In this document: positions 1 through 64,000 of the stretch, piece by piece
Numbering within the stretch: the first letter of the stretch is position 1
Layout: each line of letters opens with the position of its first letter
DNA from: Elusimicrobiota bacterium
Lineage (GTDB): Bacteria > Elusimicrobiota > Elusimicrobia > Elusimicrobiales > UBA9959
Assembly: GCA_019135865.1 (NCBI GenBank)
Contig: JAGVVD010000029.1
Location: 1 to 64,000 of the forward strand
DNA length: 64,000 nt
Direction of reading: 5' to 3'
Notes under the pieces: model-generated
Told to the model about the DNA's origin: nothing
Database searches by the model: none
What the model saw: only the letters and a program-made list of their open reading frames with translations
Made by a program: the position numbers and the translations under genes

Positions 1-994
1 TGACCCGCGCGCCGCCGGCGGCCGCGGCCTCCACGAGGGCGGGCAGGGCGGCGGCCCGCGCCGGCATTATCTCGACCTCGACGCTGCCCGGCCCTCCGCC
101 GCCTTTCCTGCGCCCGCGGGGAGGCGCGGACGGGCAGCCCGCGGCGTCCAGCCGGCGGCGGACCTCCCGGACCAGCTCCGCGGGCAGGGGGCCGGCTCCG
201 GCCGCCCGCACGGCCTCGTCCAGATGCGCGGCCGAACGGGTGCCGAGAACGGCGGTATCCACGTCCGGATCGGAAAGAGCGAAGCGGAGCAGGAAAGCGG
301 TGCGGCTCTCGCCCCCCGGACGCAGCTCGTCGAGACCGGCCGCCGCCCAGAACTTCCAGAGCCTGTCCCGCGAAAGAGCGCCTTCGGGCTCGCCTTCGGC
401 TATGCTGCCGCGTACCACCACGCCCGCGCCGGCGGCGGCCGCGGCGGCCACGGCCGTCTCGTTGCGCCTGTCCAGCGCCCCGTAGGGCAGCTGGAAAACG
501 TCGAAGGCCCCCCACTTTATGTATTCCTCCGCGTCGGGGAGGGCGGTGCTGACGGAAACGAAGCGGACCTTGCCCTGGGCGCGCGCCTTCTCCATGACCT
601 CGAGCAGGCCGCCGCGCCTGACCAGTTCCGGCGGCGGATTATGGAGCTGCCATACGTCCACGCAGGAGGTCCGCAGGCGGCGCAGACTGTTCTCGATATT
701 GTGCAGCAGCCTGGAGGCGGTCCAGACATGGCCGCGGCTCCAGCCCCTGTCCGGACAGCCGCATTTGGTGGCCAGGAAGAACTCGCTCCTTCTCCCGGAC
801 AGGGCCCGGCCGATGAGCTCTTCGCTGCGGCCGTAATCCGGCGAGGTGTCCAGGTAATTGACGCCCGAGTCGAGGAGGCGGTTGAGCAGCCGCCCGGCCG
901 GGACATCGTCCGGGGCCGCGCCGCTCAGCACCCCCGAACCGTAAGCCAGCACGGAGACGCGGAGCCCTGTATTTCCCAGTTTCCTTTTTTTCAT
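1..994 (-). CDS. Aldo/keto reductase, 3' end outside the window
   Basis: Partial gene; the window begins inside its 3' part. The family uses NAD(P)H to reduce aldehydes and ketones. The N-terminus (KLGNTGLRVS) and the family's catalytic tetrad are visible: Asp in LDTSPDYG, Tyr in PDYGRSEE, Lys in ATKCG and His in LHNPP. A late segment, DTAVLGTRSAAHLDE, matches the cofactor-binding region of AKRs. The start is the ATG at 994, preceded by a purine-rich GGGGAG. It lies about 100 bases downstream of the rSAM-like gene at 1097 on the same strand, with a weak terminator-like hairpin between, so it may be a separate unit. The substrate is unknown. About 330 residues are visible. Confidence 0.85.
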   Translation of the reverse strand, partial: MKKRKLGNTGLRVSVLAYGSGVLSGAAPDDVPAGRLLNRLLDSGVNYLDTSPDYGRSEELIGRALSGRRSEFFLATKCGCPDRGWSRGHVWTASRLLHNIENSLRRLRTSCVDVWQLHNPPPELVRRGGLLEVMEKARAQGKVRFVSVSTALPDAEEYIKWGAFDVFQLPYGALDRRNETAVAAAAAAGAGVVVRGSIAEGEPEGALSRDRLWKFWAAAGLDELRPGGESRTAFLLRFALSDPDVDTAVLGTRSAAHLDEAVRAAGAGPLPAELVREVRRRLDAAGCPSAPPRGRRKGGGGPGSVEVEIMPARAAALPALVEAAAAGGARV

Positions 995-1022
995 GACCGG
1001 AGCTCCCCTCCGCCGGGGCTTG

Positions 1023-1065
1023 AAAAAAGCCGCCGAATGCGGTTACGGAATGCATCACAGCGGCT
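1023..1065 (-). terminator. Possible intrinsic terminator
   Basis: On the minus strand an AGCCGC/GCGGCT stem with an imperfect interior is followed by six T residues. It lies between the stop at 1097 and the next start at 994. The stem is interrupted, so termination may be partial. Confidence 0.45.
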
Positions 1066-1096
1066 CTTATGCCAATGATACAATAAAATAAGGGGG

Positions 1097-2368
1097 CTAG
1101 CGAGAACGCCCGGCGGGCGGAATTACAGAAATGGCGGACTTCCTGCCCAGCAGCGGCGAGACGGCCAGCAGGTAGGCCGCGAGGGGGACCGCCGGGGAGC
1201 CCGGCCGGCCTTCGAGCGCGAGTCTCTTGTCCCCGCCGGGGGACCGCAGGAAAAAATCGGCGCAGTCCCGCAGGGAGGCGGGCGCGGGGCCGCCGCAGGC
1301 TATGGACATCTCCCTCATGCGCACCGGGGCGGCGTATTTGGGCGGGTGGACCAGGTCGCCGAAACCGGGCTCGCGGCGCAGGCGGGCGAAAATACCGGCC
1401 AGGTAGAACAGCGGTCCGGCCTCCTCCGCGAAGACGCGGTTGACGCGGGCGGCGCCCTCCATGAAGGTCCGCGCCCCGCGGCCGGAAAGGCCGCGCGCGG
1501 CGCCCAGGGCGTAACGCTCGGCCGGCGAAACGGGACCCGCCCCGTACTTCCGGGCCAGCCCGGACTGGAAGACCGCCAGGCGGCGCAGCCGGGAAGCGTC
1601 TATCCCCCCCGCGGCGTCCCCGGCGGCGAAGCGCGCCGGCGGCCGCGGCGACGCCAGGTCGGACGGGTAGAACCGCCCGTCGGGAAGCAGCGCGAGGGCC
1701 CGCCCCGGGTCCTCCTCCGCGGGCGCCCCGGCGAAGCCGCTGAAAACGAAACCGGCGGGCGCTCCGCCGGCGGCGAGCGCGGCCGCCGCGGACCTTTTCA
1801 GGCCCTTCAGCACGAGGCGCAGCCGCTCCAGGGCGGCGGGGGTCCAGGTTTCCCCGGCGTCCAGCGCTATCTCCAGCTGTTTGAAACCGGAGCGGGGCCC
1901 GAGGAGTCGGGCTATTTCCGGCAGGCGGCCTATCGAACGCGAATCGAGAACGGCGGCGGCGTGCACCTTCGCGGCGAGGCGGCCGTCGGACAGCGCCGCG
2001 GCCAGCGGGGCGGGGACGACCGCTCGGGCGCGGCGGCCGCCGCGCATATCGAACCGGGCGCTTATCTCCGCGCCGGCGGAGACCAGGTCCCGGACGGCCC
2101 GCGCGGTCAGCAGTTCCGCGGAGGAGACGACCTCCAGCTCCGCCGAAGGGACCGCGGAGCGCGCCGCCCGGAGGAGCCGGAACAGCCGACCGGGGTCTTC
2201 GAGCGGCTCTCCGCCGGTGAAAGCGATCTTGAAGCGCCCGCCGCCGCGGCCGGCGAAGCGCCGCGCGCGGGCCAGCGCCCGGCGCAGGGGTTCCGGCGCG
2301 AGCCCGGAGGTCCCGTTCCCGCCGCCGGGCCATCCGGCGACGATCTCCAGCAGGAAATCCCCTCTCAC
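1097..2368 (-). CDS. Degenerate radical SAM paralog without the Fe-S cysteines
   Basis: 423 residues from a GTG at 2368 that overlaps the TGA of the upstream gene (GTGA), so the two are translationally coupled. It aligns along its length with the rSAM protein at 2365-3753. It keeps the FTGGEPL motif, the DGRFYPSD region, the PGFGDLVHPPKY segment and the C-terminal domain. Where the paralog has SNRCNLACDYC, this protein has AGWPGGGNGTSG, so all three ligands of the SAM-binding [4Fe-4S] cluster are gone. It probably cannot cleave SAM. It may act as a scaffold or pseudo-enzyme partner of the protein encoded just upstream. The frame is open with no other damage, which argues against simple decay. 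Confidence 0.8.
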   Translation of the reverse strand: MRGDFLLEIVAGWPGGGNGTSGLAPEPLRRALARARRFAGRGGGRFKIAFTGGEPLEDPGRLFRLLRAARSAVPSAELEVVSSAELLTARAVRDLVSAGAEISARFDMRGGRRARAVVPAPLAAALSDGRLAAKVHAAAVLDSRSIGRLPEIARLLGPRSGFKQLEIALDAGETWTPAALERLRLVLKGLKRSAAAALAAGGAPAGFVFSGFAGAPAEEDPGRALALLPDGRFYPSDLASPRPPARFAAGDAAGGIDASRLRRLAVFQSGLARKYGAGPVSPAERYALGAARGLSGRGARTFMEGAARVNRVFAEEAGPLFYLAGIFARLRREPGFGDLVHPPKYAAPVRMREMSIACGGPAPASLRDCADFFLRSPGGDKRLALEGRPGSPAVPLAAYLLAVSPLLGRKSAISVIPPAGRSR

Positions 2369-3753
2369 TCCGGCTCCAGGCTGACGGCCAGTTTCAGGCC
2401 CAGCAGGCCGGCCTTGGCGAGCGAATAGGCGCAGAGGTCGGCGGCCGACCCGCGGGCCGGGGCGTCCCCGGCCGGGAACCCGAGGGTCAGGGACTTCGTC
2501 CGGCCCGGCGCGTAGAGGAAAAGGTCCAGGCCGGCGCGCTGCGCGGAAAGCGGCGCGCCGCCCGCGCGCAGCCTGAACGCGGCCGCGGTCTTGTCCGCGG
2601 AATACTTGGGGGAGTGGGCCAGGTCGCCGAAACCGGGAGCGGTCGCCAGCCGCTCGCCTCTCTCCAGCAGCCCGAGATAACCGGACATCTCCCGCGCGAA
2701 AAGCAGGTTGACCCTGGAGGTGTCCCGCAGGTCGCGGGAGAGTTCCCGCCCGGAAAGCCCCAGGGAAAGCCCGCGGTAATATCTCTCCACGGGCGCGCGC
2801 AGACCCGACATGCGCTCGCAGCCGCGTTCGATGCGGCGGAACATGGGTCCGGAGATCATCCGGTCCAGCTTCCGCATGTCTATGCCGCTCTCCAGGTCCC
2901 CCACGCTGAGGTCCCGCCCGCCCGGAGGTATGAGGGCGAAATCGCAGGGATAGAACCGGCCGTCCAGCGCCAGCGAAACGGCCTGCCCTATCATCCCGCG
3001 AAAATCGGAGGCGCCCGAAAGGCCGAAGAGGAAGCGGGGCGGGGGGCAGCCGCCGAGAGCTTCGAGCGGCCTGGACCTGAAGCAGCGGAAAGCGTCCTTG
3101 AGCCGGCGCAGGGCGGCCGCGTCCCACCTGGCGTAGGTCTCCAGACCGAGCACCACCGTGCCGATCCCGAGCCCGCGGAAGAAGTCCAGGGACTCCGGCA
3201 GCAGGCCGATGGTCTCCGGCGTGACGACGGACCAGACGCAGAGGTCCCCGCCCGAGCGCAGTTTTTCCGGCAGAGCGCGGAGCGCCCCGACGACGGCGTC
3301 GAAGGACCCGCGTCCGCCGGGAAAGGTCCGGTGCCTGTCGTGGGCCGCGCGGCAGCCGTCCAGGCTGACGAAGATACGCACGCCGTTGCGGGAAAGGAAG
3401 GAGGCCTTCCCCGCGTCCAGCAGCGTGCCGTTGGTATCCAGCCGCATCCTCATCGCGGGGTACGCGCGGCGTATATAACGGACGACCCGGCGCAGCAGCG
3501 GGAATTCCAGGAGCGGCTCGTTGCCCGTGAAGGAGACGAGCCCCTCCCCGGCAAGGCCGTTCTCCTCCAGGCAGCCGGCGTAAAGTTCGACCGCCCGGCG
3601 CAGCGTAGAGAACGGGAGCACCTTCCTGGCGCCGTCCTTCAGGAGGAAGGAGGAGGAACAATAATCGCAGGCGAGGTTGCAGCGGTTGGAGAGCACCAGT
3701 TCCAGCAGGAAAGGCGAACGGGGGTCCTGCGGCTTCACGCTCTTTTTTTTCAT
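2365..3753 (-). CDS. Radical SAM protein of the nitrogenase-like locus
   Basis: 462 residues. The rSAM motif CX3CX2C is at C25, C29 and C32 (NRCNLACDYC), followed by FTGNEPLLEF (GGEP-like) and DTNGTLLD. The middle part resembles a SPASM/twitch region by layout (DGRFYPCDF, GDLESGID, RAPVERYYRGL) but lacks the usual CX2CX5C. A C-terminal domain of about 100 residues begins near PGFGDLAHSPKY and contains LDLFLYAPGRTKSL. That domain is shared with the rSAM proteins at 1097, 3889, 5391 and 16106. The start at 3753 has a GGAGAG site. A TATAAT box lies upstream at 3805-3810 on this strand. The reaction is unknown; the genes nearby suggest work with the NifHD/NifK proteins. Confidence 0.85.
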   Translation of the reverse strand: MKKKSVKPQDPRSPFLLELVLSNRCNLACDYCSSSFLLKDGARKVLPFSTLRRAVELYAGCLEENGLAGEGLVSFTGNEPLLEFPLLRRVVRYIRRAYPAMRMRLDTNGTLLDAGKASFLSRNGVRIFVSLDGCRAAHDRHRTFPGGRGSFDAVVGALRALPEKLRSGGDLCVWSVVTPETIGLLPESLDFFRGLGIGTVVLGLETYARWDAAALRRLKDAFRCFRSRPLEALGGCPPPRFLFGLSGASDFRGMIGQAVSLALDGRFYPCDFALIPPGGRDLSVGDLESGIDMRKLDRMISGPMFRRIERGCERMSGLRAPVERYYRGLSLGLSGRELSRDLRDTSRVNLLFAREMSGYLGLLERGERLATAPGFGDLAHSPKYSADKTAAAFRLRAGGAPLSAQRAGLDLFLYAPGRTKSLTLGFPAGDAPARGSAADLCAYSLAKAGLLGLKLAVSLEPE

Positions 3754-3804
3754 TCCCGGCGGCTCTCCTTCCTCCCCGCGCGAGGCGCGGCGTTCCTGGC
3801 GTAG

Positions 3805-3810
3805 ATTATA
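3805..3810 (-). promoter_or_regulatory. -10 box for the 3753 operon
   Basis: A TATAAT lies 51 bases upstream of the 3753 start in the 135-base gap between divergent genes. No convincing -35 was found at 16-18 bases. For the plus-strand gene only a weaker TAAAAT at 3847-3852 is seen. Confidence 0.4.
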
Positions 3811-3888
3811 TTAAATAGGCGGGCCGTACCCGGCGCGGAAAAGTGTTAAAATCATAAGGCGCCGCGGCCGCCCGCGCCCGGCCCGAAG

Positions 3889-5388
3889 ATGAGCAGAACG
3901 ACGTCACGCCTGAACAAACCCGGTCCCTCCCGCAGCGCGGCGGCCGCCGGAATGAAAAGGCCGGCCTCCCCGGTCCCGCGGCCGGCCTTCGAGGTCGAAG
4001 TCTTCCTGACCAACCGCTGCAACCTCGCCTGCTCCTACTGCTCCTCGCGCCATCTCCGCGACGACAGCGCCGCCAGGAAACTTACCCCGGAACAGCTGGA
4101 GCGCTTCGTGGACCTCCTGGCCTCCGACCGCGCGATAAGGACGGAGTTCTCCGGGCCGGTGCGCCTGGAGTTCGCCGGCGGCGAGCCGCTGATGGAATAT
4201 TCGACGCTCAAACGCGCGGTGGAGTATATCCGGGGACGCGGCCTCGATTTCGAGCTCGCCATCGCCACCAACGGCACGCTCCTGACCCCGGAGCGCGCGG
4301 ACTGGCTGACCGCCAACGGCGTCGACATCAGGATAAGCCTGGACGGGCTGAAAGCGGTCAACGACAGGCACCGGGTCTTCGCCCACGACAGGGGAAGGTC
4401 CGTCTTCGACGCCGTCATGAAGAACATCGCGGCCTGCTTCCCCACGGAACGCCACAGGGCCTATTGCAATATCTCCCCGACCCTCGATCCGGGGACCATC
4501 CCGACCCTGCCGGACACGATCCGTTTTTTCCGCCGGGAGATGGGAGTGCGCAAGCTCAGGATAGGCCTTGAGGCCTTCGGCGAATGGGACGCCGCCGACC
4601 TGCGGCGCCTGCGCCTGGCCCTGCGGCGCTCCGTCCGCGGCTTCCTCGCCCCTCTCGCGCCGGGCGGCGACCCCGGGGAGATAGAGGCCGCTTTCGCCGA
4701 TTTCCCCGTGCGCCAGGACATCCGCTGCTACCGCGAGGGGCCGGAACAGGCCACCGTGACCCTGGCCCTGCTCTACGACGGCTGTTTCTACCCTTCGCCG
4801 GACTTCGTGGTCGCCCCGCCCCCGCCGGAGGAAAAGTACCGCGTCGGGGACCTGGAAAGCGGGATAGACTTCGCGGCGGTGCGCCGGGCTTTCGCGCCGA
4901 TGCTGCGCGCCATAGACCGGAAGTGCCGGTTCCGTTCCGGGCCGCGCTCTCCCGTCGAAGGCTACTACTGGGGGCTGGTGAACCGGTACCCCCGCGGGCG
5001 GATAGAGCGGATACTGGAGAGCACCTCCGAAGTCAACAGGGTCTTCCGCGAAGAGGCCGGCGGTTTCCTCAGGCTCCACCGGCTTTACGCCGGGCTCTCC
5101 CGCGAACCGGGGTTCGGCGATTTCTCCCACGCGCCGAAACACTCGGCGGGCGGCGAGGTCCGCCGTCTGCGCCTGGAGGTCGGCGAAGGGGCCTCCCTCG
5201 CCCGGCTGCGCGGCGAGGTGGACCACTTCCTTTATTCTCCCGGCGGGCGGAAGACCCTTGTGCTGGGGTCCGCCGGGGCGGCGGAAGAAAAGACCGAAGC
5301 CGTCCTCATGTATTCGGCCATGAAGGCCGCCTGGCTGGGGAAAAAGCTGCGCGTGGAACTGGAGCACTTTCCGGGGAGAACGAGGTGA
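3889..5388 (+). CDS. Radical SAM protein of the nitrogenase-like locus
   Basis: 499 residues if the ATG at 3889 is used; an internal ATG at 3952 would still keep all domains, and neither has a strong ribosome site. The CX3CX2C motif is at C44, C48 and C51 (NRCNLACSYC). FAGGEPLMEY and ATNGTLLT follow. The SPASM-like portion reads CFYPSPDFVVAPP, with Ser where SPASM proteins have Cys, then GDLESGIDF and SPVEGYYWGL. The C-terminal domain starts at PGFGDFSHAPKH and ends in MYSAMKAAWLGKKL. It is followed two bases later by a close paralog at 5391. Function is unknown; by family it is likely a peptide- or cofactor-modifying rSAM enzyme. Confidence 0.85.
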   Translation: MSRTTSRLNKPGPSRSAAAAGMKRPASPVPRPAFEVEVFLTNRCNLACSYCSSRHLRDDSAARKLTPEQLERFVDLLASDRAIRTEFSGPVRLEFAGGEPLMEYSTLKRAVEYIRGRGLDFELAIATNGTLLTPERADWLTANGVDIRISLDGLKAVNDRHRVFAHDRGRSVFDAVMKNIAACFPTERHRAYCNISPTLDPGTIPTLPDTIRFFRREMGVRKLRIGLEAFGEWDAADLRRLRLALRRSVRGFLAPLAPGGDPGEIEAAFADFPVRQDIRCYREGPEQATVTLALLYDGCFYPSPDFVVAPPPPEEKYRVGDLESGIDFAAVRRAFAPMLRAIDRKCRFRSGPRSPVEGYYWGLVNRYPRGRIERILESTSEVNRVFREEAGGFLRLHRLYAGLSREPGFGDFSHAPKHSAGGEVRRLRLEVGEGASLARLRGEVDHFLYSPGGRKTLVLGSAGAAEEKTEAVLMYSAMKAAWLGKKLRVELEHFPGRTR

Positions 5389-5390
5389 CG

Positions 5391-6866
5391 ATGAAGACAG
5401 GACCGTCAAAACCGGCCAAGCCGCCCATGCTCGACCTCGAGATCATCATGACGAACCGCTGCAACCAGGCCTGCTCCTACTGCTACACCAGGCATCTCCG
5501 GGGGGGCGCGGAGAACAGGACGCTGACCTTCGCCCAGTTGAAGCGCTTCGTGGACCTGGTGTCCAGGGACCCCAGGATGCGCCGCGCGTTCACCGGGTCC
5601 GTCAAGCTGGAGTTCTCCGGCGGGGAGCCCCTGCTGGAGTTCGACCTGGTCAAAAGGACCATCGATTACATACGCTCCGAAGGTCTCGACTTCGAGCTGG
5701 CCGTGGCCACCAACGGGACCCTCCTGACGAAAGAACGGGCGGACTACTTCTTTCGGAACGGGGTCCTCGCGCGCGTCAGCCTCGACGGGATAAAGCCGGT
5801 CAACGACCTGCACAGGAAATTCGCGGACGGCGGGCGCGGCTCGGTCTTCGAGGCCGTGACGGCAAATCTCAGGAAGGGCTACCCGACGCCGGAGCGCATG
5901 GACCGCTGCTGCATCACCCCCACGCTGACGCCCGGGACCGTGGACGCGCTGCCGGAGATAGTCGATTTTTTCAGGCACGACCTCGGGGCGAGGACCATCC
6001 CGGTAGGCCTGGAGGCTTACGGAATATGGGAGAGGGCCGATATCGAACGCTTCCGGCTGGCTTTACGACGCATGATAGACGGGTTCCTCGGGGCGCTGGA
6101 CCCGGGCTCGGACGTGGAACGCACCGAGGCCGCGTTCGCGGAATTCCCGCTGAGGCGGGAGCTGAAATCGGAGGACGACGGCAGGGAATGCACTTCGGGC
6201 ACGCTCGCCCTGCACTACGACGGCTTCTTCTACCCTTCGCCGGATTTCGTGACCGCGCCGCCGCCCATCGACCCGAAATACCGCATAGGGGACCTGGAGA
6301 GCGGCATAGACCTCGGGCGGCTCGGGGACATACTCTCCCCGATGCTCGACGAGGTCGCCAAAAAATGCCGCTACCGCGCCGGGCCGCGCAATCCGGTGGA
6401 AGGCTACTACTGGGGGCTCGTGAACGGCTATCCGGAGAAAAAAATAGACCGTATCCTGGAAAGCACCTCCGAGCTGAACCGGGCCTTCCAGGAGGAGTCC
6501 CGCTATTATCTCTCCATCTTCGCCATCTACAAAAGCCTCTACATGACCCCCGGTTTCGGGGACTTCACTCACCTGCCGCGCCACAGGGGGGACAAGGAAA
6601 TGCGCTCCCTCCGCCTCGCGGTCCGTCCGGGTTGCTCGCCGGTCAAGCTGCGGGAGAGACTGGACCTCTTCCTTTACTCTCCGGGCGGGCGCAAGGAACT
6701 GGCCCTGGAATGCGCCGGGGAACCCGCGTCCTGCCGGGAACTGGCGGACGGGATGGCGCTCTATGCCGCCATGAAGGCGCGCTATCTGGGGAAGGAACTC
6801 AGGCTCGCGGGGGCGTTCCGTCCCGGACCGCGCCCGGCTCAAAGTCCGTCATTACCCGCGGACTGA
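5391..6866 (+). CDS. Radical SAM protein, paralog of the preceding gene
   Basis: 491 residues from the ATG at 5391, with GAGGTG just upstream; a GTG at 5385 overlapping the previous stop is the alternative. CX3CX2C is at C24, C28 and C31 (NRCNQACSYC), followed by FSGGEPLLEF and ATNGTLLT. As in the gene before it, the SPASM-like segment is FFYPSPDFVTAPP without cysteines, then PVEGYYWGLVNGYP and the C-terminal domain from PGFGDFTHLPRH. The two genes look like a tandem duplication. The 3' end overlaps by 28 bases the 3' end of the convergent NifK-like gene, with no terminator between them. Confidence 0.85.
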   Translation: MKTGPSKPAKPPMLDLEIIMTNRCNQACSYCYTRHLRGGAENRTLTFAQLKRFVDLVSRDPRMRRAFTGSVKLEFSGGEPLLEFDLVKRTIDYIRSEGLDFELAVATNGTLLTKERADYFFRNGVLARVSLDGIKPVNDLHRKFADGGRGSVFEAVTANLRKGYPTPERMDRCCITPTLTPGTVDALPEIVDFFRHDLGARTIPVGLEAYGIWERADIERFRLALRRMIDGFLGALDPGSDVERTEAAFAEFPLRRELKSEDDGRECTSGTLALHYDGFFYPSPDFVTAPPPIDPKYRIGDLESGIDLGRLGDILSPMLDEVAKKCRYRAGPRNPVEGYYWGLVNGYPEKKIDRILESTSELNRAFQEESRYYLSIFAIYKSLYMTPGFGDFTHLPRHRGDKEMRSLRLAVRPGCSPVKLRERLDLFLYSPGGRKELALECAGEPASCRELADGMALYAAMKARYLGKELRLAGAFRPGPRPAQSPSLPAD

Positions 6867-8131
6867 AGGGCGTTCAGCAGCCGGCCGGCCAGGGACCTGG
6901 CGCCGGCATAACCCATAAAAGGCTCGTCGTCCAGGCAATGGTGGGCGTAGGACGGGAAGCCGAGCTCCACGGCCGGAACGCCGCCGGTCAGTCCTCCGGT
7001 GATGGCCAGGGAATTGCCTACGCCCAGGCGCGGCCTGTCGTAACGGCCCAGCGCGGCCAGCGCCTTCGCCGCCTCCGCGACCTCCGGGGCGAACATGACG
7101 AGTTTGGCCGCGGGGCCCGGGGCGGACAGCGGCCGGCTCAAGGAATCGATGAAAACGGCCGGCACCCGCATACATAGCTCGAGCGCGAAGCCGCGGACCG
7201 CGGAATACAGGTAAGGGTCCCCCGCGAAAACGATGTTCTGATGCGCGAGCGCGGCCTGCGCCGGGGCGAGTTCCCGCCTGGCCTCCCGCTCCAGCTTCAC
7301 CAGGGCCGGCGGCAGAGGTCCCCTGAGGCCCGCTGCCGCCCTTACGGAGGCCAGCCAGGCGGACGTTCCCGCTATCCCGACGGGAAGGCCCGTCTCCACG
7401 AGGCGCGCGCCGGTACGGGCGGCCAGCCGCGCGGCGGCCTGCCGGCCGTACGGCATCGAAATCACCAATTCCGCGGCCTGCGCGCGCTCCCAACTCCTGA
7501 ATTTCCCCCCTCCTGGCAGCACGGCCAGCAGGTCCACGCCCGCGTCCGCGAGCAGGCGCTTCAGGCCCGAAAGATTGGCGGAGTGGTCGCGTTCGTTCCT
7601 GTCGAAAAGATACCCGACTATCGCCGCCGAACGGGGTTTCTTGCGGACCCGGCGGACGGGCAGCGCGCAGACCAGCGCGTCCAGCGCCTTCGCGTAGCCG
7701 TCCAGCCAGTCGCCCTCCAGGGAAAGCGGGGGCACTACGGCCACGGGCGCGCCGGACCGGACGCGGGAGGCTATCCCCTCGTAATCCATGCCGATAAGCC
7801 TCATGAAAGGCAGCCCGGTAAGCAGCACCACGCCGTACAGGCCGGAGGCGGCCGCGCTTTCCAGCAGCGCGGAGAGTTTATCCTCCGGGTTGGGCGGCTG
7901 CGGCATCGTGCTGGTCACGGTGCACATCACCCTGTGCCGCCCGTCGCAGGAGAGAAGCGTGGAATGGAGATCGTGGTTGCCGGCGATATAATCCGCCTTC
8001 GTTATGACGCAGCTGGGCCCGTCCACCATGACGGCGGCGTCGGGGACGGCGTTGACCGCGAGATAGACGCCCAGCAGGTAGGGGGTGTCGTAGGTCTTCC
8101 GGAATTTTTCGGGAGCGGGGGCGTTCTTCAT
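6839..8131 (-). CDS. NifK-like nitrogenase component 1 subunit, copy 1
   Basis: 430 residues, nitrogenase component-1 fold, much shorter than true NifK (about 520). Near the N-terminus are LLGVYLAVNAVPDA, VDGPSC (C41) and the hallmark GNHDLHSTLLS, followed by VMCTVTSTMPQ and LLTGLPF. The C-terminus has FPSYAHHCLDDEPFMGYAGA, resembling the substrate or cofactor-pocket region of component-1 proteins. It overlaps the 3' end of the fusion gene at 8128 by four bases (ATGA), so it should be made stoichiometrically with it. No nifE, nifN or nifB is present, so nitrogen fixation is unlikely. Related families that reduce tetrapyrroles or C-S bonds (Bch, Cfb, Mar) show that this fold is versatile. Confidence 0.8.
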   Translation of the reverse strand: MKNAPAPEKFRKTYDTPYLLGVYLAVNAVPDAAVMVDGPSCVITKADYIAGNHDLHSTLLSCDGRHRVMCTVTSTMPQPPNPEDKLSALLESAAASGLYGVVLLTGLPFMRLIGMDYEGIASRVRSGAPVAVVPPLSLEGDWLDGYAKALDALVCALPVRRVRKKPRSAAIVGYLFDRNERDHSANLSGLKRLLADAGVDLLAVLPGGGKFRSWERAQAAELVISMPYGRQAAARLAARTGARLVETGLPVGIAGTSAWLASVRAAAGLRGPLPPALVKLEREARRELAPAQAALAHQNIVFAGDPYLYSAVRGFALELCMRVPAVFIDSLSRPLSAPGPAAKLVMFAPEVAEAAKALAALGRYDRPRLGVGNSLAITGGLTGGVPAVELGFPSYAHHCLDDEPFMGYAGARSLAGRLLNALQSAGNDGL

Positions 8132-10752
8132 CGGAAGTCACACTCGCAAAGTTCCAGCAGGCGGCGGACCGTCTCCAGCGCCCCGTCGTAACCCGGCTCG
8201 AACAGCGCCGCGGAAAAAGGTCTCCGGCCGGCGCCGGTCACGCGCGGGTCCAGTCTCGCGTCGGAATAGACGAGCTTCATGGCGCGGGGCCGCCTGAGCA
8301 GCGCGTCGAGCTGCGCGGGCGCGGAGAAGAAACGCGTCCGCAGCCGCGCCCCGAGCTTGCGCCCGAGACCAAGCGCCGCCGCGGCCGCCGCGCTCCTGGC
8401 CGCGGGGTCCGGCGCGTATACCAGCAGGTCCGCCCCGAAGCCGGCCTCGAGCACCACCGGCAGCACCGGCACGCCGCCCATGAGGGTACCGCCGGCGAGC
8501 GGCTCCAGTTCCTCCGACGAGACGACGAAACAGGCGCGGTAGCGCCCGGCCGCCAGCGCCAGCGCGCGCCGCTCTTTTTCCGCTCCGGGAGCGGGCCCGG
8601 CGGCCGGGGTCCGGCGGCCGAGGGCCGCGAGGACGCCGTCCAGCCAGGCGCGGACCCCGGCGAAACCGTAGGGCGCGGGCGGAACGAGCCATTTCAGCCC
8701 GGCCTCGGAGAAAGCGGCGCACAGCGCGGCGTCGGGGGCGGGCAGCACGGCCAGCCTGCCGCGCGCCGCCGACGCGTAAAGATCCTTCCCGGGCGAAGCG
8801 GTCGTGAGCCCCGAACGCTCCAGCAGCCCGGCGAGCTCCTCCCGGCAATCCCCGAAACCGATAAGGTTGACGTCCACGGAAGGTTTCACTCCCTTGAACG
8901 CCGCCAGTTTGCGGGCCATGAAAGCGGCGCGGGCTTCGGCCTTGGCCGACGCGAAGCCGGGGAGAATACTGCCGCAGTTCCCCGGCGGCTCCGCCGCGCC
9001 GGGCTCTTCTTCGGGCCGCTCCGACAACCCGGCGCTGTCGCTGCCCAGCTGCACCGCCGCCACGCCGCGCTCTTCCTTTACCCGTTCCAGCAGTCTGCCG
9101 GTGTCTCCGGCCAGCAGCATCGGCGCGCAGCTGAGGTAGAATTCCACCAGTCCGCCGGGGCCGGCCAGGCGCGCGGCGCGGTCGAGCGAATCGCTTATCA
9201 GCGCCTCGTCGCCGCGGACGGCGTCAAGCGCCCCGAAATCGGTGTTCATCACATGCGCTTCTTCCTTCGGCAGCAGCGGGCAGCGCGAGGAGACGCCGGG
9301 GCCGGCGAGGCCCGGGCGCTCGCGGAACAGGTTCAGCGCCCCGTTGTCGCAGCAACTGAACCGGCACTCGATATCGCCGTGCTCCACCATGACCGCGCCC
9401 TGCGGTACGCGCAGGTCCGCGCCGCCCGGCGGGAAGATGAAACGCTGCCACTGCCCCAGCCTCATGTGCGGGAGGATGAGCGTGCCGAAAGGCCCGGCCT
9501 GATTTCCCCGCTCGGAGAAAGAACTTATTTTGGCGTAATGGTCCCCGCCGCGGCCGAAGTACTCCGTCAGTTCCGCGTATTTAAAACCGGCGAGGCCGGC
9601 GGCGGCCGCCGCGAGTTCCTCGCCCAGACCGCGCGCCTGGTGCTCCGCCTGGCCGGGGTAGAAACAGACCGCCCAGTCGGAGAGCCTTATCGGCCCGTCC
9701 CGGGAACCGGCGGCGGGGGCGATGACGATCTTCAGCGTCCCTCGCGGCGAAGTCCTCCCTTTCGCCGGCCCCTGGCCCCTCTCCCCCCAGTCGAAGGAGG
9801 TCGGCACGGTCCACTCGCAGACGATCTGCCCCCCCTCCAGGCCCGTGGGTTTCATGCGGGCCCTCGTGAAGGCGGCGGCCAGGCCGCGGGAAGACCCGGA
9901 ACGGCCGGCCGGAAGGACGCTCCGCGGGGCGGGCGGCCGGGCGGCCGGCGGGCGCCCCTCGGTAAAATCCGAGAACTCCCGGTCGCTCATGGCCCTGGGC
10001 GGCGAAGACCCCGGCCGCGCCGCGCGTATGGCGGCGCAAAGACCGCGCAGCGCCGCGGCGAAAGGGCTTTTCGGAGAGGCCAGGACCGCCGGCACCCGCC
10101 CGCGTTCCGCGGCCGCCACGGCCGGGTCGCGCGGGATGACGGCCAGCACGCGCGTATTCACGGCGGCCGCGAATTCCGCCGCCGTTCTTACGCCGGCCGC
10201 GTTCTTGGCGTTGACCGCCAGCCCGGCCAGGTAGACGCCGTTGCGGGCGTAGTTCTCGACCATCTTTATCAGTTTGTTGGCGGAATAGAGCGAAAGGAGC
10301 TCCTCCGACACCACGATAACGACCTTTTTGGCGAAGCCGCGGCGCAGCGGGGCGGCGAAGCCGCCGCAGACCACGTCGCCCAGCACGTCGAAGACCGCCG
10401 CCGTGTAGCCGTCCTTTTCGAGGAGCCCCGAATCCCTTACGGCGTCCAGCATGACGCCTATCCCGGTACCGGCGCAGCCCAGCCCGGGCCGGGGACCGCC
10501 GACCTCGATGCAGCGCACGCCCTTCACCGGCGCGTCGAAGATGAACTCGCGCAGGCGCGCCTCCGGGTCGGGACCGGGGGAATCGGAAAAAGGCTGGATA
10601 TGGCGGCCCATCAGCGCCAGCGTGGAATCCATCTTGGGGTCGCAGCCGACGTGCAGGACGCTGCCGCCGCCGGCCGCGAGCAGCGCCGACACGTTGGAGG
10701 CCAGCGTGCTCTTGCCTATCCCGCCTTTTCCGAAGAATACGATGCTTTCCAT
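8128..10752 (-). CDS. NifH-NifD-like fusion protein, copy 1
   Basis: 874 residues. Residues 1-255 are NifH-like: P-loop GKGGIGKST (8-16), GCDPKMDST, and the two cysteines that bridge the subunit [4Fe-4S] cluster in NifH, here C93 (GCAGTG) and C129 (VLGDVVCGGF). The arginine of GCAGRG that is ADP-ribosylated in NifH is Thr. A linker with GGQIVCEW and LSDWAVCFYPG (about 300-400) follows, then a NifD-like part with EHGDIECRFSCC near residue 458, EFYLSCAP near 541 and PPAPYGFAGVRAWL. In ordinary nitrogenases NifH and NifD are separate. It is followed by its NifK-like partner. A TAAAAT box at 10779-10784 may drive this copy separately from copy 2. Confidence 0.85.
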   Translation of the reverse strand: MESIVFFGKGGIGKSTLASNVSALLAAGGGSVLHVGCDPKMDSTLALMGRHIQPFSDSPGPDPEARLREFIFDAPVKGVRCIEVGGPRPGLGCAGTGIGVMLDAVRDSGLLEKDGYTAAVFDVLGDVVCGGFAAPLRRGFAKKVVIVVSEELLSLYSANKLIKMVENYARNGVYLAGLAVNAKNAAGVRTAAEFAAAVNTRVLAVIPRDPAVAAAERGRVPAVLASPKSPFAAALRGLCAAIRAARPGSSPPRAMSDREFSDFTEGRPPAARPPAPRSVLPAGRSGSSRGLAAAFTRARMKPTGLEGGQIVCEWTVPTSFDWGERGQGPAKGRTSPRGTLKIVIAPAAGSRDGPIRLSDWAVCFYPGQAEHQARGLGEELAAAAAGLAGFKYAELTEYFGRGGDHYAKISSFSERGNQAGPFGTLILPHMRLGQWQRFIFPPGGADLRVPQGAVMVEHGDIECRFSCCDNGALNLFRERPGLAGPGVSSRCPLLPKEEAHVMNTDFGALDAVRGDEALISDSLDRAARLAGPGGLVEFYLSCAPMLLAGDTGRLLERVKEERGVAAVQLGSDSAGLSERPEEEPGAAEPPGNCGSILPGFASAKAEARAAFMARKLAAFKGVKPSVDVNLIGFGDCREELAGLLERSGLTTASPGKDLYASAARGRLAVLPAPDAALCAAFSEAGLKWLVPPAPYGFAGVRAWLDGVLAALGRRTPAAGPAPGAEKERRALALAAGRYRACFVVSSEELEPLAGGTLMGGVPVLPVVLEAGFGADLLVYAPDPAARSAAAAAALGLGRKLGARLRTRFFSAPAQLDALLRRPRAMKLVYSDARLDPRVTGAGRRPFSAALFEPGYDGALETVRRLLELCECDFR
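10319..10392 (-). repeat. 74-base block identical to one in copy 2
   Basis: This block encodes the NifH-like segment around VLGDVVCGGFAAPLRRGFAKK in copy 1. It is base-for-base identical to 14134-14207 in copy 2, while flanking sequence differs at many synonymous sites. Confidence 0.85.
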
Positions 10753-10815
10753 ATTTCGCGCCGGTCCGCGCGCGCTATATTTTACCTAAAAACGGGAGGC
10801 GCTTCCGGCGAAAGT

Positions 10816-12114
10816 TCAGCGGGGCCCGTTGCCGCTCCTTAAGGCGTTCGCCAGCCTGCCGGCGAGCGTCCTCGCCCCGGAGAAACCGAGGAAAGGTTCG
10901 TCGTTCAGGCAGTGATGTCCGTAGGAAGGGAAACCGAGTTCGACGAAAGGCAGGCCTGGGGCCAGGCCTTCGGTCGCCGCGAAAGAATTGCCGACCAGCA
11001 GCTGCGGCTTGTCGTAGCCCCCCAGCGCGGCGACCGCAGCGGCGGCAGCGGCCATGTCGGGGCGCAGGAGCAGGAGCTGCGGCGGCCGGACCGGCAGTTT
11101 CTCCCGGACACCGGAGTCAAGCGCCGCCGCCGGCACGCGCAGTCTCAGTTCCCCGGCGAAAGGGACGAAAGCCCCGAACAGGTGCGGATCCCCGGCGAAG
11201 ACGGCGCCGCGGTGGGCGAGCACGTCCAGCAGCGGGGCCATCTCCCCGGCGGCCATGCTTTCCTCCGCGGCGACGGCGGCCGGCAGCCCCCCCCGGAGGC
11301 CGGCCGCGCGGCGCAGCGCGGCCAGCCAGGCCGAAGTGCCTTTCAGCCCCATCGGCAGCCCCGTCTCCAGCAGGGCTGCTCCTGAGCGGGCGGCCAGACG
11401 CGCCGCGGCCCGGCGGCCGTAGGGAAGGGAGACGACGAGGTCGGCCTCCAGTCCCCGGGCCAGTTCCCGGAAGGGAACGCCCGACGGCAGCACCGAGACC
11501 AGTTCCAGGCCGCTCAGGGCCAGCAGGCGGCCCAGTTCCGCGAGATTGGCGGTATGATCGCGCTCCCCGCGGTCGAAAAGGTAACCGGCGACGGCAACGC
11601 GGGGCCGCTTGCCGGGACGGCGGCCGCGGCGGCGCGGGGCCGGCAGCAGCCGGACCAGAGCTTCCAGCGCCAGGTCGTAGCCCTCCAGCCAGCCTGCCTC
11701 CAGCGAAAGGGCCGGCACATCCGCCACCGGCGACCCTTTCGTGATCCCCGCGGCGACGCCCTCGTAATCGACCCCGGCCAGCTTGAAGAAAGGCAGGCCG
11801 GTGACCAGCACCGCGGAAAAACCTCCGTCAGCGGCGACCTCGGCCAGCAGCGAAGAGAGCTTCCTCTCGTGGTTGGAGTCCTGGGGCAGGGGGGCGGTCA
11901 TTGTGCAGACGATGCGGTGCTTCCCGTAGGGGGAAAGCAGCGTGGAGCGGAGATCGTGGTTCCCGGCGATGAAATCGGCCTTGGGCATGACGCAATCCCC
12001 GCCGTCCACGACCAGCCCGGCGTCGCTCACGGCGTTCACCGCGAGATAGACCCCCAGCTGGTAGGGCAGGCTGAAAAGCTTCGGAAAAAGATCAGCGCGC
12101 GAAGTAGCGTTCAT
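10816..12114 (-). CDS. NifK-like nitrogenase component 1 subunit, copy 2
   Basis: 432 residues, homologous along its length to the copies at 6839 and 28934. It has LGVYLAVNAVSDAG, VDGGDCVM (Cys at about 43), GNHDLRSTLLS, VCTMTAPLPQ and LVTGLPF. Near the end is FPSYGHHCLNDEPFLGFSGA. The start at 12114 lies 23 bases inside the 3' end of the upstream fusion gene, a strong sign of coupled translation. A 63-base gap separates it from copy 1 of the fusion gene. Role inferred: beta-like subunit of a component-1 heterodimer with the NifD part of the fusion. Confidence 0.8.
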   Translation of the reverse strand: MNATSRADLFPKLFSLPYQLGVYLAVNAVSDAGLVVDGGDCVMPKADFIAGNHDLRSTLLSPYGKHRIVCTMTAPLPQDSNHERKLSSLLAEVAADGGFSAVLVTGLPFFKLAGVDYEGVAAGITKGSPVADVPALSLEAGWLEGYDLALEALVRLLPAPRRRGRRPGKRPRVAVAGYLFDRGERDHTANLAELGRLLALSGLELVSVLPSGVPFRELARGLEADLVVSLPYGRRAAARLAARSGAALLETGLPMGLKGTSAWLAALRRAAGLRGGLPAAVAAEESMAAGEMAPLLDVLAHRGAVFAGDPHLFGAFVPFAGELRLRVPAAALDSGVREKLPVRPPQLLLLRPDMAAAAAAVAALGGYDKPQLLVGNSFAATEGLAPGLPFVELGFPSYGHHCLNDEPFLGFSGARTLAGRLANALRSGNGPR

Positions 12115-14560
12115 TGAAATCCCAGTCGCACAGCTCCAGCAGGCGGCGCAGCGTCTCCACCGCGCCGTCGAAGCCGGGCTCGAATATACCGGAGGAGAAG
12201 GGGGTCTTCCCGGCCGCCGTCACCCGCCCGTCCGAGCGTATGTCGGAGTAGACCAGGCGCACGGACCGGTCGGCCTTCAGCGGGCGGGCCAGGCCCTGCG
12301 GGGAGGAGAAAAAGACCGGCGCCGGGAACCTGAGCCCCGGCAGCGCGGCCTTCAGCGCGGCGGCGGCCTTCCGCCCGTCGGCCGGGCGCGCCAGCACGAA
12401 AAAGCGCAGGCCTAAGCCGCCCTCGGCCAGCACGGCCGGGACGGGGACGCGCCTGAAAGCCCCGCCGCCGGCGAGCAGCGCCGCATCCCCGGCCGGCAGT
12501 ACGAAAGCGGCGGAAACCCCGGCGGCGCGGCGGCGCAGCCGGGCGTGAGCGGCGAGCGTCCCGGTTGGAGGAGCGGCGTCGAAACCCCGGCGGCCCAGGG
12601 CGCCGGCTATTGCTTCCAGCCAGGCGGCGGTGCCGGCGAGGCCGTACGGCGCCGGCGGCAGCAGCCAACGCAGGCCCGCCCGGTCGAGGGCGCTCTGCAG
12701 AACCGGGTCCGGCGCGGAGAGTACCTGGAGCCTGGCGGCGGCCGAACCGGCGTAAAAATCCTCGCCCGGCTCCTCGGCCGTTATCCCCCGCGAATCGAGC
12801 AGCGCGCGCAGGCCGGGCGGACATTCGCCGTAATAGACCAGGTTCACGTCCCGCGACGGGGACCGGGCCGCGCGGCGGAACTTGCCGGCCATGAAGGCGG
12901 CGCGGCGCTCCGCCTTCTCCGGGGAATGCCGGCCCAGCGAACAGTAGCGCTCCAGCGAGACCTCTACGCCGGTCTCGGCGCCGACGCGGCGGGCCGCGGC
13001 CCCGGCGTCGCTGGCCAGCAGCAGCGGGGAACAGCCCACGTAGAATTCGGCCAACCCGCCCGGCCCGGCCTGGGCGGCGGCGGCGCGCATGGCCGCGAGC
13101 ATCTTCTCGTCGTCGCCCATGACCGCCTCTATGGAGCGCAGACCGGTGGAAGGCTCCCGCTCGTCGGACCTGGGCAGCACCGGGCCCGGCATGTCCGCGC
13201 CGCCCGGCCTGACGCAGGCGTTCTCGCTGAAAGCGCCCAGCGCGCCGCCCTCGCAGATGCAGAAACGGCACTCGTCGTCCCCGTGCATCGCCATGACCGA
13301 GTCCGGCGGCGCCAGGGCGTCGACCTCGCTGCCGGCGAAGATGAAGCGCGGCCAGCTGCCGAAACCAAGGTGGCTCCGCTCCCCCGCCGGGGAGCCCGCC
13401 TGCCGGAGAGCCGGACCGGACCAGCCGCCGGGAGCGGCCAGGGCCGCGGAGATCTCCTCGAAACGCAGCGGGACGAGGCGTCCCGCGGCCGCCAGCAGTT
13501 CCCCGCCGAAGGCCTCCGAGGCCGGGCCGGCGGAGGGATGGAAGCAGACGGTCCAGTCCGAAAAGCCGCGGGCGCCGCCTTTGGAGGCGGCCGCCGGCGC
13601 TATCACGGTCCTGAAGACGCCGCGCGGGGAAGTCCAGTCGAAAAGGAGCTGTCCTCCTTCGATGCCCGCGAGGCTGAATCCCGCCGAGGCGAGCAGTTTC
13701 CCGGGGGCCGCCGCGGAAGGAACGCCCCCCCGGCGCGCTGAGAAAGGACGGGCGGCGGGACCGCCGCCCCCCCCGATGAAAGAGCGGAACTCCTCCTCGG
13801 TCAGGGCGCGCGGCGGCGAGGACGGTACGCCGGCCGCCTGTATCGCGGAACAGAGCTTCACCAGGCGGCGCGCGAAATCGCTTTTCGGGCTCGAGAGCAC
13901 GGCCGGGAGCCGCGCGCGCTCCGCCTCGGCCACCGCGGGGTCCCGGAGCGTCGCTCCGAGAACGCGCGTATTGACCGCGGCGGCGAAAGCCTCCGCGGTC
14001 TTCACCCCTTCCGGCCGCAGCGCGTTGACGGCCAGGCCGGCCAGGTAGACGCCGTTGCGCGCATAGTTGCCCGTCATCGCTATGAGCCGGTTGGCGGCGT
14101 AGAGCGAGAGCGGCGTCTCCGAGGTGACTATCACGACCTTTTTGGCGAAGCCGCGGCGCAGCGGGGCGGCGAAGCCGCCGCAGACCACGTCGCCCAGCAC
14201 GTCGAAAACGGCGGCCCCGTAGCCGGCGCGCTCCAGGAGCCCGCCGTCCTTCATCGCGTCCAGCATTATGCCTATTCCCAGACCCGCGCAGCCGACGCCG
14301 GGCTCGGGCCCGCCGGCCTCCACGCAGTGGACGCCCGGGACGGGGGATCCGAAAACGCTCTCGATAAGGCGGTCCCCGCCGCCGGCCTTGCCGGCGTAAG
14401 GGGGGATATGCCGGCCCATCAGGGCCAGCGTCGAGTCCATCTTGGGGTCGCAGCCGACATGCAGGACCTTGCGTCCGCCGCGGGCCAGCACGACCGTGAC
14501 GTTGGAAGCGATGGTGCTCTTGCCCACCCCGCCTTTCCCGAAAAAGACTACGCTTTCCAT
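12092..14560 (-). CDS. NifH-NifD-like fusion protein, copy 2
   Basis: 822 residues. The NifH part has P-loop GKGGVGKST (8-16), GCDPKMDST, C91 (GCAGLG) and C127 (VLGDVVCGGF). A linker near residues 280-370 carries GGQLLFDWTSPRG and FSDWTVCFHPS. The NifD-like part has MHGDDECRFCICEGG near residue 428 and EFYVGCSPLLLASD near 509. It is the most cysteine-rich of the three at the HGDxECRF site. The ATG at 14560 is four bases after the TPR gene stop, placing it in the 18706-to-6839 operon. ATP-driven electron transfer from the NifH part to the component-1 part is inferred from the family. Confidence 0.85.
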   Translation of the reverse strand: MESVVFFGKGGVGKSTIASNVTVVLARGGRKVLHVGCDPKMDSTLALMGRHIPPYAGKAGGGDRLIESVFGSPVPGVHCVEAGGPEPGVGCAGLGIGIMLDAMKDGGLLERAGYGAAVFDVLGDVVCGGFAAPLRRGFAKKVVIVTSETPLSLYAANRLIAMTGNYARNGVYLAGLAVNALRPEGVKTAEAFAAAVNTRVLGATLRDPAVAEAERARLPAVLSSPKSDFARRLVKLCSAIQAAGVPSSPPRALTEEEFRSFIGGGGGPAARPFSARRGGVPSAAAPGKLLASAGFSLAGIEGGQLLFDWTSPRGVFRTVIAPAAASKGGARGFSDWTVCFHPSAGPASEAFGGELLAAAGRLVPLRFEEISAALAAPGGWSGPALRQAGSPAGERSHLGFGSWPRFIFAGSEVDALAPPDSVMAMHGDDECRFCICEGGALGAFSENACVRPGGADMPGPVLPRSDEREPSTGLRSIEAVMGDDEKMLAAMRAAAAQAGPGGLAEFYVGCSPLLLASDAGAAARRVGAETGVEVSLERYCSLGRHSPEKAERRAAFMAGKFRRAARSPSRDVNLVYYGECPPGLRALLDSRGITAEEPGEDFYAGSAAARLQVLSAPDPVLQSALDRAGLRWLLPPAPYGLAGTAAWLEAIAGALGRRGFDAAPPTGTLAAHARLRRRAAGVSAAFVLPAGDAALLAGGGAFRRVPVPAVLAEGGLGLRFFVLARPADGRKAAAALKAALPGLRFPAPVFFSSPQGLARPLKADRSVRLVYSDIRSDGRVTAAGKTPFSSGIFEPGFDGAVETLRRLLELCDWDFNERYFAR
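14134..14207 (-). repeat. 74-base block identical to one in copy 1
   Basis: Second member of the pair described at 10319-10392; it covers the Cys127 region of the NifH-like domain of copy 2. Confidence 0.85.
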
Positions 14561-14564
14561 TTAT

Positions 14565-16112
14565 TCAGCGTCCCTTCGGCCGCGGCCCGGCCGAGCCGCG
14601 ATTTCGAATTATCATGGGCAGAAAGTGTCTCTCCCTCCGCCTGTAGCCTCCGCAGATGTCAAGAATGTATTCCGCTATCCGGCGGCGGCCGGCCGGGTCC
14701 GCCGGCGCCGGGAGGCACATGCCGAGGTCCTTGCGGGCGATGGAAAAAAGCTCAGGCCATTCCCGCTCGGCCAGGGAGAACTCGCGCTCCATGGCCGCGG
14801 CCTCCCCGGTTTCAGAGAACAGGAGCACTTTGTTCAACCGGACCCAGACCCCGCCACTCTCTCCGGAAGCGGATACATCATTGGGCCAAAGGCGGCCGGC
14901 CGTCTCCAGTTCCTTGAAGGCTTCCCTGCTACGGCCAACACGCCTGTAAGCTTCCCCGAGCCAGGTGCGCATTTCCGCGTCCTCAGGAGAGCTGGCCACG
15001 GCTTTCCTGAGACTGGCTAAAGCATTTTTCTTATCACCCAGTTCCAGATAGGCCACCCCCAGCCACCCGGCCGCGTAGAGGTGGCCGCTATCCTTCAGGA
15101 GGGCGACGGCGCGCCTATACTGTTTAAGGAACAGCCGCATCTCGCCCTCCCAGACGACCACGTCCTCTTTCTCTTCCGGGGATGCCGCCCCGAAAGCGTC
15201 CCCGAACTTCTTCAGCCCGCCCTCCACGTCGCCTTCGCATAAAAGCGCTTCGCCGATATAGCAATGCACGTGGGGGTGGGTGTATCCGGAAGAAAGCATC
15301 CGCCGGAATTCCCGGACAGCCTCGGCATACAAGCCGGAAAAAAGCATTGTCTCGCCGGTTATATACCGCGCGAAATCATAGCGCCCTTTGCCTCTGCGCA
15401 GCAACCCATTCAGCGCGCGCTTCCAGCTCCGGCTTCCCAGCGAAGGAATACTCCTCTCCAAAGAACACCGGAGATATGTAAGGAACCCGGAGAGCTCCCG
15501 CCGGACTCTGGTCCTTTTCAGCGCCCGGAGATGTCGGGCATAATAGCCCGCCGGCAGCTCACATTGGACGACCGGGTCCCAGGGGTGATCCGGGTTGAAC
15601 ATCCTCCTCCCGCCGACGGATGAAGTCATCAGCGAAAGGGCCTCACAGGCCTTCTGATAGTGAGAAAGCGCGCATAATACCTGCACGGTCAAAAGATCCG
15701 GCGCCTTATTATTGGACTGCGCGAAGGCGATATCGATAAGTCGCGCGCGCAGTTTCCGCCAGTCCCGGCTATCTCCGTCCGAGGCGGCCTCTTTAAAAAG
15801 ACGCAGCGAGTCGCCCTCGGACGGCCGCCAATCCGCGTGTTTCGAGAGAAAGAAAAAAAGATTTTCTGCCGGCACGTTTCCGGGGTCGAGGGACAGGGAT
15901 TTCCTGAGCCGCCGGAGGGCGCGTCCGCGCTCCCCCCGGCGGGCGTGGGCCATGGCTTTAAGATAATGGACGTGCGCCAGGTCCGGCCTCGCCGCGAGGG
16001 CCCAATCGATCAGGGGAATGGCCTTTTCGTCGTCCCCGGAGCGCAGAAGGCCCTGGGCTAAATGGATGGCCGACTGCAGAGGGTCGGCGCCGGCGGCGGA
16101 GCGTTTCAGCAT
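14565..16112 (-). CDS. TPR-repeat protein in the nitrogenase-like operon
   Basis: 515 residues, no signal peptide. Tetratricopeptide-like helical pairs are visible near the N-terminus (AIPLIDWALAARPDLAHVHY, then RALRRLRKSLSLDPGNVPAE), in the middle (AVREFRRMLSSGYTHPHVHC) and late (ALASLRKAVASSPEDAEMR). It is probably a cytoplasmic scaffold for protein contacts. Its start overlaps the stop of the upstream rSAM gene (ATGCTGA), and its stop is four bases before the copy 2 fusion gene. It could hold the rSAM enzyme and the nitrogenase-like complex together; that is inference. Its ORF is less GC-rich in places than its neighbours. Confidence 0.8.
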   Translation of the reverse strand: MLKRSAAGADPLQSAIHLAQGLLRSGDDEKAIPLIDWALAARPDLAHVHYLKAMAHARRGERGRALRRLRKSLSLDPGNVPAENLFFFLSKHADWRPSEGDSLRLFKEAASDGDSRDWRKLRARLIDIAFAQSNNKAPDLLTVQVLCALSHYQKACEALSLMTSSVGGRRMFNPDHPWDPVVQCELPAGYYARHLRALKRTRVRRELSGFLTYLRCSLERSIPSLGSRSWKRALNGLLRRGKGRYDFARYITGETMLFSGLYAEAVREFRRMLSSGYTHPHVHCYIGEALLCEGDVEGGLKKFGDAFGAASPEEKEDVVVWEGEMRLFLKQYRRAVALLKDSGHLYAAGWLGVAYLELGDKKNALASLRKAVASSPEDAEMRTWLGEAYRRVGRSREAFKELETAGRLWPNDVSASGESGGVWVRLNKVLLFSETGEAAAMEREFSLAEREWPELFSIARKDLGMCLPAPADPAGRRRIAEYILDICGGYRRRERHFLPMIIRNRGSAGPRPKGR

Positions 16113-17629
16113 AAGACGCGGCGCCGCTGGTTCCGTGATCTCCGGGGGGCGCTCTTTCCCGAAGTCTTGATGCCGATCCTGACGCCGTGCTCGGTCAGGT
16201 AAAGCCAGCGTCCGGCATCGAAGCGGGATGTCTCGGCCTCCAGCGTCAGTTCCAGTTTTTTTCCAAGGGAACGGGCCTTCATGACCGAATAGAGAATCAT
16301 CCCCTCCGCCGCGTCCAGGGTCCCGGCGGAGGGATCGGCGGCCTCCAGGACCAGAGACTTTTTCCGCCCGGGTGAGTACAGGAAATAGTCGGTCGCGGCC
16401 CGCAGGCCCGCGAGTCCGGATATCCCGGATACGGCGAGCCGCAGCCGGCCGGTCTCCCTGCCCGCCATATACTTGGGACGATGCGCGAAATCGCCGAACT
16501 CCGCGTCCGACTTGAGCAGCAGCAGTATTTTCTGTATGCGCCAGTACGCACCGAACGCGCGGTCAAACGCGCGGTTCACCTTAAGAGCGTTGCCCAGCAT
16601 CCTGTCCGGGCTTACGCCGCGGTTGGCCGCGTGGAAGTAGCGGCTGACCGGCCAGATCACGCCCACGTTCTCGCCGTAGCGCCGGATCACCGGGAAAGCT
16701 TCCGAATAGATCTCCCTGACCCTGGCGAAATCTATCCCCGTCGCCGGCGTCCCTATCCTGTATTTCTCCTCCCCCGACATGCCGAAAACGGCCTCCCCGG
16801 GGTAGAAATACCCGTCGAACATCAGCGTGACCTCGCGGCAGAAAACTTCGAAATAATCCGAGAGCAGGCGCTGGCTCTCCAGCCGGTAGCTGGCGACGAA
16901 AGAGAAGCAGATGAGCTCGTCCAGGTCGCCGCTCTCCACGATCCCGCGGAAATGGCGCTCCTTTATCTCCGCGAGCGCCTTCTCCAGCCGGCGGATGCCG
17001 GCGGGGTCCCACATCTCGTACTCGTCGAAGCCGAGCGCGACCTGGCGGAAGCCGAGCTCCTCGAAGAAGCGCAGCGTCCTGGGCAGCGAGGCGACCGTCT
17101 CGGAAGTGATGACGGTGGAGACGCAGAAATTCCCGGAGCGCCGCATCGCGGCCGGCAGCCGGCGGAGGTTGCGCAGTACCGTGTCGAACACGGAACGGCC
17201 GGCGCCGTCCCCGAAAACGCGGTGCCTGTCGTGCTCCTCCCGGCAGCCGTCGAGGCTGATCACGAGGAAGACGTCGTTGTCGAAAAAGAACTTCGCCTTC
17301 TCCCTGTCGAGCAGCGTGGCGTTGGTCACCACTTTGATCTCGAAACCGGGATAGCGGCGCCTGACATAGCGCACGAACCGCCTGAGCGTATCGAATTCCA
17401 GCAGCGGCTCCCCGCCGGTGACGGAAACACGCCGCGGCCCGCCGCCGTCGTCCCGGCCGCAGGCGGCGTAAACGTCCACCGCCGCCCGGAGCTGTTCGAA
17501 GCTCAGGGCGCGGCCGGTCTTCTGCGTTATCATGTGCCGGGAGGCGCAATAGGAGCAGTCCATATTGCACCGGTTGGTCAGGAAGACCTCGAGCAGGAAA
17601 GGTTCAGGCGTCGTTCGCGGGTCTTTCAT
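16106..17629 (-). CDS. Radical SAM protein of the nitrogenase-like operon
   Basis: 507 residues. CX3CX2C is at C21, C25 and C28 (NRCNMDCSYC), then VTGGEPLLEF and VTNATLLD. The downstream layout matches the set at 2365, 3889 and 5391: YFYPGEAVFGMS (no SPASM Cys), a GTPATGIDF segment, EFGDFAHRPKYM, then a C-terminal domain with ATDYFLYSPGRKKSL. A tail of about 40 residues is extra. It lies directly upstream of and overlaps the TPR gene. It is the only member of this set cotranscribed with NifHD/NifK genes, which ties the family to them. Confidence 0.85.
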   Translation of the reverse strand: MKDPRTTPEPFLLEVFLTNRCNMDCSYCASRHMITQKTGRALSFEQLRAAVDVYAACGRDDGGGPRRVSVTGGEPLLEFDTLRRFVRYVRRRYPGFEIKVVTNATLLDREKAKFFFDNDVFLVISLDGCREEHDRHRVFGDGAGRSVFDTVLRNLRRLPAAMRRSGNFCVSTVITSETVASLPRTLRFFEELGFRQVALGFDEYEMWDPAGIRRLEKALAEIKERHFRGIVESGDLDELICFSFVASYRLESQRLLSDYFEVFCREVTLMFDGYFYPGEAVFGMSGEEKYRIGTPATGIDFARVREIYSEAFPVIRRYGENVGVIWPVSRYFHAANRGVSPDRMLGNALKVNRAFDRAFGAYWRIQKILLLLKSDAEFGDFAHRPKYMAGRETGRLRLAVSGISGLAGLRAATDYFLYSPGRKKSLVLEAADPSAGTLDAAEGMILYSVMKARSLGKKLELTLEAETSRFDAGRWLYLTEHGVRIGIKTSGKSAPRRSRNQRRRVLC

Positions 17630-17671
17630 AGGGTGGAAGGACGGCCCGGCCCCGCCCGCCGGGCCGGCGGG

Positions 17672-18706
17672 CTATTTCTTCCCCATCGACTTCCGGATCT
17701 CTTTGTTTATCTGCTCGAGCAGTTTCTCCCGCTCGACCCGTTCCCGTTCGGCCTGCCTGGCCGCCTCGTGCTCGGCCGCCAGCCGCGCGGCCGCCTCCTG
17801 CTTGGCCGCCTCCCGCTCGGCATCCTTCTGCCTGGCCTCTTCCTGCCTGATCAGCATGGCCGCCGGAGAGGCGTCGCGGGCCTTTTCCAGTTCCGCGCAG
17901 TAATACTTGCTCACGTTGAGGGCCAGGGGGGAGCACTCGGCCTCGGCCCTGGCCACGAAGGGCCGGCAGGAGTCGCTGTGGCTGGAGGGGCAGTCGGCGG
18001 GATCGCCGGACTTTATCGCCCGGTAAAGCCCGTAATATTCGAGGCAGGAAGCGCGGGCGCCGGCGCAGTCCTCCTTGGACCTCGGGAACAGCGTCAGGCA
18101 CTGCTTCTTATCCTCCGCCGACAGCCCCTCGCAGCCCCTGGCGGCCGCGGCGCAGAACGCGGCGTGGTCCTTGCCGGCGAGGAAAGGGAAATCCGCCTCG
18201 GATTCCTTGAGCCTCGCGACGCAGAACGAATTATCGTCATACACGCCGGCGGAATAGGCCATGGAGAACATCTCGGCCAGGTCGAGACGGCAGTCCCTCC
18301 GCCGGTCGCTCGGCAGATTGTTCAGGTTCTCGCAGGACGCCGAATCCCTCGCGGCGAAAGCCCGGCAGTAGAAATAATCGGCGAGGCCTTTCTGCAGTTT
18401 TTCCACGGCGGCCGTTTTCAGCGAATAGGGCTGGTCGCCCGATTTCGGCCCCCAGGTCGTGTTGTAGGACCCGAGGATCTCCCCGACCGAGCCGCCCTCG
18501 CAGGCGGACTTGTCCGGATCGTACGATCCGGTATTGACGAAGGTGCCGTCCGGGCCGGTGTCGGAGGGCAGGGCTACGCCCGCGGGCCCGCCTTGCTGCG
18601 CCGGGCCCGGGACGGCCGTGGCGGCCGTTCTCTTCTTTTCCGCGTACTGAAGACCCAGGATGAGCGCCATCAGCGCTATTATCAGCAGGATTATCCAGTT
18701 CCTCAT
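17672..18706 (-). CDS. Cys-rich membrane-anchored protein with coiled-coil tail
   Basis: 344 residues, family not recognised. Residues 3-19 are a hydrophobic anchor (WIILLIIALMALILGLQ), so the rest is probably outside the inner membrane. The body has about 14 cysteines at regular intervals (e.g. YFYCRAF, ASCENL, RDCRLD, SFCVAR, RGCEGL, SCLEYY), suggesting a disulfide-stapled helical repeat rather than haem or Fe-S sites (no CXXCH). From about residue 280 a charged Ala/Glu/Arg/Gln stretch looks like a coiled coil. It precedes the rSAM gene at 17629 by 42 bases and appears to be the first gene of the operon. Confidence 0.7.
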   Translation of the reverse strand: MRNWIILLIIALMALILGLQYAEKKRTAATAVPGPAQQGGPAGVALPSDTGPDGTFVNTGSYDPDKSACEGGSVGEILGSYNTTWGPKSGDQPYSLKTAAVEKLQKGLADYFYCRAFAARDSASCENLNNLPSDRRRDCRLDLAEMFSMAYSAGVYDDNSFCVARLKESEADFPFLAGKDHAAFCAAAARGCEGLSAEDKKQCLTLFPRSKEDCAGARASCLEYYGLYRAIKSGDPADCPSSHSDSCRPFVARAEAECSPLALNVSKYYCAELEKARDASPAAMLIRQEEARQKDAEREAAKQEAAARLAAEHEAARQAERERVEREKLLEQINKEIRKSMGKK

Positions 18707-18764
18707 AATCGTCCCCCGTCCTCGCTCTTAGGCGGCGGTCCGCGCGGACGCTCCGCCGGCCCCC

Positions 18765-18794
18765 AGTATACAATTAAATTATAAGCGGCGACAA
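18765..18794 (-). promoter_or_regulatory. Promoter for the nitrogenase-like operon
   Basis: TTGTCG (18789-18794) and TATACT (18765-18770) on the minus strand, separated by 18 bases and 59 bases upstream of the start at 18706. The -35 overlaps the hairpin that ends the previous operon. Confidence 0.5.
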
Positions 18795-18802
18795 TCCGCC
18801 GC
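18785..18802 (-). terminator. Hairpin after the rSAM gene at 18810
   Basis: Six-base stem GCGGCG/CGCCGC with a six-base loop, followed on the minus strand by TTATAATTT. It is a short intrinsic terminator candidate that would separate the 22936-18810 operon from the next one. Confidence 0.45.
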
Positions 18803-18809
18803 CCCGCCT

Positions 18810-19883
18810 TTACCAGACCGAGGCGGCCAGGGAAACGAGCCGGCCGGAATAGCGCCGGAGGGAGGGTTCTTTGGAGGCGAGCACCTCCCTCAGCAGGGCG
18901 TCCAGGAAAGCCGTCCGCAGGGAGTAGGCCTCGGAACCGCCGGAAAGCCCGGGCACACGGTAATAGCGGCTCACGCACGAGGGACAGTCCGGCCCGCCGG
19001 GGCGGCAGTCCCTGAAGCGGCCGAGGAACCCTTCCGCCGGCGTACCGATCCTGACCTGGGCGGCGTAACGCGGATAATCCACGAAGCCGAAAGGGTAGAG
19101 CGAGTAATGCCCGTCGGGGAAGAGTTCAAGGTCGCGCAGGAAAGGGCAGTGCTCCGGTCCCGTCGTACGCGCCGGGGACGCCCTCTCCATGAAGGGCTCG
19201 AAGGCGTAGAAGCCGCCGGCCCGTACGGCCCCGAGGAAGGCGGAGCGCGCCCGCGAAAGGGCGCGCGAAAAGGCCGCCAGCCGCGCGTCTCCCCACGGCG
19301 CGCCGTGCACGCACTCTATGTTGACGATCCGGAAGCCGAGGGACAGGATGCCGGCGAGGTCCCTGTCGGCCAGGCCCGCGCGGGAGGGGTGGACGCAGAG
19401 CAGCGCCGTCACGCGCATGGGATCGAGCGCGGAGAACACCGCCGGCAGCCGCCGTTTCAGCGCTTCGAAACTTCCCCGGCCGCCTGGGAAGCGGCGGACC
19501 GCGTCGTGCGAGGCGGCGGAGCCGTAAAGACTTATCGAAAGCACTATATCCCTGGACCGGATGAATCCGAGCTCGCGGGGTCCGAGGGCGAGGCCGTTGG
19601 AGGCCAGCCAGACCGAAAGCTTCTTGCGGCGGCGCGCGGCCGCGCCGCGGGCATAGTCCGTTATACGCTCCAGCAGCGGCAGTTTCAGCAGGGCTTCCCC
19701 GCCGTAGAGTTCCAGTTTCTTGGCGTTCCCGGGGGACTCCAGAAGCGCGTCCACGGCGCGCCGCGCGTCGGCTTCCTTCACGGTCAGCCCGGCCGATTTA
19801 TCTATGAAACAGTGCGTGCAGGAGAGACAGCAGTCCGAGGTGACCGCGATCTTGAGCTTGGAGATCTCTTTCTTTCCCGTCAT
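18810..19883 (-). CDS. Radical SAM/SPASM-like protein
   Basis: 357 residues from the ATG at 19883; the frame is open further upstream but that part is a shadow of the PLP-enzyme gene. CX3CX2C is at C18, C22 and C25 (DCCLSCTHC), followed by LYGGEALLKL and a C-terminal cysteine group (DCRPGGPDCPSC), consistent with an auxiliary cluster. It resembles peptide-maturase or anaerobic sulfatase-maturase type rSAM proteins in layout. It lies 35 bases after the threonine synthase-like gene and is likely the last gene of that operon. The target is unknown; it lacks the C-terminal domain of the nitrogenase-locus set. Confidence 0.8.
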   Translation of the reverse strand: MTGKKEISKLKIAVTSDCCLSCTHCFIDKSAGLTVKEADARRAVDALLESPGNAKKLELYGGEALLKLPLLERITDYARGAAARRRKKLSVWLASNGLALGPRELGFIRSRDIVLSISLYGSAASHDAVRRFPGGRGSFEALKRRLPAVFSALDPMRVTALLCVHPSRAGLADRDLAGILSLGFRIVNIECVHGAPWGDARLAAFSRALSRARSAFLGAVRAGGFYAFEPFMERASPARTTGPEHCPFLRDLELFPDGHYSLYPFGFVDYPRYAAQVRIGTPAEGFLGRFRDCRPGGPDCPSCVSRYYRVPGLSGGSEAYSLRTAFLDALLREVLASKEPSLRRYSGRLVSLAASVW

Positions 19884-19918
19884 GCTCCGTCCGGCCGACC
19901 CCCCTCGGCGGCCGGCCC

Positions 19919-21160
19919 TCAGGCCGGCAGCTTCAGGCCGGCGACGAGCTTCCTGAGCTCGCCGAGGTCCGGTTTTATCACGTGCGGCCTGCCGACGGAC
20001 TTCATGGCGGCGCCGACGTCCTTGAGCCCGCTGCCGGTGACCAGCAGGACCACGCTCTCGTTCTCCTTGACCAGGCCCTGCGCGGCGGCCTTCTTGAGGC
20101 CCGCCCAGGAGGCGGCCCCGGCCGGCTCGGCGAAAACGTTGGAGCCGCGGGCCAGTTCGGGGATGGCGGCCAGGATCTCGTCGTCGGTGACCGAGACCGC
20201 GAAGCCGCCGGAATCCTTTATCGCGCCGACGGCGGCCTGCCCGTCGCGCGGCACGCAGACCGAGATGCTGTCGGCCAGGGTCTTCCCGCTGACGGCCTGT
20301 ATGTCGGCGCCGGACTCGCAGGCGCGCTTGACGGCGTCGCTGCCCTCGGCCTGCACGGCCACCAGCTGCGGCAGTTTCTCGATGATGTCCAGGTTCTGGA
20401 ACTCCACGAAACCCTTCCAGATGCCGCTGATGATGTTGCCGTCGCCTACGGGCACCACCACCTTGTCCGGCACCTCCCACTTGAGCTGCTCGCAGATCTC
20501 GAAAGCGCAGGTCTTCTTGCCCTCGCGCGTGAAGGGATTGTAGCCGGTGCTGCGGTTGTACCAGCCGTACTCCCGGCTGGCCTTGAGACAGAGGTCGAAG
20601 GCGTCGTCGTAGTTGCCCTTGACCAGGATGACCGTCGCGCCGAAGACCAGCACCTGCGCTATCTTGGCCGGCGGCGCGTTCTCGGGCATGAAGATGACGG
20701 TGGAGATGTCGAGGTTCCCGGTCAGGCAGGCCAGCGACGAGGCGGCGTTGCCGGTGGAGGCGGTGGTTATGACCTTCTCCTTCTGGTCCAGCGCCCTGGC
20801 CACCACTACCGCGTTGGCCCTGTCCTTGAACGAGGCCGACGGGTTGCGGCCGTCGTCCTTGACGTAAAGGTTGGGGACGTTTATCGTCTGGCCCAGTTTC
20901 TCCGTCTTATAGAGCGGCGTCCAGCCTATCTGCAGCGGCGGGATATGCCTCAGGTTGGGCAATGGCAGCAGCTCCGCGTAGCGCCAGATACTGCGGTCCC
21001 AGTTCTCCTTGAGCACCTCGTAGTTGAGACGCTTCTTCACCAGGTTGTAATCGTAGAGCACCTGCAGGTTGCCGCCGCAGGCCACGCAGTTGTACCTGGT
21101 CTCCGAAAGTTTATGGTCCTTGCCGCAGTGCACGCATTGGAGCGTCTTGATTTTTTTCAT
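19919..21160 (-). CDS. thrC: Threonine synthase-type PLP enzyme
   Basis: 413 residues. An N-terminal zinc ribbon (CVHC and CVAC pairs) is typical of one threonine synthase group. The PLP lysine is in NPSASFKDRA and the phosphate-binding motif is STGNAASS. Threonine synthase converts O-phosphohomoserine to threonine. Next to carbamate kinase and YgeW, it sits where E. coli has YgeX (diaminopropionate ammonia-lyase), also a fold-type II PLP enzyme, so a catabolic lyase role is possible. I keep threonine synthase family because of the zinc ribbon and overall sequence. It follows the kinase gene by seven bases. Confidence 0.8.
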   Translation of the reverse strand: MKKIKTLQCVHCGKDHKLSETRYNCVACGGNLQVLYDYNLVKKRLNYEVLKENWDRSIWRYAELLPLPNLRHIPPLQIGWTPLYKTEKLGQTINVPNLYVKDDGRNPSASFKDRANAVVVARALDQKEKVITTASTGNAASSLACLTGNLDISTVIFMPENAPPAKIAQVLVFGATVILVKGNYDDAFDLCLKASREYGWYNRSTGYNPFTREGKKTCAFEICEQLKWEVPDKVVVPVGDGNIISGIWKGFVEFQNLDIIEKLPQLVAVQAEGSDAVKRACESGADIQAVSGKTLADSISVCVPRDGQAAVGAIKDSGGFAVSVTDDEILAAIPELARGSNVFAEPAGAASWAGLKKAAAQGLVKENESVVLLVTGSGLKDVGAAMKSVGRPHVIKPDLGELRKLVAGLKLPA

Positions 21161-21167
21161 TAAATCC

Positions 21168-22268
21168 TCAGCCCGGGAGGACCGTGGTGCCGGCCCTGCC
21201 CGCGAGCGTCTCTTCGAACAGCTCCGTCTTGGAGATATAGGCGACCGAGCCGCCGTTCTTGATGAACTCTATGACGGCCTTGATCTTGGGGCCCATCGAG
21301 CCGGCCGGGAAAGGCGCCGGCTTCTGGTCATAGATGGCTTCCAGCTCCGAGGCCTTTATCACGCGCAGCGCCTTCTCGTCGGGCTTCTGGTAGTTGAGCT
21401 TGGCGCCGTCCTCGCCGGTGAAGATGGTCAGGCTGACCTCCACCTCTTCGCCGCGGGCCTTGGCGCGCTTCATCAGCATGCAGCCGAGCAGCGCGCTGGC
21501 CAGGTCCTTGTCGATGACGGCCTCGACCCCGGTGTACATCTTGAGCGGCTTGCCGCCCTTGTGCGGCCGCGAGAACTTCACGCCGTAATTGGTCTCGTAA
21601 ACCTCCTTGCCGTCCTTTACCTCCACCGGCACCTCGCGCACCGGGATGCCGCCGCCGCCGACGGTTATCGGGACTATGCCCTTGTCCAGCAGGGCCTCGA
21701 TGGCGTCTATCTCGACGATGTCCACCGGGGCCGGCGAAGGCACGACGCGGCGCCAGATCTCGTTGCCCTTGTCGTCCTTCTTATACATCTTCATGACCCA
21801 GCCCTCGGCCTGGCGCTGTTTCGCCTCCTCGGCGGTATAGGACTGGCCGACATATTTCGAGGGATTCTTGAAATCCGGATCGTCCTTGTTGACCACGACC
21901 TGCGTGACTATCCCGGCCAGGATATTGTCGATGCCGCGGATATTGAGCTCGTTGTTGAGCTGGGCCATCATGAAGGACATGGCCCCCTGCGTGTCGGCGA
22001 CGCAAACGTCGAGCGGGAGAGGGAAGAGTTCGGGCCGGCACATCTCGGCGCGCTGCAGGATATTGCCGACCTGCGGGCCGTTGCCGTGGGTGATGACGTA
22101 CCTGTCCTCCGGGTGCTTTTCGAAGATGTCGGCCACCAGCTTGCCGGTCTCGGCGGTACGCTGCCACTGCATCGCGATATCGGGATTGATGGTCTTACCG
22201 TCCTTGTCCTTGAGACCTACCGGGGCGACCTCGTTGCCGCCGAAAGCGAATATGCGGATCTTCTTCAT
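21168..22268 (-). CDS. arcC: Carbamate kinase
   Basis: 366 residues, about 50 longer than usual. The family makes ATP from carbamoyl phosphate and ADP in the catabolic direction. Visible motifs are FGGNEVAP near the start (GGNAL-like), THGNGPQVGN, TVGGGGIPV, VIDKDLASALL and GSMGPKIKA. Extra length lies in an insertion near residues 175-200 (KMYKKDDKGNEIW). The start overlaps the lipoprotein gene stop (ATGA). With YgeW (divergent, 23088) and YgeY (36395) it matches the E. coli yge/yqe set (YqeA), which I recall being tied to anaerobic purine and ureido-amino-acid breakdown. Confidence 0.9.
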   Translation of the reverse strand: MKKIRIFAFGGNEVAPVGLKDKDGKTINPDIAMQWQRTAETGKLVADIFEKHPEDRYVITHGNGPQVGNILQRAEMCRPELFPLPLDVCVADTQGAMSFMMAQLNNELNIRGIDNILAGIVTQVVVNKDDPDFKNPSKYVGQSYTAEEAKQRQAEGWVMKMYKKDDKGNEIWRRVVPSPAPVDIVEIDAIEALLDKGIVPITVGGGGIPVREVPVEVKDGKEVYETNYGVKFSRPHKGGKPLKMYTGVEAVIDKDLASALLGCMLMKRAKARGEEVEVSLTIFTGEDGAKLNYQKPDEKALRVIKASELEAIYDQKPAPFPAGSMGPKIKAVIEFIKNGGSVAYISKTELFEETLAGRAGTTVLPG

Positions 22269-22936
22269 CTGGGGTTCTCCTTGCTGTCCTTTAAAGCGGC
22301 CGACAGACCCTTCCTGACGGCGAGCGTAAATTCTGGTAAATCCTCCCCCCCTTTATCAAGTTCCCGCAGGAGGGAGAGGCTGACTTCCAGTTGAACGCCG
22401 CCCGCGGCGGCCCGGTTGGTGATGTTCCGGGGCGAGCGTCCGGGCAGGCGCCGGCAGGGGAACTGCGTCCTGAAGCCGGCCTTCGCCAGGGCCTCGGAGA
22501 CGAGCCGCCCGGCCTCGGCGTTGGAGCCGCCCACGCAGACCCATCTGCCCTTCTCGGCCTGGCCGTGCAGCGAGACGGCGAGACGGGAGCGGCCCGCCAG
22601 GTCCAGGGCCCGGGGATCGTCGAAATTTGTCGAGGTCAGATGCAGCCGGCCGCTGTCCCGCCCCAGCCAGGCGTTGAAGATATAGAGGTTCCAGTCGTCG
22701 CCGGCCACCCGCCGGGCCAGCCGCGAGGTGCCGCGTTCCAGGTCCCCTCCGTGAGGCGCCAGGACGGTCACCTCCGCGCCGCGGTCATAGACCTCCACGG
22801 AATAGTCCCGTCCCTCCGTGAGAGGGGAGGTCAATGCGGCGAAATCCGCGTGGGCGTCCGCGCCCAGACGGTACGGGGCGGGGGAGCAGCCGTAAAGGAA
22901 AAAGGCGGTTATGGACGCGAGAATTAAAAAGCGCAT
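22265..22936 (-). CDS. Lipoprotein, poly-gamma-glutamate hydrolase-like
   Basis: 223 residues from the ATG at 22936, which puts a lipoprotein signal at the N-terminus (MRFLILASITAFFLYGC, Cys at 17). The body has motifs of the zinc-dependent poly-gamma-glutamate hydrolase family (PF05908): APHGGDLERGTSRLA, LYIFNAWLG, HLTSTNFDDP and AVSLHG. That family cuts gamma-linked glutamate polymers. It is probably anchored to a membrane facing the periplasm or surface. It is the first gene before carbamate kinase, so released amino acids could feed that pathway; this is inference. Confidence 0.75.
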   Translation of the reverse strand: MRFLILASITAFFLYGCSPAPYRLGADAHADFAALTSPLTEGRDYSVEVYDRGAEVTVLAPHGGDLERGTSRLARRVAGDDWNLYIFNAWLGRDSGRLHLTSTNFDDPRALDLAGRSRLAVSLHGQAEKGRWVCVGGSNAEAGRLVSEALAKAGFRTQFPCRRLPGRSPRNITNRAAAGGVQLEVSLSLLRELDKGGEDLPEFTLAVRKGLSAALKDSKENPR

Positions 22937-22987
22937 ATCTTTGCCGCTCGATCGACACGGCTCAATTTGCGGCACCCGGTAAAACCT

Positions 22988-23017
22988 TGACAATAAAACG
23001 ATACAATATATTTAATC
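22988..23017 (+). promoter_or_regulatory. Sigma70-type promoter of ygeW
   Basis: Perfect TTGACA (22988-22993), an 18-base spacer and TTTAAT (23012-23017), 70 bases upstream of the ygeW start. An overlapping TATATT at 23008 gives a poorer 14-base spacing. Confidence 0.6.
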
Positions 23018-23087
23018 CCTTAAGCATCCGGACGGCCGGGTGCCGACGCAAGAGCCGCCTTTTAAGGATACCCTTTAGGAGAAAACC

Positions 23088-24299
23088 ATGCCCAGCGCCA
23101 CCGAGACCCAGAAATTCGACCTGGAGAAAGCCATAGCCGAGCTGCGGAAGCTCGGAGCCGACCTTTACCACAAGGACTTCCTGCTCACCTGGCAGAAGAA
23201 CGACGCCGAGATACACTCCGTCCTCAGGATCGCGGAGATACTTAAAGAGATGCACGCCCGCAATATCAGCGCGCGCATGTTCGAGACCGGCCTGGCCGTC
23301 TCCAACTTCCGCGACAACTCCACCCGCACGCGCTTCTCGTTCTCCAGCGCCTGCAACCTGCTGGGCCTGGCCGTGCAGGACCTCGACGAAGGCAAGTCGC
23401 AGATAGCCCACGGCGAGACCGTGCGCGAGACCGCCAACATGATCTCGTTCCTCACCGAGGCCGTCGGCATCCGCGACGACATGTTCATCGGCAAGGGCCA
23501 CACCTACATGAAGGAAGTGGCCGAGGCCCTCGACGACGGCTTCAGGCAGGGCGTGCTCAACCAGCGCCCGGCCGTGGTGAACCTCCAGTGCGACCTGGAC
23601 CACCCGACGCAGAGCATGTCCGACCTGCTGTTCATCAAGAATTATTTCGGCGGCTTCGACAAGCTCAAGGGCAGGAAGATCGCCATGACCTGGGCCTATT
23701 CCCCCAGCTACGGCAAGCCGCTGAGCGTGCCGCAGGGCGTCATCACCCTGATGAGCCGCTTCGGCATGGAAGTGGAGCTCGCCTACCCCGAGGGCTATGA
23801 CCTGCTGCCCGACACCATCGAGGTGGCGAAAAAGCACGCCGCGGCTTCCGGCGGCTCGTTCAAGGTCTCCAACAGCATGGAGAGCGCCTTCAAGAACGCC
23901 GACATCGTCTACCCCAAGAGCTGGGCGCCGTTCAAGGTCATGGAGCGCCGCACCGCGCTGCTCGAGCAGGGCGACCAGGCCGGCCTCAAGACGCTCGAGA
24001 AGGAGTGCCTCGAGAACAACGCCAAGTTCAAGAACTGGGAATGCGACGAGAAGAAGATGGCGCTCACGAAGGGCGGCAAGGCCGTGTACATGCACTGCCT
24101 GCCGGCCGACATCACCGGCGTCAGCTGCAAGGCCGGCGAAGTCGCGGCCGACACCTTCGAGAAGGCCCGCATCGGCACCTACAAGGAAGCCGGCTACAAG
24201 CCTTTCATCATCGCGGCGATGATAGCGGCCTGCACCAAGAAGGACCCGGCCGCCGTCCTGGCCGGCCTGCTGAAGGCGAACCGCGGACGCGCGAGTTGA
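23088..24299 (+). CDS. ygeW: YgeW-type carbamoyltransferase
   Basis: 403 residues, ATG at 23088 after a GGAG site. Aspartate/ornithine carbamoyltransferase fold with the phosphate loop NFRDNSTRTRFSF, HPTQSMSDLL and the HCLP motif in MHCLPAD. The length and N-terminal extension fit the YgeW subfamily rather than catabolic ornithine transcarbamylase. In the E. coli yge set the enzyme is thought to act on a ureido amino acid, giving carbamoyl phosphate that YqeA-type kinase turns into ATP. Strong promoter and terminator make it a single-gene unit divergent from the carbamate kinase operon. Confidence 0.9.
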   Translation: MPSATETQKFDLEKAIAELRKLGADLYHKDFLLTWQKNDAEIHSVLRIAEILKEMHARNISARMFETGLAVSNFRDNSTRTRFSFSSACNLLGLAVQDLDEGKSQIAHGETVRETANMISFLTEAVGIRDDMFIGKGHTYMKEVAEALDDGFRQGVLNQRPAVVNLQCDLDHPTQSMSDLLFIKNYFGGFDKLKGRKIAMTWAYSPSYGKPLSVPQGVITLMSRFGMEVELAYPEGYDLLPDTIEVAKKHAAASGGSFKVSNSMESAFKNADIVYPKSWAPFKVMERRTALLEQGDQAGLKTLEKECLENNAKFKNWECDEKKMALTKGGKAVYMHCLPADITGVSCKAGEVAADTFEKARIGTYKEAGYKPFIIAAMIAACTKKDPAAVLAGLLKANRGRAS

Positions 24300-24318
24300 A
24301 CAACGCGGTCCGCTCGCG

Positions 24319-24349
24319 AGCCCCCCGGACGGCCGGGGGGCTTTTTTTT
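24319..24349 (+). terminator. Strong intrinsic terminator of ygeW
   Basis: Ten-base perfect stem (AGCCCCCCGG / CCGGGGGGCT) with a four-base ACGG loop, immediately followed by a run of T. The T tract ends at the stop codon of the convergent gene. Confidence 0.9.
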
Positions 24350-26096
24350 ATATGGAATCGGGAGCCGACCCGCGCTTTCTCTCCTCCGCTTCCGCCGCCT
24401 CCAGGCTTATGGCAGCGCCGCGGTTCGTAGGGTCTTTCTCCAGCGCCCTGCGGAAATATCCGGCGGCCGCCTTATAGTCCCTTCGCGCAAAACTTTTAGT
24501 CCCCTTCTCCGAAAGCTCCTTCGATTTGGCTATGTCGCGCAGGCTGATATTGGGAAGCGGTTCCGGCAGGGGTATGCCCCTCGCCGCGCAGAAAGCCCGG
24601 ACCCTCTTTCCCATGGTATTTGAAAGGGCAAGGACCGACAGCACGGCTTCCGCCTCTTTTAAGCGGCCCAGCCCGAAGAGAGCGGCGCCGCGGAGAAAAG
24701 AGGCCATGGCATTATCCGGGTCCACCGACAAAGCCCCGTCGGCGAGACGCAGAGCCTCCGAGTAGCGGCCGTTCCGGCGCAGGGCCTCCCCGGCGGCCAA
24801 AAGGAAGGCCGGCCAGCCGGCCGAAGACCGCTCCGGTGAAGAGTCGAACCAGGGGCTCTTTTTCACGAGAACGCCCAGCTCCGCGGGAGAGGAAAGGGCC
24901 TTTTTCAGGAGCCCCGGCCGGCTCCTGTACAGGTAGTCGGCCAAAGCTATCCCCATCTCATGGTGATGATTCTCGAACGAATAGGCGAAAGCGTAGGACA
25001 GGAGTTTCCGGCCTTCTTCTTCCGGCGCACCGCCCGGGACCAGAAGCCCCTTCGGGAAACCGCAGGCTTCCGCGGCGACCGCGATCTCTCCCCATACCGC
25101 GCCGTTCAGGCCGGCGCGCCAGTGGATAGAGTCGTCGAACTCCCCGAAACCCGGCGCCCCGCCGGGAGAAATCCGGGCGAAGAGCCCCTCCAGATCGGCG
25201 AAGCAGGCGCCCTCCTCCAGCGCGACCTTTTTAAGCATCCTGTTCCTGGCCGGCCCGGAACGGTCCTGCGCGGGCGACATATCGGCCGCGGCCGACAGGT
25301 ACGGCCGGGCACCCGCCTGGTCGCCGGCCAGGTGCAGGGCGAGACCCGTGAAATAGAGACCGAAGGCGTCCCGCGGACTTCCGGCGAGAAAAGCCCTGAA
25401 GCTCTCTCCGGCCCCGCGAAAATCCTTCTTTTCCAGGCTCAGGAGCCCGGACGCGAAATCCCCGTCGCCGTAGGGGGCCTCTCCGAAAGGCGGCATGAGG
25501 AGGTTGGCCGGCAGCGAGCAGATAACGAACGGGACCTTTTTTTTCTTCGCCAGCCTCGCCATCCTTCTGACCCGGTATTCGTGCACCGCCAGCGAAACTC
25601 TCCCCGGCCCGCGTTCTCCCTCCGGCAGCCAGCGCACCAGAGCCCTGTACGCCGCGCGTCTGAGCCGCCCGGCGGCCCCAGGGCACGGGTCCTCCCAGCC
25701 CTCGTTATTGCCGCTGAGCAGGACCGCGAGGTCCGGGGCCTGGTCCATTATTTCCCTGAAAACCCCTGTTATCCGCCGGCTATCGTAACCTCCCATCCCG
25801 CAATTGACTATCCCGACCCCTTCGGCCGCGAAGCCCTCCCCGGCCCCCAGCAGGGTCGCCGCGGATTCTCCTGCCACGAAAACCCGCGTTTCCCCCTGAC
25901 GCTTCACCGCGGGAAAGGAGAAATCCATCGCCAGGAACCTGCCGGGAAGGACGAACCCCTCGCCGGGCCGCGGCGCCGCGAAGAAAGGCAGGGCCGTGTC
26001 CCGGCACATATACTTATCCCTGTCGAAACCGCCGTCGGCCGCCGGCAGGGAGGTAGGCAGGAAGAATATGAGCAGAAATAGAGCCGGCTTGGACAT
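24348..26096 (-). CDS. Secreted SGNH-fold protein with TPR tail
   Basis: 582 residues from the ATG at 26096, which gives a clean signal peptide (MSKPALFLLIFFLPTSLPAA). The SGNH/GDSL blocks are VAGESAA (nucleophile Ser, GES rather than GDS), GIVNCGMGGYD, LLSGNNEG and DDSIHW (Asp/His pair). The family includes esterases and carbohydrate O-acyltransferase-like enzymes. TPR-like repeats occur near 290-320 and again from about 480 to the end (SEALRLADGALSVDPDNAMA; AAGYFRRALEKDPTN). Its start codon overlaps a possible start of the divergent rSAM gene. Substrate unknown; export to the periplasm is likely. Confidence 0.75.
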   Translation of the reverse strand: MSKPALFLLIFFLPTSLPAADGGFDRDKYMCRDTALPFFAAPRPGEGFVLPGRFLAMDFSFPAVKRQGETRVFVAGESAATLLGAGEGFAAEGVGIVNCGMGGYDSRRITGVFREIMDQAPDLAVLLSGNNEGWEDPCPGAAGRLRRAAYRALVRWLPEGERGPGRVSLAVHEYRVRRMARLAKKKKVPFVICSLPANLLMPPFGEAPYGDGDFASGLLSLEKKDFRGAGESFRAFLAGSPRDAFGLYFTGLALHLAGDQAGARPYLSAAADMSPAQDRSGPARNRMLKKVALEEGACFADLEGLFARISPGGAPGFGEFDDSIHWRAGLNGAVWGEIAVAAEACGFPKGLLVPGGAPEEEGRKLLSYAFAYSFENHHHEMGIALADYLYRSRPGLLKKALSSPAELGVLVKKSPWFDSSPERSSAGWPAFLLAAGEALRRNGRYSEALRLADGALSVDPDNAMASFLRGAALFGLGRLKEAEAVLSVLALSNTMGKRVRAFCAARGIPLPEPLPNISLRDIAKSKELSEKGTKSFARRDYKAAAGYFRRALEKDPTNRGAAISLEAAEAEERKRGSAPDSI

Positions 26097-26178
26097 GGAC
26101 GCTGCACCCGCAGTTATCATAACAAAAGAGACCGGTGTCCGACCTCCCCCGCGGACCGAAAATGATAGAATTACGCTC

Positions 26179-27105
26179 GTGAAGAGGAAGCCGGGCGGGA
26201 AGGACTGGATAAGCGAGCAGCTGTGCGTGCCGATGGGGCGCACCTGCAACCTGTATTGCCGCTACTGCCAGAGCCCTCCCAGGGGCGAGCCGGCGGCGCC
26301 GCTGAAAAAAGTACTGGCCGAGGTCGTACGACGCCGCATAAAGGCGGTAAGCCTGGAGGGCGGAGGCGAGCCTACCGCCGGGAACGATTTCTTCGACTGG
26401 GTGGCCGCACTGAAAAAGGCCGGGGTACGGCACTTCATGCTCTCGACGAACGGCGTGGCGCTGTCCGACCCGGAATTCTGCCGGAAGGCCGTGAAGGAGA
26501 TAGCCTATTTCACGGTGAACCTGCCCGGGGCCGACGAGAAGACCTACGCGCACGCCACCCGGAGCGTGAAGTTCGCCAAGGCCATGAAGGGCCTTGAAAA
26601 TCTTAAAGCCCTGGGGACCGGGGACAGGATCAGGCTCTTTCATATCATATACCGCGGCAATTACCGCCGCCTGCCGGCTTTCGCCGACTGGACGGCCGGC
26701 ACGCTGCCGGACCTGGCCTTCGTGAATTTCACTTTCGTACGCAACGCGGGACGGGTCGCGGACAGCGCGGAACTCGTGCCCCGCTACTCCGAGGTCGAAC
26801 CGTATCTCAAACTGGCGCTTGGCCGGCTGAAACTCGCCGGGATCAGGGCCGTGGTCCAGAACTTCCCGCTGTGCCGCCTTAAGAACTTCGAAGGGTTCTC
26901 CTTCGAGTTCCACCGCTGGAGGCGCGGCGACCGCGTGCTGGAGGCGGGGGTGGCCGGCAAGGCCGTGTGCGCCGCCTGCTCCCGCTGCCGTCTGGAACCG
27001 GCCTGCTGCGGGGCCAGGGCCGACTACCTGCGGATACACGGCAGAGCGGAGCTTTCCCCGTCCGCGCTGGACCCCGCCGCGATAAAGCCGGAGCCTTTCC
27101 AGTGA
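26179..27105 (+). CDS. HxsC-like radical SAM protein beside U32 genes
   Basis: 308 residues from a GTG at 26179. An ATG at 26095 is possible but would overlap the divergent start codon and leave no promoter. CX3CX2C is at C23, C27 and C30 (RTCNLYCRYC), followed by EGGGEPT, STNGVAL and GNYRRLP. The C-terminal auxiliary motif is PLC in QNFPLCRL, then CSRCRLEPACCG and YLRIHG. This set of four Cys recurs in eight more small rSAM proteins in the window. It precedes a U32 gene by eight bases, forming a three-gene unit. Likely partner or activator of the U32 pair; reaction unknown. Confidence 0.8.
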   Translation: MKRKPGGKDWISEQLCVPMGRTCNLYCRYCQSPPRGEPAAPLKKVLAEVVRRRIKAVSLEGGGEPTAGNDFFDWVAALKKAGVRHFMLSTNGVALSDPEFCRKAVKEIAYFTVNLPGADEKTYAHATRSVKFAKAMKGLENLKALGTGDRIRLFHIIYRGNYRRLPAFADWTAGTLPDLAFVNFTFVRNAGRVADSAELVPRYSEVEPYLKLALGRLKLAGIRAVVQNFPLCRLKNFEGFSFEFHRWRRGDRVLEAGVAGKAVCAACSRCRLEPACCGARADYLRIHGRAELSPSALDPAAIKPEPFQ

Positions 27106-27113
27106 GACCGGCC

Positions 27114-28061
27114 ATGAGGATAGTCTCCTGTTTTTCGGACATAAAGGAACTCGGGCCTCTCGCCGAAGCGGGAGCCGACGAGTTCTACACCGCGGCTCGG
27201 GAACTGCCGGCCTTCCATTCCGGCGAACTGCCGCTCTCCCGCCTGCCCGGGGCCATAGAACTGGCGCACTCTCTGGGCAGGAAGATATCCGTCGCCGTCA
27301 ACGCCTTGCTGGCCACCGCCACGGTCCGGCAGCTGGCCGCCGTGGAAAAAGGGGTGCGCCGTCTCGACGACGCCGGGGCCGACTCGTTCATCTTCGCCAG
27401 CCCTTACCTGCTGCGGATGTTCTCGGCCCCCGGGCGGAAGCTGCGCGCCGCCCTGCACCTGAGCTCGGTACAGCCCGTCTTCAACAGCCGGGCGGCGGCC
27501 TTCTTCGCCCGGTTCGGCGTCTCCCGGTTCATACTGCCCAACCAGCTGGACCCCCGCGAAGCCGGGCCGCTGCTCGCTTTCTGCCGGGAACGCGGGATAG
27601 GGACGGAGATCTTCGATTACCGTTTCTTCGGCTGCGTCTACGTGAACGGCCGCTGCCAGCTGCACAAGCCGGGCCACTACACGACCCGGCGCGGCCTGCC
27701 GGAAGGGGCCATGTGCCGGGTCTCGGCCGGCGCCGGCGGGCTCGTGCGCCCGCTGCCCCCGGACCTGCCCCGCCGGGCGGCGGAGTTCCCCGGCATCCTC
27801 GCGCGCCTCGAGCGCCGGCTGACGCCGTGCGGAGCGCCGCGCTTCTCTGACGCCGCCGCCTTCTTCGACCTCCTCTCGGCCGGCGTCGGCTACCTCAAAT
27901 ACGGCACGCGGCGCGACGCGCCCGCGGCGAAGGTCTCCAAGGTGAGGGCCATGCGCGCGATGATCTCCCTGGCGGAAAGCCTGCGCGCGCGCCTGCCCGC
28001 GGCCGCGGCCAGGCGGGAATTCATAGCGGAGATGTCCCGCTGGAACGGGGGAGGGCTTTGA
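27114..28061 (+). CDS. U32-family protein, UbiU-like
   Basis: 315 residues from the ATG at 27114. Peptidase U32 family, which despite the name includes Fe-S proteins that hydroxylate RNA bases or quinone precursors without oxygen. Cysteines at 174, 181, 201 and 239 are spaced x6, x19 and x37. As I recall, E. coli UbiU has a [4Fe-4S] cluster on C169, C176, C193 and C232 (x6, x16, x38), a close match. The N-terminal barrel start is MRIVSCFSDIKELGPLAEAG. The next gene, two bases on, matches UbiV. Role inferred: oxygen-independent oxidation or hydroxylation of an unknown substrate; no other quinone genes are nearby. Confidence 0.75.
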   Translation: MRIVSCFSDIKELGPLAEAGADEFYTAARELPAFHSGELPLSRLPGAIELAHSLGRKISVAVNALLATATVRQLAAVEKGVRRLDDAGADSFIFASPYLLRMFSAPGRKLRAALHLSSVQPVFNSRAAAFFARFGVSRFILPNQLDPREAGPLLAFCRERGIGTEIFDYRFFGCVYVNGRCQLHKPGHYTTRRGLPEGAMCRVSAGAGGLVRPLPPDLPRRAAEFPGILARLERRLTPCGAPRFSDAAAFFDLLSAGVGYLKYGTRRDAPAAKVSKVRAMRAMISLAESLRARLPAAAARREFIAEMSRWNGGGL

Positions 28062-28063
28062 CG

Positions 28064-28888
28064 ATGGCCGTCGAAAAGGGGATCAGGCTCGGCCCCGTCT
28101 CCCTGGACTCCCTTCTCGGGACCGGGTCGGCGCGGGACGCGCTGCGCGGCTTCTCCCGCGTCTACATCGGCCCGGAGTTCTGCGAGGAACTGCTGGACGA
28201 GTCGCTCTGCCGCGAAGCCGTCCGGTTGTCCGGACTGGGAAAGAAGGTCTGCCTGCTCACGCCCATGCTGGGGGAGCGCGGGGCGGCGAAGCTGGACCGC
28301 GTCTTCGCGGGATTAGCGGCCCTGGCCGCGAAAGGCCGCCTGCGCCCGGCCGGGCTCGAGATCACGGTCAACGACTTCGGGGCCGTCGAACTCGCGGCGA
28401 AGCGCCGGCTGCCGTTCCGGCTCAACGCGGGGCGCCTGCTGCGCGACAACGTTTTCGACACCACCGGCAAACCGCTCAAGGTCCACAACGGCGCGGCGCT
28501 GGAGTTCTTCCGCTCGATAGGGATAACCCGCTTCGAAATACCCGCCATCGGGGCCCTGCCTGTTTCCAATTTCCGCGAAGGCCGGCGTTACGGCTTCGAC
28601 CGGCGCTCTTTCCGCGTCACTCTCCACTATCCGTACCTGGACCTGACGACGACCAGGGCCTGTCCGACGGGGCTGCGCGACGCCGTCCCCGGCGGCCGGA
28701 ACGACCGCGCGGCCTGCGCGCGCGAATGCCTGATAGGCCCTTTCGAGCTCAGGCATCCGATGATAAAGGAAAAGCTGCTGATAAGAGGGAACGCCGTGTT
28801 CCTGGAATTCCCGGAGAAGTTCTATTCTTCGGAAAGGCAGCTGGCCGCGCTCAACATAGACAGGCTGGTCTACTCGCCCTTCCCCTGA
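28064..28888 (+). CDS. U32-family protein, UbiV-like
   Basis: 274 residues from the ATG at 28064, preceded by GGAGGG; a TTG at 28058 is the alternative. Cysteines at 40, 200, 218 and 222 (x159, x17, x3) resemble the UbiV pattern I recall (C39, C180, C193, C197). Segments such as FRLNAGRLLRDN, RFEIPAIGALP and RACPTGLRD fit the U32 barrel. Its gene follows the UbiU-like gene immediately, so the two likely form a heterodimer. The Ubi pathway genes themselves are not in the window, so the substrate may differ. Confidence 0.75.
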   Translation: MAVEKGIRLGPVSLDSLLGTGSARDALRGFSRVYIGPEFCEELLDESLCREAVRLSGLGKKVCLLTPMLGERGAAKLDRVFAGLAALAAKGRLRPAGLEITVNDFGAVELAAKRRLPFRLNAGRLLRDNVFDTTGKPLKVHNGAALEFFRSIGITRFEIPAIGALPVSNFREGRRYGFDRRSFRVTLHYPYLDLTTTRACPTGLRDAVPGGRNDRAACARECLIGPFELRHPMIKEKLLIRGNAVFLEFPEKFYSSERQLAALNIDRLVYSPFP

Positions 28889-28896
28889 CCGGGCAC

Positions 28897-28930
28897 GGCC
28901 GGCGTCTCCCCGCCGCGGGGAAGACCGGCC
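28897..28930. terminator. Hairpin between convergent genes
   Basis: Nested inverted repeat (GGCCGG ... TCT CCCC loop GGGG A AGA CCGGCC) lying between the stops at 28888 (+) and 28934 (-). There is no T run, so it may act as a bidirectional structural or Rho-assisted terminator. Confidence 0.4.
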
Positions 28931-28933
28931 CGT

Positions 28934-30247
28934 TCAAAATCCTCTTTCCCTGAAGGACGGCGCCGCCAGGCCCGCCTGCAGCGCGTTCAGCATGCGCGCC
29001 GCCAGGACGCGCGCGCCGGCATAGCCGAAATAAGGTTCGTCGAGCAGGCAGTGATGCCCATAGGACGGGAATCCCAGCTCCACGAACGGCAGCCCCTCGG
29101 CGAATCCCTCCGTGACGGCGAAAGAATTGGCCGCGGCCAGGTCCGGCTTCCGGTAGCGCGGCAGGGCGGCCAGGGCGGACTTGGCCTCGGACGCGGACGG
29201 GGCGAAGAGAACGGTCTCCGCTCCTTTGGCGGAGGGGCCGAGCTCCCTGGAGGAAGAGCCCAGCAGGGCAGCGGGCACTCCCATGCAGAGTTCGGCCGCG
29301 AACGAGGAGAACGCGGAATACAGGTGAGGGTCCCCGGCGAAGAGGACGTTGCGGTTGCGGAGCACCCGCAGCGCCGGGGCCAGGGCGGCCGCCGCGGTCC
29401 GTTCGGCTTCCGCCAGCGCGGGAGGAGGTCCGCCTTTCAGCCCGGCGGCCTTTCTCACGGCGGCCAGCCAGGCGGAAGTGCCGCCCAGGCCCATGGGAAG
29501 CCCGGTCTCCAGCAACTTCGCCCCGGTCCTTCCCGCCAGCGTCCTGGCGGCCCGGCGGCCGTAGGGGAGCGAGACGATCAGCGCGGCTTCGGCGGCCCTC
29601 GCGAGTTCCGCGACGCCGCCGCCCGAAGGCCAGACGGAGACGAGTTCCAGGCCGGCCAGCGCCAGCAGCCTCCCCAGTTCCTTCAGATTGGCCGCGTGGT
29701 CGAACTCGTTGCGGTCCAGCATATAGCCCGCGATGGCGACCTTGCCGGCGGCGCGCCGGGGTCTGGCGGGGAACCGCAGGCAGCGCGCCAGCGCCTCCAG
29801 TGAAAGGTCGTAGCCTTCCAGCCAGTCCAGGTCCATCGACTTCGCGGGAACGGCGGCGGCCGGGGTGCCGGGCGGCACGGCCGCGGCTATCCCGTCGTAA
29901 TCCATCCCGGCCAGCCAGCCGAAAGGCAGGCCCGTCAGCAGTACGGCGCCGAATTCGCCGGAACCGGCGATGCTGTTCAGTATGGCGGCAACCCTGCTCT
30001 CCGGGTTCTTCTGGGGGGTGAAAGGGGTGACCATCGTGCAGACCACGCGGTGGCGGCCGTCCGGGGAAAGCAGGGTGGAAAAAAGATCGTGATTGCCGGC
30101 GATCAGGTCGGCCTTGACCATGGCGCAATTGGGAGAGTCCACGACCAGGCAGGCGTCCCGCACGGCGTTGACGGCCATGAAGACCCCCAGCAGGTAAGGC
30201 AGCTGGTAGGTCCTTTCGAAAGCTTTATCGGCGGCCGTATCGCTCAT
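28934..30247 (-). CDS. NifK-like nitrogenase component 1 subunit, copy 3
   Basis: 437 residues, homologous to the copies at 6839 and 10816: LLGVFMAVNAVRDA, VDSPNCAM, GNHDLFSTLLS, VCTMVTPFTPQ, LLTGLPF, and near the end FPSYGHHCLLDEPYFGYAGA. The start overlaps the 3' end of the fusion gene by 23 bases, as in copy 2. Conserved Cys/His at GHHC and the first Cys after VD suggest retained cluster or substrate contacts in all three. Convergent with the U32 unit. Confidence 0.8.
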   Translation of the reverse strand: MSDTAADKAFERTYQLPYLLGVFMAVNAVRDACLVVDSPNCAMVKADLIAGNHDLFSTLLSPDGRHRVVCTMVTPFTPQKNPESRVAAILNSIAGSGEFGAVLLTGLPFGWLAGMDYDGIAAAVPPGTPAAAVPAKSMDLDWLEGYDLSLEALARCLRFPARPRRAAGKVAIAGYMLDRNEFDHAANLKELGRLLALAGLELVSVWPSGGGVAELARAAEAALIVSLPYGRRAARTLAGRTGAKLLETGLPMGLGGTSAWLAAVRKAAGLKGGPPPALAEAERTAAAALAPALRVLRNRNVLFAGDPHLYSAFSSFAAELCMGVPAALLGSSSRELGPSAKGAETVLFAPSASEAKSALAALPRYRKPDLAAANSFAVTEGFAEGLPFVELGFPSYGHHCLLDEPYFGYAGARVLAARMLNALQAGLAAPSFRERGF

Positions 30248-32717
30248 TGAACTCCCATTCGCAAAGGTTAGCCAGGCGGCGCATCGTCTCTATCGTTCCT
30301 TCGTAGCCAGGTTCGCACATGGCGGCCGAAAAATCGTTCTTCCCCGCCTCCGCCAGCCTCGCGTCGCCGGGGATGTCGGAATAGACTATGCGCATGACCC
30401 GGTCGGCCGACAGCGCGCGGCGGAGCCCGGCGGGAGAATCGAAAAAGGAAAGGCGCGGCTTCACGCCGGTCCTCTTGCCGAGCAGTCCCGCTTCCTTCAC
30501 GGCCAGGTCCCTGGCGGCCTTGTCCCGCGCGTAGGCGAAAAGGCGCACCGGCATGCCCGCTTCCCTCAGGAGCGAGAACATCGGCACTCCCGACACCGCC
30601 CAGGTCCCCTCCAGGGTCGGGATTTCGTCGGGAGAGGCGATGAATCCGGCCGCGAAGCGGGAAAGGCGCTTACTGAGAGCGGCATGGCGCGCGGACTCCG
30701 ACGGGGACGGCCCCGGTCCTCCGCGCGGCGGCTTGCGGCCGAGCCCGGCGAAGAGTTCCCTCAGCCAGGCTTCGGTGGCGGCGAAGCCGTACGGGGCCGG
30801 CGGGGCCGCCCACTTTATCCCGAGTTCGTCGAACGCGGTGGTCAGCACCGGGTCCGGATAGGCCAGCACCTGCAGACGGGAAGCGGCGATATCCCCGTAA
30901 AAGTCCCTTTCGGGAGGGGCCGCCGACAGGCCGCGCCCGGCGAGTAGTTCCGCCAGCGGCAGAGCCTTGGACGAAGCGAAATTGACGAGGTTCAGATCGC
31001 AGGACGGCTTCGTGCGCCGCCGGGCGGCCAGCCGGCGGACCACCAGCGCCGCGCGCGCGCGGACCTTCCCGGGAGTGGCGTCCTCGAAATTATTGAAATT
31101 GTCGCGCAGAACCTCCATCTTCAGGTCTCGCGAGGCTTTTTCCAGGAAATTGTTCACGTCGCTGGAGAGGAGCAGGGGAGTGCAGCCGTTATAGAATTCC
31201 AGCAGGCCGCCGGCGCTGCCCCTGGCCGAGACCGCGGAGAGCCTCTCGGCCATCTTGCGCTCGTCGCCGCGTATGGCGTCGCCGTAACCGAAATCCGTGT
31301 TCATCACGGTAGAGCCTTCCTTCGGCAGGAACGGCGCCATGGACGGGGCCTGGTCGTTGGAGAGCCCCCCCATTTTCTGGAAAGTGTTGAGCAGGGTGCT
31401 GGAACAGCTGCTGAAACGGCATTCTATGTCGCCGTGCTCCACGATGACCGTGCCGGGCGGAACGCAGACTCCGGAATTGTCGGAAAAAACGAACCTGTGC
31501 CACTGGCCGAAGCCGGTATGCTGGTCTATGGGACGGTCGCCTTCCGGCAGGCGGGGATGATAGCCGGTGCGGCCGAAGGAATCGGCGTCGCCGTAAAAAT
31601 CCGGGCCGCCGCTGAAAGCCGCCACGAAATCCTCGAAGCGGAGCGCCGAGATCCCCCGCACGGCGGCCTCGAACGCCGCCCTGTCGCCGCGGGGCTCCTC
31701 CCCGGGAGCGAAGCAGAAGGCCCAGTCGGAGACCGCGGTCATCCCCGGCCTTACCTCCGTCGAGGGGGCCACGAAGATCTTGCAGGCGTCGCCGCCTTTC
31801 TTCCAGCCGCACACGACCTGGCCGCCCAGCAGCCCGGTCACGGAGAACCCGGCCCCTTCCAGCAGGGCGCCCGGGGAGACCGGCGCCGGCCGGCCGGCGG
31901 CCGCCGGCGCGGAGGGGGCCCCGGCCCCGCCCAGGAAGGACTCGAACTCGCGCTCGCCCATCATCCGCGGCGGTGAAGAGGGCTTCTTCGACGACAATAT
32001 CTCTCGCGTGAGCCCGGCGAGGGCGCCGGCCGCGGGGCTGCGCGGGTCCAGGAGAACCAGCGGCTTGCGGACCTTCTCGGCCCTGCCTACCGCGGGGTCC
32101 CTCGGTATCACGCCCAGCACCCTCGTGTTAACGGCCCTGGCGAATTCCCCGGCCTGCCGTACGGCGGAGACATCCTTCGCATTTACCGCCAGACCCGCCA
32201 GGTAGACGCCGTTCCGGGCGTAGTTGTTTATCATCGCCACCAGGTTATTGGCGGCGTAAAGGGAAAGGATCTCCTCGGAGACCACGATGACGGCCTTGCT
32301 GGTGAAGCCCCGCCGCAGGGGAGCGGCGAAACCGCCGCAGACGACGTCACCCAGCACGTCGAAGATCACGGTATCGTAGGCGTTGCGCTCCATCAGCCCG
32401 GAATCCCGCACGGCGTCGAGCATGGCCCCGATCCCGGCGCCCGCGCACCCCACGCCGGCCTGGGGACCGCCGGCCTCTATGCAGTCTATTCCCTTCGCGC
32501 CCTTGTGAACGGCGCCGTCCAGGGCGGCCGCGCCGGCGAAACCGCCGTCGCTGAAAGGTTTTATACGGCGGCCGGTCAGCGCGAGCGTCGAATCGCGTTT
32601 CGGGTCGCAGCCGATATGCAGGACCTTCCGGCCGGCGGCCGCCAGCAGGACGGAAACATTGGCGGCGATGGTGCTTTTACCGATGCCGCCTTTGCCGAAA
32701 AATACTATGCTCTCCAC
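30225..32717 (-). CDS. NifH-NifD-like fusion protein, copy 3
   Basis: 830 residues from a GTG at 32717 with a GGAGAGGAG site; copies 1 and 2 start with ATG at the same place. NifH part: GKGGIGKST (8-16), GCDPKRDST, C91 (GCAGAG), C127 (VLGDVVCGGF). The linker carries GGQVVCGWKKGG and VSDWAFCFAPG. The NifD-like part has EHGDIECRFSSCS near residue 429 and EFYNGCTPLLLSSD near 511, then APPAPYGFAATEAWL. Its DNA is more diverged from copies 1 and 2 than these are from each other. A TATAAT (32747-32752) lies 30 bases upstream of the start. Confidence 0.85.
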   Translation of the reverse strand: MESIVFFGKGGIGKSTIAANVSVLLAAAGRKVLHIGCDPKRDSTLALTGRRIKPFSDGGFAGAAALDGAVHKGAKGIDCIEAGGPQAGVGCAGAGIGAMLDAVRDSGLMERNAYDTVIFDVLGDVVCGGFAAPLRRGFTSKAVIVVSEEILSLYAANNLVAMINNYARNGVYLAGLAVNAKDVSAVRQAGEFARAVNTRVLGVIPRDPAVGRAEKVRKPLVLLDPRSPAAGALAGLTREILSSKKPSSPPRMMGEREFESFLGGAGAPSAPAAAGRPAPVSPGALLEGAGFSVTGLLGGQVVCGWKKGGDACKIFVAPSTEVRPGMTAVSDWAFCFAPGEEPRGDRAAFEAAVRGISALRFEDFVAAFSGGPDFYGDADSFGRTGYHPRLPEGDRPIDQHTGFGQWHRFVFSDNSGVCVPPGTVIVEHGDIECRFSSCSSTLLNTFQKMGGLSNDQAPSMAPFLPKEGSTVMNTDFGYGDAIRGDERKMAERLSAVSARGSAGGLLEFYNGCTPLLLSSDVNNFLEKASRDLKMEVLRDNFNNFEDATPGKVRARAALVVRRLAARRRTKPSCDLNLVNFASSKALPLAELLAGRGLSAAPPERDFYGDIAASRLQVLAYPDPVLTTAFDELGIKWAAPPAPYGFAATEAWLRELFAGLGRKPPRGGPGPSPSESARHAALSKRLSRFAAGFIASPDEIPTLEGTWAVSGVPMFSLLREAGMPVRLFAYARDKAARDLAVKEAGLLGKRTGVKPRLSFFDSPAGLRRALSADRVMRIVYSDIPGDARLAEAGKNDFSAAMCEPGYEGTIETMRRLANLCEWEFNERYGRR

Positions 32718-32753
32718 TTCTCCTCTCCCGGACCTTTATCGCTACAATTATAT

Positions 32754-32790
32754 AATAAACCCCCGGAACGGCCGTCCGGCCGGAAGGGGG
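32754..32790 (-). terminator. Intrinsic terminator of the HemN/rSAM operon
   Basis: On the minus strand CCCCC ... GGGGG flank an inner GGCC/GGCC stem and are followed by TTTATT. It lies just after the stop at 32803 and before the copy 3 fusion gene, overlapping the TATAAT of that gene. Confidence 0.6.
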
Positions 32791-32802
32791 ACCCGGGACC
32801 GG

Positions 32803-33813
32803 TCAGGCGACTTTCCGGCGGGGCAGCGGCCGCAGCGGGAAAGGCGCCGGCTTGCGGAGTACGGGACGGAACTCGCGGCGCCCGAAAACGTCGGCGTACC
32901 ATTTCTCGAAACCCATGCAGACCTTGTCGTAGGCGCAGCGCGAACAGGACCTGTTCTTTACGCGTATGCGCTCCTTGACCGAGTAGACCGCGTCGGTCTT
33001 GCCTTCCACGTAGTAGAGGGGCTCGTCGTCCTCGGCCCGCTCCGGCCGGTCCCATTCCGCCATAAGATGCGCGGCTTCCGGGATATTGCAGGGGCAGAAA
33101 TTTATGAGTATCCTGCTTTCCGGCCGCACGCCGTTCTCTTTCAGGAGGGCCAGCGTCTTCCTCAGGTACGGCACGGCCCGCGTGACGCTGACCTTGAGCA
33201 GGTCCGCGTTCTTGGCCATCATGCCGCTGTAATGCGGGAAGATGATATTGAAGTCGCGCACGCCGAAACGCCCGGTTATCAGCCCGACCATCTCCGGCAG
33301 CGCCCTGTAATTCGGGGCGTTCAGGGCCATGTTCACGCAGAGCTCGGCGCCTCCTTCCCTTATATTATCGAAAGCGGCGGCCAGTTTGCCGAAAGCTCCC
33401 GGCACGCCGACCAGCCTGTCGTGTATCTCCGGCCCGGGGCCGTGCAGCGACAGTCGGAACAGATTGGCCCCGGCCTTTATCAGGGAGCGCGTATAGGCCT
33501 TGTCCGCCAGCTTCAGTCCGTTGCTCATCACCTGTATCCAGGGATAGCCGATCTTCGCCGCCAGTTTTATTATCTTGGGCAGATCGGGCAGCAGCGTGAT
33601 CTCGCCGCCGATGAAATAGGCGCAGCGGCAGCCCCTGGCGTAGCCCTCGTAAAGGGCTCTCGAGGCGTCGGCGAAGGGCATGCGCTGTCCGCAGAGCGGC
33701 TTGAGCTCGTCGCCGGGCTGGTAGCAGAACACGCAGCGGGCGTTACAGTCGTAATTGAGGATCATCTCGCAGTTCTTTATCCTCGCGCCCGGAGAAGGGG
33801 CCCTCGTGCTCAT
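32803..33813 (-). CDS. HxsC-like radical SAM protein
   Basis: 336 residues from the ATG at 33813 with GGGAGGAA upstream; it overlaps the upstream stop (ATGA). CX3CX2C is at C23, C27 and C30 (YDCNARCVFC), then FIGGEITLLPD, MSNGLKL, SLHGPGPEIHDRL and PNYRALPE. C-terminal auxiliary set: INFCPCNIPE, then CSRCAYDKVCMG and FGRREFRPV. It is a close relative of the next gene upstream and of those in the 37.6-54.8 kb operon. Third gene of a HemN-like/rSAM/rSAM unit. Substrate unknown. Confidence 0.8.
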   Translation of the reverse strand: MSTRAPSPGARIKNCEMILNYDCNARCVFCYQPGDELKPLCGQRMPFADASRALYEGYARGCRCAYFIGGEITLLPDLPKIIKLAAKIGYPWIQVMSNGLKLADKAYTRSLIKAGANLFRLSLHGPGPEIHDRLVGVPGAFGKLAAAFDNIREGGAELCVNMALNAPNYRALPEMVGLITGRFGVRDFNIIFPHYSGMMAKNADLLKVSVTRAVPYLRKTLALLKENGVRPESRILINFCPCNIPEAAHLMAEWDRPERAEDDEPLYYVEGKTDAVYSVKERIRVKNRSCSRCAYDKVCMGFEKWYADVFGRREFRPVLRKPAPFPLRPLPRRKVA

Positions 33814-34916
33814 CCGTTCCTCCCTTTGCCGCCGCTGTTCTCCCAGGCGGCGGCCAGCGCCTGGCGCGGCAGTTCCCTTATCGCCCGGAACTCGGCCCCG
33901 CCGTAAAGGTCCAGGTAGCTTTTCTCGACGCCCTTGCATCTGTCGTAAAGCAGGCAGCCGCGGCAGCCGCGCGCTTTGGCGGAACCCTCGGCCTTCATAT
34001 CCTGCAGACGACGCACCGTGCCGTCGGGCAGCATCACTTCCTCCTGGGCCTCACCGCCGTCCGGGAGCTCCCAGTCGGCCATGACATTGAAGTATTCCGG
34101 CATCAGGCAGGGCGGGAAATTCACGACCATCCTGGCGAAAGCCGGCAGCCCCGAGTCCGCGATGAGCGAAAGACCGCGCCGCACATACGGGATGGTTTCG
34201 GAGACGCGGGTCCGCAGCAGGCGGGCGTTACCGGCCATAAGCCCGGCGTAATGGCCGTAGATGATATTATAATAACTGATGCCCAGCTTCCCGAAGACCA
34301 GGCCGAAGAACTCCGGGAAGCGGCGGTAATTGAGCCGGTTCACCACCTGGGCCAGGCCGACCTCGATGCCGGCGGCCTGCGCGGCGCGCACCGTCCCGAT
34401 CACGCGGTCGAAAGCCCCCTTGACGCCGACCAGCCGGTCGTGCACGGCCGCCGACGGGCCGTGGAGGGAGACGTCGAGCATGTTCACGCCCGCGTCCGCC
34501 AGCCGCGGCAGCAGCGACGGGTCCGAAAAATTGACGCTGTTGGTGCAGACCTTGACGAGCGAATAGCCGAGCCGCCTGGCCAGCCGGGCTATTTCGGGCA
34601 GGTCCGTCCTGAGCGTGGGCTCTCCCCCTATCAGGCTGGCTATCCAGGCGCCGCCCTCCCGGCCGGCGCGCAGCGCGCGCGCGATCGTCCTGATGTCCGC
34701 TTCCGGCCTGTCCGAGGCGTGGAAATCGGCGGGGTTGTAGCAGAAAAGACAGCGCAGGTTGCAGCGGTAATTGACCGTTATCTCGCAGACCTTGGGCTTC
34801 CTGTTTATCGGCCAGCGTACGCGGTCCAGCCGGCGGCGCAGTTCCGCGCGGTCGCCGCCCGGCGCGGCGGCCAGCGCGGCCCGGATATTCCCGGCGGCGA
34901 AGGGGTTCTTCTTCAT
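33810..34916 (-). CDS. HxsC-like radical SAM protein
   Basis: 368 residues from the ATG at 34916, chosen because it overlaps the upstream stop (ATGA); earlier in-frame starts lie inside the HemN-like gene. CX3CX2C is at C52, C56 and C59 (YRCNLRCLFC) after a 50-residue N-terminal extension. LIGGEPTLRTD, CTNSVNF, SLHGPSAAVHDRL and RLNYRRFPE follow. Auxiliary cysteines: NFPPCLMPEY, then CRGCLLYDRCKG and YGGAEFRAI. Sister of the downstream gene; probable duplicate. Confidence 0.8.
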   Translation of the reverse strand: MKKNPFAAGNIRAALAAAPGGDRAELRRRLDRVRWPINRKPKVCEITVNYRCNLRCLFCYNPADFHASDRPEADIRTIARALRAGREGGAWIASLIGGEPTLRTDLPEIARLARRLGYSLVKVCTNSVNFSDPSLLPRLADAGVNMLDVSLHGPSAAVHDRLVGVKGAFDRVIGTVRAAQAAGIEVGLAQVVNRLNYRRFPEFFGLVFGKLGISYYNIIYGHYAGLMAGNARLLRTRVSETIPYVRRGLSLIADSGLPAFARMVVNFPPCLMPEYFNVMADWELPDGGEAQEEVMLPDGTVRRLQDMKAEGSAKARGCRGCLLYDRCKGVEKSYLDLYGGAEFRAIRELPRQALAAAWENSGGKGRNG

Positions 34917-36259
34917 TTCACCCATCCCGGCCCGGCTTCTTTCAGGCTGGCGGCTATGCCGGTCAGCGCCGGCCCGCGCCAGAGAAGCCTGCGGACCGAC
35001 GAAAGAGCTTGCGCCGGACACGCCAGGCCGCCGGCAGAAGAACGGCAGGAGGCTTTCAGTCCCGGCAGTTCGCGCCCGAAGTCGGAGGCGAAAGAAGAGC
35101 CGAAAGTCCGCCGGTATTCGGCGAAAGAGAGTTTTCCTCCGGGAGCCGCGAAACTCTCCAGGGCGAAATAGATCTTTTCGTCGCGCAGGTCCGTACGTAC
35201 CAGGCGGTACACCGGCGGCCGGCCCGCTTTCAGCGCGTCGCGCCAGCGGTCCCAGCCGGAGAAGTTTATATACCTGGCCGAGCCGAAAGCGCGCGATACG
35301 GAAGCGGGCCCGAGTCCGAGCACCGAGTTGCGGTCGCGCAGGACGCTGGTCTGAAAATTGCGGCTGGCGCGCGTCAGGCCCGCGGAATCGTAGTCGGCCA
35401 TCACATAGCCGCGTTTCTTGAGCATGGCGAACCCATCGGCCAGAAGGGCGCGCAGCGCGGCTTCGTCAGGGGCGCGTCCGCCGCGCATGGAGTGCAGCGT
35501 GTAGGGAGTGGCCGAGAAGGCGTTGAGATGTATCTGGTCCGGCCGCATGGCCAGCGCGCTCCTAACGTCCCGCATAAAATCGGCGCGGCCCTGCCCCGGC
35601 AGGCCGCAGATTATGTCGAGATTGCATTTTATGCCGGCCTTGCGCAGCGCGGCCGTTTTTTCGGCCAGCCCCGGCGCGCCGCGCCGGCCGGCCCGGCGTA
35701 TGACCTCGCCGGCGAACGACTGCACCCCCAGGCAGACGCGCGACACGCCGCAGTCCCGCAGAGCGCCGAGCAGTTCCCCGTCGAGGTCGGCGGGATCGAT
35801 CTCCGCGTTTATCTGCGTGCGGCGGCCGAACCCGAATTTCCGGCGCAGCAGGGAGAAAAGATCCCTGACGCGGGCGGGCGGCAGCAGCGAGGGGGTACCC
35901 CCGCCGAGATAGACGGTCTCCAACTCCCGCCGGCCGACGGCCGCGGGCAGGAGGGAGATCTCTTTTTCCAGAAGGCGCAGGTACTCGGCGGAGACCTCCT
36001 CCCGCCGGCCTGAAGGGCAGGCGATGACCGGGAGGAAACAGAACTCGCATTTACGGCGGCAGAAAGGGAAGTTAACGTAAAGGCCCAGGCGCGAAGAGCG
36101 GGGCAGGGCCCGCCGCCAGAGCTCCCCCAGTCCCGCGCGCGGCAGGCTGGAGTTCCCCCATGAGCCGAAAGGCGGGTACTGCTCGGAGTAGCCGGTATAA
36201 TCCAGCGCCCGGGCCTTGTCGTAGACCCGCTCGAATATTTCCTGGGGTATATCCAGCAT
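34913..36259 (-). CDS. HemN/HemW-like radical SAM protein
   Basis: 448 residues from the ATG at 36259; a longer TTG start at 36328 is less likely. The motif is CX3CX2C at C67, C71 and C74 (NFPFCRRKCEFC), a layout typical of the oxygen-independent coproporphyrinogen oxidase family, followed by YLGGGTPSLL, AEIDPADLD, LGVQSF and IICGLPGQGR. The family includes HemN (haem synthesis), HemW (haem chaperone) and C-methyltransferase relatives; which applies here cannot be told. It heads a three-gene operon with two HxsC-like proteins, so a role in that pathway rather than haem synthesis is plausible. Confidence 0.8.
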   Translation of the reverse strand: MLDIPQEIFERVYDKARALDYTGYSEQYPPFGSWGNSSLPRAGLGELWRRALPRSSRLGLYVNFPFCRRKCEFCFLPVIACPSGRREEVSAEYLRLLEKEISLLPAAVGRRELETVYLGGGTPSLLPPARVRDLFSLLRRKFGFGRRTQINAEIDPADLDGELLGALRDCGVSRVCLGVQSFAGEVIRRAGRRGAPGLAEKTAALRKAGIKCNLDIICGLPGQGRADFMRDVRSALAMRPDQIHLNAFSATPYTLHSMRGGRAPDEAALRALLADGFAMLKKRGYVMADYDSAGLTRASRNFQTSVLRDRNSVLGLGPASVSRAFGSARYINFSGWDRWRDALKAGRPPVYRLVRTDLRDEKIYFALESFAAPGGKLSFAEYRRTFGSSFASDFGRELPGLKASCRSSAGGLACPAQALSSVRRLLWRGPALTGIAASLKEAGPGWVK

Positions 36260-36342
36260 CTTAAAGCGCGCGGCCCGTCGCAGAGCTCCGGGCACCGACC
36301 GCGGGCAATCCCCGCAAGGCGAGGACAAGTGCCGCCCTGTTC

Positions 36343-36370
36343 CGGCCCGCGCTGGAACTGCCGCGGGCCG
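36343..36370. other. Inverted repeat after ygeY
   Basis: Nine-base perfect stem (36343-36351 with 36362-36370) and ten-base loop in the 135-base gap between the stop at 36395 and the start at 36259. No T run; a possible terminator or operator. Nothing else was recognised in this gap. Confidence 0.35.
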
Positions 36371-36394
36371 TGGCGGTCCTCACTTCTGCGGCTG

Positions 36395-37585
36395 TCAGAG
36401 CTCGCCGGGCAGCGCGGCGTAGAACACGGCCGCCTTGACCAGGTGGTCTATCGGCATGTTCTCGTTGACCGAGTGGGCGTAGATCTCGTTGGACGGACCG
36501 AAGCCTATCGTCGGGATGCCCAGCCGGCCGGCCGAAGCCACGCCGTTGGTGGAGAACACCCAGCGGCTGATGACCGGCTTCTTCTTGAGAGCTATAGCGG
36601 CCGCGCGGGCGCCGGCCTGCACCAGCTTGTGCTTCTCCGGCAGCACCCAGGTCGGGAAATACTTCTCCTGGCCGACCTTCAGGCCGGTCCAGGCGGTCTC
36701 GGAATACTGCAGCACCTCGACGGCGGCCTTCGCCTTCTTCACGGACGGCAGCCGCTTGATCTCGGCGACCGAGCTCTTGAGCGTCTCGCCTACGGTCAGG
36801 CGGCGGTCCAGGTATATAGTGCACTCGTCGGGCACGGCGTTGAGCGACGGCGTCTTGCACTCTATCGAAGTGACGGCCACCGTGCCCTTGCCGATGAACT
36901 TGTCGTTCTTGAGGCGCTTGTTGAGCGCGGTTATCTCCTTGGTGATGTCGGCCATCTTCACCACGGCGTTGTCGCCGCGCTCGGGCGCGCTGGCGTGGCA
37001 GCTGCGGCCCTTGGTCACGACCTTCATCTCCATGCGGCCGCGGTGCCCGCGGTAGACCTTCAGGTCGGTGGGCTCGGTGATGACGACGAAATCCGGGCGG
37101 ATCTTCTCTTTCTGGACGATATGCAGTATCGGGAGGCCGTCGCAGTCCTCCTCCATGACGGAGCCGACGACCATCAGCGTATAGTCGCCTTCCAGCTTCA
37201 GGTCCTTTATCATCCTGGCGGCGTAGACCATCGGGACCATCGAGAGTTTCTGGTCGGTGGCGCCGCGGCCGTAGATATGGCCGTTCTTTACCAGGCCGGC
37301 GAACGGGTTTATCTTCCAGGCCTTGGGGTCCCCTATGCCGACGGTGTCGATATGGGCGTCCATCATGATCTTCTTCTTCCCCTTGCCGAGGAAGCCGATG
37401 ATATTGCCCATCGCGTCGATCTTCACCTTGTCGAAGCCGACCTTTATCATCTCTTTCTTGATGCGCTCCACCAGCGGGCCTTCCTTGCAGGAGAAGCTGG
37501 GGATCTTGACCAGGTCCGAGGCGAACTTCACCATGTCGTTCCTGTATTTCAAAGCGGTCTTGTGCAGCAGTTCTTTCTTGTCCAT
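36395..37585 (-). CDS. ygeY: YgeY-type metallo-hydrolase (M20 family)
   Basis: 396 residues, ATG at 37585 with GGAGG upstream. M20 peptidase motifs: DAHIDTVG (metal His and Asp), GRGATDQK (metal Asp), VMEEDCDG (catalytic and metal Glu), and a late IYAHSVNE (metal His). The sequence fits the YgeY subfamily, hydrolases of N-substituted amino acids found with ygeW and carbamate kinase. Here it is 12 kb from ygeW and has its own AT-rich upstream region (TATAGAAT/TATATT) in the 48-base gap. It likely completes the ureido-amino-acid route. Confidence 0.85.
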   Translation of the reverse strand: MDKKELLHKTALKYRNDMVKFASDLVKIPSFSCKEGPLVERIKKEMIKVGFDKVKIDAMGNIIGFLGKGKKKIMMDAHIDTVGIGDPKAWKINPFAGLVKNGHIYGRGATDQKLSMVPMVYAARMIKDLKLEGDYTLMVVGSVMEEDCDGLPILHIVQKEKIRPDFVVITEPTDLKVYRGHRGRMEMKVVTKGRSCHASAPERGDNAVVKMADITKEITALNKRLKNDKFIGKGTVAVTSIECKTPSLNAVPDECTIYLDRRLTVGETLKSSVAEIKRLPSVKKAKAAVEVLQYSETAWTGLKVGQEKYFPTWVLPEKHKLVQAGARAAAIALKKKPVISRWVFSTNGVASAGRLGIPTIGFGPSNEIYAHSVNENMPIDHLVKAAVFYAALPGEL

Positions 37586-37633
37586 TTTTCCTCCGTAGAT
37601 GTGCTGAATATATTCTATATAATTGGGCCCGTC

Positions 37634-38929
37634 TTAGAGCATCCGCAGGTAGCGTTCCAGCGCCCGCGCGAAGATCTCGGTGTCGGCCGGCGTATTGTAG
37701 GTGAAATACGACAGCCGCAGGGTTTCCTTCACGCCCGAGGCCAGGCAGGCCAGGTCGGCGCAGTGGCGGCCCGAGCGCACGGCTATCGAAAGCCCTTTGA
37801 CGCTTGAATCCAGAAAGAGAGCGAAGTCCTGAGCCGAGAAGCCGCGCTTCTCCGGGACTATCGAGATGAGCGAGCCCTCCGCCAGGGCGGCCCGGTCGCC
37901 GAGAACGCGGACGCCTTTTATGGCCGACAGCCGGTCATGCGCGTCCATCACCAGCCCGGAGACATGGGCGCGTATATTGCCGAAACCGGCCCGCTCCAGC
38001 CTCCGTATCGCCGCGGCCAGGCCGGCCGCGCCGGCGTAATTCTGAACGCCGGCCTCGAACCCCCTGTTGCCGCCGATATATCTGGCCTTATAGCCGCCCC
38101 GGAGCTCCACCCCCTCGACGGTGCCGCCGCCGACGCGCCAGGGGCGCAGCTTGGCCATCAGCTCCCGGCGGACATAAAGCGCGCCGGTGCAGTAGGGCGC
38201 GCCCAGCTTGTGGCCGGAGAAGGCGCAGGCGTCGGCCCCCTCGGCCGCGGCGCCCGAGCCGTGCGTGGGCGCGAACTGCGCGTCGTCGGAGAAAAGATAA
38301 GCGCCGGCCGCGCGCGTCAGGGCGGCCGCGCGGCGGAGCTCCTGCCTGCCGCCGAAGATATTCGAGGCGTGGTTGAGGCAGACCAGCGCGGTGCGGCGGC
38401 CCAGCAGCCGCGGCAGGGCGTCCAGGTCCGGGACCAGTCCCTTGAGCGGCAGCACCCTCAGCTTCACCCGCCCGGCGGCGGCCAGCCGCTCGAAAGGAAG
38501 GAAAACGGCGTTATGCTCCAGCGGCGACAGGACCACCTCGTCGCGTTCTTTCGTGAAAGGGAAAGAGTTGGCCAGCAGGTTGGCCGCGTCGGTGACGCCG
38601 CCGGTGAAGATGACCTCGTCGGGCGAAGCGGCGCCCATGAAGTCCGCGACGGTACGCCGCGCGGACTCGAACTCCTCCTCCATGCCGGCCGACAGCGAAT
38701 AGAACGACCGGCGCCCGCCGCAGCCGCCCAGGCGCAGCAGGTTCTCCCGCTGCGCGTCGGCCGCGCCGCGCATCTTGAGGACGGTGCAGGCGCTGTCGAG
38801 ATACACCAGCCTGCGCCCGGCGGAAGAGGGCGGCATTGTCCGCTGTCGGTGCGGCGAGCTCTGCGAGCCGCCGAAGCGGGCCTTCAGGACGGGGAATTCC
38901 CTGTTGAGCGCGGCGAGGGACTTGTTCAT
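37634..38929 (-). CDS. Cysteine desulfurase-like PLP enzyme
   Basis: 431 residues, class V aminotransferase fold of the SufS/NifS type. The PLP lysine is in FSGHKLGAPYCTGALY. The catalytic-Cys segment is SGRHCADLACL. The N-terminus reads YLDSACTVLK and there is an SPLEHNAV segment typical of SufS. Such enzymes supply sulfur from cysteine for Fe-S or thio groups. It is the last gene of the long operon and overlaps the rSAM gene at 38926 (ATGA). Either it feeds the many Fe-S clusters of the operon or it takes part in the modification chemistry. Confidence 0.8.
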   Translation of the reverse strand: MNKSLAALNREFPVLKARFGGSQSSPHRQRTMPPSSAGRRLVYLDSACTVLKMRGAADAQRENLLRLGGCGGRRSFYSLSAGMEEEFESARRTVADFMGAASPDEVIFTGGVTDAANLLANSFPFTKERDEVVLSPLEHNAVFLPFERLAAAGRVKLRVLPLKGLVPDLDALPRLLGRRTALVCLNHASNIFGGRQELRRAAALTRAAGAYLFSDDAQFAPTHGSGAAAEGADACAFSGHKLGAPYCTGALYVRRELMAKLRPWRVGGGTVEGVELRGGYKARYIGGNRGFEAGVQNYAGAAGLAAAIRRLERAGFGNIRAHVSGLVMDAHDRLSAIKGVRVLGDRAALAEGSLISIVPEKRGFSAQDFALFLDSSVKGLSIAVRSGRHCADLACLASGVKETLRLSYFTYNTPADTEIFARALERYLRML

Positions 38930-39765
38930 AGCGTCTTGTGGACCTTTATATAGTCCTTGCGGGGGCCGGGGCAGATCTTTTTCATGCGGCAGCCGCGGCA
39001 GGCGGCGACATAGGCCTTCTCGGCGAGCTGCGGGCCCCTCTCCTTAGATGATAGTTTTTTGGCGTCCACGCTTGAAAGCGCGAATTCGCCCAGGAAACAC
39101 GGCGGTATATGGTCCGTCTCGCAGGCCAGGCCCCGCTCCCGGCAAAGCCCCAGCGCTTTTACGAGGTAAGGCGAGACGGCGGCGTAGCGCGGCACATAAA
39201 GACCGGATCCCGACCTGCCGTAGGCCTTGATGAAACTGAACTGTATCCAGGAGACGCCCTTGAGTTCCGCGGCAGCGAACTCCACGAAAGAAGGCAGGCG
39301 GCGGTAATTGAGCGAGCTTACGACATGGGTCAGCCTCACCGCCGCGCCGGCCTTTATCAGCCGGCGCACGCCGCGGACGCGGGCGGCGAAGGCCCCGCGC
39401 GTCCGCGTTATTTTAAGGTCCCCGGCCGCCGTGCCCGACGGGAAATTGACGTTGAAATAGCCTCCCGACAGCTTCACCGCGCGGACCAGCCGGCTGAAAT
39501 AAGCCTCCGGCAGCCGCGCCAGCGGCACGCCGTTGGTCTGCACCTCCACCCTGCGCCGCCGGCCCGCGCAGTAGAGCAGGAATTTCAGCAGCTCTTCCCG
39601 GTCGGCCAGCAGCGGCTCGCCGCCCGAGACCTGCACCAGGCCCGGCTCTTTGAGCGCCGCCGCCCACGCCGCCAGACCGGCGCGTTCGGTCCCGACCGTC
39701 TCGGCCGGGTAGGAGCAGAACACGCAGCGCTGGTCGCAGGCGGAAAGCAGGTGTATGAGCGGCAT
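38926..39765 (-). CDS. Small HxsC-like radical SAM protein
   Basis: 279 residues, the shortest rSAM here. CX3CX2C begins almost at once: C10, C14 and C17 (ACDQRCVFC), followed by VSGGEPLLAD, QTNGVPL and SLNYRRLPS. The auxiliary set is HIPPCFLGEF, then CRGCRMKKICPG and YIKVHKTL, ending the protein. It overlaps the next gene by four bases and follows the membrane protein gene by 15 bases. Substrate unknown. Confidence 0.8.
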   Translation of the reverse strand: MPLIHLLSACDQRCVFCSYPAETVGTERAGLAAWAAALKEPGLVQVSGGEPLLADREELLKFLLYCAGRRRRVEVQTNGVPLARLPEAYFSRLVRAVKLSGGYFNVNFPSGTAAGDLKITRTRGAFAARVRGVRRLIKAGAAVRLTHVVSSLNYRRLPSFVEFAAAELKGVSWIQFSFIKAYGRSGSGLYVPRYAAVSPYLVKALGLCRERGLACETDHIPPCFLGEFALSSVDAKKLSSKERGPQLAEKAYVAACRGCRMKKICPGPRKDYIKVHKTL

Positions 39766-39780
39766 TTCAGGAGAATCTTA

Positions 39781-41331
39781 TCATTTTGAAACCGGAGCGC
39801 CTTGCGGAGCCGCGTAGTTCCTCGCGAGATGCAGCGAGAGGCCGTGGGGCCCTTTGATGGACTCCGGACCGGAAAAGGGTCCCGCGAGGAGCGCGGCGCA
39901 GAGCTCCGCCCCTCCCTCGTCGCACCAGCGGTCCCGCACCAGGACTATGTCCCTGCCGGCCAGCAGGCGGCCCGGCCCGCCCCTGGAGAAGAGGAATTCC
40001 GGATGAACGGCGGACCCGCGGGAAGAAGGAGAGGCCATCGAAGGGTTCGCGGCCGCGAATACCGCCCCCCCGGGGACATCCCGCAGGCCGGACAGGAACC
40101 GCCATTGGGAAACGAAGGCCGGGTCCACTATTTCCCGTCCCACGAAACCGGCGCCCGACAGCAGCCAGACGGAGAGCGCGGCCGCCGCGGCGGCTTTGCC
40201 TCCCATCCCCCGGCGCGCCGCGGCCTTGTCGTACAGCCAGGCCGCGGCCAGACCGGCCGGAGGCACCGCGAAGGCCAGTAAAGGGACATTGAACCGTTTG
40301 AGGTCCAGCGCCCAAAGATCGAGTTTCTGCGCGAAGGAATAGACCAGCAGGAAAGCGGCGGCGGGCAGCAGGAACGCCGACGGGGCCTTATTTTCCCGGA
40401 AAGACAGAAAGATACCCGAAAGCGCCGCCAGTCCGAAAGCGGGCGGCAGCCCGGGCCCGTTCAGCCAGTACCGGAGGTTCCTGAAGCACAGTCCGAGCCC
40501 GTCCAGTTGTTCCCTGGAAGGGAGCCAGTTCTCCGCGTTGTATTCCCGTATGGCGGGCAGGTACAGCGCCGGGAGAACGAGATACGGCAGGAACAACAGG
40601 ACGCAGGCGGGCGACGGCCGCCGGGAACGGAGGAAAGGGAGCGCGGCGAGGAAACAGAAGAGCAGGAAGTTCTCCGGCCGGACGAAGGCGGAAAAAGCCG
40701 TGGCGGAGACCGCCAGGAAGAAGGCGCGACGCCCCCCTCTCCCGGCGTATACGAGCCAGGAGCAGAGCGCCAGCAGTATGAAGGTGAGCGAAGCGCCTTC
40801 CAGCGAGGCGTTGCCGGAGAACTTGAGATGCAGCGGCAGGAAGGCGATCAGCGAAGCGGAGGCGAGTCCGGGACGCGGGCCGCGGAACAGCACGGCGGAA
40901 AAAAAGAAGAAGAGCGGTATGGCCAGGGAAGAAACGAAAGCGTTGAACATGAAGGCCTGGGCCCACCCCGCGCCGGCGACCTTGAAGACCCACGCCAGCA
41001 GCGCGTGGTGACCAGGGGGCCATTGCGGCAGCCACCCGGAATAGCAGAACCCGTCCAGCCTGAAATCACATCGCACGAAAGAGAGCCCTTCCGCGAGCCT
41101 GCCGGCCAGGGCGAGATGCTCGTACTCGTCGTAGAAGACGTACGGGCGGTGGGGAACGGCCCAGAGCCTCAGCGCGAGGCCCGCCAGCCACAGCAGCGCG
41201 GTCAGGCGGAGGGCGGGACCCCAGTCCCGCTCCAGGCAGGCCGCCGCCTGCTTCCGGGCCAGGAAAAGACCCGCCAGCAGGGAGAACTGCAGGAACAGGG
41301 CCGCTATGTAAGAATGAGAGACAAGGTCCAT
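39781..41331 (-). CDS. GT39-like membrane glycosyltransferase
   Basis: 516 residues with about ten hydrophobic segments. The first loop holds YVFYDEYEHLALA, an acidic motif in the place where GT39/PMT-type lipid-linked sugar transferases have catalytic acids. A YSGWLPQWPPGHHALLA segment and FSGNASLEGASLTF follow the same general plan. A soluble tail from about 420 faces the periplasm. Such enzymes move sugars from polyprenyl carriers to proteins or lipids outside the inner membrane. Located inside the rSAM operon between two rSAM genes, it might glycosylate the exported product. Family assignment is moderate. Confidence 0.6.
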   Translation of the reverse strand: MDLVSHSYIAALFLQFSLLAGLFLARKQAAACLERDWGPALRLTALLWLAGLALRLWAVPHRPYVFYDEYEHLALAGRLAEGLSFVRCDFRLDGFCYSGWLPQWPPGHHALLAWVFKVAGAGWAQAFMFNAFVSSLAIPLFFFFSAVLFRGPRPGLASASLIAFLPLHLKFSGNASLEGASLTFILLALCSWLVYAGRGGRRAFFLAVSATAFSAFVRPENFLLFCFLAALPFLRSRRPSPACVLLFLPYLVLPALYLPAIREYNAENWLPSREQLDGLGLCFRNLRYWLNGPGLPPAFGLAALSGIFLSFRENKAPSAFLLPAAAFLLVYSFAQKLDLWALDLKRFNVPLLAFAVPPAGLAAAWLYDKAAARRGMGGKAAAAAALSVWLLSGAGFVGREIVDPAFVSQWRFLSGLRDVPGGAVFAAANPSMASPSSRGSAVHPEFLFSRGGPGRLLAGRDIVLVRDRWCDEGGAELCAALLAGPFSGPESIKGPHGLSLHLARNYAAPQGAPVSK

Positions 41332-41357
41332 TTCAAGAGATAGACCGGCGGCCCGGT

Positions 41358-42557
41358 TCAGGCCCGCGGACCGGGCGGGGTCCCGGTCCTAAGCCGCCAG
41401 AAAAAGGTCCCGCGCTCCAGTTTCTTCTCCACCAGGCCTTTTTTTTCCAGGGACAGTCCGGCGCCCAGCACGGCGTTGCCGTCGGAACAGTCGCGGCACA
41501 GCGCCAGGCGCCGGGAGGCCTCCAGCACGGCGGGGGTGGCCGTCCAGCCGCGGCCCTCGAGCAGGGCGGACATGCATCTCTCGTTGTCGGAGAAGAAAAG
41601 GGCTTCAGGCGCTTCCTCGCGCTTCCGCCGGACCGGCGGGGAACGGAAAGGGCGGAAACCGCGCCAGCCGTAAAGCTCCGCGTAATTGCGGTCGACCCCC
41701 CGGCAGCGCCCCTCCAGCGCGCAGCGCCGGCAGGGAAGTCCCCGGACCTTGGCCTCTTCGGCGCTTTCGTCGAGATCGGTGACGCCGCCCGACGGGTCGG
41801 TGACCAGCGTGTTGAACTTGTCCAGGCCTATGGCCAGCGACTCCCGCCCCTTGAGGAAGCAGGGCGGCACGTTCAGGAAGAGGATCTCCCCGCCGAGGCC
41901 GCATTTCTCCATGAAGGCCGCCGCCTTCCTGAAATAGGGGGCGCACTCCGGCAGACTCACGCCCAGCCTCGCGTGATTGGCCCGCATACTGCCGATATAG
42001 ACGGGATAGATGACGACGAAACTGCTTATCCCCCTTTCCAGCCAGTAGCCGATGATGGAATCCAGCCGCCGGTAGTTGAGCCGGTTGACCACTATATTGT
42101 TGGCGACGCGCACTTTAAGGCGGCGCAGGTTCTCCACCCCGGCCGAGGCCCTGGCGAACGCGCCCTTCACCCCGACCAGCAGGTCGTGCTCGGCCGGGCG
42201 GTCGCTGGCGAAGGAGAACTTGGACAGCGTCAGGCCGGCGCGCGCCAGGCGGCTGCAGAAGACCGGGTCGGAGAGGCGGATACCGTTGGTCTGGACCCTG
42301 ATGAAGCCGAAGCCGGCCCGCTTCGCCGCCGAGACCACGCGGATTATGTCCGGACGGATGAGGGGCTCCCCGCCGGTCAGCCCCAGCCGGCGGTAGCCGG
42401 CCTTGCGCGCCGCCCTGAGATCGGCGAGCAGCCTCGAAAACGGGGCGTTGAGCGACTTATCGAAGCTGCCCTGCGAGCAGAAAAGGCAGCGCGCGCTGCA
42501 GTTGTAGTTCAGTATCAGCTCGTAGCACTTGCCGGAGCCGTCCTTCTCCACGCTCAT
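41358..42557 (-). CDS. HxsC-like radical SAM protein with extra C-terminal domain
   Basis: 399 residues. CX3CX2C is at C20, C24 and C27 (YNCSARCLFC), then LTGGEPLIRPD, QTNGIRL and RLNYRRLDS. Auxiliary cysteines: NVPPCFLKGR, then CRRCALEGRCRG and YGWRGFRPF. After the point where its relatives end, about 90 more residues follow (ALFFSDNERCMSALLEGR ... KKGLVEKKLERGTFFWRL). They are predicted by eye to be helical with a final beta hairpin, like a small winged-helix domain. The tail could bind nucleic acid or another protein. It overlaps the upstream gene by four bases. Confidence 0.75.
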   Translation of the reverse strand: MSVEKDGSGKCYELILNYNCSARCLFCSQGSFDKSLNAPFSRLLADLRAARKAGYRRLGLTGGEPLIRPDIIRVVSAAKRAGFGFIRVQTNGIRLSDPVFCSRLARAGLTLSKFSFASDRPAEHDLLVGVKGAFARASAGVENLRRLKVRVANNIVVNRLNYRRLDSIIGYWLERGISSFVVIYPVYIGSMRANHARLGVSLPECAPYFRKAAAFMEKCGLGGEILFLNVPPCFLKGRESLAIGLDKFNTLVTDPSGGVTDLDESAEEAKVRGLPCRRCALEGRCRGVDRNYAELYGWRGFRPFRSPPVRRKREEAPEALFFSDNERCMSALLEGRGWTATPAVLEASRRLALCRDCSDGNAVLGAGLSLEKKGLVEKKLERGTFFWRLRTGTPPGPRA

Positions 42558-43594
42558 AGCGGAGCCTCCAGTCCGTGCTTCAGGCGGAAGGCCGGCAGGC
42601 GGGAAAGGTCCCTCACGAGACGGAGCAGCGCGGCGCCGTAAACGCGGGAGAACCCCGCCCGCAGGTCCATGGCCGCGCGCGTTTCCGAAGGGGAAAGGCC
42701 CCGGGCGTGGCGCAGCAGCGAATAATACCCGGCGGGGCAGAGCGGCTCGGCCGGGTCGGCGCCCGCGGCCGAGGCCTCGGCGAAGAAACGGCGCCGGCCG
42801 GCGGGGCCGGAATAGCCGCGGCGTACGGAGGCCGGGGCCGCGAGCAGCTTGTCGCAGGGGAGCATTTCCACCGAAGGCGAAAGCGTGAGCGAAGCGCAGC
42901 CGGAAACGTCCGCGCCCCGGTCCAGGTCCAGCAGCTCGTAGATATTGGCCAGCTCGTAGGCGGGGCGCCCGGAGCGCAGCATGGCCGCGTAGTCCCGCCC
43001 GATCCTGCGCAGTTCCGCCGAAAGTACGCGCGCTTCGGCCGGGCCCCAGGCGGCCTTTATATCAGGAGCCCAGGCTATCGCCCTGAACCCGGCCGAGTAA
43101 AGGGCCCTCACGTTGGCGGCCAGCCGGCCCGCGCCCGCCGGCGTTACGACGGCCGAGGCGGTCAGCCTCGCCCGGAGCGGACGCGGAAGGCCGCGCAGCG
43201 CGGCCGCGTAAGCCGAACCTCCCGCGCGCAGTTTGCGGGACTTGTCGTTGTCGGCCCGGCCGCCGTCGAGGCTCACCACGACCCGCGCGCCGGACCGCAG
43301 CAGCGTCTCCGCCCGGTCCCGGTCCAGCAGCGCGCCGTTGGTGAAAACCGTCGTATGGAGCGGCGGACGCAGCCGTCCCAGGCGCGCGACCGCCGCCTTC
43401 AGCAGGCCCCACCGCAGCAGCGGTTCTCCCCCCAGAAAGGTCACCCGGCGGCCGCCGGCCCGCGCGAAAGAATCGAGCGCGCGGAACAGGCCCGCGCGGC
43501 CCAGGGCGTCCCGGCAGGCGGGAACGAAACAATAGGCGCAGGCCATATCGCAGGAGCCGGTCAGGTATACCGAAAGATGGTCCGGCCTCCTCAT
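42554..43594 (-). CDS. Radical SAM protein with SPASM-like tail
   Basis: 346 residues from the ATG at 43594, chosen for its ATGA overlap with the upstream stop. CX3CX2C is at C15, C19 and C22 (GSCDMACAYC), then FLGGEPLLRW, FTNGALLD and SLDGGRADND. The second half has scattered cysteines (DVSGCASL, EMLPCDKL, EPLCPAGYY) of a SPASM-like kind. It differs from the nine HxsC-like proteins, resembling HxsB-type or quinohaemoprotein-maturase-type rSAM proteins in its first half. It lacks the HxsB N-terminal domain. Confidence 0.75.
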   Translation of the reverse strand: MRRPDHLSVYLTGSCDMACAYCFVPACRDALGRAGLFRALDSFARAGGRRVTFLGGEPLLRWGLLKAAVARLGRLRPPLHTTVFTNGALLDRDRAETLLRSGARVVVSLDGGRADNDKSRKLRAGGSAYAAALRGLPRPLRARLTASAVVTPAGAGRLAANVRALYSAGFRAIAWAPDIKAAWGPAEARVLSAELRRIGRDYAAMLRSGRPAYELANIYELLDLDRGADVSGCASLTLSPSVEMLPCDKLLAAPASVRRGYSGPAGRRRFFAEASAAGADPAEPLCPAGYYSLLRHARGLSPSETRAAMDLRAGFSRVYGAALLRLVRDLSRLPAFRLKHGLEAPL

Positions 43595-44532
43595 CGCGCC
43601 GTCCCCCCGGGCCTGTTGAGCGAGAGCTGCCCGCCGGCCACGGCGCGCATCACCGGTCCGGCGGCGCCGGCCGGGGCCGCCTTGAAACCTTTTTCCCCGC
43701 GCAGTTCCAGGTAATCGGCGCGCGGGCCGGCGCAGACGGGGGAGAGCCCGCAGCGCCGGCAGGCGGCGACGCGCCGCTTCTCGCCGAGATAGGTGCCGTC
43801 GCCCTTCAGCAGACAGTCGGCGTCCCGGGCGTAGGCCTCGAAGCCTTTCAGGAAGCAGAGCGGGACGCCGTCCGTCAGGCAGGGCAGGCCCAGCCGCCTG
43901 GCGACGGCCAGGGCCTTGCGGAGATAGGGGCTGACCCGTCCCAGCTCCGGGACCAGCCATGGCCGCTCCCTGACCATCCCTTTCACCTTTATGAAGTTGA
44001 AGGCCACGTAGAAGAGGCCGGGAAAGTTTCGCGCGGCGTAGGCGGCATAATCCGGGAGCTGGCGGTAGTTCAGGGAATTTATGACGCAGACCAGCGAGGC
44101 GGCGCGGGGACCGGAGGCGGCGACGCGCTTTATGACGGCGGCCTGCGCCTTAAGGCGTCCCCTGGTCCCGGTCAGTTCGTCGTGGGTCGCGGCCAGATGG
44201 GAGGGGAAGTTGAAATGGAAATGAGCGACCCCGGCCTTCCTGAGCGAGGCGAAACGCGCCGGCGTGAGCGCGAGGCCGTTGGTCAGAACGGTTATGTCCC
44301 GGGCGCCGCGGCGCGCCGCCGCCCGGGTCCAGCGCTCCAGGTCCGGCGAAAGCAGCGGCTCGCCGCCTTCGAAGACCAGCGCCGGATAGCGCCGGTCCAG
44401 CACTTCCCGTATCTGCGCCGGCGTCATCAGCCGGTCCTCGCCGCGCGCCGAGCAGTAAAGGCAGTCCCGTCCGCACCTGTCGGTGACGAAGACATTGGGC
44501 TCCGGCGGAGAAGGCGCGCGTTTTCCGGCCAT
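43591..44532 (-). CDS. HxsC-like radical SAM protein
   Basis: 313 residues. CX3CX2C is at C20, C24 and C27 (DRCGRDCLYC), then FEGGEPLLSPD, LTNGLAL and SLNYRQLPD. Auxiliary set: GVPLCFLKGF, then CRRCGLSPVCAG and YLELRGEKGF. The start at 44532 is six bases after the stop of the upstream rSAM gene. It closely resembles the proteins at 38926 and 26179 in the GPRxDY tail. Substrate unknown. Confidence 0.8.
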   Translation of the reverse strand: MAGKRAPSPPEPNVFVTDRCGRDCLYCSARGEDRLMTPAQIREVLDRRYPALVFEGGEPLLSPDLERWTRAAARRGARDITVLTNGLALTPARFASLRKAGVAHFHFNFPSHLAATHDELTGTRGRLKAQAAVIKRVAASGPRAASLVCVINSLNYRQLPDYAAYAARNFPGLFYVAFNFIKVKGMVRERPWLVPELGRVSPYLRKALAVARRLGLPCLTDGVPLCFLKGFEAYARDADCLLKGDGTYLGEKRRVAACRRCGLSPVCAGPRADYLELRGEKGFKAAPAGAAGPVMRAVAGGQLSLNRPGGTAR

Positions 44533-44538
44533 TCCCGC

Positions 44539-45477
44539 CTACCACGCCCTCTTCATCGGCTTGAGCTCGGCGTCGCCGAAGCGCCGGAGATACTCGGTCC
44601 AGATCCCTTCGCAGATATTGTACGCGGCGCAGCCCCGGCAGCGCGCGGGCTTGCCGCGGCTGAGCGTCCTCCTGGAGAGAGTGGCGTCCAGGTTCCTGAA
44701 ATCCGGCGCCCAGTGTTCGGTCGCGAACAGCACGCGCTCGTTCATCTCGCTGATCTGGCCCAGGTAGCCGCGGAAATGGCAGAGCGGCACGTAGCGCACC
44801 TTCCACTGGCCCAGGCCGGCGGCGTTGCCGGCGGCCAGCGCCTTCCTCATCCACGGCGCCGCGGCCGAGATGCGCGGCACCAGGGAATCGAAGTCGCGCA
44901 GGGCTCCGCCGCTGGGGTCCACGAAAATATATTCCACGTTCCTCACGCCGCGGGACCCGTAGAGCCGGGCGATGGCCGGCAGGGAGCGCATGTTCTGCTT
45001 CACGACCGTGGTATTGCCGTTTATCCGCGTAAAGCCCAGGCGGCGCAGGTTGTCCATGCCTTTGAGCAGCTGGCGGAAACTGCCGGGGCTGCGGGTGAGC
45101 CCGTCGTGAACGGCGGCGTCAGGCCCGTGCACGGAGAAAATGACGGTGTCGAGCCCGGCCTTCAGGGCGGCTTTGGCGAAGTCCGGTTCGGAGAAGATGC
45201 GGCCGTTGGTGGCGGTCACGACCTCCTCTATCCCGAGCCTCTTGGCCGCGGCGACTATGGAGAGGAAGTCCGGCCTTATCGTGCATTCCCCCCCTATCAG
45301 TTCCAGTATCCGCGCCCCTTTCCGGCGAGCGGCGGTCACTTCGCGCAGCAGTTCGGCGGTGGTCTTCTCCGGGAGGGCGCGCTTCTCCGCGCCGACGCAG
45401 AAGCGGCAGTTGTTATTGCAGGAGTAGCCCGCGAACAGGACGATCTTGAGCCTTCTTTCTTCCACCAGGGGCATCAT
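44539..45477 (-). CDS. HxsC-like radical SAM protein
   Basis: 312 residues; two adjacent ATG codons (45477 or 45474). CX3CX2C is at C20, C24 and C27 (YSCNNNCRFC), then LIGGECTIRPD (GGEC in place of GGEP), ATNGRIF and SVHGPDAAVHDGL. Auxiliary set: YVPLCHFRGY, then CRGCAAYNICEG and FGDAELKPM. It lies four bases after the A24 peptidase gene. The first-sphere motifs are intact, so it should be active. Confidence 0.8.
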   Translation of the reverse strand: MMPLVEERRLKIVLFAGYSCNNNCRFCVGAEKRALPEKTTAELLREVTAARRKGARILELIGGECTIRPDFLSIVAAAKRLGIEEVVTATNGRIFSEPDFAKAALKAGLDTVIFSVHGPDAAVHDGLTRSPGSFRQLLKGMDNLRRLGFTRINGNTTVVKQNMRSLPAIARLYGSRGVRNVEYIFVDPSGGALRDFDSLVPRISAAAPWMRKALAAGNAAGLGQWKVRYVPLCHFRGYLGQISEMNERVLFATEHWAPDFRNLDATLSRRTLSRGKPARCRGCAAYNICEGIWTEYLRRFGDAELKPMKRAW

Positions 45478-45481
45478 AATA

Positions 45482-46645
45482 CTATTTGAGCAAAGCCGCG
45501 AGGTTCCGGTCCAGCAGCAGGGTAAGGCAGCAGCCGGCGAAGATCCAGAGCGCGAAAGGACGCCCCTTCACCGTTTCCACCTTTGGGGCCTCTCCCGGCA
45601 GGCGGCCCAGCCATTCCCTGAGGGCGGCGACCTGGTCCTCGTCGAGGCCGTCCTTGAAACAGTCGTCGAAGTCCCCGCAGAGGGCCGGGTTAGACCGCAG
45701 CATCCTGGCCGAACCGGAGGAAAGTACCACGCCCGGCTCCAGTTCGGCGGCCGTGAGATAGACCATGTCCTTCTTCTCCATCAGGAACTCCATCATCGCG
45801 CGGCCCGCGACCAGGATGAGACTGAATTTGAAAACATGGATGAGCGCGTACTTGAGCATCAGGACCATGTGGCCGAAGAAGAAGAAGTACCCCAGGACCA
45901 GGTAAGCCGGGTAGAAAGCCATGGTCAGCCAGGTCCAGAGCCGGCTCCTGAAAAGACGGGCGACCTTCTCCCAGAGGAAGAACATGAAGAAATAGAGCAG
46001 TTCCGTCCTGGCGAACAGTCCGCTCAGCAGGCCGCGGCTCTCCATGACCAGCACCTGCTGCAGCAGGAAGACCATGGTCATATTGGCCAGCAGCAGCGCG
46101 GCCAGCGCCCGGTTCCGCCTCCCGCCGTCGGCCAGCTGGGAGAAGCGCTCCTTCACGTCGGACCAGATCTTGCCGAAATAATCGGAAGGCGACGCCGAAT
46201 GGAGGCCGTCCGCCAGGAACTTGCCTATCGTGTAAAGCGCCGCGGCCACGAAGATGTTTATCAGGACCACCAGGAAGAGGTAGGTGGGCAGGTTGCCGAT
46301 GAACGGATTGATGAGCGGCAGCCAGGCCGACAGGATCATGAAGAACTTGGCGTCGCCGGCGGGCCAGACCTCGGAATACCAGAGTATCAGCCCCGCCAGC
46401 GCCGAGAGCCCGGCGTGGACCGCCCAGAGCCGGTAGAAGTTCCAGTTAAGGAAGTCGGTGACCTCTCCCGTCGAGCCCAGCAGCGAATTCACGGCCATGA
46501 CCCCCAGCGCCAGCAGGAGGAACTTGAAACCCAGGACCGTCTGGGCGTTGGGGATCTTCTTCAGGGCGAGGTCGGTATTGACCACCTTCATGGCCCAGGC
46601 GGCGAAGACGGTCAGCGAGGCCGCGTAGTAGAGCTTCATGAACAT
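45482..46645 (-). CDS. A24 prepilin-type peptidase in the Hxs operon
   Basis: 387 residues from the ATG at 46645; an ATG at 46639 overlapping the upstream stop is the alternative. Polytopic, about eight membrane segments. The two aspartates of A24 aspartic peptidases are both present: VNTDLALKKIPNAQT (D before the IPN motif) and WPAGDAKFFM (GD motif). The family cleaves leaders of prepilins and Flp pilins at the membrane. It is longer than usual, with a soluble segment after residue 300 and a last membrane helix. Within this operon it is a good candidate leader peptidase for the His-Xaa-Ser precursor, whose N-terminus looks pilin-like. Confidence 0.75.
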   Translation of the reverse strand: MFMKLYYAASLTVFAAWAMKVVNTDLALKKIPNAQTVLGFKFLLLALGVMAVNSLLGSTGEVTDFLNWNFYRLWAVHAGLSALAGLILWYSEVWPAGDAKFFMILSAWLPLINPFIGNLPTYLFLVVLINIFVAAALYTIGKFLADGLHSASPSDYFGKIWSDVKERFSQLADGGRRNRALAALLLANMTMVFLLQQVLVMESRGLLSGLFARTELLYFFMFFLWEKVARLFRSRLWTWLTMAFYPAYLVLGYFFFFGHMVLMLKYALIHVFKFSLILVAGRAMMEFLMEKKDMVYLTAAELEPGVVLSSGSARMLRSNPALCGDFDDCFKDGLDEDQVAALREWLGRLPGEAPKVETVKGRPFALWIFAGCCLTLLLDRNLAALLK

Positions 46646-47529
46646 AGCGGCCGCAGCTCCCCGGCGCCGAACGCCTTCCTGTACTCTTTCATGAGCCCCG
46701 GACAGCCCGGCCGCAGCCGGCAGCGTCGGCAGGCGGCCGGGTAACAGCGGTCCTCCCTGGGCAGGGTCGTCCAGCATTTTTCCCGCAGCGCCGGCGGCAC
46801 CAGGCAGAGCGGGAAATGGTAAAGGCGGAGGTCCGGGAAGCCGGCGATAAGGTCCGCGGCGGCGCCTATGGCCCGGGCGGAATCCGTCAGCCGCAGCGCG
46901 AGGCGCGCGTGGTTCTCCAGGGACATCCCCTCTATCTCGTAATGTATGGCCGTCACCCGGTAGGGCCGCAAGCCGCGGAAGGCGCGCCGCAGGAAAGCGA
47001 GCGTGCCGCGGAAAGCCCCGATATTAAGGCGGTGCAGGACCAGGCGTATCTCCACCTCCGGACCGGAGCGCGGGGCCAGGAGGTTCCCGAGCCCCTTCAC
47101 CGTCTGGGCGAAGGCCCCCTTCACTCCGGCTATCCGGTCGTGCAGGGCGGCCGTCCCGGCGTGTAGCGGTATCCCGACCGCGAAAGGCGGCGCGGCGGCC
47201 CGCAGGAAGCGGCGGGCGAAGCCCGGGTCGGAGAAGCGGCGGCCGTTCGAGAGCAGCGTGATGCTTATACCCGGCAGCCGGCGGCGGAAATAGGAGATCA
47301 GTTTGAAGAAATCCGGGTGCAGGGTCGGCTCGCCGCCGGTCAGGCTGACGAAGCCGGGGTCGTCGGCGTTCTTGAGATAGGTCTTCCCCAGCCCGCGCAG
47401 GTAACGCTCCATCTTGCGTATCTGCCATTCGAGCGAATACTGGCCGGAGTCCTGCGCCGGGAAAGAGGCCATGTTGGTGCACATCACGCACCGGTTGTCG
47501 CACTTGTTCCAGACGGCTATGTCCGGCAT
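46636..47529 (-). CDS. HxsC-like radical SAM protein
   Basis: 297 residues from the ATG at 47529, which shares one base with the upstream stop (TGATG). CX3CX2C is at C10, C14 and C17 (NKCDNRCVMC), LTGGEPTLHPD, LSNGRRF and LHAGTAALHDRI. Auxiliary set: HFPLCLVPPA, then CRRCRLRPGCPG and FGAGELRPL. By its CDNRCVMC motif it is one of the closest to the HxsC maturases I know of, but nine relatives in this window make a one-to-one assignment unsafe. Confidence 0.8.
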   Translation of the reverse strand: MPDIAVWNKCDNRCVMCTNMASFPAQDSGQYSLEWQIRKMERYLRGLGKTYLKNADDPGFVSLTGGEPTLHPDFFKLISYFRRRLPGISITLLSNGRRFSDPGFARRFLRAAAPPFAVGIPLHAGTAALHDRIAGVKGAFAQTVKGLGNLLAPRSGPEVEIRLVLHRLNIGAFRGTLAFLRRAFRGLRPYRVTAIHYEIEGMSLENHARLALRLTDSARAIGAAADLIAGFPDLRLYHFPLCLVPPALREKCWTTLPREDRCYPAACRRCRLRPGCPGLMKEYRKAFGAGELRPLCS

Positions 47530-48965
47530 CAGGCGCCCCCCCGGCCGCCGGGCCTCACCCAGGACTCCAGTATCTTCCTGTCCGCGGGCCGCGCCAGCCT
47601 GCGGAAGACGGCGGAGAATATTCGTTTCTGCACGGCGCACCAGGAACCGGAAACGATATCCCCCCAGGGCGAGCCCTGCGTCTCGTAGTTATGGACGGGG
47701 CAGACTCCGCACCAGGGCTTGTAGGCGCAGCGGAAACAGGCCGGCTGGTTCTCCAGGCAGGAGGCGGCCGCGCAGAGCCGCGACGCGGGCGAGGCGGCGG
47801 CCGAGGCCGGCGTCAGCGAACCGAGCCTGCCGACGCTGAAGAGCTTGTCGCCGCGGGCGCCGACCATGCGGCCTTCGTCGCAGGTGTACACCTCGCCGTC
47901 CCAGTTGTAGGCCAGCTGACCGGCGGCCGCGCCGCAGGGCGAGCGCAGGTCGAGGTAATTGGGGTCCTCGCGCAGCAGGACCTTGCGCGCCAGCAGCGCG
48001 GCGTTGCGCTCCACGAAGACCTCGCCCGAGTGGTTCACGCGCAGGATATGGTCGAGGGCGGCCTCGTAGAAATCGCCGAAATCGTCCGGCGAGTACCCTA
48101 TCTCGTTCCAGACGGAACCGGCGTAGCCGATGGGCGAGAGCGGGCGAAGGAAGATGCCGCCGAGGCCCAGCCGCCGGTACTCGTCGACGATCTCCTTTTC
48201 CCGGCCCAGCGAAAGACGCGTCGTGGTCATCAGCGCCGAGGGCAGGGAATCCTTCCGTCCGCCGCCCCCGGTCCGGCGGCGGAACTCCTCCAGCCAGCGC
48301 GCGGCGGGCGCGTGGGAGGAACCGCCCAGGCGGCGGCGGTTGGCGTCGTGCAGATCGGCCGGGCCGTCGAGGGAAGTGCAGACCGAAACGCCCCGCGAGA
48401 CCAGGAAACCGGCCTTCTTCGCGTCCATCAGGCCGAGATTGGTCACTACCGTCAGCGCCAGGTCCTTGCCGGCCCGCCGGTTGGCGCGCAGGGCGTAGTC
48501 CGCGGCGTCCGCCAGGACCGGCCAGTTGAGCAGCGCCTCGCCGCCCTGGAACTCGAGCGTCACCGACGGGGAGACCGAGGAGAGCGCGGCGTCCACGGCC
48601 AGGCGGGCCGTGGAGCGCTCCATATCCTCCCCCTTTTTTCCGCCGCAGGAGGCGCGGCAATAGACGCAGGCCAGGTTGCAGCGCAGCGTCAGCACCAGTA
48701 TATGCAGGCTGGCGCCCTGGAAAAGGCAGGAAGAGAGCGAGCGGATATCGTTCCCGGCGGCCTCCAGGTCCATACTGTCCCGGAAGAAATGCAGCGGTTC
48801 CAGCCGGCGGGCCAGCGCCGAGCAGGCCGGCACGCGGCCGGAGGCCAGCGCCCCAAGCTCGGCGTCGTCGAGGAAAGCCCAGCCGCCGGCGTCGTTGGCC
48901 GCCAGCGTCCGCCCGGCCAGGCGCTCGGTCCTGAACAGGACCGGCTTGAGGGTCCGGGCTTTCAC
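47529..48965 (-). CDS. hxsB: HxsB-like radical SAM/SPASM maturase 1
   Basis: 478 residues from a GTG at 48965 overlapping the previous stop (GTGA). An N-terminal domain of about 90 residues has no cysteine cluster. The rSAM motif is at C96, C100 and C103 (LRCNLACVYC), then EFQGGEALLNW and SLDGPADLHDAN. A full SPASM region follows: SPCGAAAGQLAYNWDG, YTCDEGRM, CFRCAYKPWCGVCPVHNY and SWCAVQK. This is the layout of the His-Xaa-Ser system maturase HxsB, thought to modify the repeat peptide. All SPASM cysteines are intact, unlike the paralog at 49889. Confidence 0.85.
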   Translation of the reverse strand: MKARTLKPVLFRTERLAGRTLAANDAGGWAFLDDAELGALASGRVPACSALARRLEPLHFFRDSMDLEAAGNDIRSLSSCLFQGASLHILVLTLRCNLACVYCRASCGGKKGEDMERSTARLAVDAALSSVSPSVTLEFQGGEALLNWPVLADAADYALRANRRAGKDLALTVVTNLGLMDAKKAGFLVSRGVSVCTSLDGPADLHDANRRRLGGSSHAPAARWLEEFRRRTGGGGRKDSLPSALMTTTRLSLGREKEIVDEYRRLGLGGIFLRPLSPIGYAGSVWNEIGYSPDDFGDFYEAALDHILRVNHSGEVFVERNAALLARKVLLREDPNYLDLRSPCGAAAGQLAYNWDGEVYTCDEGRMVGARGDKLFSVGRLGSLTPASAAASPASRLCAAASCLENQPACFRCAYKPWCGVCPVHNYETQGSPWGDIVSGSWCAVQKRIFSAVFRRLARPADRKILESWVRPGGRGGA

Positions 48966-49876
48966 CGGCGCCTCCCCTTCCCCGCCGGCACGGGCCTGAA
49001 CTCGTCCCAGCCGTAAAGTTCCGGGTATTCCTTCCAGGGTCCCTCGCATTCGGAGAACCAGCGGCAGCGCCGGCATCCGGCGCGCTTGGTCTTGCCCTGG
49101 TCGCGGCGGTAATCGCCGTAACTTTCGAGATAGAAATCGGCGTCCGAGACCGGCCCCTCGGGGATGATGCGCTCGGCGACGCAGTCCTCGTAGCCGGCCA
49201 TCAGGCAGAAAGGAACGGCCTCCGTGTGGCAGAGCAGACCGGCCGCGCGGCCTATATCCAGGGCTTCTTTCATATAGGGGAGGGCGTCGGTCTTCCTGGG
49301 GACCAGCTCGCGCCGTTTCTCCCAAGCGGTGCCCACCATGTGCACGAAAGCCAACTGGAACTGGTCCGCGCCCAGCCGCACCAGCAGGCGGGCCAGCGCC
49401 GGCATATCCTTGTAGTTGCGGGAGGTGACGACGGTGTTGGTGAGCACGTAGAGGCCGAGCGCCTTGCAGTTGGCTATGCCTTTGACGACCTGCGCGAAAC
49501 TGCCCGGCGCCTTCGTCAGCCCCTCGTGGACGGCCGCCGTCGCGCCGTGCAGGGAAGGCCCCATCTCCGTGACGCCCGCGGCCTTCAGGCGGCGGCAATA
49601 GTCGGGGTAGGCGAAACGCCGGCCGTTGGTCTGCACCTGTATGGCGGAGAACCCGGTCTTCGCGGCGTGGCGGACGGCGCCGAGCAGCCAGGGATGCATG
49701 GTCGGCTCGCCTCCGGTGAAGACCACGCCGTCTATGCCGCGGCGGCGGGCGTCGTCGAGCAGGGCGCGTATCTGCGCCGGGGTCTTGCGCGCCGCCGAAT
49801 CGCGTTTATGCCCCTGCGCGCAGAAGTCGCAGAGGTTGTTGCACTCGAAACCGATCTTGATGTCTATTCTTTTCAT
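48962..49876 (-). CDS. HxsC-like radical SAM maturase
   Basis: 304 residues. CX3CX2C is at C12, C16 and C19 (FECNNLCDFC), then FTGGEPTMHPW, QTNGRRF, SLHGATAAVHEGL. Auxiliary set: AVPFCLMAGY, then CRRCRWFSECEG and YGWDEFRPV. It sits between two HxsB-like genes. HxsB and HxsC are paired rSAM proteins in known His-Xaa-Ser systems, so this is the most likely true HxsC by position. It overlaps the HxsB 1 gene by four bases. Confidence 0.8.
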   Translation of the reverse strand: MKRIDIKIGFECNNLCDFCAQGHKRDSAARKTPAQIRALLDDARRRGIDGVVFTGGEPTMHPWLLGAVRHAAKTGFSAIQVQTNGRRFAYPDYCRRLKAAGVTEMGPSLHGATAAVHEGLTKAPGSFAQVVKGIANCKALGLYVLTNTVVTSRNYKDMPALARLLVRLGADQFQLAFVHMVGTAWEKRRELVPRKTDALPYMKEALDIGRAAGLLCHTEAVPFCLMAGYEDCVAERIIPEGPVSDADFYLESYGDYRRDQGKTKRAGCRRCRWFSECEGPWKEYPELYGWDEFRPVPAGKGRRR

Positions 49877-49888
49877 GCGCCGGCGGCC

Positions 49889-51298
49889 TCAGCCTTCGTA
49901 AGCGGCCCATTTCTCCAGGACGCGGCGTGAGCCCGGCCGGGAGAACCGGTCCAGTATGGTCCCGAAAACCGCTTTGTAAAGGGCGCAGCGGCCGCTGGAG
50001 GCCATGTCCCCCCAGAAAGAGCCCTGCGCGGCGTAATTGTAGGCCGGCGAGACGCGGCAGTAGGGAACGAAAGCGCAGCGCGCGCAGGCGGGAGAGGTCA
50101 GTTCCTGGAAGCAGGAGAGCAGCAGCGCCCTCGCCGCCGGAAGCCGGAGAAGGGAGCGGAGGTCCGAGGAGAGCGCGGAGCCGAGGCGGAAAAAACCGTC
50201 GCCGGAAGCGGCCAGCATGCGGGCCTCGTCGGAAGGATAAACGGAACCGTCGGGGCCGTAGGCCAGGCGCACCGCCAGGTCCAGGTTGCGGTACCTCGGC
50301 CGCCCCCCGCCGACGAGCTGCGAGACGAAGAGCCGCGCGCCCTTCTCATAGACCTTCGAGCCGCGCGCGGCCAGTTCCAGCATGCGGTCGAGGGCCCGCG
50401 CGTAGAAGGCGGCGAACTCGGCCGCGGAATAACCCTGTCCGCCGCCGGCGGCCAGGCCGAAAGGATCGAGCGGCCCGAACTGCACGCGCTCCAGGCCCAG
50501 CCGGACGAACTCGTCCACTATGGCCTCCGGCGCGGCCAGCGAACGGCGCGTGACGGTACAGATGGCGTTGGGGGCCTCGAAACCGGGATACCGCGCCCGC
50601 AGCGCGGCGATGCGACCGAGCCATTTCTCCACCAGGGCGTGGGAGGACCCGCCGCGGGCGAGCGGCCGCTGCGCGTCGTGCAGCGCCGCGGGCCCGTCGA
50701 GCGAGGTGCAGACCGTCACGCCCTCCTCCGCCAGGAAAGCGAGCTTCTCCCGGTCCAGCAGGGTCAGGTTGGTCACTACGGAAAAGTGCAGCTCCCTCCC
50801 CTCCTTCGCGGCGCGCGCCCGGGCCCGGCGCACCATCCTCCGGAGGACGCCGAAATTGAGCAGCGGCTCCCCGCCCTGGAACTCCAGGAGCAGGGGGGCG
50901 GTCCCGGAAGCGAACATGAAATCCACGACCCCGTCGGCCATGGCGGCCGGCATGTCCCCGCCGGAGGCGGGGGCCGAAGGCGAGGAGACCGCGCAATAGG
51001 AACAGCGCGAGTTGCAGCGGTCGGTCAGGGACACGATATGCACGCCCGGCCCGGGCCAGTCCCCCAGATAGCGGGAACGCAGGTCGGCCAAAGCGGCCGG
51101 CATGTCCAGGTTCTCCCTGAGGAAATGCCCGGCGGCCAGCCGCGCCCCGGGCTCTCCCGCGACCCGCCGGCCGCCGGCGAAGGCCCGGTGATCTTTTTCG
51201 GAGAGGAGTACGCCCCGGCCGGTTTCGTTGGAGACGAAGCGGCCGCGGCCCGCGCGGCAGGCGCGGAAAAAGGAGGGGGGAATCCTGTTCTTCTTCAT
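49889..51298 (-). CDS. hxsB: HxsB-like maturase 2 with reduced SPASM cysteines
   Basis: 469 residues. N-terminal domain, then CX3CX2C at C95, C99 and C102 ([10 protein letters not shown]), [11 protein letters not shown] and [12 protein letters not shown]. Compared with HxsB 1 and 3 it has lost several auxiliary-cluster ligands: PCGAAxGQLAY is [17 protein letters not shown] is YPSDEARM, and CGVCP is CRVSP. It keeps [10 protein letters not shown] and GRCALYK. It should still cleave SAM but probably binds one auxiliary cluster less. It lies just after the precursor gene, with a strong hairpin between, and so is the first enzyme read after it. Confidence 0.8.
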
Positions 51299-51347
51299 CG
51301 GAAAACGCGGCGGGGAACTACGGGAAGGGGACGGGAACGGTAGCCGC

Positions 51348-51377
51348 CGGCCGGCCCCGCCGGAGCGGGGCCGGCCG
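51348..51377 (-). other. Strong GC hairpin between precursor and HxsB 2
   Basis: Perfect 13-base stem with a four-base loop. Read on the minus strand the loop is UCCG closed by C-G, a UNCG-type stable tetraloop. No T run follows. It sits in the 87-base gap after the precursor gene and could attenuate readthrough or protect the upstream mRNA so that more peptide than enzyme is made. Confidence 0.7.
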
Positions 51378-51385
51378 CGGCGCGT

Positions 51386-51805
51386 TCAGCACCAGCCGCC
51401 GCGGGCGTGCGAACCGTGCGAACCGTGCGAGCCGTGCGAACCGTGCGAACCGTGCGAACCGTGGGAGCCGTGCGACGCGTGCGAACCGTGCGACGAATGC
51501 GAGCCGTGCGAGCCGTGCGAGCCGTGCGACGAATGCGAGCCGTGGGAGCTGTGCGAGCCGTGCGAGCCGTGCGAGCCGTGCGAGCCGTGGCTCTGGTGGC
51601 TGATATGCCTGTCGCCGTCGTCACCGGCGCCGCGCTGGAAATAGTTGCTGTGGACCTGCTGCGCGTTCGCCTGGTCCACCAGCGCGGTGCCCAGTATCCC
51701 CAGCGCGAGGCCGGTCTTTACTATGTCGGCGTCGAGCATCTTGCCTTCCTCGCTGTTGAGGAACAGCCTGATGTTCTTCCTGATCTTCGATGGCTTCTTT
51801 TTCAT
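51386..51805 (-). CDS. hxsA: His-Xaa-Ser repeat precursor peptide (HxsA type)
   Basis: 139 residues. N-terminal basic region, then FLNSEEG ending at G21 and a hydrophobic helix ([13 protein letters not shown]) up to about residue 43. After an Asp-rich spacer, residues 69-134 are 22 consecutive Ser-His-Xaa triplets, where Xaa is mostly Gly, with Ser, Ala or Gln at some places. The tail is RGGWC. This matches the repeat protein of His-Xaa-Ser systems, proposed as the substrate of the HxsB/HxsC rSAM pair. The FL..EEG-then-hydrophobic leader is reminiscent of Flp-type prepilins. Preceded by an HxsD-like gene 33 bases upstream and followed by a strong hairpin. Confidence 0.85.
51404..51601 (-). 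repeat. Tandem 9-base repeats encoding Ser-His-Xaa
   Basis: 198 bases made of 22 nine-base units (consensus TCGCACGGT on the coding strand, varying mainly in the Xaa codon). Such repeats may expand or contract by slippage without a frame change, as each unit is three codons. Confidence 0.9.
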
Positions 51806-51838
51806 AAAGGATCCTCTCCGCGGCCGCGGCCGCCCCGC

Positions 51839-52132
51839 CTAACCTCTCTCTCCCATCGCCGAAAGCAGCGCCCTGGTGACTATGATGTTCGCCACTTTCG
51901 AATTTTTCTTCGCCAGGTCCAGCCGGCACTGCTGGTTGAGCACTTCGTTGGCGAAGGCCCCCTCCAGTTCCGGGCTCCCGGCCGGCAGGACGGCCCTGAC
52001 GCCGCCCGCCTCTTTACTGGTCCTCACTTCTTCCCTGGAGGAGAAGACGAAAGCCGCCAGCCTGACGGCCTCCTCCGAATAGACCGAAGAGCTGAAGAAC
52101 AGCCCGGCTGGCCGGGCCTTATTTCTTTTCAT
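51839..52132 (-). CDS. hxsD: HxsD-like small protein 2
   Basis: 97 residues. It begins FFSSSVYSEEAVRLAAFVFS and ends with ANEVLNQQCRLDLAKKN ... IIVTRALLSA, matching the general plan of HxsD (an N-terminal VYSxEAVxxAAY segment and a C-terminal NxLLDQxLR helix). HxsD is a small conserved partner of His-Xaa-Ser systems without known activity, perhaps presenting the peptide to the enzymes. It overlaps the end of HxsB 3 by 14 bases and lies directly upstream of the precursor gene. Shorter than the HxsD-like protein at 53548. Confidence 0.65.
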   Translation of the reverse strand: MKRNKARPAGLFFSSSVYSEEAVRLAAFVFSSREEVRTSKEAGGVRAVLPAGSPELEGAFANEVLNQQCRLDLAKKNSKVANIIVTRALLSAMGERG

Positions 52133-53579
52133 TTTCCACCCACTTCGCCAGTTCCTTCCCCTTGCCGGGCGTTTTAAGATATGAGAACAGCGTGCCGAAA
52201 ATGCCCTTGAACAGGGCGCACCTGTCGTTGGACGGCATATCGCCGGCCAGCGAGCCCTGCACCTCGTAATTATAGACCGGGCAGACGCCGCAGAAAGGCC
52301 TGTAGGCGCAGCGGTGGCAATACGGCTGCGTCTCCAGGTTGGAGGCGGCCGCGCAGGCCTTGGCGGCGTCGGAGGTCGCGATGTCCCTGTACTTGCTGGT
52401 GCGCACGTTGCCGACCCTGAAGATGGGGTCGCCGGCCCAGGCGGCCATGCGGCCCTCGTCGCAGGTATAGATGTCGCCGTCGAAGTTATAGGCCAGCTGG
52501 CCTATGGCCGCTCCGCAGGGGCAGCGGGAATCGAGGAAGCCCGGGTCCCTGGCGTTGATTATCTTCTCGAGCAGCATGACGGCCATCTTCTCGCGCAGCG
52601 GCACGCCTTTGCGGTTGAGGCTCAGGATATAGTCCAGGCTCTTCCGGTAGAACTCCGTGAACTGCGCGGCGTCGTAGCCGATCTCGTCCCACTTCGTTCT
52701 GGCATAGCCCAGCGGCGCCAGCGGGCGCAGGAAGATCTCCTCCAGGCCGAGCCTCGCGTACTCGTCTATTATCTCCCTGTGCCGGGACAGGGAGCGTTTC
52801 GTCACCGTCAGCAGCGCGCCGGGCTTGAAGACCGGGACGCCGCCTTTCTGCGAATCGTGCTTCGCCTGGAAATAGCGCAGCCATTTCACCGTCAGGCCGT
52901 GCGAATCGCCGCCCGAGTAGGCGCGGTTGGCGTTGTGCAGCGCGGCGGGTCCGTCGAGCGAGGTGCAGATGGAGACCTCGTTCTCCAGCAGGAAAGCGGC
53001 CTTCTTCTCCGTCATCAGGGCGAAATTGGAGACCAGGGCCAGGCGCAGTTTGCGGCCCGAAGCCGCGGCCCGGCGGCGGGCATAGGAGACAGCCTCTTCC
53101 AGCGCGTCCCAGTTGAGCAGGGGCTCGCCGCCCTGGAACTCTATGGTGATCGACGGGTTGGGGGACTGGAAGGCGAAATCCACGCATTGCCTGGCGGTCG
53201 AGGCCGGCATATCGGTGCCCTTCGCGCCGGCGCCGCCGGCGCCCGACTGGCAGTAGGAACAGCCGTGATTGCAGCGCAGCGTAAGAACGAGTATGTGCAG
53301 GCCGGGGCCCGCGGCCAGGTACGCGTTGCGGGTGCGCCACGACTCGCAGAGACCGTCGAAATCGAGCCTGTCGCGCACGAAGCCTTTCGCGAGCAGTTCC
53401 GCCGAGCCGGTCTTCTTACCGCCGGCCAGCAGCGCCGGCAGTTCCCGCGCGGGAACGAAGGCGTGGTTGCCGGGATCGTTGGTCACGACCAGGGAATCGG
53501 GCGCCAGCCGCTCCCAGGCGACATAGGGCGCCCCTGCCTGCGATTTCTTACTTTTTCTTCGAGCGGGTCTTGACGCCAT
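52119..53579 (-). CDS. hxsB: HxsB-like radical SAM/SPASM maturase 3
   Basis: 486 residues. A Lys/Arg-rich start and N-terminal domain, then CX3CX2C at C103, C107 and C110 (LRCNHGCSYC), [11 protein letters not shown] and [12 protein letters not shown]. Full SPASM set: CPCGAAIGQLAYNFDG, YTCDEGRM, CHRCAYRPFCGVCPVYNY and DRCALFK. It is the closest of the three to a canonical HxsB and lies upstream of the precursor between the two HxsD-like genes. It starts 32 bases inside the HxsD 1 gene. Cytoplasmic; SAM-dependent radical modification of His-Xaa-Ser residues is inferred from the family. Confidence 0.85.
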   Translation of the reverse strand: MASRPARRKSKKSQAGAPYVAWERLAPDSLVVTNDPGNHAFVPARELPALLAGGKKTGSAELLAKGFVRDRLDFDGLCESWRTRNAYLAAGPGLHILVLTLRCNHGCSYCQSGAGGAGAKGTDMPASTARQCVDFAFQSPNPSITIEFQGGEPLLNWDALEEAVSYARRRAAASGRKLRLALVSNFALMTEKKAAFLLENEVSICTSLDGPAALHNANRAYSGGDSHGLTVKWLRYFQAKHDSQKGGVPVFKPGALLTVTKRSLSRHREIIDEYARLGLEEIFLRPLAPLGYARTKWDEIGYDAAQFTEFYRKSLDYILSLNRKGVPLREKMAVMLLEKIINARDPGFLDSRCPCGAAIGQLAYNFDGDIYTCDEGRMAAWAGDPIFRVGNVRTSKYRDIATSDAAKACAAASNLETQPYCHRCAYRPFCGVCPVYNYEVQGSLAGDMPSNDRCALFKGIFGTLFSYLKTPGKGKELAKWVENEKK

Positions 53580-54021
53580 GTTTATCTTCCCATCTCCTGG
53601 TGATCCCCAGCGGGTCCTTGCCGGGGGCGGACTCCTCTTTTATCTCACGCTCGACCTGCGCTATAAGCGCGTCGAGCTCCTTCTCCTGCTCGGGTGTCAG
53701 CGCCGCGGAAGGGGCGGGGGCGGGCTCCGGGGCGGAAAGGGCCTTGAGGAGCATGAATTCGCGCAGGCCCTTGTTCTCCTCGAACAGGGTCTCGCGCAGG
53801 GCTTCCTCCCGGAGGGCGGCGCGGAAACGGGCGGCCAGCCCGGCCGGGGCGGCGCCCGGCTTGGGACGCAGCTCCACCGACAGCGAGCCCGCGCCGGCCG
53901 GGCGCAGGAAAGCGTAGGCCTCGCCGGTCAGGGCATAGGCCGCGTACCTGGCGGTTTCCGGGGAATATTTCTTAAGATTGACTTTCTCGACCGACGGTTT
54001 CGCTGGATCGTTCTTTTTCAC
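53548..54021 (-). CDS. hxsD: HxsD-like protein 1
   Basis: 157 residues. The first half (LKKYSPETARYAAYALTGEAYAFLRPAG ... SVELRPKP in separate parts) has the YSxExxxxAAY pattern and a short beta pair, as in HxsD. Helical segments follow (FRAALREEALRETLF, LREFMLLKAL), then an acidic middle and a basic tail not seen in the smaller copy at 51839. It lies 35 bases after the exported-protein gene and overlaps HxsB 3. As two HxsD-like proteins flank HxsB 3, each may serve a different maturase. Family call is moderate. Confidence 0.65.
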   Translation of the reverse strand: MKKNDPAKPSVEKVNLKKYSPETARYAAYALTGEAYAFLRPAGAGSLSVELRPKPGAAPAGLAARFRAALREEALRETLFEENKGLREFMLLKALSAPEPAPAPSAALTPEQEKELDALIAQVEREIKEESAPGKDPLGITRRWEDKHGVKTRSKKK

Positions 54022-54056
54022 TATGGCCTTCTCCTCTAAAAACCAGTCATCCGGCG

Positions 54057-54776
54057 TTAATTCGCTATCTTGCAGCAGATCATCTGGCCCTGCCAGTCCG
54101 TGTTCAGGCGCATGCGGCCCTTGGGCGCGCCCGACTCGTCCACGAAGATACCGTATATCGCCGCGGCGCCAGCCGGGTTGGGATAATACCCCACTACCCT
54201 CTCGTGCTTATCGCAGGAACCGCCGGCGGTACTGTAATTGACGCGCCGGCAGAGGCCGTAAAGAATACCTTTATCCGGGTCACCCCCACTCACCATCGTC
54301 GCATTCCCGTTCACCGTCAAATTACCATTCACCGCCATATCGTCCCAGATCCCGACGCGACGGCGACCGCCGCCGCCGGAATTATTCCCCACTATCATCA
54401 GTGTTTTGTAACTGTCGTTATCGCTATATATCGCCGCGCCGCCGTCCCCGACCCCATAGGCGTTCCACTTGGCGTAAGCGGGACGGAGGGCGAAGTTGCC
54501 GCCGATAGCCCCGCCGGTGACCGTGAGCTTATTGCCCGCGACCAGCGGGGTGGCCCCCGTACCGATGCCCACCGCGCCGCCGTCCCTGGCCAGCAGGGTC
54601 TCGTCGGTGGTCAGCAGGCGCGCGTAGCCGCCGTAGGGCGCGGGATAATAGGTCGTCAGGGTCAGAGTCTCCGAGCCCAGCATGGCGGGATGCCAGCACA
54701 GGAAGAAAGCCGCCAGCAACGCCAGCACTTTGCGGCGCGTGAGCCTGAACTCTATTATTATGCGATGCTCCTGCAT
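54057..54776 (-). CDS. Exported protein heading the Hxs operon
   Basis: 239 residues from the ATG at 54776, chosen for its GGTGAGG site; a longer frame upstream is ignored. Basic N-terminus followed by a signal or anchor (VLALLAAFFLCWHPAMLG). After it come LTTYYPAPYGGYARLL and GAVGIGTG, motifs I associate with surface or tail-fibre-like exported proteins of Elusimicrobia, then Gly/Asn-rich beta sequence (DDMAVNGNLTVNGNATM) and a Cys-containing end (LCRRVNYSTAGGSCDKHE, MICCKIAN). No known enzyme motif. It is first after the operon promoter, so it may be the extracellular partner or carrier of the modified peptide; this is inference. Confidence 0.65.
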   Translation of the reverse strand: MQEHRIIIEFRLTRRKVLALLAAFFLCWHPAMLGSETLTLTTYYPAPYGGYARLLTTDETLLARDGGAVGIGTGATPLVAGNKLTVTGGAIGGNFALRPAYAKWNAYGVGDGGAAIYSDNDSYKTLMIVGNNSGGGGRRRVGIWDDMAVNGNLTVNGNATMVSGGDPDKGILYGLCRRVNYSTAGGSCDKHERVVGYYPNPAGAAAIYGIFVDESGAPKGRMRLNTDWQGQMICCKIAN

Positions 54777-54837
54777 AACCTCACCCTTCTGGATACCAAC
54801 GGGAACCGGGCGACGGACGGGCCGCACCCTGTTATAT

Positions 54838-54865
54838 ATTATACATACAAACCGGCGTTTTTCAA
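54838..54865 (-). promoter_or_regulatory. Sigma70-type promoter of the Hxs/rSAM operon
   Basis: TTGAAA (54860-54865), 16-base spacer and a perfect TATAAT (54838-54843) on the minus strand, about 60 bases before the start at 54776. It is the best promoter upstream of the 17-kb gene run. Confidence 0.65.
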
Positions 54866-54872
54866 GGGGGGG

Positions 54873-55274
54873 TCAAAAGGCCAGCGCGGCCAGACCGACG
54901 CCATGTCCCCCGGCAAGGGACTCCCTGGCGTCCGAGAGCGACTCCAGGAAAGCCGGGAGGGCGGCCGGATCGGAGGAAAAAAGGGCTTCGTAGCGTTCCA
55001 GGAGGAGGGCGTAACCGGGACGCCCCTCCTGGTCGTAAGGCAGGGAGCGGAGAGCGTCGACGAAGCCGTCCCAGTTGGCCGCGAAATATTCCCGGCCCAG
55101 CGCCGCCGCGCAGGCGGAGAACAGTTCCCCCCTGTCCCGGATGGAGGAGCAGTCCAGCCGCAGGACCAGCCAGCCGGCGGAGCCAAGCAGTCCCGCCGCC
55201 GCGGCGGGGGAAATGGAAAGCCCCCGCATGTCCTTGACGGGGGCGTTCCCTGCGGTCAGCTCGGCTATGTCCAT
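54873..55274 (-). CDS. Barstar-family RNase inhibitor
   Basis: 133 residues. Barstar fold with the recognisable centre ALGREYFAANWDGFVDALRSL split around AANWDGF, matching the conserved NWDA region that plugs the RNase active site. It starts one base after the stop of the secreted RNase gene, so the pair is cotranscribed: inhibitor made inside the cell, enzyme exported. The N-terminus is slightly longer than in Bacillus barstar (90 residues). The Hxs promoter begins right after its stop. Confidence 0.8.
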   Translation of the reverse strand: MDIAELTAGNAPVKDMRGLSISPAAAAGLLGSAGWLVLRLDCSSIRDRGELFSACAAALGREYFAANWDGFVDALRSLPYDQEGRPGYALLLERYEALFSSDPAALPAFLESLSDARESLAGGHGVGLAALAF

Positions 55275-55275
55275 C

Positions 55276-55818
55276 CTAGGGGACTATCGTCAGGCGGATG
55301 AAGTCCTTGTAATGCGTCGGGCTGTAATAAACTATCTCGCCGCCGCCGACGACAAGGCGCTCGCAGCCGCGCACGCCGTAGGACGGAGGAAGATGGTAGA
55401 GCACCCCGCCGATCACCAGCTCGCGGGAACTGTTCTTGGGGACGAGGAGAGTGTACTCTTTGTAGAAACCGAGCGGCTGGGCGGGGAGCAGCCCCTCCCT
55501 GTTCTTGAAGGGCTTGTGGTCCTCCTTGAACGGGAAAGGCCCGCCCCTGGAGATAAGGGCTACCAGCTCGAGTATCGCTTCGACGCGGCCGCGGTCCTCG
55601 ATGACGGGCAGTATGGAATTGCCCGGCTGCAGGTCCCTGGCGGAAGGTTTCAGCGGTATGAGAACGGGTTCCGGCGCCTGGAACTCCGCGGCGGAAGGGG
55701 CCGCCGGGTGGCCGAGCAGCTGTTCGACGGCGGAATTCCCGCCGGCCGCAAAGGCCGGAGCGAAGACCATCGGCAGCAGCAGTGAAAGCGTAAAAAGCAG
55801 GGCGGCTGGTTTTTTCAT
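55276..55818 (-). CDS. Secreted barnase-like ribonuclease
   Basis: 180 residues from the ATG at 55818, nine bases after AAGGAG; the ATG at 55827 overlaps that site. Signal peptide (ALLFTLSLLLPMVFAPAFA). The C-terminal half is a microbial N1/T1 RNase: ISRGGPFPF, FKNREGLLP, YKEYT (general base Glu), RGCERLVVGG (Arg) and THYKDFIRL (catalytic His). The family cuts RNA after guanosine. With its inhibitor gene next it forms a barnase/barstar pair. The stretch between signal and domain is Pro-rich. Likely use: competition or RNA scavenging; no export system specific to it is seen. Confidence 0.85.
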   Translation of the reverse strand: MKKPAALLFTLSLLLPMVFAPAFAAGGNSAVEQLLGHPAAPSAAEFQAPEPVLIPLKPSARDLQPGNSILPVIEDRGRVEAILELVALISRGGPFPFKEDHKPFKNREGLLPAQPLGFYKEYTLLVPKNSSRELVIGGVLYHLPPSYGVRGCERLVVGGGEIVYYSPTHYKDFIRLTIVP

Positions 55819-55931
55819 TAGAAGCATCTCCTTAAAAGGCGCGGTTGTATCGCATCAATAAAATAGTACTCTCCGGCCCGGCCGGCAAGGGACCATGGGC
55901 CCAGACCGGCCCGGGTCTTTCGGGCAAAAGG

Positions 55932-57842
55932 TCATTCGCCGGGCGGCGCCGCCGGCGGCGGCTCCGTGAACAGCGCGGCCTCCTCGGTCAGCCTGAAGAA
56001 AGGGTCCGGGGCCGCCTCTTCCATAACGGAAAGGAGACGCAGCGCCTCCGCGCCGCGGCCTTTTTCCAGGGCCGCCAGGGCGCCGGCGAGTTCCTCCGGC
56101 AGCGCTCTTCCCAGCGAGGCCGCCGTCCGGCGCGCCGCGGCCGCTTCCCCGGCCAGGGCCAGCGCCACGGAGGCCAGCTCCACCTCGCGCCGGCCCCCTC
56201 CCTTCACCGCCGCGTCCAAGAAAGAGGAAGCGGCGCCGGCGAAATCCCGGCCGCGCAGACGGCAGCGCCCGTCCAGATAGGCCAGCAGCGCCTCCCCGGC
56301 GGGGCCGGACGGTTCGAAGAAACCGGCCTCCACGCGTACGGGGTCCTTCATTTCCCCGGGGCCGGTGGTGTAGAAAGCGTGATCGAATACGGCGGACTTC
56401 CAGGGTATGTCCCCGGCGGTCCTCCGGGCGTAGGAGGGAAGAATCCCGCCGTAACGGCCGCTGAAAACGGAGTCCGCCGGAGAGACGTACTTCAGCGCCC
56501 TGGCCGGCGAGGGGCCGCAGCCCTCCCGGTAGGCCGGGAAGAACCTTCGCAGCAGCGGGGCGCGGCGGCCGTCCCCGTAACCGGGATAGACGAAGCCGGC
56601 ATCGGCCGGCCAGTCCGCCTCCGCCCCGGCCAGCAGCGCCAGTTCCCTGTCGCTGGTGCGCAGTTCGCCGTCGAAGGAGCGGGCCGCCCTGTAATTGAGG
56701 GCGGCGTAGACCGGCAGGACGGCCGCGAGCAGGGCCGCGGAACCGCGCCCGCCCGGAAGGGACGCGAAGCCGCCGGCGGCCAGCAGCGCGAACGGGACCA
56801 GGAAATACAGCTGATGCCTCATGAAATGCAGCGGGTACTCGTCCTGCCGCACGTACACCGCGGCGAAAAAAAAGGCCCAGAGGCAGAGCCAGGCGGCGGC
56901 GTGCCCGGCGGGCCCGCCCCTCCGCGCGGCCCGGCCGGCCAGGACGGCGGCGCAGACGCCGAAGAACAGCGCCGCCGCCGGCCCGCCCGGCAACGGGGAC
57001 AGGAAAACACCCAAGTTCATCGTACCGAGGTGATAAGCGGCGTTGGCGAAGGGAGTGAAAGCGGAGGGTCGGAGCCCCGGCGACGGCAGACCGCTTATAT
57101 GCGCCGCCCAGAGGGCCGCTACGAGCGCGCCGGCCGCCAGCGTCAGCGCGGGCGCGGGAGCGGTCAGTTCCGCCCGGCGCCGGAAAAGCAGCCAGCACCA
57201 GGCCGCCCCCAGCGGCGGCAGGAACTCGTACCGGGAGGTCAGCACCAGCAGGACCGAGACCGAGGCCCGCGCCGCCAGGCCCGCCGGGGAAATGCGGCTT
57301 CCCGATGAAACGGCGAGCATGAGCAGCGAGGCGAGCACGATGAAAATATTGGAGGCCGTGGAGGAAAAAGCCGAGGCATTGAGCAGGAAAAGGAAGTTGA
57401 AGCCGAGCAGGCCCTGGGCCGCGAGAGCGGCGGCCGGCCCCGCGCCGGCCAGGCGCAGCGCGGCGTAGAGCAGGGGCAGCGCGGCGGCCGCGACGGCGCG
57501 GTTCTTCCACAGGACGGCCCGCAGGTCCTTCTCGCCCAGCAGGACGGCCGCGGAGTCCGTGACCAGCGGCGCCACCTCCTTGAAGGCGGCCGTGTGGCGG
57601 AATTCGGAGAACAGGAGATCCGTGGACAGCATCGTGAACTCGTGCTCGTTGTCGTATCCGCCGCGCGCGGGCATGAAGGACGAAAGCAGGAGGACGGCGG
57701 CCGCCGCGGCCAGGGCGGCCGGCAGCGCCCGGCGCTCCGCGGGAGCGCGGGCCAGCCGCAGCAGGGCGGCCGCCGACCAGTAGAGCAGGGCGGCCCAGGA
57801 GAACAGCAGGGAGGCCTTCAGGAAGAGCGAATACGCGCTCAC
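55932..57842 (-). CDS. Polytopic membrane protein, GT-C-like, with helical tail
   Basis: 636 residues from a GTG overlapping the upstream stop (GTGA). About ten membrane helices in the first 430 residues, with an early loop GYDNEHEFTM that could hold acidic catalytic residues of a lipid-linked sugar transferase (GT-C type). The last 200 residues are soluble: a segment with VYPGYGDGRRAP and then TPR-like helices (AGAASSFLDAAVKGGG, GALAALEKGRGAEALRLL). It ends the phoH/sugar operon, after a GT2 gene. Function inferred only by context: cell-surface glycan assembly. Confidence 0.6.
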   Translation of the reverse strand: MSAYSLFLKASLLFSWAALLYWSAAALLRLARAPAERRALPAALAAAAAVLLLSSFMPARGGYDNEHEFTMLSTDLLFSEFRHTAAFKEVAPLVTDSAAVLLGEKDLRAVLWKNRAVAAAALPLLYAALRLAGAGPAAALAAQGLLGFNFLFLLNASAFSSTASNIFIVLASLLMLAVSSGSRISPAGLAARASVSVLLVLTSRYEFLPPLGAAWCWLLFRRRAELTAPAPALTLAAGALVAALWAAHISGLPSPGLRPSAFTPFANAAYHLGTMNLGVFLSPLPGGPAAALFFGVCAAVLAGRAARRGGPAGHAAAWLCLWAFFFAAVYVRQDEYPLHFMRHQLYFLVPFALLAAGGFASLPGGRGSAALLAAVLPVYAALNYRAARSFDGELRTSDRELALLAGAEADWPADAGFVYPGYGDGRRAPLLRRFFPAYREGCGPSPARALKYVSPADSVFSGRYGGILPSYARRTAGDIPWKSAVFDHAFYTTGPGEMKDPVRVEAGFFEPSGPAGEALLAYLDGRCRLRGRDFAGAASSFLDAAVKGGGRREVELASVALALAGEAAAARRTAASLGRALPEELAGALAALEKGRGAEALRLLSVMEEAAPDPFFRLTEEAALFTEPPPAAPPGE

Positions 57843-58549
57843 GCGCCCTCCCCGAACCTGATGCGGACGGCCGCGGCCGCGGTGCGGGCGCTCAGGGCCA
57901 GGCGGCTGCCGGGCCCCCTGTTCCAGCTCGAACTCCCGGCCGCGCGCGGCAGCAGCCGCACCGGCGCGCGCTCGACCCTGAAACCGGCCCTTAAGGCGGC
58001 GGCGAAGGCGAACAGGTCGATGGAGAAATCGTCGGGCGCGCCGGCGAAGACCGGCAGCAGCGAACGGTGGAAGAGCGTGGGCTGCGCGTTTATGTCGGTC
58101 AGCGGCCGGCCGAACAGGACGGAAACGAAAAGGGACATGCCTGCGGTGAAGAACCGGTCCGCGGTGGGGCGGCCGCGCCTGAGACCCTTGAAGAAGTATC
58201 TCTCGCCGGCCCGCCCGCGCAGGCCGGCGAGGAGCGCGACGGTCTCGGCCGGATCGTACTGCAGATCGGCGTGCGTCCACCCGACATGCCCGCCGGAGGC
58301 CGCGGCCAGGCCTGCCTTTATGCCGCCGCCGTAACCCGCGTTGCGGTCCAGCGTCACGCTCCGTACAAAAGGGAATTTCCGGGCCGCCGCCGACACTTCG
58401 GCGCGGGTCGCGTCGGAAGAGCCGTTGTCCACGAGTATGAGTTCCCCCCAGCCCTCCAGGCCGGCGAAACCGGCGGCGAGCGCCGGCACATTGGCCTCCT
58501 CGTTGTAGCAGGGCACTACCAGGGAGCAGAAGAGGCCGGCGGCGCTCAC
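57839..58549 (-). CDS. Family 2 glycosyltransferase
   Basis: 236 residues from a GTG overlapping the upstream stop (GTGA). GT-A fold: LVVPCYNEEANVPAL, ILVDNGSSDATR, RNAGYGGGIKAGL and HADLQYDP (DxD-like metal site). It resembles DPM1/dolichol-phosphate-mannose synthase-type proteins that load a sugar on a polyprenyl carrier. Together with the nucleotidyltransferase and phosphohexomutase genes before it and the membrane GT-C-like gene after it, it completes a short route from hexose phosphate to lipid-linked sugar. Confidence 0.85.
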   Translation of the reverse strand: MSAAGLFCSLVVPCYNEEANVPALAAGFAGLEGWGELILVDNGSSDATRAEVSAAARKFPFVRSVTLDRNAGYGGGIKAGLAAASGGHVGWTHADLQYDPAETVALLAGLRGRAGERYFFKGLRRGRPTADRFFTAGMSLFVSVLFGRPLTDINAQPTLFHRSLLPVFAGAPDDFSIDLFAFAAALRAGFRVERAPVRLLPRAAGSSSWNRGPGSRLALSARTAAAAVRIRFGEGA

Positions 58550-59307
58550 CGTCCCTCCGCGAAAAGCCCCGGGGGTACGGCGGCCAGGTCCTCCGGCGTA
58601 CCCAGGGGGACTATCCGCGAAGCCGTATCGGCGACGAAGCGGCGCCCGGCCGCGATGAGGCGGTTGTAGAGCGGGGCGACATAGAATTCCCCGCCCGTCC
58701 TCTCGCCCGCCGCCACGGCCGCGGAGGCCGCCTCCAGGAAATCCCCGGCCCGGCTGAAGTGATAGAAACCGGTCAGCGCGAGGTCGGAGATCTGCTCTTT
58801 TTCGGCCGTTCCGGTCACGCTGCCGTCGGGGCCCAGCCGCGCGAAGCTCCATTTCTCGTCGCGCCGGCCCAGCCGGAAGGCCCCGATGACCCCGTCGGCC
58901 CGCGCCGCGGGGTCCGCCAGCGTCCGGGCCAGGGTCGCGGACCGGAAATAAGTGTCGATATTGTAGATGGCCAGCCCGGCCTCCGGGTCCAGCGCGCCGC
59001 GCGCGGCGAGGGCGGTCTGCGCCTGCCCCCCCGTCGGGCCGTCGAGCAGGACCAGCTCCGGCGCGACGGGGGCGCCGAGCGCCGCGGCCTTCTTCTTCAC
59101 GAAGGCCGACACCCCGAAGTCCTCCTCGTGCGCGCCGAGCGCCACGAAGACCAGGCGGGAGAAGAAGGCCAGCGGAAGGCCCGACAGCGAGAGTTCGAAA
59201 AGCGTGGCCCCGCCGGCCTCCAGCATATACTTGGGCAGCGCGTGGCCGGCGCGGGCGAAGCGCTCGCCGCGGCCGGCCATGGTGATGAGGAGCGCGGCGC
59301 CGCTCAC
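58546..59307 (-). CDS. Sugar nucleotidyltransferase-like protein
   Basis: 253 residues from a GTG overlapping the upstream stop (GTGA). Nucleotidyltransferase fold: ITMAGRGERFARAGHALPKYML (split as AGRGERF and LPKYML) is the NTP-binding loop, GPTGGQAQTAL and YNIDTYFRS the sugar/metal part. Such enzymes join NTP and sugar 1-phosphate. The LPKYML ending is typical for NTP-transferases on sugar phosphates. Next to a phosphohexomutase, which would supply the 1-phosphate. Exact sugar unknown. Confidence 0.75.
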   Translation of the reverse strand: MSGAALLITMAGRGERFARAGHALPKYMLEAGGATLFELSLSGLPLAFFSRLVFVALGAHEEDFGVSAFVKKKAAALGAPVAPELVLLDGPTGGQAQTALAARGALDPEAGLAIYNIDTYFRSATLARTLADPAARADGVIGAFRLGRRDEKWSFARLGPDGSVTGTAEKEQISDLALTGFYHFSRAGDFLEAASAAVAAGERTGGEFYVAPLYNRLIAAGRRFVADTASRIVPLGTPEDLAAVPPGLFAEGR

Positions 59308-60713
59308 AGGAGTCCCCCCGCCGCCCCGGCCGCCCGGCGCAGCAGGTCCTCCGTCAGGCGCCGGTCGGCGGTCTCGGCGTAGAGCCGCAGCAGCGGCTCG
59401 GTGCCGGAGAGACGCATGAGCAGCCAGCCCCCGCCCGCGAAGCCCAGCTTTAGCCCGTCTATCCTGGAAACGGAGACGGGAGTCCCGAGAGCCCGCGGGG
59501 GGCGGAAGGCGGCCGCCAGCCCGTCCAGGAAAGCGGACGGACCGCCGGGCGGGACCCGCCGCAGGGCGATATCCGAGCGCAGATAGGCGGAAGGACCGTA
59601 GTCCCGCTGCAGGTCGCGCAGCATGACGGAAAGCGGGCGGCCGGAACTCTCCAGCAGCTCCATGAAGAAAAGCGCGCAGAGCGGCCCGTCCCTTTCCGGC
59701 AGATTGCCGGCCCAGGTGTAGCCGCCGGATTCCTCGGCCGCGGCCAGCGCCCCGCCGGCGCGCAGCTCGCGGCCCAGCCATTTGAAACCGACCGGGACCT
59801 CCTTCACTTCCAGCCCGGCGGCTTCGGCGGCGGCGCGCGAGACGCGCCCCATCGAGACCGACTGCACCAGCCGGCCGCGCAGGCCGCGCTTTATCAGGAG
59901 GTCCGTCATCAGCCCGAAAAGGAGCGCCGGGCTGACATAGCGGCCCCGCTCGTCCAGCAGGGCGAAGCGGTCGGCGTCGCCGTCGAAAGCGAAACCGGCC
60001 AGGGCGCCGGAGCGGCGGACTTCGGCGGCCAGGGCCCCGAGGTTGCGTTCTATCGGTTCGGGGGCGGTCCCGCCGAAAAGGGGATCGGGGGCAGCACGCA
60101 GCAGGCGCGTCCCGCGGAATTCCCGCATGAGGGGCAGGAGGCCGCCGGCGCAGCCGTGCATGCAGTCCGCGGCGAAGACGGGCGCGGTCCCGCGCGGCCG
60201 CCGCGGCGGGACGCGGGAACGCAGGTATCCGAGGTAGGCCGGGAACGGGTCGAAATTTTCGATCTTTCCCGCGGGGACGCGGCGGACGCGGCCGCCCAGC
60301 CGGGCGGCTATGCCGTCCATGACCTCCGGCGGCGCCGAGCCGCCTTCCCATTTCAGCTTGGCGCCGTTGTATTCCGGCGGATTGTGGCTGGCTGTGACCA
60401 CGAAGGCCAGGTCGAAGCCGCGCGCGGTGAAGAGGCTGGCGGCGGAGGTTGGCGCGGGTTCCCGGCAGAGCGAGACGCGGTGCCCTCCCCCGGCGAACAC
60501 GGAGGCGGAAAAGGAGGCGAACTCCGGGGAAAGGAAACGCCGGTCGAAACCGACCAGGACGCTCCCTTTCCCCCGCCGGGCGCGCAGCCAGGAGGAAGCG
60601 GCGCCGGCCAGCCCGCCGAAACCGCGGAAGGTGACCTCGCCGGCCATGACGCCCCGCCAGCCGTCGGTGCCGAAAACGACACCGGAGACCGCGGCGGCCC
60701 GTCCGCGCGGCAT
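59304..60713 (-). CDS. Phosphohexomutase (PGM/PMM family)
   Basis: 469 residues. Moves phosphate between C6 and C1 of hexoses. Motifs in order: FGTDGWRG (substrate loop), TASHNPPEYNG (catalytic phospho-Ser), FDGDADRF (Mg site), EESGGYTW (sugar specificity) and RLSGTEPLLRLY (phosphate binding). The EESGG form fits glucose/mannose mutases rather than the typical GlmM, so no symbol is given. It starts seven bases after the phoH stop and overlaps the next gene by four bases. Confidence 0.9.
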   Translation of the reverse strand: MPRGRAAAVSGVVFGTDGWRGVMAGEVTFRGFGGLAGAASSWLRARRGKGSVLVGFDRRFLSPEFASFSASVFAGGGHRVSLCREPAPTSAASLFTARGFDLAFVVTASHNPPEYNGAKLKWEGGSAPPEVMDGIAARLGGRVRRVPAGKIENFDPFPAYLGYLRSRVPPRRPRGTAPVFAADCMHGCAGGLLPLMREFRGTRLLRAAPDPLFGGTAPEPIERNLGALAAEVRRSGALAGFAFDGDADRFALLDERGRYVSPALLFGLMTDLLIKRGLRGRLVQSVSMGRVSRAAAEAAGLEVKEVPVGFKWLGRELRAGGALAAAEESGGYTWAGNLPERDGPLCALFFMELLESSGRPLSVMLRDLQRDYGPSAYLRSDIALRRVPPGGPSAFLDGLAAAFRPPRALGTPVSVSRIDGLKLGFAGGGWLLMRLSGTEPLLRLYAETADRRLTEDLLRRAAGAAGGLL

Positions 60714-60720
60714 AAGGGGC

Positions 60721-62022
60721 CTAGAGCAGCTCCGCCACCAGCGCGGCCAGCTGGCTGCGCTCGGTCTTGGTGAAGGTAAGGTGGCCGTACATCTTCTGGC
60801 CCTTGAACCTGTCGACTATGTAGGTCAGGCCGTTGGAGGCCATGTCGAGGTAGGGGTTGTCTATCTGGTACGGGTCGCCGGTCACGACGACCTTGGTGCC
60901 CTCGCCGGCGCGCGAGAGGATGGTCTTGATCTCGTGCGGCGTGAGGTTCTGCGCGTCGTCGACGATCATGTACTGCTTGGGCAGCGAGCGGCCGCGGATA
61001 TGCGTCACCGAGGCGATCTCGATCTTCTCGTTCTGCAGCAGGTATTCGAACTTCTGCAGCGCGTCGTCCTGGTGGCGGCGGTCCATGATGAACTCGAGGT
61101 TGTCGTAGATGGCGCCCATCCAGGTGGAGAGCTTCTCCTCCTTGGTGCCGGGCAGGTAGCCGATATCCTTGCCGACGGGGATGATCGGGCGGCAGATGAT
61201 GAGCCGGCGGTAGACGCTCTCCTCCACGGCCTTCTGGAGGCCGCAGGCCAGCGACATCAGCGTCTTGCCGGTGCCGGCGGTGCCGATCATCGTGACCAGC
61301 GCTATCTTCTCGTCGAGCAGCAGCTCCATCGCGCAGCGCTGCTCCTTGTTGAGCGGCTTGACGCCCCAGGGCGTCGTCTCCGGGGCGAGGGCCTTTACGA
61401 CGGAGGTGTCCAGCGGGTCCACCCGGCCGAGCGCGCTCTTCTTGGGGTCCTCCTTGGCGCGGAAGACCACGAACTCGTTGGCGACCAGACCCTCCTCGCC
61501 GGACTTGACGGACTTCTCCTTATAGAACCTGTCGATGAAGGCGGAGTCCTTCTCCACCGTCACCAGGCCGGGGTAAAGCTCGTCCACCTTGACCTTGCCC
61601 GATTCGTAATCCTGCGCTATCAGCCCGACGGCCTCGGCCTTCAGGCGGAGATTGGTGTCCTTGGTGACCAGTATCGCGTTGTTCTTCTTGCTGATGAAGG
61701 AGAAGGCGGTGTTGAGGATCCGGTTGTCCATCTTCTGCATGACGAATTCCACCGGCAGGACCTGCGGATGGTCCAGCTCGACCTTGAGCGTGCCGCCGTT
61801 CTCCATCTTCACGCCCTCGTTGAGCTTGCCGGAGGCGCGCAGAGCGTCGAGCTTGCGGGAGACCACGCGCGCGCTCTTGCCGCGCTCGTCGCCGGCGCTC
61901 TTGAAGGTGTCGAGCTCCTCTATGACCGAGATGGGGATGATGACGGAGTTGTCGTCGAACTTCGTGAAGGAAAGCGGGTCGTGTATCAGGACATTGGTGT
62001 CGAGTATGTAGGTTTTTTTCAT
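60721..62022 (-). CDS. phoH: PhoH-family ATPase with PIN domain
   Basis: 433 residues. Residues 1-130 are a PIN-like nuclease domain (ILDTNVLIHDP, conserved Asp; SVIEELDTF; VTKDTNLRLKA). Then a PhoH NTPase: GTAGTGKTLMSLACG (Walker A), MIVDDAQNLTP (Walker B-type, DDAQN) and VVTGDPYQIDN. PIN-PhoH proteins are ATP-driven RNases/helicases in RNA turnover. First gene of the operon leading to the sugar genes, starting at 62022 from a strong promoter. Confidence 0.9.
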   Translation of the reverse strand: MKKTYILDTNVLIHDPLSFTKFDDNSVIIPISVIEELDTFKSAGDERGKSARVVSRKLDALRASGKLNEGVKMENGGTLKVELDHPQVLPVEFVMQKMDNRILNTAFSFISKKNNAILVTKDTNLRLKAEAVGLIAQDYESGKVKVDELYPGLVTVEKDSAFIDRFYKEKSVKSGEEGLVANEFVVFRAKEDPKKSALGRVDPLDTSVVKALAPETTPWGVKPLNKEQRCAMELLLDEKIALVTMIGTAGTGKTLMSLACGLQKAVEESVYRRLIICRPIIPVGKDIGYLPGTKEEKLSTWMGAIYDNLEFIMDRRHQDDALQKFEYLLQNEKIEIASVTHIRGRSLPKQYMIVDDAQNLTPHEIKTILSRAGEGTKVVVTGDPYQIDNPYLDMASNGLTYIVDRFKGQKMYGHLTFTKTERSQLAALVAELL

Positions 62023-62079
62023 TTTTCCGAGCGAGCGGGGCCTGGCCCCTTCCTCCCCTTTTTGGATCCGGCGCCCAGA

Positions 62080-62108
62080 ATTATGATACTTTTTGCCCCT
62101 CCTGTCAA
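62080..62108 (-). promoter_or_regulatory. Sigma70-type promoter of the phoH operon
   Basis: Perfect TTGACA (62103-62108), 17-base spacer and CATAAT (62080-62085) on the minus strand, 58 bases before the phoH start, in the 148-base gap between phoH and bamA. No clear promoter for bamA was seen in the same gap. Confidence 0.65.
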
Positions 62109-62170
62109 AAGAGCCCGTTTCCGCGGCCGCCCGGAAAAATAGTAATATCAATGGTCGATCGGACGAACAC

Positions 62171-64000
62171 ATGAGAAAAGACAGTCCTCTCGCCCTGCTG
62201 GCGCTCTCGTTTTTCCTGGCCGTACCGGCCTCCGCCGAAACGCCGGCGGCGCCTCCCGTACCCGCCGCCGCGGAGGAAGCGGCCGCGGCGGACCCGGCCG
62301 TCCCCCCGGGAACGGACGCGGGAACGCCGGAGAAGCCGGAGGCGGCGGAAGAGAAAGCGACCGGCTTTCCGGGCCCCTGGGAAGTCGGGGAGACCGCCGT
62401 CAGGGGGTCCCTGAACGTCAAGCCGAAAGTCGTGCTGCGCGCCGTAAAGGCCCGCAAAGGGCGGCTCTACTACCGCGACTTCGTCGCCCGCGACGTCGAG
62501 GCCGTACTCGGCCTGGGCAGCGTGGAGAAGGTCTCGGTGGACATCGAGGAGCTCCCGGGCAGGCCCTCTTCGCCCAAGCTCGCCTCCTTCCTGGCCGCCC
62601 CCCTGCAGGCCCGCGTGACCTATGTCGTCTCCGAAAAGCCGATGATAAAGAAGCTGCTGGTCGAGGGCGCCAAACAGCTCTCGAAGTCCTCCGTCAAGGA
62701 CGAGATGTCGCTGAAGGAACGCGATTTCTTCGACGAGCTCAAGATCCGGGAGGACCTGATCAAGATCGCCGACCACTACCGCGGCAAGGGGTTCCTGGAC
62801 GTTTCGGTGGACTACGAGATAACCCGCGACACGGCCGCCAGGACCTGCGAACTGACCGTGAAGGTGGACGAGCGCAGCAAGGTGAGGGTCTCCTCCCTGG
62901 AACTGGAGGGGGCGGAGGGCTTCGCCGTCAAGAAGCTGCGCAAGCTCTTCAAGAACCGGCCGAAGAAGGTCTACAAGCCGGAAGAACTCCAGAACGACCT
63001 CGCCGCCCTGGAGGCGCATTACAAGAACCGCGGTTACAGCGATTTCGAGGTCCTCTCCTCCTCGGCCGCCTTCAGCGGGGACCGCTCCAGCGTGGCCATA
63101 ACCGTCTCGGTCCGCGAAGGGGCGAAGGCGATGTTCGGCGTCACGACCTTCAGCGGCAATTCGGTCTACTCCTCCGCGGAGCTGGCCGGCGCCATCGTCT
63201 ACCGCCGCGGCAAGCTCTACAACGACGAACGCTTCGGCGACACGGTCAGGGCGGTGCAGGAGAAGTACGCCGACAAGGGGTACCTGCGGGCCCAGGTGAG
63301 GCCCGTCAAGACCCGCAACCCGGACACCGGCGAGCTCGACATCGAGTACTCCCTGACCGAGAACTCCCCGATCTACGTCGGCCACATCGACGTGGAGGGC
63401 AACAAGGCCACGAAGACGCACGTGCTGCGGCGCGAGGTGGCGCAGAAAGAGGGCGAGGTGTTCAGCGCGGCCAAGGTGCGGCGCAGCCAGGAGAAGATCT
63501 TCAATCTCGGCTTCATAGACGACGTGAACCCCGTGATCAATCCCACGGCGGACCCCGACACGGTGGACCTGGTCTTCGACGTGGCGGAAGGCAAGCCGGG
63601 CATGCTGACCGCCGGCGCCGGCATTTCCTCGCGCGAGGGCGTGGTCGGCACGCTCTCGGTCTCGCACATGAACATGCTGGGCCTGGCCCACAGGATGTCC
63701 CTGGCCTGGAACTTCGGCAAGCGCGTGCAGGACTACAACCTGAGCTGGACGATGCCCTGGATAGGCGACAGCCCCACCTCCCTGGGCCTCAACCTTTTCA
63801 ATACCCGCCGTTACCGCCCCTACCGCACCTCCCTCTCGGCCTACACCGAGCGCAGGACCGGCGGCAAGATAACGCTGGCGCCGCGCTTCGAGGACGACAA
63901 GTACACGCTGACCACCTCCTACACCTACGAGAAGGTGCAGATCTCCGACGTGCGCGACGTTTACGACGGAGAACTGACGGAGGGGACCAGCGTCACCTCC
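62171..64000 (+). CDS. bamA: BamA/Omp85-type outer membrane assembly protein, partial
   Basis: Starts at the ATG at 62171 and runs open to the window end (610 codons). Signal peptide ALLALSFFLAVPASA, then an Ala/Pro/Glu-rich stretch of about 45 residues. POTRA-type repeats follow from about residue 75 (e.g. IKKLLVEGAKQLSKSSVK, RVSSLELEGAEGFAVKKL, FGVTTFSGNSVYSSAEL, YVGHIDVEGNKATKTHVL), each with the beta-alpha-alpha-beta-beta look and KG(F/Y)L turns. The barrel begins near AGAGISSREG with aromatic-rich strands. BamA folds proteins into the outer membrane, so this gene is the best evidence for a diderm host. The 3' end is missing. Confidence 0.9.
   Translation, partial: MRKDSPLALLALSFFLAVPASAETPAAPPVPAAAEEAAAADPAVPPGTDAGTPEKPEAAEEKATGFPGPWEVGETAVRGSLNVKPKVVLRAVKARKGRLYYRDFVARDVEAVLGLGSVEKVSVDIEELPGRPSSPKLASFLAAPLQARVTYVVSEKPMIKKLLVEGAKQLSKSSVKDEMSLKERDFFDELKIREDLIKIADHYRGKGFLDVSVDYEITRDTAARTCELTVKVDERSKVRVSSLELEGAEGFAVKKLRKLFKNRPKKVYKPEELQNDLAALEAHYKNRGYSDFEVLSSSAAFSGDRSSVAITVSVREGAKAMFGVTTFSGNSVYSSAELAGAIVYRRGKLYNDERFGDTVRAVQEKYADKGYLRAQVRPVKTRNPDTGELDIEYSLTENSPIYVGHIDVEGNKATKTHVLRREVAQKEGEVFSAAKVRRSQEKIFNLGFIDDVNPVINPTADPDTVDLVFDVAEGKPGMLTAGAGISSREGVVGTLSVSHMNMLGLAHRMSLAWNFGKRVQDYNLSWTMPWIGDSPTSLGLNLFNTRRYRPYRTSLSAYTERRTGGKITLAPRFEDDKYTLTTSYTYEKVQISDVRDVYDGELTEGTSVTS

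Follow-up and report, generated by a model that had tools for sequence, protein, structure and literature searches.

The window, a 64,000-nucleotide stretch from an Elusimicrobia contig, carries on its minus strand three cassettes that each pair a NifH-NifD fusion (HD) with a NifK-like subunit (K). Two lie side by side at 6839-14560 and a third at 28934-32717, while a fourth HD and K cassette is located outside the window on contig C54, for a total of four copies in the genome. The third (28934-30247 and 30225-32717) and fourth cassettes were absent from the sequence-only reading, which had correctly described the first two; their fusions have 822 and 874 amino acids and their K-like proteins 432 and 430. 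The relevant features of the window are:

2365-3753, minus strand, radical SAM protein
3889-5388, plus strand, radical SAM protein
5376-6866, plus strand, radical SAM protein, convergent with K2
6839-8131, minus strand, K2, second NifK-like subunit, with 57% identity to K1 and a 4 nt overlap with HD2
8128-10752, minus strand, HD2, second NifH-NifD-like fusion, 51% identical to HD1
10816-12114, minus strand, K1, NifK/BchB-like subunit with C41, 23 nt overlap with the end of HD1
12092-14560, minus strand, HD1, made up of a NifH domain (residues 1-265), an additional domain at the N-terminus of D (about 286-375) and a NifD-like part (about 400-822, with C431 and C510)
14565-16112, minus strand, TPR-repeat protein of the HD1 operon, immediately upstream of HD1 with a 4 nt gap
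16106-17629, minus strand, radical SAM protein (CNMDCSYC) that opens the operon and overlaps the TPR gene
28934-30247, minus strand, K3, third NifK-like subunit
30225-32717, minus strand, HD3, third NifH-NifD-like fusion, GTG start
32803-33939, minus strand, radical SAM protein, directly upstream of HD3 after an 85 nt gap
33810-35021, minus strand, radical SAM protein, upstream of HD3
34913-36328, minus strand, HemN-like radical SAM protein, upstream of HD3 and in the same orientation, scoring below the hemN, HemW and ChuW/HutW cut-offs
37634-38929, SufS-like cysteine desulfurase

The first operon has the order rSAM-TPR-HD1-K1-HD2-K2. A recent tandem duplication was rejected as its origin, as the two cassettes share only 51% (HD) and 57% (K) identity and belong to different subclades; judged by this divergence, the adjacent cassettes are old paralogues.

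The N-terminal part of the fusions is a complete NifH-like domain, as had been proposed from the letters. Fer4_NifH (Pfam) matches residues 3-264 with 189 and 198 bits, and the P-loop, the cluster cysteines C91 and C127, and the K motifs are invariant or nearly so among 21-67 homologues. In the predicted HD structure, this domain matches the Fe protein fold with a Z of 36 over 261 residues. MarH is the best PDB sequence match. The H domains of all four fusions score below the cut-offs of four family models: 178-207 bits for HD1-HD4 with the NifH model TIGR01287 (cut-off 394), 137-170 with BchL (cut-off 345), 122-142 with BchX (cut-off 331), and 185-217 with the CfbC model NF033200 (cut-off 402), the last about the same score as for nifH. 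Phylogenetically, MarH, a Chlorohelix NflH and the Endomicrobia NifH form a fully supported clade that excludes these H domains, and 48 of the 49 H domains of the group fall on one side of a branch with a support of 92. In the tree, group IV is represented by MarH and not by IsrH, and the place of CfbC relative to this group comes from HMM scores only.

The remainder of the cassette is more divergent. Oxidored_nitro (Pfam) was recovered in the K proteins with 121 and 110 bits and in the C-terminal part of the fusions with about 26 bits, below the cut-off; the assignment of this part as NifD-like was borne out by profile comparison (hhalign E of 6e-10 to NifD and 7e-17 to another NflD). The K model is confident (pLDDT 95) and its best matches, over about 395 residues, are the DPOR subunit BchB (Z 37.5) and NifK/NifN (Z about 35), while a single-sequence search of the K N-terminus against the PDB gave no match. 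The hits listed in the structure comparison of the HD model were all NifH-type or related P-loop proteins. As the D part was predicted with moderate confidence only, the D/K interface and the pocket are placed by homology.

Three of the six P-cluster cysteines are conserved amongst 81 D and 98 K sequences: D C431 (81/81), D C510 (81/81) and K C41 (97/98). Aligned to NifD, C431 and C510 occupy the Cys88 and Cys154 positions, and K C41 falls one residue or less from NifK Cys95 and BchB Asp36 in a short alignment with a one-residue offset; the Cys153 position is a proline in 90 of the 98 K sequences. At the positions of the FeMo-co ligands Cys275 and His442, the same 81 D and 98 K sequences have no conserved cysteine or histidine, in keeping with the lack of nifB and of any additional DK pair (below). 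The two D and one K cysteines at the interface suggest a small Fe-S relay arranged like that of protochlorophyllide reductase. Of the two metal pockets proposed earlier, HGDxECRF stands, with its cysteine in 81/81 sequences, while GHHC was rejected as a metal site (second histidine in 96/98 K sequences, cysteine in only 30/98). K also has a conserved charged loop (R182, E184, D186) with no counterpart in the BchB alignment.

The extra N-terminal domain of D (about residues 286-375 of HD1) is without a known relative, and a search against PDB sequences gave no match (best E 0.19, an unrelated capsid protein). The D-only proteins of deep relatives possess a co-linear domain of similar length, which disfavours a linker created by the fusion; profile comparison of the two (hhalign E 0.063) is only suggestive. 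This domain, the restriction of the conserved interface cysteines to three and the lack of FeMo-co ligands are put forward as new.

About 20 other genomes of the host's family also carry the fusion with its K partner, the fusion there being 44-57% identical to HD1, and the fusion is present in separate lineages as well. It is thus not peculiar to one locus. The rarity of such fusions is all that would favour an assembly error or a lost stop codon confined to a single strain, and this reading is refuted by the recurrence of the fusion in independent genomes, both within the family and beyond it. In the deeper relatives (Myxococcota and other Elusimicrobia) H, D and K are often separate genes, and therefore the fusion looks derived; it probably arose more than once. 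Across phyla, H, D and K are kept together, either fused or as adjacent genes.

Genome-wide, the Oxidored_nitro genes amount to the four K and four HD, and the lack of partner genes noted for the window extends to the whole genome, with no nifB, nifE, nifN or further DK pair. A nifB above the cut-off was found in none of 21 carrier genomes. The NifH domains group apart from BchL, BchX, MarH and true NifH and the genome has no known partner genes, so the grouping and the partner genes that would have marked the cassettes as a known system are both lacking. It is very improbable that they encode a NifEN-like scaffold maturing a metal cofactor for another enzyme. The NifEN fold is common to K (Z about 35), radical SAM neighbours could build cofactors in the manner of NifB, and the SufS-like cysteine desulfurase is nearby (37634-38929), but NifB and ligands for a FeMo-co-like cluster are lacking, as is a NifDK-type recipient enzyme in the genome.

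The relatives of the system belong to the Elusimicrobia and Myxococcota, including Elusimicrobia from groundwater genomes of the GW and RIF series. Around the system in the deep relatives, radical SAM genes are the most frequent neighbours (31 of 72 genes), followed by TPR proteins. B12-binding and HemN-like radical SAM genes also occur as neighbours of the system. There are 17 radical SAM proteins in the window, and in each of the three operons in the genome a radical SAM gene stands at the upstream end. A radical SAM setting is not universal, since 8 of the 16 long loci from close relatives lack a radical SAM gene within about 10 kb; the link to radical SAM pathways is therefore not obligatory and the neighbourhood is only in part a defining trait. 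The family is rich in radical SAM genes regardless, and the count per genome, given only as at least 59 in many members, was uninformative as a correlate. These distributions bear on whether HD-K, instead of acting on a small substrate, is an ATP-driven low-potential electron donor to the Fe-S clusters of neighbouring radical SAM enzymes. Linkage in all three operons here and in most deep relatives is consistent with such a role, which is nonetheless improbable given the half of the long close-relative loci without a nearby radical SAM gene, the conserved polar residues that suggest a bound small substrate, and the use of ferredoxin or flavodoxin as reductant by other radical SAM enzymes.

The HD-K group is very probably the "group VI" nitrogenase paralogs of groundwater Elusimicrobia, a link that the sequence-only reading had raised. 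Both comprise NifH-like paralogs of groundwater Elusimicrobia and Myxococcales that fall outside the other groups and are surrounded by radical SAM genes. Group VI was reportedly described by Meheust et al. in 2020 (ISME J 14:2907), with a tetrapyrrole substrate predicted. In a later source (PMC9391474), the group is labelled as putative tetrapyrrole cofactor biosynthesis genes.

Each of the characterised systems shares part of this architecture. Mo-nitrogenase NifHDK has in common the superfamily, the Fe protein fold and the D/K folds, while HD-K retains three of the six P-cluster cysteines, lacks FeMo-co ligands and nifB/E/N, and has H fused to D. The methylthio-alkane reductase MarHDK and the isethionate reductase IsrHDK (group IV) likewise have their H, D and K genes in operons that include a radical SAM gene (PMC11423573), though the radical SAM genes are of other kinds, the H domains lie outside the MarH clade and HD-K is without the six-cysteine P-cluster set. 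CfbCD also does without FeMo-co, and the NifH domains score similarly for the CfbC and nifH models, but CfbD is a homodimer without K, whereas HD-K has K and a bacterial host. BchLNB (dark-operative protochlorophyllide reductase, DPOR) shares an Fe protein with two NifD/K-like subunits and no FeMo-co, with BchB the nearest fold to K. Its [4Fe-4S] cluster is bound by three cysteines of BchN and an aspartate of BchB, as opposed to two cysteines of D and one of K in the predicted HD-K layout, the N-terminal BchN cysteine having no counterpart in D. The BchN and BchB models score 30-45 bits, far below cut-offs of 420-490, and HD-K further differs in the fusion of H to D, the charged K loop and a host that makes no tetrapyrroles.

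To our knowledge, all characterised FeMo-co-free members (DPOR, COR, CfbCD) reduce tetrapyrroles, and HD-K could by analogy be a reductase that works on a porphyrinoid and makes a novel cofactor. The fold of K closest to BchB, the near-equal CfbC and nifH scores of the NifH domains, the B12-binding and HemN-like radical SAM neighbours, and the presence of hemB in all 23 carriers outside the host's family are in line with this. Neither hemB nor hemC, however, is present in the 100% complete host genome, and 17 of the 23 carriers of the host's family lack hemB, which argues against a tetrapyrrole substrate in the host lineage. Within the family hemB is equally rare in carriers (6/23) and sampled non-carriers (7/27), and the charged K loop has no equivalent in BchB. 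The tetrapyrrole reading is on balance unlikely. For this lineage only, the absence of hemB and hemC is a new argument against the published prediction, which it leaves unsupported there; a tetrapyrrole of the host's own making is probably not the substrate. Carriers in hosts unable to make tetrapyrroles imply either another substrate or scavenging, and a scavenged heme or corrinoid is possible.

An ATP-driven two-component reductase, as proposed from the sequence, is well supported by the NifH domain with its intact P-loop and both cluster cysteines and by the NifD-like and NifK-like parts. In its full form, we consider it probable that HD and K make up an ATP-dependent reductase in which a covalent link joins the Fe protein (component 2) to the alpha-like subunit of component 1 and which acts in pathways built from radical SAM enzymes. 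The H domains would pair and bind ATP through the P-loop, with a [4Fe-4S] cluster bridging the two copies through C91 and C127 of each. The H pair would then dock on the D/K face and hydrolyse ATP, handing electrons one by one to a small interface Fe-S cluster, its putative ligands being D C431, D C510 and K C41 plus a non-cysteine ligand or an open site, and from there to an organic substrate in a cavity. This cavity is probably lined by conserved charged residues (K D54, R67, R182, E184, D186 and H401, with W142, and D D777 and R779). Tethering would swap diffusional docking for docking in cis, and in an (HD)2K2 complex the two H domains would supply one Fe-protein dimer, not two. Because all three operons start with a radical SAM gene, HD-K most likely contributes a reduction to pathways that otherwise run on radical SAM reactions. 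A more specific version, in which the tethered reductase with its two-plus-one cysteine Fe-S cluster acts on a non-tetrapyrrole radical SAM product (a modified peptide or a new cofactor), is plausible and put forward tentatively, the evidence being neutral on the peptide substrate raised in the sequence-only reading.

Fe proteins are thought to bind and release component 1 in each electron-transfer cycle, and a conserved natural fusion offers a defined system for testing this association and dissociation step. At the expected 2:2 stoichiometry each complex would have room for one docked Fe-protein dimer, a point of relevance to half-site models of nitrogenase-like enzymes. Another substrate and a scavenged tetrapyrrole are both directly testable, and the non-tetrapyrrole reading, if true, would extend the FeMo-co-free nitrogenase family to a further class of substrate.

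Two tandem cassettes had been described by the sequence-only reading, each a NifH-NifD-like fusion (HD) followed by a NifK-like subunit (K), and their four ORFs were confirmed on the minus strand; a third cassette in the window (HD3-K3) and a fourth on another contig of the host genome (C54) had been overlooked.

6839-8131, minus: K2, NifK-like, ORF of 430 aa
8128-10752, minus: HD2, NifH-NifD fusion, ORF of 874 aa
10816-12114, minus: K1, NifK-like, ORF of 432 aa
12092-14560, minus: HD1, NifH-NifD fusion, ORF of 822 aa
14565-16112, minus: TPR protein, operon of HD1-K1-HD2-K2
16106-17629, minus: radical SAM protein, operon of HD1-K1-HD2-K2
28934-30247, minus: K3, third NifK-like, in the window
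30225-32717, minus: HD3, third fusion, in the window

The first six genes are packed into one operon: neighbours overlap or lie a few bases apart, and only K1 and HD2 are separated by a longer stretch, of 63 nt. Three radical SAM genes lie upstream of HD3-K3 in the same direction, the fourth cassette has the order radical SAM, FkbM methyltransferase, K4, HD4, and the 64-kb window encodes 17 radical SAM proteins. The Pfam domain Fer4_NifH scores 189 and 198 bits in HD1 and HD2, while Oxidored_nitro scores 110 and 121 bits in the K proteins and only ~26 bits in the D part of the fusions. The host genome (2.95 Mb, rated 100% complete) encodes no Oxidored_nitro proteins besides these four HD and four K, and partner genes are missing.

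Against curated NifH, BchL, BchX and CfbC models, the H domains score far under the cut-offs, mostly at about half. In a tree of 66 H domains, constructed without any CfbC sequence, a branch with support 92 separates 48 of the 49 members of the HD-K group from true NifH, MarH-like, BchX and BchL sequences, the exception being one Myxococcales protein on a long branch; grouping with BchL or MarH-like sequences, an alternative raised earlier, was thus not found.

Matches to the HD protein occur in 23 of 150 related genomes (at most five places per genome), where intact fused copies adjoin a K. Within the phylum, 46 of 341 genomes, belonging to two main and two minor families, contain K. Scanning a public genome set with a K profile recovered 78 loci, from Elusimicrobia (genomes of the GW and RIF groundwater series among them), Myxococcota/Deltaproteobacteria, Bradymonadales and a few others. 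Nitrogenase paralogs were reportedly described in Elusimicrobia by Meheust et al. in 2020, and the suggested membership in that group agrees with this host range; the HD-K system very probably represents those paralogs (group VI). In PMC9391474, group VI goes under 'putative tetrapyrrole cofactor biosynthesis genes'.

Many deep relatives encode H and D as two neighbouring genes with K next, sometimes with a 4-nt H/D overlap (e.g., locus L064). By well-supported branches alone, a tree of 98 K proteins requires at least two changes of the fused state (six on the drawn tree), each readable as gain or loss as the tree is unrooted. In the window's family, the H and D parts of the fused proteins are separated by a domain of ~90-130 residues (~286-375 in the HD model, beta strands then helices), for which no relative was found among PDB sequences. 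A co-linear domain of about the same length stands at the N-terminus of the D-only proteins in deep relatives, and the profile match between the two (E 0.063) is only suggestive. Several fusions from other Elusimicrobia are too short between H and D to fit this domain, consistent with separate fusion events.

K was modelled with high confidence (pLDDT 95) and best fits BchB (Z 37.5, 398 residues, 3.1 A), closely followed by NifK and NifN. In the HD model (pLDDT 82), the Fe-protein domain is of the standard kind (Z 36) and is connected to the remainder by low-confidence segments (~266-282 and ~382-401) that, judged from the model, are probably flexible.

The only invariant cysteines over 81 D sequences are C431 (HGDxEC) and C510 (GCSP), with C811, near the C-terminus, in 72; K C41 is present in 97 of 98 K sequences. 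By profile alignment C431 and C510 occupy the positions of NifD Cys88 and Cys154, K C41 lies at most one residue from NifK Cys95 and BchB Asp36, and D has no counterpart of the first BchN cysteine. These alignments suggest a conserved set of three cysteines, two from D and one from K, near to, yet distinct from, that of the protochlorophyllide reductase BchLNB (DPOR), whose cluster is held by three Cys and one Asp. FeMo-co ligands are absent from the HD-K proteins, and there was no nifB above cut-off in 21 carrier genomes. K also conserves a charged loop (R182 and E184, 98/98; D186, 97/98; D181, 94/98) and D54, R67, W142 and H401.

Same-strand neighbours in deep relatives (72 genes) include 31 radical SAM, ~8 TPR and four B12-binding domain genes, the only recurring families. 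The radical SAM link is weaker in the window's family, with none nearby at 8 of 16 long loci. In one subclade (L051, L052, L053, L058) HD-K lies, by eye, between a DUF218-like gene and infC-rplT-pheS-pheT with no radical SAM genes close. Beside H-D-K, a further and shorter D'K' pair is encoded in some deep relatives (L064:11263-13859, L061, L062, L078:1803-4609, L079:1556-2938), with GVGC replacing the VDGxxC of K; the L064 order H-D-K-D'-K' resembles nifHDKEN.

Elsewhere in the window, a His-Xaa-Ser RiPP system (43591-54021, minus) includes HxsA4 (51386-51805, minus) and two HxsB-type radical SAM proteins above NCBIfam cut-offs, and one further HxsB-like, HxsC-like and HxsD-like proteins under them. 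PALP-family, amino-acid/carbamate-kinase-like, carbamoyltransferase and M20 peptidase genes (19919-24299 and 36395-37585), like a ygeW/ygeY/yqeA cluster, are interleaved with the HD3-K3 region; carbamoyltransferase and M20 genes also adjoin HD-K in several relatives (L043, L045, L056). For a SufS-like cysteine desulfurase gene (37634-38929, minus; 246 bits against a cut-off of 475), synteny with HD-K extends to several relatives. The genes for a U32-peptidase-family protein and a neighbour that matches no family (26967-28888, plus) are accompanied by a radical SAM gene (25996-27105).

To our knowledge, FeMo-co-free relatives of known function all reduce tetrapyrroles, and the tetrapyrrole substrate reportedly predicted for group VI accords with this. 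Neither hemB nor hemC was found in the host genome, a gap its family shares, hemB being mostly missing. In the window's family hemB is missing from 17 of 23 carriers, several of them 95-100% complete, and is equally rare in carriers (6/23) and sampled non-carriers (7/27); carriers in other lineages all have it (23/23). Because these genes are missing, a tetrapyrrole made by the host is an unlikely substrate in the window's lineage. A scavenged tetrapyrrole may serve instead, given that the host encodes B12-binding radical SAM proteins; corrinoids, if used there, must be salvaged.

The best-supported reading, which we favour with some reserve, is that HD-K would be a DPOR-like two-component reductase, driven by ATP, in which the Fe protein is tethered in cis. 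The analysis establishes the architecture, the conservation, the distribution, the fold predicted for the H and K parts and the lack of partner and hem genes; catalysis, cluster type, one-dimer stoichiometry and substrate class are putative. Systems of this kind are known. What is new is the fusion, the layout of the cysteines and the conflict with the tetrapyrrole prediction, though Meheust et al. 2020 may already report some of this. In its hosts, such a reductase would serve pathways rich in radical SAM chemistry.
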